From the IMG/VR virus record IMGVR_UViG_3300027963_003641, positions 1 to 34,227 of that record: a stretch of 34,227 nt of DNA; one strand, 5' to 3'. The notes beneath the pieces are model-generated. The model did not search any database, was not told where the DNA came from, and saw nothing but the letters and a program-made list of their open reading frames with translations. This DNA is from a virus. Every line of letters begins with the position of its first letter. Position 1 is the first letter of the stretch. The position numbers and the translations under genes are program-made. Shown piece by piece: positions 1 to 34,227 of this stretch.

Positions 1-1
1 C

Positions 2-448
2 ACCCCTGCATTTGGCAAGAGAACTTTGTTTGTGGTTGGCGTTCAACCAACTGTGGAAATACTCAGCAGATTCCTTGGCAACGAATGCGAGCATATCTTC
101 TTTGGTGCCAATCACAGTTTCCACCCTGACAACAGACTAGCGTGGCAACGTTGGGAAAGCATGATTGAACCATTCCTGCGTGACGGATACTTATGTAGCC
201 TGGACATTCCAATTACCCACGTGGACGAGTTTCACGATGGTCCACTTTGCGACTACAGAAACTTTGTTCCGCAAATTCGAGTAAGTCTACCCTATACAAA
301 GTTGTGGAATTATAATACAATGTTAAAAATAGATGACAAGGACTTTGACGCTACTAATCCTGGAGTTTGGTGTCACAGTCTACATGATCTAATGAGCCGT
401 GATGCATTTACTTCATGGGATGACTACAAACAGGATCAAAAGTTATGA
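2..448 (+). CDS. conserved phage protein of unknown function, 5' end cut off
   Basis: The reading frame is open from base 2, so the true start lies upstream; the TTG at base 26 is not a convincing start because in-frame coding continues before it. At least 148 residues are present. The visible part has a Val-rich strand (LFVVGVQP), then HIFFGANHSF, and a conserved-looking C-terminal half with LPYTKLWNYN, IDDKDFDATNPGVWCH and LMSRDAFTSW. I do not recognise a named domain. The stop overlaps the next start (ATGA), so the two are probably translated together. The sequence has the look of a small T4-type phage protein with no assigned role; nothing in it suggests an enzyme active site that I can name. 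Confidence 0.7.
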   Translation, partial: TPAFGKRTLFVVGVQPTVEILSRFLGNECEHIFFGANHSFHPDNRLAWQRWESMIEPFLRDGYLCSLDIPITHVDEFHDGPLCDYRNFVPQIRVSLPYTKLWNYNTMLKIDDKDFDATNPGVWCHSLHDLMSRDAFTSWDDYKQDQKL

Positions 449-897
449 ACCAACGAGCACAAGCACTAACAGAACAACGTGAAAGAATCATGAGCCAAGC
501 AGAACGAAAAATTTGGGTCACATTCCGCAAAGAAGGAATACATTGTTATCCTGCGGCAGCAACCGATCCTGCATTGGCTACAGGCGACGAGTATGATGTA
601 AGTTTCCTCGGTACACCACATCGTCACATATTCCACTTTAGAGTATGGATTGATGTACTACACAACGATCGTGACATTGAGTTTATTCAATTCAAACGTT
701 GGTTAGAAAATTTGTACAAGGCGGGAATCTTGCAACTGGATTACAAGTCATGTGAAATGATGGCCGATGACTTGTATGCTGAAATTGCCGCACGATATCC
801 AGATCGTACTGTGTGGATTGAAGTTGCTGAAGACGGTGAGAACGGTGCCTTGATCAAATATGAACTCTCTCGCCCCAGTCTTTCAATTAAAATCTAA
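445..897 (+). CDS. conserved phage protein of unknown function
   Basis: This is a 150-residue soluble protein with no signal peptide or membrane segment. A polar helix (about residues 1-25) is followed by KIWVTFRKEGIHCYPAA, a DVSFLGTPHRHIFHF segment, and DRDIEFIQFKRWLENLY. The HRHIFHF stretch has closely spaced histidines, but I cannot tie it to a metal site. The start overlaps the preceding stop codon by 4 bases. I do not recognise a named family; a QueF-type reductase was considered because of the deazaguanine genes nearby, but no QueF motif is visible. Its place in a tight early-type gene run argues for a real gene. Confidence 0.7.
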   Translation: MNQRAQALTEQRERIMSQAERKIWVTFRKEGIHCYPAAATDPALATGDEYDVSFLGTPHRHIFHFRVWIDVLHNDRDIEFIQFKRWLENLYKAGILQLDYKSCEMMADDLYAEIAARYPDRTVWIEVAEDGENGALIKYELSRPSLSIKI

Positions 898-910
898 CTA
901 AAATAATTGT

Positions 911-1642
911 ATGAAACTGCATCAATCAACGGTAATGCGCAATCTAGATAAATTTCCAGGAGCACAAGTCAATGGAAAAATGAGATTGCCACGAGATAAC
1001 AATGATATGTTGCAACTTTGGCGAGTATGTGAATATTTTCAATTCAAATCGTTTTTAGAAATAGGGTTTAATGCAGGACAAACATTTGGATTATTCTTAG
1101 ATTCAACCATTGGTGATGACACAAAATATGTAGCAGTTGACAATGACTTTGAGAGGAATCAAGATATTGTTGATAGTATTTTTGGTGGCCACCCCAAAAG
1201 AAAAAATATTCAATTTATAAATGTAGACAGCAGAAATTTAGAACTAAGTGAGAAGTTTGATTTTATTCACATCGATGGCAATCACTCTTATGAGTTTGTG
1301 TTAAACGATTTACAAAAATGTCTGCCGTTGATGCATGACAAAACTATTCTGTCCATGGATGACACTCTTGACCACGGAGTAAACAAGGTTATAGAAGAAA
1401 ATCTACTGGGGCAGAATAATTTTGTTCCGTTCTTGGCCGGCAACAAGCAAATATTATTCCGGCATACATCAAATGATTTGACTGATTTTTTAAACAAAGA
1501 TTTACGAACTAATTTTGACGATTTTGTAACATTTGACGTTTGGAACTACCATGGATTTTCTGTTGTTAAAATGCATGTTCCAATGTTTATTGAAGACCAT
1601 CAAGAAATTTTTAATCTTGCATTACAAACCTATAACATTTAA
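911..1642 (+). CDS. class I SAM-dependent methyltransferase (Methyltransf_24-like)
   Basis: The 243-residue protein shows the Rossmann methyltransferase pattern. SFLEIGFNAGQTFGLFL (about residues 47-63) is the glycine-rich SAM-binding loop (motif I). YVAVDND follows as motif II with the ribose-binding acidic residue. FDFIHIDGNHSYEFVLNDL and ILSMDDT resemble the FIDGxHxYExxxxDL and DD signature of the Methyltransf_24 / cephalosporin-hydroxylase-like group, whose members often act on sugars or small molecules. The substrate is unknown; the neighbouring sugar genes suggest a carbohydrate. It starts 13 bases after the previous gene with no obvious Shine-Dalgarno sequence. The local AT content is higher than in flanking genes, which may point to separate acquisition. 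Confidence 0.72.
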   Translation: MKLHQSTVMRNLDKFPGAQVNGKMRLPRDNNDMLQLWRVCEYFQFKSFLEIGFNAGQTFGLFLDSTIGDDTKYVAVDNDFERNQDIVDSIFGGHPKRKNIQFINVDSRNLELSEKFDFIHIDGNHSYEFVLNDLQKCLPLMHDKTILSMDDTLDHGVNKVIEENLLGQNNFVPFLAGNKQILFRHTSNDLTDFLNKDLRTNFDDFVTFDVWNYHGFSVVKMHVPMFIEDHQEIFNLALQTYNI

Positions 1643-1653
1643 TCAAACGCACA

Positions 1654-2397
1654 ATGCATACCTTATACCTTGGGCCTAGTTGGGCGGTCCAAAGTTTTGA
1701 ATCTGTCGATGGGTTAGATGATCCGGTCAAGACCAATCTTGCTCACGAATTAGATTTGGTCAATTATACTTCATTAGCATTGTATGCCAAGAGCAATCTT
1801 GACCAACTGCAATCGGCTCAAGAGTTTATGCAACAGCATCCAGAATTAACACCGTTTAGAATGGTGTTTGTCACTGCTAATTCATTAGAAGATGGACACA
1901 AAATTTCCGGAGTATCACAAGTTGATTTTGCTCGAGCATTCTTGACCAGCGCGGATCCCATGCGCACAGTAAAAATTCTAGAACAACAGTTTTGTCGACA
2001 GTTGAATGCGCTTGGTGTGCCAGTGGCCTTGATAGGTGCTCATACTGATGTCGAGGATGAGTCGTTTGATAACATTACTGTGATACACCCAAGTTGGCAA
2101 AATTTTCTCGGCCAACAATGCGGTCTAAATAATTTCTATGGATGGGCGGCAGATATTGGGCACAGATGGTTGCAAGGCATAGTCATCCCCGAATACGGAC
2201 CGCCAGAACATTTTGACTTAGGAACCAATCCATCAAAAGCAGTGGTCGACGAAATACATGCACTGATCAGAATGTGTTGGCCAATTATGGAAAAAAACAA
2301 ATTGTTCAAAGGATCACACCCAACCATAATGGGCAATCAATTGTTTGCGCAAGAAATCAAACAATCGGTCAACAACTGGCTTGACAAACATCGCTAA
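1654..2397 (+). CDS. SGNH/GDSL-hydrolase-like protein
   Basis: The protein has 247 residues. YLGPSWAVQS near the N-terminus resembles block I of SGNH hydrolases (GDS, with Pro in place of Asp) and puts the candidate nucleophile serine at about residue 8. LIGAHTD occupies the block III position. GSHPTIMGNQLFAQEI near residues 220-236 matches block V, where a histidine is followed by xxxGN. Such enzymes remove or add acyl groups on sugars and other small molecules. No signal peptide is visible, so it would act in the cytoplasm. It is 11 bases downstream of the methyltransferase gene. The call rests on short motifs and spacing only; the substitution in block I leaves catalytic activity uncertain. 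Confidence 0.5.
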   Translation: MHTLYLGPSWAVQSFESVDGLDDPVKTNLAHELDLVNYTSLALYAKSNLDQLQSAQEFMQQHPELTPFRMVFVTANSLEDGHKISGVSQVDFARAFLTSADPMRTVKILEQQFCRQLNALGVPVALIGAHTDVEDESFDNITVIHPSWQNFLGQQCGLNNFYGWAADIGHRWLQGIVIPEYGPPEHFDLGTNPSKAVVDEIHALIRMCWPIMEKNKLFKGSHPTIMGNQLFAQEIKQSVNNWLDKHR

Positions 2398-2409
2398 ATC
2401 TTGTATACT
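2381..2409 (+). promoter_or_regulatory. sigma70-like promoter before the 2439 gene
   Basis: TTGACA (2381-2386) is separated by 17 bases from TATACT (2404-2409), a near-consensus host-type promoter. The -35 box lies inside the end of the SGNH-like gene. The predicted start is near 2416. A Shine-Dalgarno AAGGAAA precedes the ATG at 2439. It would drive the small 2439 gene and the glycosyltransferase that overlaps it, which begins the sugar module. Confidence 0.7.
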
Positions 2410-2438
2410 AACTTTAACTTTAATCAAAAGGAAATCAT

Positions 2439-2663
2439 ATGGCCAAGCCATCATTAAAATCCAATCCACGTGTTGCTGAGATCTTCGATGATCTGGAAGT
2501 GTTCTTGGAGTTCTGTCAGGACTATGGATATCGTTTCAACGAATCGGACCTGTATAACTTCAAGAGTTATGCATGGCAACAGTTCAACAAGTGGCATGCG
2601 GGCAAGAATGCCAAGAACATGTGGAACGAAGATTCACGTCGCTTTGCAGGATTCCGCGCATGA
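2439..2663 (+). CDS. small conserved phage protein of unknown function
   Basis: A 74-residue protein rich in aromatic and charged residues, probably all helical: EIFDDLEVFLEFCQDYGYRFNE, then YNFKSYAWQQFNKW and a basic, Trp-containing tail. It has a good ribosome-binding site (AAGGAAA) and its own near-consensus promoter. The stop overlaps the start of the following glycosyltransferase (ATGA at 2660-2663), so the two are likely co-translated. No membrane segment or cysteine pair is present. I do not recognise a function; the size, composition and strong promoter suit an early-expressed phage accessory protein. Confidence 0.72.
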   Translation: MAKPSLKSNPRVAEIFDDLEVFLEFCQDYGYRFNESDLYNFKSYAWQQFNKWHAGKNAKNMWNEDSRRFAGFRA

Positions 2664-3862
2664 GGAAACTGTTTTACATGGGCTTGGAAAGTTACGAAGC
2701 CCGATACACACTACAACTAACCGAGTGGAACAAACAAGTTTTTGATCGCAGAGGTATTGACTATGTTATTGTACCTGGTTCGCCACTCACATTTGATAAG
2801 GCTATTGTAACTGGTCAAGTGTTAGATGCGCACGGCCGCAGTTACTTTGGTATGAGTCAGATCATGAATTTGGTCAAGGCCATGAAAGAAGGTGCAGTTA
2901 CTAGCGAAGACGTTGTTTACTTTGAAGATATGTTCCAACCTGGCATTGAATCATTACCTTACATCATGGATCAGGTCGCTCCCGAACATAGACCTCGAGT
3001 GTTTGTGCGTTGTTTAGCACAGAGTATCGACCCCGATGATTTTGTTCATGTTTGGGGCATGGAAAAGTGGATGGGATTGTATGAAAAAATGGTTGACTCA
3101 TTTGTTACAGGAGTTCTCGCTACCAATGAAGAGATGGTCGCCCACATGCGAATTGCAGGATGGACTGCCCCTATCTACAACATATCGGGCTTGGCATTCG
3201 GGAAAGATGAAGTACTTGGACGTGTTGGCGGCAGTTCCAAAATCACACCGTTTGGTGACCGTCCGCGAAGGGTCGGCTTTGCGGCTCGTTTTGATCAAGA
3301 AAAGCAACCCGGCTTCTTTATGGACCTCATTGAAATGTATGGCGAACTCACCCCCGAGCCTTGTGAGTTTGCAATATACAGTGGCGGACCTTTGCGAAGC
3401 AACAACCCAGAGTATGTTGAACGTGCCCGCCGTATGGAGGCAGAGGGGCGACTCAAAATCTTTGATAACATAAGCAAGAATGAATACTATGCTCACCTTA
3501 ACAATACTCGTGTGCTTTTTAATTGTGCTCTACAAGATTGGGTCTCGAACACTGTCAGTGAAGCAGATACCCTCGGAGCCAACGTTCTATATCCTGCTTA
3601 TCGCAGTTTCCCTGAAACTTTTGCAAATGACCCTAATCGGCTTTACGTACCATGGAGCATAGACGATGCCTATCACAAAATGTGTAATCTTTTGCAGACT
3701 CCTCATCACAACATGGGCCTTATTAGTGATTGGAATAATGGGACTGTTGATCGGATTCTTGATATTATTACCGGTCAGGGTGCTCAGTGGGATCGTTCGG
3801 GCAATCGCTATCGCGATCATGTCCCGCATGAAAAATATCAAGTGATTAAAATAGAAAAATAA
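2660..3862 (+). CDS. GT-B fold glycosyltransferase (group 1-like)
   Basis: I place the start at the ATG at 2660, which overlaps the preceding stop, giving 400 residues; an open frame upstream back to 2573 is shared with the 2439 gene and is unlikely to be used. The C-terminal half has the hallmarks of retaining GT-B enzymes: RRVGFAARFDQEKQPGFFMDLI resembles the GRxxxxKGxxxLI loop, and FNCALQDWVSNTVSEADTLG resembles the acceptor/donor E-x7-E region, followed by a G(A)NVLYPAYRSFPE segment. The N-terminal half would bind the acceptor. Donor and acceptor are unknown. It opens the sugar module and probably adds a sugar to DNA, a virion component or a host-surface precursor. The family call is by motif only. 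Confidence 0.62.
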   Translation: MRKLFYMGLESYEARYTLQLTEWNKQVFDRRGIDYVIVPGSPLTFDKAIVTGQVLDAHGRSYFGMSQIMNLVKAMKEGAVTSEDVVYFEDMFQPGIESLPYIMDQVAPEHRPRVFVRCLAQSIDPDDFVHVWGMEKWMGLYEKMVDSFVTGVLATNEEMVAHMRIAGWTAPIYNISGLAFGKDEVLGRVGGSSKITPFGDRPRRVGFAARFDQEKQPGFFMDLIEMYGELTPEPCEFAIYSGGPLRSNNPEYVERARRMEAEGRLKIFDNISKNEYYAHLNNTRVLFNCALQDWVSNTVSEADTLGANVLYPAYRSFPETFANDPNRLYVPWSIDDAYHKMCNLLQTPHHNMGLISDWNNGTVDRILDIITGQGAQWDRSGNRYRDHVPHEKYQVIKIEK

Positions 3863-4479
3863 TGCAACGTGTTTTGATTATAGGTGCTACCGGTGGTATC
3901 GGTAGCAACCTCTTTCATAAGATGGCTGATAGTGTAGATTACGAGACTGCTGGCTGGAGCAGTCAGGATCTTGATTTAGACTATCCTGAACGCATCTTTG
4001 ATTGTGACTTTGGCGATATTGATATTTTAATAAATTGTGCCGGACACAATCAAGGCAGTTACCAAGGCTTTGAAAAAAATACCTGGCAAAATCAATATAG
4101 TCAAATTAGAGTCAATTATATTTCAAACCTGTTCTTGCTCAAGCACTATGCACAACAACGAACGCAAGGTAAATATGTTTGGCTCAGTAGTGCCAGTATA
4201 GAAAATCCTAGAATTTTTCATAATACATATCTCGGTAGCAAAGTAGCCAGTAAATTTAGCATAGACTTGATCTCTCAAGAAATTGCACATATCAAAATAC
4301 TAGAAGCCAAAGTTGGTCTTACCAGAAGCAACATACGCTACAGGAATTTCGAAGGCACTAAGACCATGCAAGAGGTACAAGACACATACGGAGACGACCG
4401 TGTGTTGGAATGTGATTATGTTGCTGAACAAATAATATCAGCAATCAAAAACAACTTAACCCAAACGGAAATAAAATGA
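3862..4479 (+). CDS. short-chain dehydrogenase/reductase (SDR)
   Basis: A 205-residue Rossmann protein. It has IIGATGGIGSN (residues 5-15) as the TGxxxGxG cofactor loop, ILINCAGHN as the NNAG-type motif, VWLSSAS as the catalytic serine strand, and TYLGSKVASK as YxxxK with the catalytic tyrosine and lysine. All catalytic positions of a classical SDR are present. It is slightly shorter than the usual 245 residues, mainly at the C-terminal substrate lid. The start overlaps the stop of the glycosyltransferase gene (TAATG). In this context it most likely reduces or oxidises a keto-sugar nucleotide; a FabG-like role in acyl metabolism is the alternative. Confidence 0.8.
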   Translation: MQRVLIIGATGGIGSNLFHKMADSVDYETAGWSSQDLDLDYPERIFDCDFGDIDILINCAGHNQGSYQGFEKNTWQNQYSQIRVNYISNLFLLKHYAQQRTQGKYVWLSSASIENPRIFHNTYLGSKVASKFSIDLISQEIAHIKILEAKVGLTRSNIRYRNFEGTKTMQEVQDTYGDDRVLECDYVAEQIISAIKNNLTQTEIK

Positions 4480-5423
4480 TAGTAATAACAGGAGCCTCCG
4501 GCTATATCGGTGGACAAATTGCACTGAAGTTGGCCGATGCTGGTCAAAAAGTGTTAGGTATTGACCTAAGACCTCCGCACAGTGGATTGGTTCCAGCATT
4601 CACAGACTTTGTACAAGGCGACTTTGCTGAAGAGGCCGCATTAAGCAAGATAATTGAATCTCAACCTACTGCTATTATTCATTGTGCTGGCACAAGCCTA
4701 GTAGGCCCTAGTATAATGAATCCGGCCAAATACTACAAAAATAATGTGGCCAAGACCATGGCGTTGTTGGATATTGTGCGTCATGCATTGCCCAAGACTA
4801 GATTTGTATTCAGTTCTAGTGCGGCAGTTTATGGTGAGCCTATTATGAATCCTTGTCATGAAGTTGATCCATGCGAACCGATCTCCCCATATGGTGAAAG
4901 CAAGCGCATGGTGGAACAAATCTTGGAAAGTTATCATCGGGCATATGGCCTGGACTATGTGGCATTCCGTTACTTTAATGCTTGTGGTGCAGATCCTGAA
5001 GGTCGCCATGGGCAGGATGCAGGTGCGACTCACTTGATTGCCCGATTGTTAGAAGCCACACGAGATAGCGGCGCCTTCAAGATCTACGGCGTTGACTATC
5101 CCACAGATGATGGCACATGTGTACGTGACTATGTACACGTGGATGATATTGCCCATGCACATATTTTAGCACTGGATCCCAAAATTGAATCTGGCGTGTA
5201 TAATCTTGCAGAAGGTACCGGCACCAGTGTTAAACAAGTAGTAGAACAGGCAATGACCATCACTGGCAAGCGACCTGAGATTATGTTCGGCGCGGCGCGG
5301 CCAGGTGATCCTGCACTACTCACAGCCAGTTCTGACAAGTTTGATCGTGCAGTTGGAATGCGTTGGCGCACCTATAATTTAACTGATGTAATCACGCACA
5401 CTTGGTCTTGGTATGTTCGATAA
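4476..5423 (+). CDS. galE: UDP-glucose 4-epimerase-like NAD-dependent sugar epimerase (GalE family)
   Basis: The 315-residue extended SDR matches GalE along its whole length: VITGASGYIGG (NAD loop), ID diphosphate-proximal acidic residue, VFSSSAAVYGEP with the catalytic serine, SPYGESK with YxxxK, RYFNACGADPEGRHG, and the diagnostic DDGTCVRDYVHVDDIA. GalE interconverts UDP-glucose and UDP-galactose (or the N-acetyl forms) in the cytoplasm through a 4-keto intermediate. Length is close to the bacterial norm of about 330-340. The start overlaps the preceding SDR stop by 4 bases and the end overlaps the DegT-like gene by 11 bases, consistent with one sugar operon. Exact substrate specificity cannot be read. 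Confidence 0.85.
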   Translation: MIVITGASGYIGGQIALKLADAGQKVLGIDLRPPHSGLVPAFTDFVQGDFAEEAALSKIIESQPTAIIHCAGTSLVGPSIMNPAKYYKNNVAKTMALLDIVRHALPKTRFVFSSSAAVYGEPIMNPCHEVDPCEPISPYGESKRMVEQILESYHRAYGLDYVAFRYFNACGADPEGRHGQDAGATHLIARLLEATRDSGAFKIYGVDYPTDDGTCVRDYVHVDDIAHAHILALDPKIESGVYNLAEGTGTSVKQVVEQAMTITGKRPEIMFGAARPGDPALLTASSDKFDRAVGMRWRTYNLTDVITHTWSWYVR

Positions 5424-6009
5424 GATTCTAAGATTTGAACAAGAACTAGCAGAATTTACTGGGGCACCATATGTTGTTATGACTGATTGTTGTACACATG
5501 CCATTGAATTATGCCTACGATATGATCAAGTTCAGGAGTGCGAGTTTACTCCTTATACCTATTTGAGTATGCCCATGCTCATGCACAAGTTAGGTATACA
5601 ATATCAATATTCCAATCATGCTTGGCAGCGTTGGGTGGGTGAGTATCCATTCTTGAAAACACGAATTTGGGACAGTGCAAGACGATTAGAACGGAATATG
5701 TATCGTCCAGATACCATGCAATGTTTGAGTTTTGGACACACAAAGCCTTTACAAATAGGCCATGGTGGTGCTATAATACTTGATGACAAACAGGCATATG
5801 ACAAGATAATTCGTATGAGGTATGATGGTCGTGATCTAAATATATCACCGTGGCAGAGTCAAAAGGAGTTCACCGTTGGATACCATTACAGGCCCAGTAT
5901 CGAAGATGCTGTGCAAGGCTTGGCGTTGTTGGAAGGTCTTAAAGAACACTGCCCTGAACCACAACACGTAGATTATCCAGACTTAAGAACTATCACAATC
6001 AAGGACTAA
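5413..6009 (+). CDS. miniature DegT/DnrJ/EryC1-type PLP aminotransferase
   Basis: At 198 residues this is about half the usual length (about 370) of sugar aminotransferases, yet several landmarks survive in order. LAEFTGAPYVVMTDCCTHAIEL (residues 12-33) corresponds to the PLP-phosphate loop, with TDCCTHA where SGTxAL is usual. IWDSAR contains the acidic residue (Asp87) that would contact the PLP pyridine nitrogen. SFGHTKPLQIGHGGAI contains Lys111 at the Schiff-base position. The segment between the first and second landmarks is much shortened and the C-terminal domain is largely absent. It may be a minimal enzyme, work as a dimer with another chain, or be a decayed relic kept for binding. The frame is intact and tightly coupled to galE. 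Confidence 0.65.
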   Translation: MFDKILRFEQELAEFTGAPYVVMTDCCTHAIELCLRYDQVQECEFTPYTYLSMPMLMHKLGIQYQYSNHAWQRWVGEYPFLKTRIWDSARRLERNMYRPDTMQCLSFGHTKPLQIGHGGAIILDDKQAYDKIIRMRYDGRDLNISPWQSQKEFTVGYHYRPSIEDAVQGLALLEGLKEHCPEPQHVDYPDLRTITIKD

Positions 6010-6010
6010 G

Positions 6011-6748
6011 ATGACAGAATCAATATCAGTAAATAACATTGATGACAAAGGCTATGAGTCTGCATATCTAGCAGATGCTATTCGTTTTAAAATGAAACGT
6101 GACAATAAACGTTTTTGGGCCGGGGACAATATCAGTGAATACGTAGATGAAACAACAAAAGCACAATTGATTGATGAAGCCACCCAAGCATTTGAACGAG
6201 TATTAGACACATTATTGATTGACAGAGAAAATGACCCAAACTCCCAAGGTACGGCTCGCCGGTTGGCAAAAATGTACTACAATGAAATTATGGCTGGTAG
6301 ATATGAGGAATCGCCAAATGCAACGGCTTTTCCAAATGACACAGACGGAGCATACGAAGGCATGCTGGTGGTGCGTAGCGAACTTAAGAGTATGTGTAGC
6401 CACCATCATCAACCTGTTGCGGGTGTTGCTTATATTGGAATCATTGCTGGCCCCAAACTCATTGGTCTTTCGAAGTACACCCGTATCGCACAGTGGTGTG
6501 CCCGTCGTGGAACCCTTCAAGAAGAACTCTGCATGGATATCGCTCGTGAGATCGGGACAGCAACTGGATCACCGGATGTGGCCGTTTATATTCAGGCTAC
6601 CCACGGATGTTGCGAGAATCGTGGTATTATGGCTCATAGTAGTCTCACCCAAACTACTGTGCTCCACGGAGCCTTTAAAGCAGATCAAAGCGTGAAGAAG
6701 GAATTCTTTGACAACATCAAACTACAACAGGACTTTGCACCAAGATGA
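6011..6748 (+). CDS. folE: GTP cyclohydrolase I (FolE)
   Basis: FolE converts GTP to 7,8-dihydroneopterin triphosphate, the first step of both folate and 7-deazaguanine (preQ0) synthesis. The zinc ligands are all present: Cys and His in MCSHHHQPV and the second Cys in ATHGCCENRGI. The signature GLSKYTRIAQWCARR is clear, followed by LQEELCMDIA. The protein has 245 residues; the roughly 60-residue N-terminal extension before the tunnel-fold core is typical. A Shine-Dalgarno AAGGA lies before the ATG. Because QueD-like and QueE genes are in the same window, this copy probably feeds preQ0 synthesis rather than folate. The cytoplasmic homodecamer form is known for the family. Confidence 0.93.
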   Translation: MTESISVNNIDDKGYESAYLADAIRFKMKRDNKRFWAGDNISEYVDETTKAQLIDEATQAFERVLDTLLIDRENDPNSQGTARRLAKMYYNEIMAGRYEESPNATAFPNDTDGAYEGMLVVRSELKSMCSHHHQPVAGVAYIGIIAGPKLIGLSKYTRIAQWCARRGTLQEELCMDIAREIGTATGSPDVAVYIQATHGCCENRGIMAHSSLTQTTVLHGAFKADQSVKKEFFDNIKLQQDFAPR

Positions 6749-6939
6749 TCCTTACTGCACTTACTTGTCTAGTTGGCGGAGTTGTTATTGGCATGGCTAT
6801 CAAACAAGAACGCCTGCACGATCAATATCAAAAAACCTACGAACAAGTAGATGAGCAAGTTCGCAAAGATCTAGTATACTACAAGAATCTTAGTGAAAGT
6901 TTGAAACAAGACTTACATTACTTAAAGACTAAAAAATGA
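6745..6939 (+). CDS. small membrane-anchored coiled-coil protein
   Basis: This 64-residue protein has one N-terminal hydrophobic segment (about residues 2-19, LTALTCLVGGVVIGMAI) and then a charged helix rich in Gln, Glu, Lys and Tyr with heptad-like spacing, ending in Lys-Lys. The likely topology is an inner-membrane anchor with a cytoplasmic coiled coil. It overlaps folE by 4 bases upstream and the HIT gene by 4 bases downstream. No family is recognised; several phage proteins of this shape alter host membranes or anchor complexes, but nothing here shows which. Confidence 0.68.
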   Translation: MILTALTCLVGGVVIGMAIKQERLHDQYQKTYEQVDEQVRKDLVYYKNLSESLKQDLHYLKTKK

Positions 6940-7340
6940 TATCATACGCAACTCTAAAGGCCGCACAGGACGGCAAAGTAGCACCTTGGACCAACATAGT
7001 GCCTGAACTCAGTAACACTCATATTGCTGTGTTCCGCGATGCGTACCCTGTTGCAGAGGGACATCTGTTGTTTGTACCACGTGCCAACACCGATGAATCA
7101 ATTGTGGTGGCCATGGGCATGGCGTTGTTGACTGGCCGTCAAATGGTACAAAACAATCAGTGTGACGCTTTCAACATTGGATTGAATGCAGGAGTTGCCG
7201 CGGGGCAGACAGTGATGTATCCACATGTGCACCTGATACCAAGAATGCACGGTGACACTGCTGATCCAGTGGGAGGTGTGCGTGGTGTGATACCTGGTCA
7301 GGCCAACTACAAAACTGACACGTATAAACAACCTGAATGA
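6936..7340 (+). CDS. HIT-family nucleotide hydrolase/transferase
   Basis: A 134-residue HIT protein. The N-terminal strand pair includes VFRDAYPVAEGHLLFVPR, which is typical of the nucleotide-binding half. The signature FNIGLNAGVAAGQTVMYPHVHLIPR contains the histidine triad region, and GGVRGVIP follows as in the bacterial dinucleoside polyphosphate hydrolase-like group. The triad reads Tyr95-Pro-His97-Val-His99: the first histidine is replaced by tyrosine, while the middle one, the nucleophile in studied HIT enzymes, is kept. Members hydrolyse nucleoside phosphoramidates or Ap4A-like dinucleotides. It lies between the folE and queD-like genes, so a nucleotide clean-up role is plausible but not shown. 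Confidence 0.82.
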   Translation: MISYATLKAAQDGKVAPWTNIVPELSNTHIAVFRDAYPVAEGHLLFVPRANTDESIVVAMGMALLTGRQMVQNNQCDAFNIGLNAGVAAGQTVMYPHVHLIPRMHGDTADPVGGVRGVIPGQANYKTDTYKQPE

Positions 7341-8005
7341 TTGATATAAAAAGTTTGTCTTCCACAAAATGTGGTGTATGTGCGCCTATTGGTGGGTTTG
7401 GAAATCATGTAAGATGGCTATCGTTATTAGATCCCGTTTTTCAATTTGAACTTACACCACTGGCTGAACCAAGATTTAGAAAAATACCAGATACATCAAG
7501 ACACATAACATTTCTTGATGCAGATAGTAAATTAGAAAGTTTTAGCACACAAATTTATTCTTCAAAACGATCATGGGATAATTGGTTGTGGATGGAATTT
7601 CTTTACAGGGAAGACCTGGATGAAATTTTTATCTTTGATCATAGGGAAGATGGAAATATAGCCACTGTGAACAAATATCTAACACTAACAATTGACCCAC
7701 AGATTGCGTTAAAATCGTATTTTAAACTCAATAGTAATTTAAATCATTGCACCCCAAGTATTTTCAAAAAACAATCTTCCTGGCAGATTGATTCAACATT
7801 ATCAAAACAAAAAGTAATGAACGTGGATTGTTTGTACCAACCGGTCCTTGATAGAACATTTTACAACACCATGATCGAATGGTTTGAGTTAAGTGATTGT
7901 TATGACTTGGCCAACCAAGTACACGGATTGTGGTTTGATTTGCATCAAAGAGCCGAACAAGAATTTGTTGCATACACCAATAATCTTTACAAAAGAATTG
8001 AGTGA
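7337..8005 (+). CDS. protein of unknown function, possibly transferase-like
   Basis: The protein has 222 residues. The N-terminus has VCAPIGGFGNHVRWLSLLD, a Gly-rich turn followed by a helix, which loosely recalls the nucleotide-binding start of sulfo- or glycosyltransferases. The C-terminal part has VDCLYQPVLDRTFYNTMIEWFELSD, then a VHGLWFDLHQRAEQE helix, an arrangement often seen at the end of phage sulfotransferase-like proteins. These resemblances are weak and I would not assign an activity. It starts in a 4-base overlap with the HIT gene and ends about 100 bases before the queD-like gene, where two promoters lie. Its base composition is more AT-rich than that of the HIT gene. Confidence 0.6.
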   Translation: MIDIKSLSSTKCGVCAPIGGFGNHVRWLSLLDPVFQFELTPLAEPRFRKIPDTSRHITFLDADSKLESFSTQIYSSKRSWDNWLWMEFLYREDLDEIFIFDHREDGNIATVNKYLTLTIDPQIALKSYFKLNSNLNHCTPSIFKKQSSWQIDSTLSKQKVMNVDCLYQPVLDRTFYNTMIEWFELSDCYDLANQVHGLWFDLHQRAEQEFVAYTNNLYKRIE

Positions 8006-8015
8006 TCTACCACTG

Positions 8016-8023
8016 TATAAATA
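8016..8023 (+). promoter_or_regulatory. T4-type late promoter box TATAAATA
   Basis: TATAAATA is the exact T4 late promoter -10 consensus. Transcription would start near 8029 and the RNA would carry the hairpin at 8072-8094 that covers the queD-like ribosome-binding site. The box lies just downstream of the 7337 gene's stop. Confidence 0.55.
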
Positions 8024-8055
8024 TTCTTTTAAGCGGCCTATCGGCATCGTCCCGC

Positions 8056-8084
8056 TTTACAAACTCCGCCGCCTATGCTATACT
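8056..8084 (+). promoter_or_regulatory. sigma70-like promoter of the queD-like gene
   Basis: TTTACA (8056-8061), a 17-base spacer and TATACT (8079-8084) form a good host-type promoter. The predicted start is at about 8091, which is the first base of the Shine-Dalgarno TAGGAG. The resulting leader is about 15 bases. The -10 box lies in the loop of the hairpin at 8072-8094. Confidence 0.65.
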
Positions 8085-8094
8085 TTAACATAGG
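8072..8094 (+). promoter_or_regulatory. hairpin overlapping the queD-like ribosome-binding site
   Basis: CCTATG (8072-8077) and CATAGG (8089-8094) form a 6-base-pair stem with an 11-base loop. The 3' arm contains AGG of the Shine-Dalgarno TAGGAG (8091-8096). Read-through or late-promoter RNA would contain both arms; RNA started at about 8091 lacks the 5' arm and leaves the site free. T4 uses this arrangement at genes such as e and soc. Confidence 0.5.
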
Positions 8095-8105
8095 AGAAAA
8101 ACAGC

Positions 8106-8612
8106 ATGACAACATTAAATCCCGTAGTTTACAAATACACCTCAACCAAAGAGTATCACGACGCATTTCCATGTGCGTATAGACAGTGGAGGAGCGATAG
8201 CCATTGTAATTTGATACACGGATATTCATTCTCAATGAAGTTCTATTTTGGAACTAACGAACTGGATGTGCGTAACTGGGCCGCCGACTATGGCGGGCTC
8301 AAAGAACTAAAGAAAACATTAGAAGATCAATTTGATCACACACTTATTGTGGCACAGGATGATCCTGAAATGGAGACATTTAAACTGCTACAAGAGCGGA
8401 ACATGGCCAAGGTTGTGGTATTGCCCCGGCTGGGTTGCGAAGGTTTATCTGACATGCTATACAAATATGTGAATGGCGTTTACATTCCCGAAATGTGGGG
8501 TCCAGGTGAAGCGGCTCGTTTATGGTGCTATCGTGTGGAAGTTCGCGAAACACAGGCCAATATGGCTTTCCGTGAAGGTCATCGTGAATGGAATGAAGAT
8601 TTATTTGCTTGA
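8106..8612 (+). CDS. queD: 6-carboxytetrahydropterin synthase-like protein (QueD/PTPS family) with altered zinc site
   Basis: QueD turns dihydroneopterin triphosphate into 6-carboxytetrahydropterin, the second step to preQ0. This 168-residue protein keeps the fold signature: FPCAYRQW, the catalytic-type Cys34 in SDSHCNLIHGYS, YGGLKELK, and FDHTLIV with the Asp77/His78 relay, then C-terminal YRVEVRET. In typical QueD the three zinc histidines sit in AAH and HGH; here these read AY(25) and H(38)GY(40), so two of three are tyrosine. An HGY variant occurs in some bacterial relatives as far as I recall, but the AYR change is unusual. It is longer than the usual 120-140 residues. Context with folE and queE supports the pathway; activity is uncertain. 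Confidence 0.75.
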   Translation: MTTLNPVVYKYTSTKEYHDAFPCAYRQWRSDSHCNLIHGYSFSMKFYFGTNELDVRNWAADYGGLKELKKTLEDQFDHTLIVAQDDPEMETFKLLQERNMAKVVVLPRLGCEGLSDMLYKYVNGVYIPEMWGPGEAARLWCYRVEVRETQANMAFREGHREWNEDLFA

Positions 8613-8623
8613 TAATATACGCA

Positions 8624-8631
8624 TATAAATA
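8624..8631 (+). promoter_or_regulatory. T4-type late promoter box TATAAATA before the first GT2 gene
   Basis: An exact TATAAATA lies 8 bases before the ATG at 8640. By T4 spacing the RNA would start at about 8637, leaving a leader of only about 3 bases. The bases between box and ATG are T-rich and contain no Shine-Dalgarno sequence, so a leaderless or nearly leaderless mRNA is predicted. Confidence 0.55.
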
Positions 8632-8639
8632 TTTTTCCA

Positions 8640-9530
8640 ATGACAAACGAATACAGCATAGCAGTCTTACTGCCCACACGTAGCCGCACTGATGCACTTA
8701 CTTCAAGTGTAACTAGTATTATAGATTTGGCCAACAATGTTTCTCGCATACAACTAATCTTTGGATTTGACGACGATGATGAAATAGGTTTGAATCATTT
8801 TAAAACGGTGATTCAACCATTTTTGGACAAACGTGGGGTGTCTTACGAGGCCCAAGCATTTAAAAGCATGGGCTATGCTGGACTCAATCGCTACTACAAT
8901 CATCTAGCCAAGTCAACTTCAGCCGACTGGTTGTTTGTGTGGAACGATGACGCCGTAATGGAGACACAGGGCTGGGACTCAGTTATCGAACAATACACTG
9001 GCCAATTCAAACTGTTAAAAGTTCACACTCATAACGATCACCCTTACAGTATTTTTCCTATAATGCCAAGAGCATGGTATGATCTAATGAATCATCTCAG
9101 TCGCCATCAAATGATCGATGCTGAACTAAGTCAACTGGCTTTCTTGCTGGATATCATGCAAGTGATTGAAGTTGATGTCACACACAACCAAGTTGAGTTG
9201 ACCAAAGATGCAACTGATCCTCTCAAACCCAAGGTAAGATTTGAAGGTAACCCTGCTAATCCGCATGATTTCCATAATCCTCAAACCAGTGCTCGACGCT
9301 ATCAGGATTGTGATACTATTGCTGAATACATGCGCTCAATTGACCTAGATACTTCTTGGTGGGAAGGCGTCAAGAGTGGAAAAAGTTATCCCTGGGAAAA
9401 ATTAATTGCCTTGGATATCAACAAACAAATGAGTCAATTTGTAATGGAACTTGATGAGCGTGGGCAGGTCATGTCCTACGGCAAAGATCAAAAGAGTGAA
9501 GATGTCCGGAGGACGCTTGCAACAAAATAA
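8640..9530 (+). CDS. GT2-like (GT-A fold) glycosyltransferase, copy 1
   Basis: The 296-residue protein begins with IAVLLPTRSRTDAL and a helix, the usual start of GT2 enzymes. LIFGFDDDDE gives an acidic nucleotide-binding stretch, and ADWLFVWNDDAVMETQGWD matches the DxD-type metal/donor site. A second half with FKLLKVHTHNDHPYSIFPIMPRAW and a DAELSQLAFLLDI helix is shared almost word for word with the gene at 11138, so the two are paralogs. It would transfer a sugar from a nucleotide donor in the cytoplasm; donor and acceptor are unknown. The sugar-methyltransferase and cupin genes lie between the two copies. A T4-late box sits immediately upstream. Confidence 0.75.
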   Translation: MTNEYSIAVLLPTRSRTDALTSSVTSIIDLANNVSRIQLIFGFDDDDEIGLNHFKTVIQPFLDKRGVSYEAQAFKSMGYAGLNRYYNHLAKSTSADWLFVWNDDAVMETQGWDSVIEQYTGQFKLLKVHTHNDHPYSIFPIMPRAWYDLMNHLSRHQMIDAELSQLAFLLDIMQVIEVDVTHNQVELTKDATDPLKPKVRFEGNPANPHDFHNPQTSARRYQDCDTIAEYMRSIDLDTSWWEGVKSGKSYPWEKLIALDINKQMSQFVMELDERGQVMSYGKDQKSEDVRRTLATK

Positions 9531-10737
9531 TATAACAGTCAGTGGCCTGATTACCGAGTGTGTTGTTTCAAACGCACCAGTTACAAAAATACTTGACTTT
9601 GGTCAGCATGCCTATGCTGATACATTTGTTCGACCAGACCAACTACATCTCAGTGAGCCTGTGTTTCCATTACAGGTATATCTCAATAGTGATTCAGGCA
9701 GTATACAACTGGGCTACGTTAGTTCGGCCCAAGATCGCTACAACCTCTACAGTTACAGTTATACTTCTAGCAACAGTCAAACAGCCAGAAGCCACTGGGA
9801 TGAATATGCTCAAACAATCAAAGGCCGTGGGCGCACAGGCCTAGTGGTAGAAATTGGCAGTAACGACGGATACCTAGTGGGACAGTTTGACAATGCTGTG
9901 GGTGTAGACTCTAGCACCGAAATGTGTGCATTGGCCCAAGAAAAAGGCATTAAAACTGTTAATGCGCTGTTTGATAGCGTCACCGCTGACTTGATAAAAA
10001 ACACACACGGTACCGCAGGTGTAATCATTGCCAACAATGTGTTTAACCATGCCAACGATCCTGTGATGTTTGCTCGGAGCGTGGCAGAACTACTATCAGA
10101 TACAGGAGAGTTTGTGTTTGAAGTTCCGTATTGGCTCAGCATGATTGAGTCAGGAAGATTCACAGACATGGTGTATCATGAGCACCCTACTTACTTTACT
10201 ATAAAAATGGCCTGGAACTTGCTGAAGACTGCTGGATTAGAAATCACTGATTTTGATGTGGTCAACTATCACGGTGGCAGTCTACGAGTGTTTGCTCGTC
10301 GGGATACTGGTGCGGATATGCCGGTCAAGATTCAAGATGCTATAGTGAGAGAAACACAGATGGGTTTGTTTGACCTTGCATTTTATCAAAACTTACAATT
10401 GCGATTTGAGCAAGAAAAAATCAAATGGTTGACCGACTTTTACCAATTGCTCAGTCAAGACCCTGATGCTGTTGTGATAGGCGTAGGTGCCGCTGCCAAA
10501 GCCAATACCTGGTTAACTTGGCACGGTCTTGACAAAACAGTGATACAGTGTATTGCTGATGCCAGCAGTCACAAACAAGGCAAGTATACTCCGTTGAGTA
10601 GAATTCCTATCGTGTCGGATCAAGAGTTTGCCAAGCATGATACACCATATGCTTTGATCATGAGTTGGAACATTCAGCACCACCTACAACAAGCCATATT
10701 AAATATCAATCCCAACACAAGGTTTATATCACAATGA
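9502..10737 (+). CDS. TcaB9/TcaB3-type sugar C-methyltransferase-like protein lacking zinc cysteines
   Basis: I choose the ATG at 9502 (411 residues), 29 bases inside the previous gene; an open frame extends further upstream but only inside that gene. The layout is the three-part one of SAM-dependent sugar C-methyltransferases: an N-terminal zinc-domain equivalent (ILDFGQHAYADTFVRP to about residue 70), a SAM domain with VVEIGSNDGYL (116-125) and IIANNVFNHANDP, VYHEHPTYFT at the catalytic region, and a C-terminal domain with IGVGAAAKANTWL. The four zinc cysteines map to Cys20, Ser23, Asn62 and Ser65, so the zinc site is gone. Related enzymes methylate 3- or 4-keto NDP-sugars. The substrate here is unknown. 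Confidence 0.78.
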   Translation: MSGGRLQQNNITVSGLITECVVSNAPVTKILDFGQHAYADTFVRPDQLHLSEPVFPLQVYLNSDSGSIQLGYVSSAQDRYNLYSYSYTSSNSQTARSHWDEYAQTIKGRGRTGLVVEIGSNDGYLVGQFDNAVGVDSSTEMCALAQEKGIKTVNALFDSVTADLIKNTHGTAGVIIANNVFNHANDPVMFARSVAELLSDTGEFVFEVPYWLSMIESGRFTDMVYHEHPTYFTIKMAWNLLKTAGLEITDFDVVNYHGGSLRVFARRDTGADMPVKIQDAIVRETQMGLFDLAFYQNLQLRFEQEKIKWLTDFYQLLSQDPDAVVIGVGAAAKANTWLTWHGLDKTVIQCIADASSHKQGKYTPLSRIPIVSDQEFAKHDTPYALIMSWNIQHHLQQAILNINPNTRFISQ

Positions 10738-11141
10738 AATCATACAACATTTATGCCGACCATAATCTAACCGGACTTGGTTTTTTCTCAGATGACCGCG
10801 GTACTATTACTGATATATTTTATATGGCCAATATGAATCACGGCTGTGTTATTACTAATCAACCAGGTGCGGTGCGTGGCAATCATTATCATAAATTTAC
10901 CACACAGTATACTTACATATTGTCAGGGACATTAACCTACTATAGTAAAAGTATAGGCGGAGATGAGCCAACAGATGTTTTCAATGCTGTGGCAGGAGAC
11001 ATAATTATCAGTGAACCTCTTGAAATACACGCCATGCGGGCCGGTCCGGAAGGGTGTACCTTTATTGCTTTTGCTGAAGGTCCTAGGGGCGGTGCAGATT
11101 ACGAATCTGATACCTATCGGGTCGAAAGTGTTGTTGAATGA
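10734..11141 (+). CDS. cupin protein of the FdtA/WxcM sugar-processing type
   Basis: Starting at the ATG at 10734, which overlaps the previous stop (ATGA), the protein has 135 residues. GAVRGNHYHKFTTQYTYILSG is the cupin motif found in dTDP-sugar 3,4-ketoisomerases (FdtA) and WxcM-like proteins (RGNHAHK there), and DIIISEPLEIHAM is the second cupin motif with a His. The N-terminal FFSDDRGTITDIF recalls RmlC-like epimerases. Such enzymes isomerise or epimerise keto-sugar nucleotides. The location between a C-methyltransferase and a GT2 gene supports sugar nucleotide processing. Whether it is an isomerase, an epimerase or a binding protein cannot be decided by eye. Confidence 0.72.
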   Translation: MKSYNIYADHNLTGLGFFSDDRGTITDIFYMANMNHGCVITNQPGAVRGNHYHKFTTQYTYILSGTLTYYSKSIGGDEPTDVFNAVAGDIIISEPLEIHAMRAGPEGCTFIAFAEGPRGGADYESDTYRVESVVE

Positions 11142-11965
11142 GTACAAACGAATTTAAAGTTGCTGCCTTGATTCCCACTAGAGGGCGCACCAAGCCACTT
11201 GAAAAATCAATTAAAAGTTTGATTGAGCAAGCAGAACATCCTGACACAATACAAATTTTGATTGCATTTGACAACGATGATATTAAAATTATCAAATACT
11301 TTCAACAGGGCATACAGCCCTGGATGGACGATAACAACGTTAATTACACTGTGTTGAGTATGGATCGCCTGGGTTATCAAAATCTAAATTTATACTACAA
11401 CAAGTTAGCCGAGTATTCAAATTCAGACTGGTTGATGGGATGGGGAGATGATTCGATCATGGAAACCAAAGGATGGGATACTAAAATTGCTCAACACGAT
11501 GGTGAATTTAAATTACTCAAAGTTCATACTCACAATGAACATCCTTACAGTATATTTCCCATAATACCAAGAGCATGGTACATGTTGCGTGAAACATTCA
11601 GTACACATCAAATGCCCGATGCTGAACTTAGTCAAATAGCCTATATGTTAGATATTGTAGAAATAATCGATGTTTCGGTAATACACGATCGTGCTGATTT
11701 GACTGGTAATAATCGTGATGCTACTCATCAAAATCGTGTGAGTTTTGAAGGCAACCCAGACGATCCTAGAGACTTCCATCATAAAAATAATATCAATCGT
11801 CGTCATTCTGTTTGTGAAATGTTTTCTAGATATCTCAAAACTCAAGGAGTTGACATATCTTTTTGGGAGAATATTATAGCAGGAAAACAAGATCCTTGGG
11901 AAAAACTCAAACTCAATGATATAAATCAACAAATGGTTCAAAAAATTATTAGATTGCCAGATTAA
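11138..11965 (+). CDS. GT2-like (GT-A fold) glycosyltransferase, copy 2
   Basis: The 275-residue paralog of the 8640 gene shows the same order of motifs: VAALIPTRGRTKPLEKS, ILIAFDNDD, DWLMGWGDDSIMETKGWD, FKLLKVHTHNEHPYSIFP and a PDAELSQIAYMLDI helix, then FEGNPDDPRDFHH. The gene is more AT-rich than its paralog, suggesting that the pair diverged some time ago or was gained from a related phage. It overlaps the cupin stop by 4 bases and is followed after 3 bases by the E1-alpha gene. The two copies may add successive sugars or use different acceptors. Confidence 0.75.
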   Translation: MSTNEFKVAALIPTRGRTKPLEKSIKSLIEQAEHPDTIQILIAFDNDDIKIIKYFQQGIQPWMDDNNVNYTVLSMDRLGYQNLNLYYNKLAEYSNSDWLMGWGDDSIMETKGWDTKIAQHDGEFKLLKVHTHNEHPYSIFPIIPRAWYMLRETFSTHQMPDAELSQIAYMLDIVEIIDVSVIHDRADLTGNNRDATHQNRVSFEGNPDDPRDFHHKNNINRRHSVCEMFSRYLKTQGVDISFWENIIAGKQDPWEKLKLNDINQQMVQKIIRLPD

Positions 11966-11968
11966 CAT

Positions 11969-12904
11969 ATGAATATTGATAAATTATACCAGTCAATAAA
12001 AACAATTAGGCGAGTGGAAGAAGTTGTTGCCAAAATATATCCTACCGACAAAATTAAAAGTCCAGTACACTTGGGAATTGGGCACGAAGCCGTTCAAGTG
12101 GGTGTGTGTGAAAACTTACAAAAACAAGATGTGGTGTTTGGATACTATCGAAGTCATCCACTGTATTTGGCCAAAGGCGGCAACCTCAATGCCATGATGG
12201 CCGAATTGTATGGAAAAATTACTGGGTGTGCCAAAGGATGGGGTGGTAGTATGCATCTGGTTGACATTGAACACAATGTAATGTCTACCACTGCTATTGT
12301 AGCATCAAGTGTTCCAAACGCAGTAGGCTACGCTTATGCACTTAAACTTCAAAAATCCAATCAGGTGGTTGTTAGTTTCTTTGGTGATGGCGCTACTGAA
12401 GAAGGTGTAGTATCAGAAAGTTTGAATTTTGCCGCACTTAAGAAATTACCTATTTTGTTTGTGTGTGAAAACAACGAGTTGGCTATTCATACCAAGCGCA
12501 CTCAACGTCAGGCCGTGCTTGACATCTGTGGACGTGCCAGAGCCATTGGTGTTCCGGCAACGCATATCGATGAATACAATATAGAAACAATTTACAACAT
12601 CGCCGGTGATCTTGTTGAAAAAATACGAAATGGCTCGGGTCCACAGTTTTTAGAAATTGCCACGAGTCGTTGGTTAGAGCACGTTGGTCCCGGCGAAGAT
12701 TTTAAATTGGGGTACAGAACCGAAGATGAGGTAGCACCGTATCGAGCACAGGACGAAGTTGAACGACTGGGCAAGCAACTGAATCCTGCGGTTCGAGCAC
12801 AAATTGATCAAGAGATTGAACACAAAATTGCTCAAGCAGTTGAGTTTGCAGAGTCTAGCGAATTTCCGCCACAACAGGAATTGTTAAAATATGTCTACAA
12901 GTAA
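11969..12904 (+). CDS. thiamine-diphosphate-dependent dehydrogenase E1 component, alpha subunit-like
   Basis: The 311-residue protein matches E1-alpha of pyruvate/2-oxo-acid dehydrogenases: VFGYYRSHPLYLAKG (about 57-70), GGSMHLVD, a GDGATEEG (139-146) to NN (168-169) ThDP-magnesium motif, and SRWLEHVGP near residue 240. It forms an alpha2beta2 ThDP enzyme with the product of the next gene, which it overlaps by 14 bases. No E2 or E3 gene is in the window, so it may not feed a lipoyl complex. In avilamycin and trioxacarcin biosynthesis similar E1 pairs attach two-carbon branches to NDP-sugars; the sugar genes around it make that a fair hypothesis. No Shine-Dalgarno site is obvious. Confidence 0.85.
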   Translation: MNIDKLYQSIKTIRRVEEVVAKIYPTDKIKSPVHLGIGHEAVQVGVCENLQKQDVVFGYYRSHPLYLAKGGNLNAMMAELYGKITGCAKGWGGSMHLVDIEHNVMSTTAIVASSVPNAVGYAYALKLQKSNQVVVSFFGDGATEEGVVSESLNFAALKKLPILFVCENNELAIHTKRTQRQAVLDICGRARAIGVPATHIDEYNIETIYNIAGDLVEKIRNGSGPQFLEIATSRWLEHVGPGEDFKLGYRTEDEVAPYRAQDEVERLGKQLNPAVRAQIDQEIEHKIAQAVEFAESSEFPPQQELLKYVYK

Positions 12905-13943
12905 TCGATCTATATCTTATGTAGAAGCAATTCGAGAAGCCACCGCTATCGAGATGTCCCGTGACAGCAATGTTGTACTGTTTGGTCTTGATGTTGATGA
13001 TCCAAAAGGCACGTTTGGCACCACCAAGGGATTGGCAGAACAGTTTGGTGCTGACAGATGTTTTGGAACTCCGTTGGCTGAAGATGGCATGACTGGTGTT
13101 GCTGTTGGCATGGCCTTGGCTGGTCTACGTCCCATACACAATCATTATCGCATGGACTTTGCAACCTTGGCCATGAATCAATTGATCAATGTAGCAGCCA
13201 AGACACATGCCATGTCCGGCGGTATGCAAAATGTGCCCATGGTGGTACGTATGTTGATTGGTAAAAGTTGGGGCAATGGATCGCAACATACACAAAGTCT
13301 TTATCCGCTGTTCATGAACATACCCGGCATTAAAATATGTGCGCCCAGTACACCATATGATGCAAAAGGATGTTTGGAATATGCCATCCGTGACAACAAT
13401 CCTGTCATCATGGTCGAGCATAGAATGCTATACTACAGCACTGGTCATGTACCCGAAGGTGAATTATTGGTAGCACCCGGCAAAGCACGAGTGCTTGTTC
13501 CCGGCACGGATGTGACCTTGGTTGGTATCAGTTACCAATCAGTAGAATGTATGCGAGCACAAAATTATCTTGCAGATATTGGGATCAGTGCAGAAGTTAT
13601 TGATCCAATTTGGTTATCGCCAATGGACATAGACACTATTGAAGCCAGTGTACGCAAAACAAAGAATCTTGTGGTGGTTGACAATGCCTGGACCATATGT
13701 GGTGCTGGTAGCGAAATCATTGCCAGTTTACATGAACGCCTGGGTGATATTGCTTGGCGGTCCAAGCGACTGGGTTTTGCCACAACACCATGCCCCACTA
13801 CTCCTTCGTTAGAAGATCACTTCTATCCCACAGGACAATCAATTGCTGCCACAGCAAATGATCTTGTTAACGGTGGTGCTCAATATTGGTATCCAACTGC
13901 CAAGGACGAACTTAAATCTGTTGAATTCAAAGGACCGTTTTGA
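12891..13943 (+). CDS. thiamine-diphosphate-dependent dehydrogenase E1 component, beta subunit-like
   Basis: The 350-residue protein is colinear with E1-beta (PdhB/BkdB/AcoB type). SYVEAIREATAIEMSRD opens the pyrimidine-binding domain. RCFGTPLAEDGMTGVAVGMALAGLRPI contains the glutamate that activates the ThDP aminopyrimidine. KICAPSTPYDAKGCLEYAIRDNNPVIMVEH is the standard segment before the transketolase C-terminal domain, which begins near VLVPGTDVTLVGIS and includes VVVDNAW. Its end reads into the TTGA start of the following SDR. A complete alpha/beta pair suggests a functional ThDP enzyme. The substrate (pyruvate, branched 2-oxo acid or other) cannot be deduced. Confidence 0.86.
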   Translation: MSTSNRSISYVEAIREATAIEMSRDSNVVLFGLDVDDPKGTFGTTKGLAEQFGADRCFGTPLAEDGMTGVAVGMALAGLRPIHNHYRMDFATLAMNQLINVAAKTHAMSGGMQNVPMVVRMLIGKSWGNGSQHTQSLYPLFMNIPGIKICAPSTPYDAKGCLEYAIRDNNPVIMVEHRMLYYSTGHVPEGELLVAPGKARVLVPGTDVTLVGISYQSVECMRAQNYLADIGISAEVIDPIWLSPMDIDTIEASVRKTKNLVVVDNAWTICGAGSEIIASLHERLGDIAWRSKRLGFATTPCPTTPSLEDHFYPTGQSIAATANDLVNGGAQYWYPTAKDELKSVEFKGPF

Positions 13944-14542
13944 AAACTGCTGTAATCATTGGTGCCAATAGTGACATTGCCAAGAGCGCCATACAACTGC
14001 TAGAAAAACAATATCACATTGTGGCTGTTGGTCGAGAAACAATCGATCTTGATGATCCCACTAGTGATATGCGTATCGGCATGATATTGACCATGGCCGA
14101 ACCAGACGTGATTGTTAATTGTGCCGGTGTATTCGATGGTGATAACACATTGGATTACGATACTGTATTTAATGTGAACTTAAAAAGTAACTGGTCTGTG
14201 ATCAACTATTATATTAAAAATCCACCTGCCAAGTCTGTTAAATTTGTTATGATAGGGTCAAGTGCCTACAAACAAGGGCGTAAAAACTTTATTTTATACA
14301 GCGCCAGCAAGGCGGCGTTGTTCAACATGTGGCAAGGTGCTAGTGAATTTGTCCATGACAATTTGAAACTGGGACTGATTAACCCGGTTCATGTACATAC
14401 CAAAATGGTAGCGCATAAACCACACCCAAATCCAGATATTTGTTTGGAACCAATTGATGTTGCCAAAGAGATTGCAAATTTATGCAACATGACACAAAGT
14501 CGCTACATAGATATAGATTACAAAATTAAGGAGACTGTATGA
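13940..14542 (+). CDS. short-chain dehydrogenase/reductase (SDR), TTG start
   Basis: A 200-residue SDR translated from TTG at 13940, which overlaps the stop of the E1-beta gene (TTGA). KTAVIIGANSDIAKSAI is the cofactor loop, VIVNCAGVFDGDN the NNAG equivalent, VMIGSSAYKQG the serine strand, and LYSASKAALFN the YxxxK motif. All catalytic residues are present. It is only distantly similar to the 3862 SDR, though both are short. Position after the E1 pair and before the UDP-sugar dehydrogenase suggests reduction of a keto group introduced on a sugar. The next gene overlaps by 4 bases and has a clear AAGGAG. Confidence 0.78.
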   Translation: MKTAVIIGANSDIAKSAIQLLEKQYHIVAVGRETIDLDDPTSDMRIGMILTMAEPDVIVNCAGVFDGDNTLDYDTVFNVNLKSNWSVINYYIKNPPAKSVKFVMIGSSAYKQGRKNFILYSASKAALFNMWQGASEFVHDNLKLGLINPVHVHTKMVAHKPHPNPDICLEPIDVAKEIANLCNMTQSRYIDIDYKIKETV

Positions 14543-15315
14543 AAGTAGGAGTTATTGGAAAAGGTACTGTGGGCTCAGCAGTATATGATGGACTTGAAGG
14601 GCAAGGACACGACATGAGTTTTTACGATCCAAAAATCGAAGGCTCTAAACTTGAAGACATTTTAAATACTGAATGTGTGTTCTTGAGCGTACCTACAGAT
14701 AGCACAGTCGAAGGCGACTGTGATACCAGCATAGTAGAAAAAGTTTGTAAGGAACTTTCAGACGCACACTACAAAGGTCTAGTGGGAATCAAAAGCACAG
14801 TGGTTCCAGGAACTACTGATCGTATGAAATTAACATATCCCACACTGCGTATGTGCAACGTGCCCGAGTTTCTTCGGGCAAAAACCGCCCTGGCAGATTT
14901 TATTTACAATCACGACGTGTTGGTAATTGGAGTTTACAATGATGCAGACTTCGAGTTAGTTAAAAAGATACATGGCTTTATTCCACGAAACGTAGTTCAG
15001 GTAGCACCTATTGAGGCTGAAATTATCAAATACTTTAACAACGTGCATCATGCAGTTAGTGTGACGTTTGGTAACATCATCTATGAAGTTTGTCAACGCA
15101 TTGGTGCCGATTATAACAATGTGTACAACGCCATCATCAAACGCGATTGTATTAACCCTCATTACTTGTTGGTCAATGAAAAATTCCGAGCATTTGGGGG
15201 ACATTGCTTGCCAAAAGATACCATGGCACTCAACAACTTGATTAAAAAACTTGGACTAGAGTTTGGAATGATTCAGGCGGCGTTTGATGACAACGAAAGG
15301 ATCAAAAATGACTAA
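14539..15315 (+). CDS. short UDP-glucose/GDP-mannose dehydrogenase-like protein
   Basis: The family oxidises the C6 hydroxyl of a nucleotide sugar to a uronic acid with two NAD+. This 258-residue protein has KVGVIGKGTVGSAV (NAD loop), VFLSVPTDS, IKSTVVPGTTDRM, a central dimer helix with AEIIKYFNNVHHAVSVTFGN, and AFGGHCLPKDT with the catalytic Cys223. Normal members have about 390-450 residues; here the chain ends soon after the cysteine, so the C-terminal UDP-binding Rossmann domain is missing. The frame is not broken and the next gene follows normally, so this is a compact natural form rather than a sequencing break. Substrate binding would have to differ from the standard. A good AAGGAG precedes the ATG. 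Confidence 0.8.
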   Translation: MKVGVIGKGTVGSAVYDGLEGQGHDMSFYDPKIEGSKLEDILNTECVFLSVPTDSTVEGDCDTSIVEKVCKELSDAHYKGLVGIKSTVVPGTTDRMKLTYPTLRMCNVPEFLRAKTALADFIYNHDVLVIGVYNDADFELVKKIHGFIPRNVVQVAPIEAEIIKYFNNVHHAVSVTFGNIIYEVCQRIGADYNNVYNAIIKRDCINPHYLLVNEKFRAFGGHCLPKDTMALNNLIKKLGLEFGMIQAAFDDNERIKND

Positions 15316-16201
15316 AATTCTAGTTACCGGTGCTAGTGGATTGTTAGGCACAGAGATCTGTAGACAATTAAAAACAGTTGAGGGCAACGAAGTTTGGGCT
15401 ATCGACAATCACAGTCGCAGTTCAACTATTCCTCCTTGTGATCACTTCTTGGAAATTGATCTAACTGATCAAACATCAATTGATAAATTACCCCGAGTGT
15501 TTGATTACATCTATCACTATGGTGCCATCAACGGTACCAAGAATTTTTACGAACGTCCTAACCATGTGTTGGCAAACAATTTTATTTGTGACCTAAACAT
15601 GTTTGAGTATGCTGGAGAAATTACAAACCTTAAAAAAATTGTGTATGCCAGCAGTAGTGAAATAGTAAGTGATGATCCTGTTAGTCCTGTGCCTGAGCAT
15701 GCAAACATCACTATCCGAGACATTCACAATGCTCGTTGGAGTTATAGGCTTGCCAAAGTATGCAGTGAAAACTATTTGGCCAACAGCCGACTGCCTTATG
15801 TGATGTTGCGTTACTTCAATGTGTACGGTGAGAACAGCAAGGCTGGACACTTCTTAGCTGATCAGATTGCCAAGATCAAAGAAGGCAGATTTGAGTGCTT
15901 TGGTGCCAACGAAACTAGAAGTTTCTGTCATGTGGAAGATGCTATACGAGCCAGTATCTACTGCGCCCAAACACAAACTCGTGAACTGATCAACATTGGC
16001 AACGACAGAGAAATCACCATTATGGATGCGGCACAAATCATTGCATCAGCACTGGGTCATGCCAATCCCGCTTGGACTACCACTCCGGGCAAGCCCGGAA
16101 GCACAGCCAGTCGCAGACCTGACATCACCCGACTACGAAGCATCATGCCCGATTACGTGCCCATGAGTTTTGAATCGGGTGTGCAAAAATCAATTGGATA
16201 A
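15308..16201 (+). CDS. NAD-dependent sugar nucleotide epimerase/dehydratase
   Basis: From the ATG at 15308, preceded by AAAGGA, the protein has 297 residues. MTKILVTGASGLLGTEICRQL is the NAD-binding start; IVYASSSEI gives the catalytic serine region; RWSYRLAK is the YxxxK pair; RYFNVYGENS is the conserved RYFNVYG; RSFCHVEDAIRA is the usual FxxVxD motif and INIGNDREITIMDAA the late signature. It is an extended SDR acting on a nucleotide sugar, either epimerising or dehydrating it. The first 8 bases overlap the dehydrogenase gene, so the two are translationally linked. It ends the sugar module; the following 70 bases contain the queE promoter. Confidence 0.82.
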   Translation: MTKILVTGASGLLGTEICRQLKTVEGNEVWAIDNHSRSSTIPPCDHFLEIDLTDQTSIDKLPRVFDYIYHYGAINGTKNFYERPNHVLANNFICDLNMFEYAGEITNLKKIVYASSSEIVSDDPVSPVPEHANITIRDIHNARWSYRLAKVCSENYLANSRLPYVMLRYFNVYGENSKAGHFLADQIAKIKEGRFECFGANETRSFCHVEDAIRASIYCAQTQTRELINIGNDREITIMDAAQIIASALGHANPAWTTTPGKPGSTASRRPDITRLRSIMPDYVPMSFESGVQKSIG

Positions 16202-16218
16202 ACTGGCAACTTAGTCTC

Positions 16219-16248
16219 TTGCTAAATGCCCAATGTTTCGTGTATAAT
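16219..16248 (+). promoter_or_regulatory. putative promoter before queE
   Basis: TATAAT (16243-16248) is a perfect -10 box; the best -35 candidate is TTGCTA (16219-16224) with an 18-base spacer, which is only half consensus. The predicted start is near 16255, giving a 19-base leader with AAAGGA before the ATG at 16274. Confidence 0.5.
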
Positions 16249-16273
16249 GTACAATGTATAACAAAGGATACAG

Positions 16274-17131
16274 ATGAGTAAACTTAAAATAGCAGAACTA
16301 TTTTATTCAGTTCAGGGTGAAGGTCGATACATGGGTGTACCTAGTGTGTTCTTGAGAACATTTGGGTGCAACTTTACTTGCGGTGGCTTCGGTATGCCGC
16401 GTGGTGAAATGAGTTCTGAGCGTGATGCTATCGCTGAACGCATGATTGAATTCAAAGACTACAACGAACTGCCCTTGGTGTCAACTGGCTGTGACAGTTA
16501 TGCATCGTGGGATCCACGATTCAAAGACTTGAGTCCCATGCTAGAAACTAATGCTATTGTGCATCGTATCATGGAAATACTTCCGCACAAGCGTTGGGAA
16601 AACGAGCATCTTGTTATCACAGGTGGTGAACCTTTGTTAGGTTGGCAACGTGCTTATCCGGACTTGTTGAATCATCCAAGCATGGGCAGACTTCGAGAAA
16701 TCACATTTGAAACTAATGGCACTCAGCGGTTAGATGATCAATTCAAACAACACTTGCACACCTGGACCTCTCATCATGGTCAAGACTTCTATAGAGAAGT
16801 AACATTTAGTGTGAGTGCTAAACTACCCGGGTCAGGTGAATCATGGTCAGATGCTATCTGTCCAGATGTGGTATGTGAATATGAAGAATATGGCTACACC
16901 TATTTGAAACTGGTTGTAGCAACAGAACAGGATCTAGCAGATGCAGAACAAGCAGTCTTGGAGTATCGCACAGCAGGCTTTACTGGTCCTGTGTATGTTA
17001 TGCCTGTTGGTGGGGTTGAGCGGGTGTATACCCTTAACAATCGTGCAGTGGCAGAAATGGCAATGCGAAAAGGCTGGCGGTACAGTGATCGACTACAAGT
17101 GCCACTCTTTAAAAACGAATGGGGAACTTGA
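16274..17131 (+). CDS. queE: 7-carboxy-7-deazaguanine synthase (QueE), radical SAM, with split cysteine motif
   Basis: QueE is a radical SAM enzyme that converts 6-carboxytetrahydropterin to 7-carboxy-7-deazaguanine. ELFYSVQGEGRYMGVPSVFLR (residues 8-28) is the family's N-terminal signature, VITGGEPLLGW the SAM-binding GGEP motif, and ITFETNGTQ follows. The cluster cysteines are Cys32 and Cys36 with the third apparently at Cys73 (STGCDSYASWD), so the motif reads CX3C-X36-C instead of the usual CX3CX2C. A 36-residue insertion (GFGMPRG to LPLVS) separates them. The protein has 285 residues, longer than typical QueE (about 210-250) partly for this reason. It has its own promoter and is followed in a TGATG overlap by a small gene. 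Confidence 0.9.
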   Translation: MSKLKIAELFYSVQGEGRYMGVPSVFLRTFGCNFTCGGFGMPRGEMSSERDAIAERMIEFKDYNELPLVSTGCDSYASWDPRFKDLSPMLETNAIVHRIMEILPHKRWENEHLVITGGEPLLGWQRAYPDLLNHPSMGRLREITFETNGTQRLDDQFKQHLHTWTSHHGQDFYREVTFSVSAKLPGSGESWSDAICPDVVCEYEEYGYTYLKLVVATEQDLADAEQAVLEYRTAGFTGPVYVMPVGGVERVYTLNNRAVAEMAMRKGWRYSDRLQVPLFKNEWGT

Positions 17132-17517
17132 TGGGACTATTTGATCGATTCCGTAAAAAGCCTGAGCCGGTTCCAAAGGTACGATCCGACCCCAAGCCAA
17201 AGGCACCAGAGAAAACTGAAAAAGAAATTGCTACAGAAAACAAAGAGCCGTATGTTAGCATTGTACGCATGGATGTAGATCCCAACAACTTGCACCAAGG
17301 TGCATTTGAACTGGACTGGAATGATATCTTTGTGGCTCGCCTGGTCAAAGCCGGCTACATGATGAAACCCAATGACACAGACTCAGTCATTGTGGATCGG
17401 TGGTTTCAAAATATTTGCCGACATGTGGTCATGGAAACTTGGGAACAAGAGCAGGCCATAGGCAAGCAGTATGTGAATAGTCGTGACCTTGGCGGCGGGA
17501 GAACAGAGGTATCATGA
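17131..17517 (+). CDS. conserved phage protein of unknown function
   Basis: The start at 17131 overlaps the queE stop (TGATG), giving 128 residues. A basic amphipathic N-terminus (MGLFDRFRKK) is followed by a Pro/Lys/Glu-rich, probably disordered linker to about residue 40. A folded part follows with VSIVRMDVDPNNLHQGAFELDWNDIFVARLVKAGY and an RWFQNICRHVVMETWEQE helix. The linker plus amphipathic head could associate with a membrane or a partner. No enzyme motif is visible and I do not recognise the family. It overlaps the next gene by 4 bases. Confidence 0.68.
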   Translation: MGLFDRFRKKPEPVPKVRSDPKPKAPEKTEKEIATENKEPYVSIVRMDVDPNNLHQGAFELDWNDIFVARLVKAGYMMKPNDTDSVIVDRWFQNICRHVVMETWEQEQAIGKQYVNSRDLGGGRTEVS

Positions 17518-17990
17518 TATTCAATCACATCAAAGACCTCAAAGCCGAAGGTAAAAAAATCGGCATCACATTCAGTCAATTTGACATGCTACATGCAGGC
17601 CATATTGCCATGTTGGCCGAAGCCAAGAACCACTGCGATTACTTGATTGCAGGATTGCAAACAGATGCCAGTATTGATCGTCCAGGTGTTAAAAATCCAC
17701 CTATTCAAAGTATTGTAGAGCGTCAAATACAATTGAGTGCTTGCCGGTTTGTAGACGAAATCGTTGTTTACACCACTGAAAGTGACCTAGTGGATATATT
17801 GCTTACATTGCCCATTGATGTACGCATACTGGGCGATGAATACGAAGACACAAACTTTACTGGTCGATCTGAAGGACAGGCCATGCAAATTCAACATGTG
17901 TTTAACAGTAGGGATCACTCGTTCTCTAGTTCAAGTCTGCGTAAACGTGTGGTAGCCGCAGAGACTGAAAAAGTGCTAATGCAAAAATGA
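17514..17990 (+). CDS. cytidylyltransferase-like nucleotidyltransferase
   Basis: The 158-residue protein fits the small HxGH nucleotidyltransferase family (TagD/RfaE-C type). GITFSQFDMLHAGHIAMLAEAK contains the HAGH signature that binds the nucleotide phosphates, DYLIAGLQTDAS follows as usual, and SSSSLRKRVV near the C-terminus resembles the ISSTxIRxRI motif. The region IVERQIQLSACRFVDEIVVY corresponds to the standard ERxxxLxxxxxVDEV. Members join CMP or AMP to glycerol-phosphate, heptose phosphates or similar. In a glycan-rich phage it probably activates a small sugar or polyol phosphate. It is coupled by 4-base overlaps on both sides. Confidence 0.85.
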   Translation: MIFNHIKDLKAEGKKIGITFSQFDMLHAGHIAMLAEAKNHCDYLIAGLQTDASIDRPGVKNPPIQSIVERQIQLSACRFVDEIVVYTTESDLVDILLTLPIDVRILGDEYEDTNFTGRSEGQAMQIQHVFNSRDHSFSSSSLRKRVVAAETEKVLMQK

Positions 17991-18712
17991 TCTTGTATGT
18001 GAATGGTGACAGCCATGCCGCGGCCGCCGAAGCAGTAAATCCATATTCATGGGCAGAGGATGATGGACTGTACTATGGACTAGGACAACAGCCTCACCCA
18101 AACAATGAACGTGTGAGTTTTGGTTGTGAGATAGCCAACCGTCTCAATGCTATACTATACCTTGATGCACAGGCTGGTGGATCAAATGCCCGTATTATCC
18201 GTACCACAAGATCGTGGTTGCATGAACAAAGTAATTTTGAAGATATTTTTGTGATACTGCAATGGTCTACCTGGGAACGACAAGAATGGTTTTATAAAGA
18301 TACATGGTATCAAGTCAATGCAAGTGGTATAGATGCGGTACCATCAGTGTTTGCTGAACGATATAAAAATTTTGTATCAAACATCAATTGGAATGAAGTG
18401 CAACAACAAGCACATGATGAGATTTGGCAATTCCATAACGAACTAAAACTCAATCAAGTCCGGCATGTGATGTTTAATGGTAACAGTCATTTTGATAAAA
18501 TTTCTCAAAATTATGACTGGAGTCAATGTTACATGGCACCATATGATCCTAATCAAACCTATGATTCGGTGCTAAGAAACAACGGATTCAGTACAGTCAA
18601 CCCAAATTCATGGCATTTTGGGCCAGAAGCCCATTGCTTTTGGGCTGAACATGTGTTACAATACATTTACAATAACAACTTGATTGTGACCAATGAAATA
18701 CGTACTGATTGA
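17987..18712 (+). CDS. SGNH-like phage protein
   Basis: The protein has 241 residues. LYVNGDSHAAAAEAV at the N-terminus is a good SGNH block I, with Ser9 as the candidate nucleophile. AQAGGSNARIIRTT supplies the block II/III-type glycine and asparagine. VMFNGNSHFD is a later turn, and NSWHFGPEAHCFWAEHVLQY resembles block V, with a histidine followed by xGPExH. Related proteins occur as phage accessory genes of unknown substrate; esterase or acyl transfer activity on a glycan is the likeliest role. No signal peptide is present. The end overlaps the exonuclease gene by 20 bases. Confidence 0.6.
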   Translation: MILYVNGDSHAAAAEAVNPYSWAEDDGLYYGLGQQPHPNNERVSFGCEIANRLNAILYLDAQAGGSNARIIRTTRSWLHEQSNFEDIFVILQWSTWERQEWFYKDTWYQVNASGIDAVPSVFAERYKNFVSNINWNEVQQQAHDEIWQFHNELKLNQVRHVMFNGNSHFDKISQNYDWSQCYMAPYDPNQTYDSVLRNNGFSTVNPNSWHFGPEAHCFWAEHVLQYIYNNNLIVTNEIRTD

Positions 18713-19742
18713 TACTGCCAACATGTTCTTTCGTGCCAGGCACGGGGCATTTAGAGCCGCAGACTCTTGGACCAAACTGGGCTTTGCTCTGCATGTTACC
18801 TTGATGGCTGTGAACAAAATGGCCCGACGATTTGAAGCAGATCATGTGGTATTTGCACTGGAAGGACGCTCGTGGCGCAAGGACTACTACAAACCCTACA
18901 AAGCCAATCGTGCTGTGGCTCGGGGTAAAATGACCGAAGCCGAAGCAGAAGAAGACAAACTGTTTTGGGAAACCTATGACGAACTGACTAAATACTTGGC
19001 TACGAAAACCAATTGTAGCGTTATCCGATGTGCCACTGCCGAAGCAGATGATATCATAGCACGTTGGATTGCTTTACACCCCCAAGATGAACACACCATT
19101 GTAAGTTCAGACACTGACTTTGTGCAACTACTCGCGCCCAATGTCACGCAATACAATGGCATTAGTGATGAACTGTTAACACTGGAGGGCATATTTGATG
19201 CTAAAGGTAAGCACGTCAATGATAAGAAAACTAAACAACCAAAAACGATCCCGGATCCACAGTGGTTGTTATTTGAGAAGTGTATGCGTGGCGACTCCTC
19301 AGACAACGTATTCAGTGCGTATCCTGGAGTACGTGAGAAAGGCACAAAGAATAAAGTTGGTCTCCGTGAGGCCTTTGGAGACAGAGACAAGCGCGGATAC
19401 AATTGGAACAACATGATGTTGCAACGTTGGACCGACCCGGATGGAGTCGAACATCGTGTGTTAGATGATTATGAACGTAATTGTACCTTGATTGACTTGA
19501 CTGCTCAACCTGCGGACATCAAGGCCACTGTGGACTCGGCCATATGCGAACAGATTTCGCATAAGGATGTGGGGCAAGTGGGTGTGAGATTTATGCAATT
19601 CTGCGGCAAGTATGAATTGAACAAGTGTAGCGATGCGGCTGAACAGTTTGGTCGCTGGCTCAATGAAACATATAAAGGAGTGCTGAATGATATTAGCCAA
19701 ACCGGTAGTAGAGAATCAATATTGGATTCTCAAGAAGGATGA
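18693..19742 (+). CDS. 5'-3' exonuclease / RNase H of the T4 Rnh (FEN-like) type
   Basis: A 349-residue FEN-family nuclease. MKYVLIDTANMFFRARHG gives the first metal aspartate (Asp7). FALEGRSWRKDYYKPYKANR is the template/helical-arch entry seen in phage exonucleases. AEADDIIAR and VSSDTDFVQLLAPN hold the next acidic metal ligands. CMRGDSSDNVFSAYPGVREKG is the GDxSDN plus helix-hairpin-helix motif that binds duplex DNA. In T4 the homolog removes RNA primers from Okazaki fragments and helps degrade host DNA. Its N-terminus overlaps the SGNH-like gene by 20 bases and its last 56 bases overlap the next gene; both overlaps are unusually long for this window. Confidence 0.88.
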   Translation: MKYVLIDTANMFFRARHGAFRAADSWTKLGFALHVTLMAVNKMARRFEADHVVFALEGRSWRKDYYKPYKANRAVARGKMTEAEAEEDKLFWETYDELTKYLATKTNCSVIRCATAEADDIIARWIALHPQDEHTIVSSDTDFVQLLAPNVTQYNGISDELLTLEGIFDAKGKHVNDKKTKQPKTIPDPQWLLFEKCMRGDSSDNVFSAYPGVREKGTKNKVGLREAFGDRDKRGYNWNNMMLQRWTDPDGVEHRVLDDYERNCTLIDLTAQPADIKATVDSAICEQISHKDVGQVGVRFMQFCGKYELNKCSDAAEQFGRWLNETYKGVLNDISQTGSRESILDSQEG

Positions 19743-20127
19743 TCGCAAGATCGGCCAACTCGAATTAAAAGAGAACGGCAACTGCACTATAAAAATTCTT
19801 GATAGTGTAATAAGTTACAAAACAATCAAGATGGCTCGAGAGGCAATTGAAATCCAATTCGAGCCGGCCGAAACTGCAACTCCATTGCCACCAAACATGG
19901 TATATGGCCACGAAGTTGAAGGTGATGTATTCAATCCACTCTGGGACGTGAAACATCGGTTGCCACTGTTCACCAGAGAAGACAAATCCAAGTCATGGTT
20001 CGCTGCCGGCTGGTACCGAGTCAAACAACATCGCAAGTGGAAGACCGTGCAACACCCCAAACTAATCACCTTGGAGCGTTATGCTTACCAAGGCCCCTTT
20101 CAAACCAAGGAACAAGCAAGTGTCTAA
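19687..20127 (+). CDS. conserved phage protein of unknown function
   Basis: A 146-residue protein that starts inside the exonuclease gene (56-base overlap) but has a strong AAAGGAG before its ATG, so the start is credible. The N-terminal half is beta-rich (YWILKKDDRKIGQLELKENG, CTIKILDSVISYKTIKMAREAI). The second half has VYGHEVEGDVFNPLWDVKHRLPLFTREDKSKSWFAAGWYRVK and YAYQGPF. The pattern looks like a compact alpha/beta phage replication-region protein; I do not recognise a named family. It overlaps the MazG-like gene by 8 bases. Confidence 0.7.
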   Translation: MILAKPVVENQYWILKKDDRKIGQLELKENGNCTIKILDSVISYKTIKMAREAIEIQFEPAETATPLPPNMVYGHEVEGDVFNPLWDVKHRLPLFTREDKSKSWFAAGWYRVKQHRKWKTVQHPKLITLERYAYQGPFQTKEQASV

Positions 20128-20476
20128 TCCTTTTCGCGATCAAGAAAAATTCATGCGAGCCTGTGAACAAACAGTAGGCGAGTTCAACGAAGCACAATAT
20201 CAACTGTATTGCAATCTCATCAGCGAAGAATTTGATGAATTGGTAGCCAGCAAGACCAAAACGGATGATCTTGATGCACTAATTGATATCCTTGTTGTGA
20301 CTATTGGTGCCATCCATAGTCTAGGTGCCGATGCAGAAGGTGCTTGGAAAGAAGTCATGAGTACTAACTTTGCCAAGATCGACAAACAAACAGGTCGGGT
20401 TCGCAAACGTGAAGATGGCAAGGTACTCAAGCCGGCCGGATGGGTGCCGCCTAATCTAGAACCTTTTGTGTCATGA
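20120..20476 (+). CDS. MazG-like all-alpha NTP pyrophosphohydrolase
   Basis: I choose GTG at 20120 with AAGGA 8 bases upstream; the open frame from 20081 would add 13 residues that lie wholly inside the previous gene. The 118-residue chain has NLISEEFDELVAS (ExxEE-type helix) and DLDALIDILVVTIGAIHSLGAD, the ExxD-type helix that completes the magnesium site of MazG/dUTPase-2-fold enzymes. Then come AWKEVMSTNFAKI and a basic RKREDGKVLKPAGW tail, common in phage MazG-like proteins. These enzymes hydrolyse NTPs or dNTPs, possibly removing abnormal or signalling nucleotides during infection. It lies in the replication-type block beside the exonuclease. Confidence 0.8.
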   Translation: MSNPFRDQEKFMRACEQTVGEFNEAQYQLYCNLISEEFDELVASKTKTDDLDALIDILVVTIGAIHSLGADAEGAWKEVMSTNFAKIDKQTGRVRKREDGKVLKPAGWVPPNLEPFVS

Positions 20477-20688
20477 GTCTGCATATCAATCGTTTCGTTG
20501 ACAGCATCAAAGCACACGAATCACGCGGTCAGCGTGATTTTGTCATGACCATGCGTGAAGCCAAGGACCTGCATGGTGATATTACAAAATTGTTGCTAAC
20601 ATTAGAAACCTTGCACACCCGCAATACCCAACCCCGAGAAGAAACAATCTCGGTAGAAATGAGTGGCGGCAGTTTCAAAACCACGTAG
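20473..20688 (+). CDS. small conserved phage protein of unknown function
   Basis: A 71-residue, probably helical protein: HINRFVDSIKAHESRG, DFVMTMREAKDLHGDITKLLLTLETLH, then a short tail with ISVEMSGGSF. It starts within the MazG-like stop (ATGA). Its stop TAG at 20686-20688 lies in the left arm of the hairpin at 20684-20710, which also contains a late-type promoter box. No known domain is recognised; it may be a small assembly or DNA-associated protein, but nothing proves this. Confidence 0.68.
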   Translation: MSLHINRFVDSIKAHESRGQRDFVMTMREAKDLHGDITKLLLTLETLHTRNTQPREETISVEMSGGSFKTT

Positions 20689-20710
20689 TTTTTGAGATAA
20701 ATAAACTACG
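20684..20710 (+). promoter_or_regulatory. hairpin with a late-type promoter box in its loop
   Basis: CGTAGTTT (20684-20691) and AAACTACG (20703-20710) form an 8-base-pair stem with an 11-base loop. GATAAATA (20696-20703), one base from the T4 late box, spans the loop and first base of the 3' arm; RNA started by it at about 20709 would lack the stem. The 3' arm touches the Shine-Dalgarno GGAG (20710-20713) of the next gene. The left arm contains the stop codon of the previous gene. Confidence 0.5.
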
Positions 20711-20719
20711 GAGATAACG

Positions 20720-21016
20720 ATGTCAAGACCCAAGCCGAATGTGCTAATCGAGTACACTGATAAAGCAACTTACAAGACCGAACAAGTGTTGGCTAGTGAA
20801 GGAGTGTGGGCAGTATTTTTTGATACCAAACCCATTAATCTCAAAACATCTAACATGCTCACTCAATATCCAGGACCCAAGTATAAAAAAGTTAGTTTTT
20901 CAAATCCTGGGCATGCCAAGAACTTGGCCAAAAAACTCAACACACAATTCAAGACCGACAAATTCACAGTCGTGCTCTTGACGCAGGGGGTGCAAGTATA
21001 CCCCGATGCCAAGTAA
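20720..21016 (+). CDS. conserved phage protein of unknown function
   Basis: A 98-residue, Lys-rich soluble protein. NVLIEYTDKATYKTEQVLASEGVWAVFFDTKPINLKT, then YKKVSFSNPGHAKNLAKKLNTQF and FTVVLLTQGVQVY, suggest alternating strands and helices. It has a GGAG Shine-Dalgarno site and is preceded by a late-type box within a hairpin, so late expression is likely. The end overlaps the next gene by 11 bases. I recognise no motif that names a function. Confidence 0.7.
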   Translation: MSRPKPNVLIEYTDKATYKTEQVLASEGVWAVFFDTKPINLKTSNMLTQYPGPKYKKVSFSNPGHAKNLAKKLNTQFKTDKFTVVLLTQGVQVYPDAK

Positions 21017-21365
21017 ACAACAACTCACTCAACAACTATTAAATCAACTGCCAGCAGATGATCTGCCCAGTTTAGAGCATGCTCTTAAAACATGGTGGCA
21101 AGATCCACGTGACGATGGCGGGCTAAGATTGAGCCTATGGGGTTATGATGTCTTTAAATTTTTGTTAATAGAACAATATGAGTTTGAATTTTTAAAAGTT
21201 CTAAGTCCCAGTTTGTTAATGACCTTGAACCGAAAACTAGACTGCCCCTATTATATCAGGGCCGGCAAGACACCTAGACTGATCATGTTTGGCAGTCAAC
21301 AGGCCATGATGTATGCCATGTACGGCGATTTAGAAAAGTTTTTGGGTTACCTGGATCGAACCTAA
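21006..21365 (+). CDS. conserved phage protein of unknown function
   Basis: A 119-residue protein, mostly helical: SKQQLTQQLLNQLPADDLPSLEHALKTWW, then SLWGYDVFKFLLIEQYEFEFLKVLSP, CPYYIRAGKTPRLIMFGSQQAMMYAMYGDLEKFLGYL. It starts inside the previous gene (11-base overlap) and its last 36 bases overlap the tail of a minus-strand glycosyltransferase-like gene, so the two converge. No family is recognised. It is the last plus-strand gene before the minus-strand glycosyltransferase island. Confidence 0.68.
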   Translation: MPSKQQLTQQLLNQLPADDLPSLEHALKTWWQDPRDDGGLRLSLWGYDVFKFLLIEQYEFEFLKVLSPSLLMTLNRKLDCPYYIRAGKTPRLIMFGSQQAMMYAMYGDLEKFLGYLDRT

Positions 21366-22418
21366 ATCAATCTGAGGCAAACTCACATGATGAATACTGT
21401 GACTATTGTATTCTTGCATGATTTTAATCAATACTGATCTTGTGTTTAAATCATACGTGTTGATCTTTTGAATGCAATATTCCAAAAATACATTTTGTTC
21501 CAGCAGATTAATATTGTGTTGTAGTCTAGCATAGTTGGTGGCTATAAAATCTTTTGCTAGATTAGGGTTGCGTAAGAGATTTAAATTCTTCTCCACAGCA
21601 TAGTAGGCACGATCCCAGGGATCTGCAAGCGTTTCGTAACTGTGGTCCACTATGTCATCAAACACATCAAATCCTAATTGTCTTAGGCTTTGGGGTATGC
21701 GCCAGCCACCAACCCAGATGGGCAAAGTACCGCCATACATGGCCATGATGGTTTTTTCTGTTTGTAAAGTCTCGCGTTCATAAAAACTGGGTTCAGTAAT
21801 CAAACTAACACAACTGGGTTCAAATACCGTGGACTGAAGTAATCCAGCATAGTTTTCAGAGTTTTTAACATGACCATAACGTAGACCATGATCCATAAAA
21901 ACTTCGTGCCCAAATGTGTATATTTTTTCAGGTATGTCTATTGGAGTGTCACGTATGATTTTTTTGTACCGTTCAGATTGTGTGTTTCTAATCATGTGGT
22001 TTCTTTTGAGATTGGTAGTTTTCCAACATAACGAGTAAGAATAATCAACAAGTTCAAAGTGCTTGATCAATAGCAACAAAAACTCTCGGTTGTGCCGTGG
22101 TTTGTTGATCATAAAGTTGAAACAAGTGGTTTTGTTGTTCCAGTTGGGTTGGATATTTTGTTGTGCGAATTCTTCTGCAGATGCGGCCAAAAATACAGGC
22201 AAACTCACATGATTGAACTGTTGCAGTTGATCTTCATGTGCCATGTGGTCAAATACCAAGAGATGTTGCTGGGAGTCACAGGTGCTGTGTTCCAGCAAAT
22301 TTTTTATATGGAAAGTACTGAGGTCAACGTCGTAGTGATGATCGTTTACAAAAATAATTTCTGGTTTGGTTAAAGTTTCATCACAGTAACGATATGTTGG
22401 GCCAAAGATATCTATCAT
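21330..22418 (-). CDS. glycosyltransferase-like protein, tandem copy A (GT10-like)
   Basis: I choose the ATG at 22418 (362 residues), 4 bases after the stop of copy B; a GTG 24 bases upstream is possible but lacks a ribosome-binding site. The protein opens with MIDIFGPTYRYCDETLTKPEII. CFNFMINKPRHNREFLLLLIKHF is near residue 100, followed by YSYSLCWKTTNLKRNH, and ITEPSFYERETLQTEKTIMAMYGGTLPIWVGGWRIPQSLRQLGFDVFDDIVDHSYE near residues 210-270 in several blocks. The TEKT...GTLPIW(V/I)G arrangement resembles the donor-binding part of alpha-1,3-fucosyltransferase-like (GT10) enzymes. Its C-terminus is longer and different from copies B and C. Sugar and acceptor unknown. Confidence 0.65.
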   Translation of the reverse strand: MIDIFGPTYRYCDETLTKPEIIFVNDHHYDVDLSTFHIKNLLEHSTCDSQQHLLVFDHMAHEDQLQQFNHVSLPVFLAASAEEFAQQNIQPNWNNKTTCFNFMINKPRHNREFLLLLIKHFELVDYSYSLCWKTTNLKRNHMIRNTQSERYKKIIRDTPIDIPEKIYTFGHEVFMDHGLRYGHVKNSENYAGLLQSTVFEPSCVSLITEPSFYERETLQTEKTIMAMYGGTLPIWVGGWRIPQSLRQLGFDVFDDIVDHSYETLADPWDRAYYAVEKNLNLLRNPNLAKDFIATNYARLQHNINLLEQNVFLEYCIQKINTYDLNTRSVLIKIMQEYNSHSIHHVSLPQIDLGSIQVTQKLF

Positions 22419-22422
22419 GTGT

Positions 22423-23469
22423 TTACCATAATTTATAGTCACTAAATCGTCGATATCTATACCCTTGTGTTATTGTATTCAACAGATTGTGCGTGGTTCC
22501 AGTGTATTGGCTGATTTTTTGAACACAGTATTTTAAAAATACATTTTGTTCCAGTAGATCAATGTTGTGTTGTAGTCGAGGATGATTGTTTTTCATAAAT
22601 TCTTGTGTGATCTTGGTGTCTTTGAGCAAATGCAAATTTTTCTCTATAGCCCAATATGCTCTATCCCAAGGATCTGCCAGGTGTTGATAACCATGATCAA
22701 CGATGTCATCAAATACATCAAATCCCAATTGACGCATGCTATCAGGTATGCCCCACCCTCCTATCCAGATGGGCAAGGTGCCGCCATATAGAGCCATGAT
22801 AGTTTTTTCAGTCATAAAAGTTTCGCGTTCATAAAAACAAGGTTCTGTAATTAAACTAACATAACTGGGTTCAAACACAGTAGTTTGTAACAAACCCACA
22901 TAGTTTTTGGCATTGTTTACGTGTCCAGATTTGAGACCGTGCTCCATAAAAACTTCATGACCGAATGTGTAGGTTTTTTCAGGAATATCGATTGGAGTGT
23001 CATGTATGATTTTTTGATAAACATCAGACACGGTATTTCTAATCATGTGATCTCTTTTGAGATTGGTAGTTTTCCAACAAAGAGAATAGGTATAGTTATC
23101 TAATCCAAAGTGCTTGATCAATAGCAATAAAAACTCTCGGTTATGTCGTGGTTTGTTGATCATAAAGTTAAATGCGGCAGTCTTGTTGTTCCAGTTGGGT
23201 TTAATATGTTGCTGTTTAAATTCTTTAACTAGTGAAACTAGGCATATAGGCAAACTCACATGATTGAAATGTTGCAGTTGATCTTCATGTGCCATGTGAT
23301 TAAATATCAAGAAGTGTTGCTGGGGGTCACAGGCGCTGTGTTCCAATAAAGTTTTTACATGAAAGCAGTGATTGTCATCGTCATATTGATGATCGTTTAC
23401 TAAAATAATTTCTGGACGATCTAGAATTTCACTATTGTAACGATATGTTGGACCTATTATTTCTATCAT
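22423..23469 (-). CDS. glycosyltransferase-like protein, tandem copy B (GT10-like)
   Basis: The ATG at 23469 follows GGTGA and gives 348 residues. It is the middle of three tandem paralogs and is closest to copy A across FNFMINKPRHNREFLLLL, CWKTTNLKR and IRDTPIDIPEK-type segments, yet its TEKTIMALYGGTLPIWIGG and IPDSMRQLGFDVFDD blocks and KDTKITQEFMKNNHPRLQHN tail segment match copy C. It therefore looks like a mosaic of its neighbours, as expected from recombination within a tandem array. The C-terminus ends in SDYKLW like copy C. The short gap of 4 bases to each neighbour suggests translational coupling. Substrate unknown. Confidence 0.65.
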   Translation of the reverse strand: MIEIIGPTYRYNSEILDRPEIILVNDHQYDDDNHCFHVKTLLEHSACDPQQHFLIFNHMAHEDQLQHFNHVSLPICLVSLVKEFKQQHIKPNWNNKTAAFNFMINKPRHNREFLLLLIKHFGLDNYTYSLCWKTTNLKRDHMIRNTVSDVYQKIIHDTPIDIPEKTYTFGHEVFMEHGLKSGHVNNAKNYVGLLQTTVFEPSYVSLITEPCFYERETFMTEKTIMALYGGTLPIWIGGWGIPDSMRQLGFDVFDDIVDHGYQHLADPWDRAYWAIEKNLHLLKDTKITQEFMKNNHPRLQHNIDLLEQNVFLKYCVQKISQYTGTTHNLLNTITQGYRYRRFSDYKLW

Positions 23470-23473
23470 GAGT

Positions 23474-24526
23474 TCACCATAATTTATAATCACTGGGCAG
23501 TTGATTTCGAAAACCTTGCCCTTGGGTTATTGACTCAAGAAGTCGCTGTAAAACAGGATTGAATTTTGAAATTTTATCAGTTATGTATTTTTGAAAAACA
23601 TTGCTATTGATTAGATCTACATTGTGTTGCAGTCGAGGATGATTGTTTTTCATAAATTCTTGTGTGATCTTGGTGTCTTTGAGCAAATGCAAATTTTTCT
23701 CTACAGCATGATATACGCGGTCCCAGGGGTCCGGCATGTGCTCATAATTGTGATCTACAATGTCATCAAATACATCAAATCCCAATTGCCGCATAGTATC
23801 AGGTATGCCCCATCCTCCTATCCAGATGGGCAAAGTACCGCCATATAGAGCCATGATAGTTTTTTCAGTCACCAGCGTCTCGCGTTCATAGAAGCAAGGC
23901 TCGGTTATCAAACTAACACAACTGGGTTCAAATACTGTGGTTTGTAAAAGTTTTGTGTACACTTCAGCATTACTACTTTGTCCATATTGTAAACCTTGAT
24001 CTAAAAAAACTTCATGCCCAATTGTGTATATTTTTTCTGGTATGTCGGATTGAATATTTTCTATAATTTGTTTATAAAACTCCAGTCCAACATTGGCCAA
24101 CAGATGTGCTTTTTTGATATTTTTGTTTTTCCAACACAGTGAATAGGTATAATCGCTCAATCCAAAATGTTTGATTAGCAATAATAAAAATTCTCGATTG
24201 GGCCTTGGCTTGTTGATCATAAAGTTAAATGCGGTAGTTTTGTTTTTCCAATCGGGTTGGATATTTTCCAATGCAAACAATGTAGATTCTTTTGCCATGA
24301 ATATAGGCAAACACAGTAATTTATAAGGATGCATCTCATCACTATAATTCACATGATCCGATATTACCAAATGTTGCATGGGATCACAAGTGCTGTGATC
24401 TAGTAGTTTTTTTACATGAAAACACTGATCAATATCATCATAGTGATGATCTCTAATCAAAATTATTTCTGGTTGATCTAGAATTTCACCACGATAGCGA
24501 TATGTTGGGCCTAGTATTTCTATCAT
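23474..24526 (-). CDS. glycosyltransferase-like protein, tandem copy C (GT10-like)
   Basis: The ATG at 24526 aligns with the starts of copies A and B (MIEILGPTYRY) and gives 350 residues; an in-frame TTG at 24583 is possible. It keeps FNFMINKPRPNREFLLLLIKHF, CWKNKNIKKAH, VSLITEPCFYERETLV, and TEKTIMALYGGTLPIW, but is the most divergent copy in its first 90 residues and around residues 140-180. It is the promoter-proximal member of the minus-strand array. Its start is separated by only 11 bases from the start of the divergent plus-strand gene at 24538, leaving no room for a separate promoter. Donor and acceptor sugars are unknown. Confidence 0.65.
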   Translation of the reverse strand: MIEILGPTYRYRGEILDQPEIILIRDHHYDDIDQCFHVKKLLDHSTCDPMQHLVISDHVNYSDEMHPYKLLCLPIFMAKESTLFALENIQPDWKNKTTAFNFMINKPRPNREFLLLLIKHFGLSDYTYSLCWKNKNIKKAHLLANVGLEFYKQIIENIQSDIPEKIYTIGHEVFLDQGLQYGQSSNAEVYTKLLQTTVFEPSCVSLITEPCFYERETLVTEKTIMALYGGTLPIWIGGWGIPDTMRQLGFDVFDDIVDHNYEHMPDPWDRVYHAVEKNLHLLKDTKITQEFMKNNHPRLQHNVDLINSNVFQKYITDKISKFNPVLQRLLESITQGQGFRNQLPSDYKLW

Positions 24527-24533
24527 ATAAGTA
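24526..24533 (+). promoter_or_regulatory. possible late-type promoter box TATAAGTA
   Basis: TATAAGTA differs from T4 late TATAAATA at one base. T4 spacing would start RNA at about 24539, within the ATG at 24538. The same variant box sits in front of the minus-strand gene at 27754 with the same spacing, which supports it. Evidence is short-motif only. Confidence 0.35.
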
Positions 24534-24537
24534 TGGT

Positions 24538-25242
24538 ATGTATTGGAATAATCCCTTAGAACAAGTTCAATATCCTGCCGCAAGTGATATAATATTTAAG
24601 GCCACACATGGTGGTCAACATTGTTTGTTCTGGAATCCACAAGCCGGATTTGCCCATATATCAACCACGCAACGCCTGATAGACTTGTGTACCTGGGCCA
24701 ATCATAACCGACAAACACAAGGTACCCGTGCATTTCTAACCAATCCTCGGTGTTATTATGATATTGCCAACTTGGTTAAACTTAACATGTGGATACACGA
24801 TATACGAAAACAGGGCATAGTCAAGCCTTGGTTGATGCAAGATCTTGCAGACAAGGGATTCAGTGTTGGTACCGGTGATTCAAGATTGCGTTGTCTTGAA
24901 CGCATACCTGAAATACGCACAGTGCCGGCATTTATTTCAACTCATTCAAGTCGTGCGCATTTGTACTACGATCTTGAACCAGTGGAGTCATTTGATCAAT
25001 TTGCTGTTTTATGCGGTGCCGAACCTGGACAAGAATTTTTATTTAGGTTAACTGATCCTACGGCACCATACGGTATAGAATGGTATGAATTCAATAGTTC
25101 GCGCACACGATCAGTCACACCCGGCGAAGATGAAGCAGTTGGCATGATAACTCAATACCTAACTGCACATCCAGAAATTAACTTTACCCCCGAATGGTTT
25201 GATCAGTCAATTGATTGGTCACAATATCAAGCATGTTTGTAA
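24538..25242 (+). CDS. protein of unknown function within the glycosyltransferase island
   Basis: I place the start at the ATG at 24538 (234 residues); the frame is open upstream to 24502, inside the divergent gene. Features are HGGQHCLFWNPQAGFAHIS, CTWANHNRQTQG, CYYDIANLVKLNMWIHDIRKQG, LMQDLADKGFSVGTGDSRLRCLERIPE and a C-terminal PEWFDQSIDWSQYQ. The Trp/Tyr/His-rich make-up suggests a soluble carbohydrate-related or structural protein, but no family is recognised. It is the only plus-strand gene in the island and its 3' end overlaps that of the AsnB-like gene by 16 bases, tail to tail. Expression would need a promoter inside copy C or leaderless initiation. Confidence 0.62.
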   Translation: MYWNNPLEQVQYPAASDIIFKATHGGQHCLFWNPQAGFAHISTTQRLIDLCTWANHNRQTQGTRAFLTNPRCYYDIANLVKLNMWIHDIRKQGIVKPWLMQDLADKGFSVGTGDSRLRCLERIPEIRTVPAFISTHSSRAHLYYDLEPVESFDQFAVLCGAEPGQEFLFRLTDPTAPYGIEWYEFNSSRTRSVTPGEDEAVGMITQYLTAHPEINFTPEWFDQSIDWSQYQACL

Positions 25243-26708
25243 AAAGTTTTTTGTGCTATCTGTTGCCAATCACGGTGGCGGTCCCCGGTTACGTCAATGT
25301 CGACGCCTAACCAAGGTAATGAATCATTGGCATGTCCTGCAAAGCCCATTTTGGGCAATACCAAATCTTCAGACCAGCGTTCTAAGAATTTTTTTCTTAT
25401 TAAAGGTTTGCCCACAGTGTCGACTTTGAACTCCCACGGCAGATTCAAAGCAAATGTCATAACACTTTTGAGTTGGAATGGATTGCGTGTTTCTATTCCA
25501 TGTGCGCCACCTATGCGGTCACTGCCTGGACCATCTGACCCCACTATCTGACACCAGTAGTCGGCCAATAATGTGGCTTGTCGTGGATCGTTGTTGTACA
25601 CACTCAAACACCGTTGCCACGTATCGGAATCAATGTGCAAACTGTATGGGCTCGTGGAGTGAGTTGTGGTATAATCTATACTTCGATACACATCATAGCC
25701 GCCAAATAATTCATCGGCGGCCTGACCAGAAAACAATACTCGTGCGCGACAGGCCTGAGCCACAATCCATTTGCCCACATAACTCCAACTTTGAACAGGC
25801 ATTCTGGTACGCCGCATGAGTGCTAGATATTCTTGAGCATACTGTTCATAATCTACAGATATTTCAGTTAGCCTCGCCAATTGTGCTGGAGATAAAAATT
25901 CTCTAATACGATCGGCTATGGGATCTTTGCCGGACATGTTGGTCACTATCAACTGTGAGGGATTTAGATCACGCAAGATAATACTGCTGTCTAGTCCACC
26001 TGAATAACTAAGAGCGGTGTCGCAGTCGGGTCGGATAATGCGCATGGCTCGGGTCCACAACGCATCAAACTCTTGATAGGCATCATTAAATGTCAGTTCG
26101 CTCCTGGGATTGACCCAACTCCATATGTTGTCCAGGCTGTTGGCAGCCACGTGATTGCTATACAATCTTCCAGGCTCAAGACGTTCAATGCCTTGCCAGG
26201 GTGTTTTGTGTTGCAAGGTCCAACACTTGTTGAGGTAAGGCACTGATATTTTGCCTGCATCAATATAACACAGTATGGGTGCCACTTCACTGCACACAAT
26301 TACAATATCATCATCTTGATAGCGATACAGGTAATGTTCACCTTGCGGATCGCTAGCATATGTAGTGGTCGTAAAGTCAGTATACACCCAAGCCCAAGGA
26401 CCTTCAAAGTATCGGAACAGTCTATGGTCTTTTTGTGCGGCATGGTATACTAGTTCAATATCATTACTGTAACCACCGTGCCAACGAAAATCGTATATTT
26501 CACCATTGTAAGCAAAAAAATCTCTGCTGTTTCTATTATAAAAATCAGCCTTGCCTGTGATGTGTAGTACTGTTTGTGCCACGAATAATCCACCACGATG
26601 CTCGTAACGTGTGAAGTCGGGTCCACGACTTTTTAATATCTCCAATGCCTCTAGATGCTTTTCAAGTGGTATATTGTTACGACTCTCAACAAACAGTATG
26701 CCGCACAT
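25227..26708 (-). CDS. asnB: asparagine synthetase B-like amidotransferase
   Basis: The start is the ATG at 26708 because this leaves Cys2, the glutaminase nucleophile, right after the initiator; the longer open frame to 26762 would bury it. The 493-residue protein has an N-terminal class II glutamine amidotransferase domain (MCGILFVES, SRGPD, YNGEIYDF, FEGPWAWVYTD) and a C-terminal ATP-pyrophosphatase domain with SYSGGLDSS (234-242) and SGQAADELFGGY (327-338), then GIETRNPF and GKPLIRKKF. It forms an amide from an acid, ATP and glutamine. The glycan context suggests a sugar or uronate amidation (as proposed for WbpS-type enzymes) as well as asparagine itself. It overlaps the upstream gene by one base (TAATG). 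Confidence 0.86.
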   Translation of the reverse strand: MCGILFVESRNNIPLEKHLEALEILKSRGPDFTRYEHRGGLFVAQTVLHITGKADFYNRNSRDFFAYNGEIYDFRWHGGYSNDIELVYHAAQKDHRLFRYFEGPWAWVYTDFTTTTYASDPQGEHYLYRYQDDDIVIVCSEVAPILCYIDAGKISVPYLNKCWTLQHKTPWQGIERLEPGRLYSNHVAANSLDNIWSWVNPRSELTFNDAYQEFDALWTRAMRIIRPDCDTALSYSGGLDSSIILRDLNPSQLIVTNMSGKDPIADRIREFLSPAQLARLTEISVDYEQYAQEYLALMRRTRMPVQSWSYVGKWIVAQACRARVLFSGQAADELFGGYDVYRSIDYTTTHSTSPYSLHIDSDTWQRCLSVYNNDPRQATLLADYWCQIVGSDGPGSDRIGGAHGIETRNPFQLKSVMTFALNLPWEFKVDTVGKPLIRKKFLERWSEDLVLPKMGFAGHANDSLPWLGVDIDVTGDRHRDWQQIAQKTFYKHA

Positions 26709-27754
26709 TACCTGATGTCCCGACTCAATTGTTGCAACCATGCTGATTGATTTTCGTACCATATACGCGAGAGGTCAGATAATAATGTTTGATTGTGAAA
26801 TGCTGCCACTTGAGCACGTGATTTTATCTGTTCCCAATCCTGTGTTTTTAAAGTTGCAATAGTTTTTTGTGCCGACGTTGCAAAATATGACATTTTGTGT
26901 TGGGCTTCCATCAAACGATCATAACTGTGATCCACCAAGTCGTCCATGACATCAAATCCCAATTCGCGCAGTTTAGCAATGGCATATCTTCCGGCATACA
27001 TGACCCAAGGAACTGGAGTTACTAAACATCTAAATATTTTCTCACTAAAACTGATCACATTGTCACTGCTGTAAGTTTCAACTATGATATTCAACCAACC
27101 AAGTGTGTACACTTGATCATGTTCGAGTGTGTGATTTTTTATAGGAACCAAGTGGGCCAGATTAACAAACGCATCTTGTTCGGCTGCGGTGCCAGCGTGA
27201 GTTTGTGCCTGATCCAAAAATGCTCGGCGCCGCGCCTGTTCGGATGCCACATGTTTTCCGCCAATATTGCAATTGAAATTGACGTAGCCTGTGTCAAGTC
27301 CCAAAGTTCGATGCAATTGCAACAACATATCCATGCGTTTGTAATCTAAACGATTTACAGCAAAAGTATAATCACGATCAGGACACCAACTTTGATTGCT
27401 GGGCACGTAAGAATAAATCCCATAAAAACTCAGTGGTGTTGATCGCATACGATACACACTGGGACAATTCAAATGATTGTCGGTTATGACTGTGGTATTT
27501 GAATCAAACAGATACGGTGTATCTTGAGATCTATTGGCAGCACAGTCCCAGAGATCATCGACCAAACTGATCACGATCTTCTGGTCTTTGCGTTGCCAAA
27601 TTGATTTGGTATAAGTGACAACTGCGATTTTTTGATAATTGTGCTGTTGCAGACATGCTGAAATAGATTCGATCAATTGTTCTTCTTTTGTTGAGCACCG
27701 GCTCTTGAGCCAAATTTCTCCACTGTGTATCGCTCCCGGTTCGTCTGTTGTCAT
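26708..27754 (-). CDS. glycosyltransferase-like protein, distant fourth member of the GT10-like group
   Basis: The 348-residue protein has a separate N-terminal part (MTTDEPGAIHSGEIWLKS, VVTYTKSIWQ) and then CPDRDYTFAVNRLDYKRMDMLLQLHRTLGLDTGYVNFNC, equivalent to the FNFMINKPR...LLLLIKHFGL block of copies A-C. YSSDNVISFSEKIFRCLVTPVPWVMYAGRYAI and LRELGFDVMDDLVDHSYDRL match the TEKT...LGFDVFDDIVDH block. It is clearly related but much more divergent than A-C are from each other. It is the first gene of the AsnB-like pair, separated from the tandem array by the AsnB-like and 24538 genes. Its ATG coincides with the predicted RNA start of a TATAAGTA box. Confidence 0.62.
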   Translation of the reverse strand: MTTDEPGAIHSGEIWLKSRCSTKEEQLIESISACLQQHNYQKIAVVTYTKSIWQRKDQKIVISLVDDLWDCAANRSQDTPYLFDSNTTVITDNHLNCPSVYRMRSTPLSFYGIYSYVPSNQSWCPDRDYTFAVNRLDYKRMDMLLQLHRTLGLDTGYVNFNCNIGGKHVASEQARRRAFLDQAQTHAGTAAEQDAFVNLAHLVPIKNHTLEHDQVYTLGWLNIIVETYSSDNVISFSEKIFRCLVTPVPWVMYAGRYAIAKLRELGFDVMDDLVDHSYDRLMEAQHKMSYFATSAQKTIATLKTQDWEQIKSRAQVAAFHNQTLLSDLSRIWYENQSAWLQQLSRDIR

Positions 27755-27759
27755 TGTAA

Positions 27760-27767
27760 TACTTATA
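27760..27767 (-). promoter_or_regulatory. possible late-type promoter box TATAAGTA, leaderless spacing
   Basis: On the minus strand TATAAGTA (27767-27760) is followed by 5 bases and then the ATG at 27754. T4 late spacing puts the first transcribed base on the A of that ATG. The same variant box precedes the 24538 gene. Confidence 0.4.
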
Positions 27768-27800
27768 ATAGAAAAGTACTAGTTTTTAGAAACTCAAAAA

Positions 27801-27830
27801 TGCAACAAAAAGTACTACTTTTTTGTTGCA
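27801..27830. promoter_or_regulatory. stem-loop in the divergent intergenic region
   Basis: TGCAACAAAAA (27801-27811) pairs with TTTTTGTTGCA (27820-27830), an 11-base-pair stem with an 8-base loop. It sits between two divergent genes and just upstream of the 27853 promoter. No gene ends here, so it is not an ordinary terminator. T4-type phages carry mobile cassettes made of a stem-loop and an early promoter (PeSL), which this resembles; an operator is the alternative. Confidence 0.55.
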
Positions 27831-27848
27831 GAAATACAACACACAATT

Positions 27849-27903
27849 TCGGTTGACCAAAAAAGCAATTTCGGTTATAATACATGTATGGAACTTAAAA
27901 AGC
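27849..27903 (+). repeat. promoter repeat, copy 1 (before the GIY-YIG gene)
   Basis: This stretch shares CGGTTGACCAA, TATAATAC, TTGTAT/ATGTAT and GAACTTAAAA, in the same order and spacing, with 28219-28274. The two copies flank the GIY-YIG gene. In copy 1 the ATG of the nuclease occupies the place where copy 2 has only untranslated leader. Confidence 0.6.
27853..27881 (+). promoter_or_regulatory. sigma70-like promoter of the GIY-YIG gene, leaderless spacing
   Basis: TTGACC (27853-27858), 17 bases, TATAAT (27876-27881). Adding 7 bases puts the RNA start exactly at the A of the ATG at 27888. An 11-base direct repeat CAATTTCGGTT flanks the -35 box (27844-27854 and 27867-27877). Confidence 0.65.
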
Positions 27904-28235
27904 AACCCCGAAAAAAGCGTACAGACCGCACTCACATTGTGTACATGCTCACAAGCGGCGAAGACTTCTACATTGGAGTCACTGCCAAGACTGCAGGCAC
28001 TGTGAAAAAATCAGTGATGACTCGTTGCATGAAACACTTGTACCGAGCACGAAGCGAAGACAAGTCGTGGTTGCTTTATGAGACCATGCGTGAGCGTGGG
28101 GTCAGTAGTTTTACCGTTGGAGTTTTAGCAGTCGTGCGTGGCAAAACCGAAGCACACAATTTTGAGCGCGAACTAATACGAAAGTATGCACCTAATTTGA
28201 ATACAGATGTACGTGCGAAAACGGTTGACCAATAA
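27888..28235 (+). CDS. GIY-YIG family nuclease, free-standing
   Basis: The 115-residue protein has THIVYMLTSGEDFYIGVT (about residues 15-32), the GIY...YIG pair with VYM in the first element, then MTRCMKH with the catalytic-type Arg46, and FERELIRKYAPNLN with the metal-binding Glu95. This is a minimal single-domain enzyme with no obvious extra DNA-binding domain, only a basic N-terminal tail (KKQPRKKR). Phages use such proteins as homing or degradation nucleases. No split gene or intron surrounds it. It lies between two near-identical promoter repeats, as if inserted with a copy of the regulatory cassette. Its predicted mRNA has no leader and no Shine-Dalgarno site. Confidence 0.82.
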   Translation: MELKKQPRKKRTDRTHIVYMLTSGEDFYIGVTAKTAGTVKKSVMTRCMKHLYRARSEDKSWLLYETMRERGVSSFTVGVLAVVRGKTEAHNFERELIRKYAPNLNTDVRAKTVDQ

Positions 28236-28274
28236 TTGGATATTTGCTATAATACTTGTATAGAAACTTAAAAG
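28219..28274 (+). repeat. promoter repeat, copy 2 (before the 28284 gene)
   Basis: The second copy of the cassette at 27849-27903. Its -35 box lies in the last codons of the GIY-YIG gene, so the 3' end of that ORF and the promoter share bases. Confidence 0.6.
28225..28253 (+). promoter_or_regulatory. sigma70-like promoter of the 28284 gene
   Basis: TTGACC (28225-28230), 17-base spacer, TATAAT (28248-28253). Predicted RNA start about 28260, followed by AAAAGGAG before the ATG at 28284. Confidence 0.68.
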
Positions 28275-28283
28275 GAGCCCTCC

Positions 28284-28631
28284 ATGACAGTAACAGTAAA
28301 CGGTGTCAAAGTAGACACAATCGTAGCCGAAGCCAAGTCAGCCGCTAGACAGGCCGCTGAAAAGTTTTTCCAAGAAAAACTAGGCGGGCAAGATCAGTAT
28401 GCTTGTGGCTTTGCCTGGGTTGACATTTTTGGTGTTCGAGGCAATACCAAATTGGGCCGGGCTTTGAAAGAAGCCGGTGTTAAGAAGAGCCATACAGGTG
28501 CTTTCCAAATTTGGAATCCAGCAGACATGTATGTACAGAACGTAGACACACTAGAGGCAGGTGCCCAAGCGGCGGCTGATGTTTTCAAGCAATACGGCTT
28601 CACTGCCTACGCTGGTAGCCGTTTAGACTAA
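28284..28631 (+). CDS. conserved phage protein of unknown function
   Basis: A 115-residue protein with a strong AAGGAG and a near-consensus promoter. TVTVNGVKVDTIVAEAKSAARQAAEKFFQEKL is a helical start; ACGFAWVDIFGVRGNTKLGRALKEAG and FQIWNPADMYVQNVDTLEAGAQAAADVFKQYGF follow. I recognise the general pattern (VRGNTKLGR, WNP, YVQN, AG-AA-V) as that of a phage protein commonly found without an assigned function. It is not membrane-bound. Expression is likely early, given a host-type promoter. Confidence 0.78.
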   Translation: MTVTVNGVKVDTIVAEAKSAARQAAEKFFQEKLGGQDQYACGFAWVDIFGVRGNTKLGRALKEAGVKKSHTGAFQIWNPADMYVQNVDTLEAGAQAAADVFKQYGFTAYAGSRLD

Positions 28632-28725
28632 GGAAATTGTATGATTGAAATGTTTTTATTCCTGGCCATTACCTTTGCGATCAAAGTTTGGTTTATCAAC
28701 CGATACATGTAAGGAAATTGTATGA
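28629..28725 (+). repeat. 16-base direct repeat at two adjacent translation starts
   Basis: TAAGGAAATTGTATGA occurs at 28629-28644 and 28710-28725. Each copy holds a stop codon, the Shine-Dalgarno AAGGAAA, and the start of the next gene. It looks like a duplicated translation-start cassette. Confidence 0.7.
28641..28712 (+). CDS. tiny single-span membrane protein (23 aa)
   Basis: The 23-residue peptide MIEMFLFLAITFAIKVWF + INRYM is one hydrophobic helix with a basic C-terminal end. It has AAGGAAA 6 bases upstream of its ATG. Because its start context is duplicated at the following gene it is likely translated. Single-span phage peptides of this size often act on the host membrane, but no function can be claimed. 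Confidence 0.6.
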   Translation: MIEMFLFLAITFAIKVWFINRYM

Positions 28726-28904
28726 GATTATCACCACTCGACGAGCGTATGAATGCAGACATTGATGCGCTGATTGCCAAATTAGAAGCGGCAAAAACTT
28801 CACGCACCTATCTGCAACGTGCCAGCCTGGTGGGCAAGATTGCCGAACAGTGCCAAAGTTATGAATTTTATTGGGAAGATAGACTTCTCAGTCTAATGGA
28901 CTAA
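28722..28904 (+). CDS. small helical protein of unknown function
   Basis: A 60-residue protein, probably two or three helices: SPLDERMNADIDALIAKLEAAKTSRTYLQRASLVGKIAEQC and YEFYWEDRLLSLMD. The start follows the second copy of the AAGGAAA repeat. It has no recognised domain. Compact all-helical proteins of this kind are common in the early region of T4-type phages as host-protein inhibitors; this is only context. Confidence 0.65.
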   Translation: MRLSPLDERMNADIDALIAKLEAAKTSRTYLQRASLVGKIAEQCQSYEFYWEDRLLSLMD

Positions 28905-28911
28905 GTGTATT

Positions 28912-29148
28912 ATGAACCAGATCAGTCAATATCTTGTCAGCATTGATCGGCCACCCTATGTGAATGGTAGGCGGGTAGGGCAGGCCACACCTTGTGTGAG
29001 TTATGGTCAGTCCTCTTGGTTTATCTCGTTCTATGATGGGTATACTCATTCCAACAACCCCGTGTTCACAGATGAAGATGGGTTGAATGCCGCACCCACC
29101 ATTCGAGAATACGCAACAAACTTAGGATTTGAACCATGTACCAACTAA
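28912..29148 (+). CDS. small protein of unknown function
   Basis: A 78-residue protein: ISQYLVSIDRPPYVNGRRVG, then a beta-rich CVSYGQSSWFISFYDGYTHSNNPVFTDEDG and a helix REYATNLGF. No ribosome-binding site is obvious before the ATG (GTGTATT), though coupling with the preceding gene, 7 bases away, is possible. The end overlaps the next gene by 13 bases. No family is recognised. Confidence 0.6.
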   Translation: MNQISQYLVSIDRPPYVNGRRVGQATPCVSYGQSSWFISFYDGYTHSNNPVFTDEDGLNAAPTIREYATNLGFEPCTN

Positions 29149-29333
29149 TCTTTACATTTTTGGTTGTGACCAAGGCCGGGATTCCAGGCTTTCACATAGA
29201 GCGCATGAGTCAGTTTCGCGAACTAGAGGACTGCGAAAAGACCAAGACTTCCATGATTGTATACATGGACAAGTTGGTGCGGGAGAACAAGATGTTTCCC
29301 GGAGTTTTTGAATGTCAAAAGGTACAGCGATGA
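29136..29333 (+). CDS. small protein with hydrophobic N-terminus and two cysteines
   Basis: A 65-residue protein with a short hydrophobic start (YQLIFTFLVVT) and two cysteines (LEDCEKT and FECQKV) that could form a disulfide after export. It starts inside the previous gene and its stop overlaps the ATG of the next (ATGA at 29330-29333). A secreted or membrane-tethered small protein is possible. The evidence is composition and coupling only; an alternative is a short cytoplasmic protein. Confidence 0.55.
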   Translation: MYQLIFTFLVVTKAGIPGFHIERMSQFRELEDCEKTKTSMIVYMDKLVRENKMFPGVFECQKVQR

Positions 29334-29599
29334 ACAAAGAAATTACACTCACACCTGCGGGTGGACGATTCTATCGTGCCATGGCCTTCCACTGGGTCAC
29401 TGTGGCTGTTGTCATGCCGCTCCTTGCCATTGCCATGATTGCGGCCATACTGAATCCGTTTTGGTTTCGTGATAGTATGTTTAACTTTGTAGAACGCAAG
29501 ATCAACGAATTCACACGCTGGCGCAACAATATGAAATATCGTGTGTATCTTGGATGTGATCCTGTGGTTTGGCACACGCTCCGGGGCGACTTGAAGTGA
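29330..29599 (+). CDS. small single-span membrane protein
   Basis: The ATG at 29330 overlaps the previous stop (ATGA), giving 89 residues; an upstream in-frame ATG at 29312 is possible. There is one transmembrane segment near residues 23-45 (WVTVAVVMPLLAIAMIAAIL). It is followed by a basic amphipathic region FNFVERKINEFTRWRNNMKYR and a short tail. It probably sits in the inner membrane with the basic part in the cytoplasm. No domain name is recognised. Its stop overlaps the GTG start of the next gene (GTGA). Confidence 0.6.
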   Translation: MNKEITLTPAGGRFYRAMAFHWVTVAVVMPLLAIAMIAAILNPFWFRDSMFNFVERKINEFTRWRNNMKYRVYLGCDPVVWHTLRGDLK

Positions 29600-29904
29600 A
29601 TAAACTTGTCCGCGATAGTAAGGTGGCTGTACTGGTATCGCCAGGCTATGGCGCTGGCTGGAGTTCGTGGAATCCTGACACCGAAGAATTATTGTTCGAC
29701 CCTGCCATAGTGGAATTGGTCGAACATAATAAATGGGAAGAACTAGAAGTGTATGTCAAACTCAAATATCCGGGTATCTATGATGGTGGCATGAGAGATT
29801 TAGAAATAGAGTGGCTTCCTGAAGGCACTGAATTCATCATAAAAGAACACGACGGTGCAGAAACTATTGAAATAAAATCAGATATTGTTTGGCACCGGGC
29901 TTGA
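29596..29904 (+). CDS. conserved phage protein of unknown function, GTG start
   Basis: Starting at GTG 29596, which overlaps the previous stop, gives 102 residues. LVRDSKVAVLVSPGYGAGWSSWN, DTEELLFDPAIVELVEHNKWEELEVYVKLKYPGIYDGG and DLEIEWLPEGTEFIIKEHDGAE form a recognisable alpha/beta phage protein type: a strand and GYGAGWSTW-like turn, then an acidic helix. The role is not known to me. The upstream frame to 29569 is inside the previous gene. A tRNA promoter overlaps its last codons. Confidence 0.72.
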   Translation: MNKLVRDSKVAVLVSPGYGAGWSSWNPDTEELLFDPAIVELVEHNKWEELEVYVKLKYPGIYDGGMRDLEIEWLPEGTEFIIKEHDGAETIEIKSDIVWHRA

Positions 29905-29929
29905 CATTAAATACGTTTCCTGTTATAGT
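29901..29929 (+). promoter_or_regulatory. sigma70-like promoter of the tRNA pair
   Basis: TTGACA (29901-29906), 17-base spacer, TATAGT (29924-29929). The RNA would start near 29936, 4 bases before the first tRNA. The -35 box overlaps the end of the upstream gene. Confidence 0.72.
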
Positions 29930-29939
29930 ATAGTTCACT

Positions 29940-30014
29940 GCCTTGGTAGTTTAAAGGTGAAACAGTCGACTCATAATCGACCGAGTGGGGGTTCAAGTCC
30001 CTCCCAAGGCACCA
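29940..30014 (+). tRNA. tRNA-Met or tRNA-Ile2 (anticodon CAT)
   Basis: A full 75-base cloverleaf: acceptor GCCTTGG/CCAAGGC, D stem GTTT/AAAC, anticodon stem GTCGA/TCGAC with loop CTCATAA, T stem GGGGG/CCCTC with loop TTCAAGT, and encoded CCA. The anticodon stem lacks the three G-C pairs of initiator tRNA, so it is either elongator Met or the Ile type whose C34 is changed to lysidine. Choosing between them needs identity-element analysis. Confidence 0.93.
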
Positions 30015-30018
30015 TTCG

Positions 30019-30093
30019 CTGGCGTTCGTTCAACGGATAGGACATCTTTCTTCTAAAGAGATAATAGTGGTTCGATTCCACTACGCCGGACCA
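30019..30093 (+). tRNA. tRNA-Arg (anticodon TCT)
   Basis: A 75-base cloverleaf: acceptor CTGGCGT/ACGCCGG with one T-G pair, D stem GTTC/GGAC, anticodon stem TCTTT/AGAGA with loop CTTCTAA, T stem AGTGG/CCACT with loop TTCGATT, and encoded CCA. It reads AGA (and AGG), codons that AT-rich phages use more than many hosts do. It is 4 bases after the first tRNA and shares its promoter. Confidence 0.93.
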
Positions 30094-30103
30094 AAGGAAT
30101 AAT

Positions 30104-30316
30104 ATGACAGAATTTAATGACGCACTTCAAATACACACACCTGCTAAAGAAAACACTATCAGTTTTTATATTGCAGGCAACGACGAAATGCTTAAAATAT
30201 CCCCCAACGGGTTTTATGTTCGTGGGCAACCAGTTCCAATAGATGACCACGAAGCACAAACAGTATATAATGCATTTCAGTCTTGGTTAACTTGGCAGAA
30301 CATGCAACGCCGCTAA
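30104..30316 (+). CDS. small conserved phage protein of unknown function
   Basis: A 70-residue protein that follows the tRNAs by 10 bases with AAAGGAA before the ATG. ISFYIAGNDEMLKISPNGFYVRGQPVPIDDHEAQTVYNAFQSWLTWQ is a pattern I associate with small phage proteins carrying a beta hairpin (LKI..NGFYVRG..VP) and a C-terminal helix. No function is known to me. It may share the tRNA promoter. Confidence 0.78.
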   Translation: MTEFNDALQIHTPAKENTISFYIAGNDEMLKISPNGFYVRGQPVPIDDHEAQTVYNAFQSWLTWQNMQRR

Positions 30317-30334
30317 ATATTTTTGGAGGACAAT

Positions 30335-30511
30335 ATGGAACCCATTAAACCTGTAAAACTTGCAGATGCTGTAAAAGAAGCCCTGGCTCGAAAGCATCAA
30401 GCACAACACCCTGATACCAAACTCTCTCGAACTCAACAAAAGGCCGCCAAAAGAGGCACTCCAGCAATCACTGGAAAACCCATGCGAAAGGTCACTGGCC
30501 GAGGAGGCTAA
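30335..30511 (+). CDS. small basic protein of unknown function
   Basis: The ATG at 30335 follows GGAGGA, a strong ribosome-binding site, giving 58 residues; a TTG at 30323 would overlap that site and is unlikely. The protein is very basic (VKEALARKHQAQHPDTKLSRTQQKAAKRG, MRKVTGRGG) and probably disordered or nucleic-acid-binding. The next gene's GAGGAGG lies within its last codons. No family is recognised. Confidence 0.62.
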   Translation: MEPIKPVKLADAVKEALARKHQAQHPDTKLSRTQQKAAKRGTPAITGKPMRKVTGRGG

Positions 30512-30512
30512 C

Positions 30513-30995
30513 TTGTCAGCAATAAACACCAGTCCCGAACGGCATACATTTCAAAACTCTTCAGACGAATTGTCTGAGGTATTAGAACGTTTGCGTGATC
30601 AAGATCAAATCAAACTGTCAGACCCCAAGTGGAAAAAAGACAACTTGGAGTACGATCTTCGTAGCACCCGATGGATCTGCGATCGAACAAAAAGCACCAA
30701 GACCTACGCTCAAAACTTGTATGCGGCCTTGTGCAATCAAGAATGGCAACGTAATGATGTTTGGCCCCGGCTGAAAGACAAACGCTGGTCATGCTCGTGG
30801 CGCTATGCCGGAGGCATTGTGGCTCACATGCGAGAAGAGGGTGACTACATTGACTGGTACTGCTCAGGCATACAAGGCGAGCCTGATGCAGACTGGGTGG
30901 ATCTAGGACATGTGCCAGAAGGTACAGTAACGGATCAAATACGCGAGGATTTGTTTAGATTGGGTTGGATTTCAAAAGAATCTAAAGACAGTTGA
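30513..30995 (+). CDS. conserved phage protein of unknown function, TTG start
   Basis: A 160-residue protein read from TTG at 30513, one base after the previous stop, with GAGGAGG upstream. DELSEVLERLRDQDQIKL is helical; RSTRWICDRTKSTKTYAQNLYAALCNQEWQ, DVWPRLKDKRWSCSWRYAGGIVAHMREEGDYIDWYCSG and DWVDLGHVPEGTVTDQIREDLFRLGW follow. The Trp/Cys-rich middle and G-x-V-A-H-M turn suggest a compact enzyme or binding fold I cannot name. The late-type box GATAAATA lies at its stop, for the next gene. Confidence 0.7.
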   Translation: MSAINTSPERHTFQNSSDELSEVLERLRDQDQIKLSDPKWKKDNLEYDLRSTRWICDRTKSTKTYAQNLYAALCNQEWQRNDVWPRLKDKRWSCSWRYAGGIVAHMREEGDYIDWYCSGIQGEPDADWVDLGHVPEGTVTDQIREDLFRLGWISKESKDS

Positions 30996-31001
30996 TAAAT
31001 A
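30994..31001 (+). promoter_or_regulatory. late-type promoter box GATAAATA before the DctP-like gene
   Basis: GATAAATA differs by one base from T4 late TATAAATA. Predicted RNA start about 31007; the leader of about 19 bases contains AGGAGA before the ATG at 31026. The box overlaps the stop codon of the previous gene. Confidence 0.45.
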
Positions 31002-31025
31002 AATGTACAAACCCAGGAGATACCT

Positions 31026-32024
31026 ATGTCAAACCCCCGCAAGATTAGATGGCTCATTGCACATCAACCACAAGAATTGTTTTTCCGTACCGCTCGTGCT
31101 TTTTCTGATGCGCTAAAAAACTACTCGAATGATGAATTCGAAATTGAAATGCTCACATATGATGATTATGTGGCAAAATATCATGAAATTCCTGGCCTTG
31201 AAGAAATGAAACATTCCCCAGATAGTGATGTGATTTACAATGAAGTTGGCATGAAAGCATTTTGGGGTGCATTATTTGACAGCGAAATTGAGATGAGTCA
31301 AATTCAGGTGCATCGTGTAGGCGATCATCATCATGATTTTAGAATATTAGATTTGCCATTTTTGTTTGAAGATCATGATCATGTCAAGCGTGTGGTGGAA
31401 GGTCCAGTAGGACAAAAATTATGTTCAGAGTTGGGACGCAAAAGCGGTATCACCGGCTTGGCATTTACCTACAGTGGTGGTTATCGAGTAGTTGGATCAC
31501 ATGAGCCTATTGCAACTCTTGATCAATTGTCAACAATGAAAATTGCTGTGCAACAATCGTTGTCTTTGGGCACCACCCTTGAAGATCTAGGAGGATCGTA
31601 CGCAGTATCTGCTCCTACCGAATGGCACCATACTGACCCAATGAAGAACGGGTTTGATGCTGTAGAAACAACTTATTTGCGTTTTAAAGAAGTTAATGGC
31701 AAATATGTTTTTAAAACCAATCACAGCATGTTCTTGACAACCATTTTGGTCAGTAACAAATTTTGGGGCAGTTTAGCACCTGCTCACCAAGAAGCATTCC
31801 GTAAGGCCGCACTTGATGCATCAAGACAAGAACGTAAGTGGTCCTTGGAAGATGCTGTAAAATTTGAAGCCGAGGCCGAAGCAAACGGTGTTACCATCAC
31901 TGAAATGTCTGCTGAAGACACAGCGATACTCAAACACAAAGCCCAGTTGAGTTGGGTTAAATCTCAGAAATACTGGGAAGATAAAGAAATTGTCAAAGAA
32001 ATCGTCCAACAACGGTTGCATTGA
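31026..32024 (+). CDS. TRAP-type (DctP-like) solute-binding protein homolog without signal peptide
   Basis: TRAP solute-binding proteins normally are exported and bind carboxylates in the periplasm. This 332-residue homolog begins directly with the mature fold: KIRWLIAHQPQELFFRTARAF (residues 6-26), then a run of FDSEIEMSQIQ, DLPFLFEDHDHVKRVVEGPVG, LAFTYSGGYRVVGSHEPIATLDQLSTMKIAVQQS and HTDPMKNGFDAVE. No signal peptide is visible, so it stays cytoplasmic. The conserved Arg of the GxKIRVP-type motif, which clamps the substrate carboxylate, is Ala here (MKIAVQQ). No permease genes are present. It has an AGGAGA site and a late-type box. It may bind a different ligand, or have a structural or decoy role. 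Confidence 0.78.
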   Translation: MSNPRKIRWLIAHQPQELFFRTARAFSDALKNYSNDEFEIEMLTYDDYVAKYHEIPGLEEMKHSPDSDVIYNEVGMKAFWGALFDSEIEMSQIQVHRVGDHHHDFRILDLPFLFEDHDHVKRVVEGPVGQKLCSELGRKSGITGLAFTYSGGYRVVGSHEPIATLDQLSTMKIAVQQSLSLGTTLEDLGGSYAVSAPTEWHHTDPMKNGFDAVETTYLRFKEVNGKYVFKTNHSMFLTTILVSNKFWGSLAPAHQEAFRKAALDASRQERKWSLEDAVKFEAEAEANGVTITEMSAEDTAILKHKAQLSWVKSQKYWEDKEIVKEIVQQRLH

Positions 32025-32025
32025 G

Positions 32026-32054
32026 TTGACAGGTTCTGATATGTGTAGTATAAT
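32026..32054 (+). promoter_or_regulatory. consensus sigma70-like promoter, leaderless spacing
   Basis: TTGACA (32026-32031), 17 bases, TATAAT (32049-32054), a perfect consensus. Seven bases after the -10 box is 32061, the A of the next gene's ATG. There is no Shine-Dalgarno site. Confidence 0.72.
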
Positions 32055-32060
32055 GTACAA

Positions 32061-33047
32061 ATGCTGGAACCGATCTTAGTCGACACCAAAATTGATTTAA
32101 AATTTGATCGAGAGAATTTAGCAAAGTTATCCAGGCACTTTGATTTAAATTTTCTCGATTCTTCATTTGATCAAAAAATATTATTTTTTAATAATTTGCA
32201 ACGTGTGAGTCAACGTAGTTTGGGATTGGCTCATAATATACAGCATCATTCCACCTCCATAGTATCCGTACAACTGTGTTCTTCTTTAAAAATAAAAGAT
32301 CATATATTATCACAACCATATGGGCAATTGATTGGGTGCAGTAGTCAGGTCAAACAATCTGACAATATTACCTTGACAGATAATGTATTGCATGGCGAAA
32401 AGAGATGGTTGAGCAATCTTGGCTTGGCTGATTATGCAATTATACAAGTTGAAAAGGATCAGCAAGCCCATATAGTCTATGTTAATTTGCACACGGTTCC
32501 GCACACCGTGGACTTTTCATTCTTTACTCCCATTGGCATGCAAATGAGCAAACCCGGCAGTTTGATTTTTGACAATCAGCCTATTGACCCCGAATGTGTG
32601 CTTGGCATCAAAGGTACCCAGCCGTTCTTTCAACAAAGCAATTTTAGCAGTCAGTGTTTTCTAACCAATCACTATGGCATTACCAAACAGTTATTTTTAG
32701 ATATCAAACAGTATGCAGAGCAAAACAAGTGTGGTGCCGAATTTGAAATTAAAAAATTAGAAATAGATGTCTGCACACTAGACATGATGTGGCATGACAA
32801 TCTTTACACCATTGAGGAAACAGAGTTAACTCATAAATTTTGGAACAAACGCAACACACAGTATGCTTTCAGTAAAAAAACACTGATCAATGTTATCAAA
32901 TTGGTACTAGAACTTGGAGTCAGTTATTATACTGATGCTCACAGCGAGTTTAGTCAACGTTTTAGAGATGCCATCACCTACTCAAGTCACATGCATCCGT
33001 TGTATAGATTTGGGCAGGAATTTTACATGCTGAATCTAAACAAATAA
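32061..33047 (+). CDS. acyl-CoA-dehydrogenase-fold protein
   Basis: The 328-residue protein follows the acyl-CoA dehydrogenase (ACAD) layout. YGQLIGCSSQVKQSDNITLTDNVLHGEKRWLSNLGLADYAIIQV (about 87-130) aligns with the FAD-binding GSD...GxKxWISN block. FFTPIGMQMSKPGSLIFDNQPIDPECVLG matches the LGxRGSxxxxLxFxdVxVPxxxxLG segment. SQRFRDAITYSS near residue 310 matches the RDA(R) block. The catalytic glutamate usually found just after it (YEGT) is absent (ITYSSHM). At 328 residues it is shorter than ACADs (about 380). It may be an inactive binder or an ACAD-fold monooxygenase (nitrososynthase or DszC type), but the substrate is unknown. A perfect promoter gives a leaderless start. Confidence 0.66.
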   Translation: MLEPILVDTKIDLKFDRENLAKLSRHFDLNFLDSSFDQKILFFNNLQRVSQRSLGLAHNIQHHSTSIVSVQLCSSLKIKDHILSQPYGQLIGCSSQVKQSDNITLTDNVLHGEKRWLSNLGLADYAIIQVEKDQQAHIVYVNLHTVPHTVDFSFFTPIGMQMSKPGSLIFDNQPIDPECVLGIKGTQPFFQQSNFSSQCFLTNHYGITKQLFLDIKQYAEQNKCGAEFEIKKLEIDVCTLDMMWHDNLYTIEETELTHKFWNKRNTQYAFSKKTLINVIKLVLELGVSYYTDAHSEFSQRFRDAITYSSHMHPLYRFGQEFYMLNLNK

Positions 33048-33050
33048 ATA
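33043..33050 (+). promoter_or_regulatory. late-type promoter box AATAAATA before the structured region
   Basis: AATAAATA differs by one base from the T4 late box and overlaps the stop of the ACAD-like gene. RNA would start near 33056, just before the hairpins at 33064-33147. Confidence 0.35.
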
Positions 33051-33055
33051 AAAAT

Positions 33056-33150
33056 TGCAACGCCGGTTGGGACCGACGTCGGACCAAAATTGACGCCTGG
33101 AGTAGTGAAACTCCTTTACTGATGTGTTACACTCAGAACGCCGACCGTAG
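33056..33150 (+). ncRNA. candidate structured RNA between the ACAD-like and DUF2061-like genes
   Basis: No ORF covers this 160-base gap. CGGTTGG (33064-33070) can pair with CCGACCG (33141-33147), enclosing GGAGT/ACTCC (33099-33103/33110-33114) and a CTGA-GTG/CAC-TCAG hairpin (33119-33136, one bulge). An alternative short hairpin CGGT-TGGG-ACCG (33064-33075) and a CCGACGTCGG palindrome (33073-33082) compete with the closing stem. GC content here is higher than around it. It could be a small RNA, a riboswitch-like leader or a processing site; no known family is recognised. Confidence 0.45.
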
Positions 33151-33160
33151 CAGATATTTC

Positions 33161-33190
33161 TTGACAATCTGCCAGCCTTTAAGTTATAAT
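33161..33190 (+). promoter_or_regulatory. sigma70-like promoter of the DUF2061-like gene
   Basis: TTGACA (33161-33166), 18-base spacer, TATAAT (33185-33190). RNA start about 33197; AAGAGGAA precedes the ATG at 33211. It separates the upstream structured region from the membrane-protein gene. Confidence 0.72.
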
Positions 33191-33210
33191 CTAATTTAAG
33201 AGGAATCCAA

Positions 33211-33456
33211 ATGTTTCAAACAAAATTTGTAGAGAAGGCTCTCCGCAGCCTTGGCAAAGTCGTGACCTGGCGAATTCTTGTTACCATCACCAACTTCATT
33301 GGCGGTTGGTTGGCCAGTGGTTCGTGGCAGGTGGGCTTGGGAGTGGTATCATTTGCTCTTGTGGTCAACAGTATCCTGTATTACTTTCACGAACGTGTGT
33401 GGAACAGGATCGATGCCGGTAAAGAAGTTGTTGATCCTGAACCACAAACAGCATGA
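33211..33456 (+). CDS. DUF2061-like small membrane protein
   Basis: The 81-residue protein matches the DUF2061 pattern: KALRSLGKVVTWRILVTITNFIGGWLASGSWQVGLGVVSFALVVNSILYYFHERVWNRI. It has two hydrophobic segments (about 22-36 and 41-57) with the family's RSxxKxxTWR start and YYFHERxWNRI end. The family is small, bacterial and of unknown function, so the phage copy is noteworthy. It has its own promoter and a good ribosome-binding site. Its stop overlaps the ATG of the ligase gene (ATGA), which suggests joint expression. Confidence 0.85.
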   Translation: MFQTKFVEKALRSLGKVVTWRILVTITNFIGGWLASGSWQVGLGVVSFALVVNSILYYFHERVWNRIDAGKEVVDPEPQTA

Positions 33457-34227
33457 AAAGAGCAGTAATCTGCACAGGTAATCCTGAGCAGTGGATTCCG
33501 CAATTGTCGGGTCACAGCATCATGATAATAAATCCTGCCAGCACACCAGCGAGAAAACAATACTTGCTGGATCGTGCTGATTGGAGTTTGCTGATGGATG
33601 AACAAGGAGAACACTGGCGGGACGGTGGAACCTACCCCAATGAAAAAGTGCTGTGGTACACCAGCGGAACCACAGGCGACAGCAAGTTCTGTAGTTTTTC
33701 ACAGGCACAGGTAGACTTGTTGGCCGAAAGGATATGCGACACATATGAGTTGTCAGCCAATGACAGATATGTCAGTGTCATGGGATTGTGGCATGCTCAC
33801 GGACAAGGCTTTTACTGGGCCGCACAACGAGCACAGTGCGAAACTAATTACTTGTCTATAAAAAATATCAAAAACATGCCAGCACATGATCCCACATTTA
33901 TTACTGCTATTCCGGATGTGTTAAAGGTTGCAGGACAGTTTGATTTTGATCATTTGAGATTCATAAGATCAGCCAGTGCCCCGTTGTCTCCTGCTTTGTA
34001 TAGTGCATTAGTAGAAAAATTTAATGTACCCGTAGTAGAAGCATTTGGCATGACCGAGGCCTTGAGTCACTGCTTCACTAATCCATTGCATGGTGAACAA
34101 CGTATGGGCACCATTGGCCTTCCTGACGGTATTGATGCCAAGATTGAACAAGGACACCTGATGATCAAAGGTTCCACAGTTTCGTCACATGACTGGTACG
34201 ATACTGGAGATCTTGCTGACCAGGATG
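33453..34227 (+). CDS. AMP-forming acyl-CoA synthetase/ligase-like protein, 3' end cut off
   Basis: This frame starts at the ATG at 33453 and runs off the window (258 codons visible). The adenylation motifs are in order: VLWYTSGTTGDSK (67-78, phosphate loop), RSASAPLSP (172-180), VVEAFGMTEALS (194-205, AMP-binding) and YDTGDLA (249-255). It would activate an acid as an acyl-AMP and pass it to CoA or a carrier protein. Only about 68 residues precede the phosphate loop instead of the usual 150-200, so the N-terminal subdomain is very reduced. The partner ACAD-fold gene lies just upstream. Substrate unknown; the carboxylate-binding pocket residues cannot be judged by eye. Confidence 0.85.
   Translation, partial: MKRAVICTGNPEQWIPQLSGHSIMIINPASTPARKQYLLDRADWSLLMDEQGEHWRDGGTYPNEKVLWYTSGTTGDSKFCSFSQAQVDLLAERICDTYELSANDRYVSVMGLWHAHGQGFYWAAQRAQCETNYLSIKNIKNMPAHDPTFITAIPDVLKVAGQFDFDHLRFIRSASAPLSPALYSALVEKFNVPVVEAFGMTEALSHCFTNPLHGEQRMGTIGLPDGIDAKIEQGHLMIKGSTVSSHDWYDTGDLADQD

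Follow-up and report, generated by a model that had tools for sequence, protein, structure and literature searches.

The locus raises the question of why a phage carries a TRAP-type binding protein, an ACAD-fold protein, a DUF2061 protein and an acyl-adenylate ligase side by side, and whether these four form one pathway. The window, that is, the whole stretch of DNA analysed, is the 34,227-base IMG/VR virus contig IMGVR_UViG_3300027963_003641 from an uncultured virus of bacteria. Its right end holds four co-oriented open reading frames, the last of which is open at the contig end, and nucleotide-sugar and glycosyltransferase genes lie upstream. The features were as follows.

31015 to 31019, + strand: Shine-Dalgarno sequence AGGAG, 6 nt ahead of the DctP start codon
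31026 to 32024, + strand: signal-less DctP (TRAP solute-binding) homolog, 332 aa (Pfam, Arg column, N-terminus, dN/dS)
32061 to 33047, + strand: ACAD-fold flavoprotein-like gene, 328 aa (AlphaFold, Foldseek, motif alignment, dN/dS)
33044 to 33149, no strand: cassette junction (blastn breakpoints)
33211 to 33456, + strand: DUF2061 small predicted membrane protein, 81 aa (Pfam PF09834, neighbourhood of ligase loci)
33453 to 34227, + strand: compact acyl-adenylate (ANL) ligase, first 258 codons (Pfam AMP-binding, motifs, family profile)

All four genes are under purifying selection, with dN/dS values of 0.06–0.08 for the DctP and ACAD-fold genes (0.065–0.08 for the ACAD-fold gene), 0.07 for the ligase and 0.15 for DUF2061. 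The genes are real and functionally constrained and have the look of loans from acid uptake and acyl chemistry of the host, and their adjacency in a phage contig, which an earlier note had claimed, was borne out by the reading frames, the fold and domain assignments and the low dN/dS.

The first product contains the DctP domain (PF03480, E = 1.2e-31 in Pfam), and the profile of the phage DctP family matched PDB 4xfe at 4e-26. For most of its length the protein resembles TRAP solute-binding proteins (SBPs; DctP/SiaP, 4xfe) both in sequence and in the fold expected, and it retains the Arg aligned to SiaP Arg127. It differs from them in having no signal peptide, in having Ala at the ligand Arg position (KIAVQ, aligned to SiaP Arg147), and in that DctQ and DctM, which occur in some relatives, were not among the annotated neighbours within the window. 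From the ATG at 31026, the protein opens directly with the first beta strand of the mature protein, the beta-1 His being residue 13. Since the AGGAG fixes this start and the frame stays open for just 9 codons farther 5' (341 versus 332 aa), a signal peptide would not fit, and one concealed upstream was ruled out. Both losses had been noticed in the earlier note. The ligand Arg has been reported in 96.8% of 6,142 TRAP SBPs (PMC5812351); TatP(T)-type SBPs, compared by this trait, also have Ala there and have been described as involved in uptake (PMC5812351). Among phage DctPs the traits are general: a signal peptide is absent in essentially the whole family, and the ligand Arg is absent from 31 of 34 aligned members from diverse phages, the three keepers including the DctP-B paralogs. 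The family motifs TYSGG[YF]R, with an invariant Arg, and ETTYxR are TYSGGYR and ETTYLR in the window protein, which also carries TNHS.

For ORF 32061-33047 no Pfam match was obtained at 1e-3, and its profile weakly resembled acyl-CoA oxidase/DszC (DszC profile, E = 6e-4). The structure comparison proposed earlier was run, and the AlphaFold model (pLDDT 83, pTM 0.86) matched ACAD-fold proteins in Foldseek, with DnmZ as the best hit (9.7e-12) and SCAD at 1.0e-11. The product is thus predicted to have a three-domain ACAD fold. The reported lack of the usual catalytic Glu was found throughout the family: the Glu after RDA (IYEGT) was missing in six of six aligned members, and the bacterial controls have it. 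An IVD-type alternative Glu, on the helix after the beta domain, was not seen in the alignment as judged by eye. The QxxGG motif of the FAD/dimer site is also missing, ELGVSYY replacing QxxGGxGY, and the flavin motif GxKxW[LI][ST]N is retained. The C-terminal segment RDAITYSSHM contains a His that might be compared with an active-site His of DszC, a parallel given no weight as proof here. The protein shares the ACAD fold without the dehydrogenase Glu with group D flavin monooxygenases and nitrososynthases (DszC, DnmZ), and unlike them it is short (328 aa). The top Foldseek E-values do not set the phage protein apart from SCAD.

The DUF2061 identity was confirmed with PF09834 (E = 8.5e-15 in Pfam), and among 31 non-redundant ligase loci, 12 have this gene no more than three genes from the ligase, where 3.5 would be expected. 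The ligase itself matched PF00501 (AMP-binding, E = 1.2e-21). The N-terminal domain, as the earlier note had it, is much reduced: the match begins at profile position 166 of 384, and by residue 64 the alignment has already reached residue 171 of oxalyl-CoA synthetase. The ligase homologs (56 loci) share this short N-terminus. Motifs A3, A5 and A7 are present in an alignment of 40 sequences, and the window protein has YTSGTTGDSK, EAFGMTE and YDTGDL. The contig end truncates the gene before A8 and A10 (with its Lys); these are present in complete relatives, which are N-terminally short with all motifs kept, and were read in the homolog of contig L006 (359 aa, 92% identical). The nearest PDB entry to the family profile was oxalate-CoA ligase (3.4e-37), and among solved structures oxalate- and malonate-CoA ligases are its closest relatives. 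The adenylation motifs are shared with oxalate-CoA ligase AAE3 and malonyl-CoA synthetase, and the FIRS[AC]SA and HxHG segments with AAE3; in contrast, the phage ligase is about 105 residues shorter N-terminally, 359 aa when complete, and clearly divergent. A GTDB pattern scan with two exact motifs, which distant relatives could escape, gave no bacterial relatives.

The earlier note had read the alterations as the coordinated change of a single four-gene pathway. This was rejected because of the blastn breakpoints at 33044-33149, where homology switches from collinearity with contig L003 (82%) on the left to L006 (89.7%) on the right. Two exchangeable cassettes, A (DctP-ACAD) and B (DUF2061-ligase), meet near this position, and each alteration is long established in a phage family of its own. 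When conservation of gene order was checked, no other contig showed exactly this run of four genes; DctP-ACAD also turns up with no ligase, and DUF2061-ligase with neither DctP nor ACAD. Since the cassettes reassort, joint action of the four genes is not a given. These observations suit the rival explanation that survives best, a chance juxtaposition of two unrelated cassettes joined by recombination and serving separate processes. It is also consistent with the usual setting of the ligase, which mostly occurs without DctP or ACAD, beside DUF2061, short DegT aminotransferase or SGNH-like genes, often as a single reversed gene. However, the ligase lies within three genes of DctP in 3 of 31 DctP loci, against 0.6 expected, L040 has ligase, PP-loop, SDR, BKACE (beta-keto acid cleavage enzyme) and two ACAD genes in a single run, and L057 unites DctP, ligase, PP-loop, SDR and BKACE. 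We consider a chance juxtaposition somewhat unlikely.

Looking beyond position 34227, as had been suggested, was worthwhile. The closest relative, L006, continues from the ligase with PP-loop, SDR, BKACE and TctC genes. The PP-loop ATPase, just past the window end, is the steadiest partner in relatives: it lies within three genes of DctP in 11 of 31 loci (3.7 expected) and also neighbours the majority of ACAD-fold genes, frequently together with TctC receptors. In L003 the ACAD gene accompanies DctP, TctC and PP-loop, and in L181, L186 and L188 it adjoins TctC and PP-loop. L186 and L188 also carry a tryptophan halogenase; halogenase homologs are likewise found in T4-like cyanophages (S-SSM7, P-TIM40), at about 25% identity. 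The carrier protein that the earlier note proposed to look for beyond the contig was all but missing, PF00550 being absent from 27 of 28 related phage records, many of them fragments. With PF00550 in just 1 of 28 records, ACP-based loading in the phages was discarded. In a tblastn search of 50,697 deposited phage records these families had no clear member, and no relatives of the PP-loop and ACAD-fold proteins were found in deposited phages. The nearest bacterial DctPs belong to Bdellovibrionota and often adjoin acyl-ligase, carrier and MBOAT genes. Their Dlt-like acylation operons likewise place a DctP of the TYSGG[YF]R family next to an AMP-ligase, whereas the bacterial DctPs have signal peptides and the operons include carrier protein and MBOAT, the carrier being mostly missing in the phages.

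Our preferred, still tentative, explanation places the four genes at the left end of an accessory island for biosynthesis, carried by uncultured and largely T4-like phages and built from exchangeable cassettes. The genes and their folds, the motifs lost and kept, the purifying selection, the cassette layout and the recurring neighbours were observed; from these we propose the following activities, substrates, order of steps and product. Cassette A would belong to a module that in relatives repeatedly combines an SBP fold, either a cytoplasmic DctP or a secreted TctC, with a PP-loop ATP-pyrophosphatase and an ACAD-fold flavoprotein; cassette B consists of DUF2061 and the compact acyl-AMP ligase. 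In the infected cell, the ligase may activate a small carboxylic or dicarboxylic acid to acyl-AMP and then acyl-CoA. The PP-loop enzyme would activate a second carboxylate and make an amide-type bond, and the ACAD-fold protein would oxidise the product, probably as a group-D-type oxygenase rather than a dehydrogenase. The signal-less DctP could hold a carboxylate intermediate in the cytoplasm, with no import. The product would most likely be a glycan decoration or a small secreted molecule. In favour of the island, we counted the intact ligase motifs and the kinship to oxalate/malonate-CoA ligases, the ACAD fold with Glu and QxxGG lost and the flavin motif kept, the phage DctP family without a signal peptide, the PP-loop, ligase, TctC, SDR, BKACE and halogenase neighbours in relatives, the resemblance, though weak, of the PP-loop model to synthetases of carbapenam, beta-lactam, NAD and Asn, and the purifying selection together with the upstream nucleotide-sugar and glycosyltransferase genes. 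Counted against it were the reassortment of the cassettes, the weakness of that PP-loop fold match (E at best 1.6e-3, TM about 0.3), the degenerate PP-loop motif (GGGPDG) in L006 and L040, the carrier missing from 27 of 28 records, and the rarity of the ligase, found in only 3 of 24 DctP/ligase-phage records, many of which are fragments. The broader proposal, in which uncultured T4-like phages would run islands for assembling small molecules and SBP folds would have moved into the cytoplasm as substrate carriers or enzymes for an adjacent PP-loop ATPase, ACAD-fold oxygenase and acyl-AMP ligase, is unlikely as a whole; such a use of the TRAP binding-protein fold was not described in the literature found.

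Of the repurposed acyl pathway suggested earlier, acyl or carboxylate chemistry is favoured over plain uptake by the SDR, BKACE and PP-loop neighbours and the oxalate/malonate-CoA ligase kin, and the single coordinated alteration was given up, the cassettes being separate and the traits family-wide. Carboxylate scavenging, in which phage receptors raise organic-acid uptake and CoA activation with a beta-oxidation-like route (ligase, ACAD, SDR, BKACE) feeds the cell, appears improbable. Relatives do carry signal-peptide TctC receptors, a whole TRAP transporter (DctQ, DctM, DctP) or TctA, and L006, L040 and L057 have SDR and BKACE after the ligase. No direct literature report of TRAP transporters in phages was found, and tctA has been mentioned in a SUP05 phage contig (PMC4164917). 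But the window DctP lacks both signal peptide and ligand Arg, catalytic Glu and QxxGG are missing from the ACAD-fold protein, and the window showed no membrane gene of a transporter. Least probable is that DctP is a cytoplasmic sponge or sensor sequestering a host metabolite or defence signal beside incidental enzymes, a role compatible with its conserved, signal-less, mostly Arg-less family and with some DctP loci that have none of these enzymes nearby, but opposed by the recurring PP-loop neighbours, the bacterial relatives in acyl-ligase/carrier operons and the lack of any observed link to defence genes.

The accessory genes of phages are commonly interpreted as boosting host metabolism. 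The present gene set points instead to biosynthesis that belongs to the phage and draws on distinct protein families, which are under selection and, as far as searched, absent from deposited phages. Our best reading of the sequences is that the island would be modular and natural-product-like, with an SBP-fold protein working in the cytoplasm. A cytoplasmic TRAP-type binding protein poses the concrete question of which ligand it binds once import is impossible, and its bacterial relatives beside acyl-ligase/carrier operons offer a route to the answer in culturable organisms.

The window, an IMG/VR virus record of 34,227 bases, carries at its right end four genes in the same orientation, and the ORF and Pfam results agreed with their description in the earlier note. 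Genes were called by a simple ORF rule.

Genes at the right end of the window
31026-32024, DctP homolog (TRAP solute-binding protein family), ATG led by a Shine-Dalgarno sequence
32061-33047, gene for an acyl-CoA dehydrogenase (ACAD)-fold protein, no Pfam family at 1e-3
33211-33456, DUF2061 gene
33453 to the window end, acyl-AMP ligase gene

The ligase is incomplete solely through the contig end; its version in the relative L006 has 359 aa and is 92% identical across the common stretch. All four genes are under constraint: measured against close relatives, DctP and ACAD had dN/dS values of 0.06-0.08, the ligase 0.07 and DUF2061 0.15. Elsewhere in the window lie one tRNA gene each for Met (CAT) and Arg (TCT), at 29940-30093, and numerous nucleotide-sugar and glycosyltransferase genes together with QueE-like and GTP cyclohydrolase genes (3862-16201, 16274-17131, 6011-6748).

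The exact four-gene order was found in no other contig, all of which may be incomplete; close relatives were sought with short exact patterns, which can overlook divergent members. The DctP-ACAD pair is present in the relatives L002 and L003, and a ligase was looked for in the L003 record (89 kb) without success. In blastn, window 30521-33149 was 82% identical to L003 and the part from 33044 to the end was 89.7% identical to L006, which lacks an ACAD. Two cassettes, DctP-ACAD and DUF2061-ligase, were joined near 33044-33149. At least some of these phages are T4-like, with the gp23 capsid family occurring in 9 of 18 records tested, though that of L006 was not among the nine.

The individual changes described in the earlier note were confirmed, while a coordinated alteration was not borne out, because each change is old and particular to its own family. 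DctP begins with MSNPRKIRWLIAH, at the point where the mature binding-protein fold has its first strand, and the phage family (43 viral loci) lacks signal peptides throughout, save a few rows with an uncertain start codon. The ligand Arg (SiaP-147 position), present in 96.8% of 6,142 TRAP solute-binding proteins according to a review (PMC5812351), was kept in only 3 of 34 distinct aligned members, two of them a paralog named DctP-B here; the TYSGG[YF]R Arg occurred in all 34. The short N-terminus is common to phage ligase loci, and the adenylation motifs are kept. The catalytic Glu was absent in all six ACAD-fold members aligned, and a second scan yielded further ACAD-fold loci.

The AlphaFold model of the ACAD-fold protein (pLDDT 83, pTM 0.86), a check proposed in the earlier note, matched ACAD-fold structures in Foldseek, including the nitrososynthase DnmZ (9.7e-12), a short-chain acyl-CoA dehydrogenase (1.0e-11), ColB1 and TdsC; DszC was a weak match of the sequence profile. 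The flavin-side motif is kept. Without the Glu base and QxxGG, and with DnmZ and DszC among its matches, the protein is more likely an oxygenase than a dehydrogenase. The ACAD-type domain has been described as common to Group D monooxygenases (PMC6165268). Among solved structures, the ligase stands nearest to oxalate- and malonate-CoA ligases, and this points to a small acid as substrate.

The DUF2061-ligase pair recurs widely. Neighbours were counted in loci fetched around these same genes and compared with random positions on those loci. Across 31 non-redundant ligase loci, the ligase had DUF2061 no more than three genes away in 12 (3.5 expected), a short DegT aminotransferase in 12 (3.4 expected) and SGNH-like genes in 13; of 31 non-redundant DctP loci, 11 had a member of a PP-loop family within three genes of DctP (3.7 expected). 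A relative of these aminotransferases, of just 198 aa, is encoded at window 5413-6009.

The earlier note had proposed looking past 34227 for carrier protein, thioesterase or acyltransferase genes. This region was seen through L006, where genes for a PP-loop protein, an SDR, a beta-keto acid cleavage enzyme (BKACE) and a TctC receptor (Pfam) come after that of the ligase. In locus L040 two ACADs accompany the ligase, PP-loop, SDR and BKACE genes, and L181, L183 and L185 show an ACAD-TctC-PP-loop arrangement. L186 and L188 combine TctC, PP-loop and ACAD with a tryptophan halogenase (1.5e-47); in these phage contigs the halogenase family gene (L186:2110-3735, same gene in L188) lies directly upstream of the other three. 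The PP-loop model (pLDDT 81) showed a weak-scoring likeness to carbapenam synthetase, LarE, NAD synthetase and asparagine synthetase. In the proteins of L006 (11183-12235) and L040 (11804-12856) SGGxDS has become GGGPDG, the remainder being conserved.

In tblastn against deposited phages, the ACAD-fold, ligase and PP-loop families had no match, and DctP gave only distant ones (22-28% identity), some in bacterial-looking records. In the tree, whose root is unreliable, the window DctP grouped with L002 and L003, and most phage DctPs stood apart from a clade of bacterial proteins and DctP-B. When genomes were scanned with the phage DctP alignment, the matching proteins came chiefly from Bdellovibrionota and mostly had signal peptides. 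Many of them adjoin genes for an AMP-ligase, a carrier protein and an MBOAT along with other acylation-type genes; others do not. Those of L107, L109, L113 and L117 (Bdellovibrionota), with AMP-ligase, carrier protein, MBOAT and further genes, resemble Dlt systems. Two Bacteriovoracaceae genomes have signal-less DctP genes (L161:8713-9660, L162:8699-9646) beside genes that by eye look flagellin-like and a protein of 200 aa, homologs of which lie close to DctP in the phages L094 and L096.

A complete TRAP transporter was seen in T4-like phages (L092:9546-13677, L090:11414-12544; also L085, L086, L091 and L102), with DctQ (2.5e-20), DctM (1.7e-60), a signal-peptide DctP (2.2e-32) and two signal-less DctPs on the flanks; the gp23 capsid family is present in the L092 record (244 kb). 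Phage contigs also encode TctA, the membrane subunit of tripartite tricarboxylate transporters (L093:5653-6939, 1.5e-32; L182:10354-11940, 1.4e-86).

A DctP confined to the cytoplasm cannot serve as an importer's receptor. We propose that the ligase would activate a small acid and that the ACAD-fold protein would act as an oxygenase rather than a dehydrogenase; for the cytoplasmic DctP, the simplest reading is that it may hold a carboxylate intermediate.
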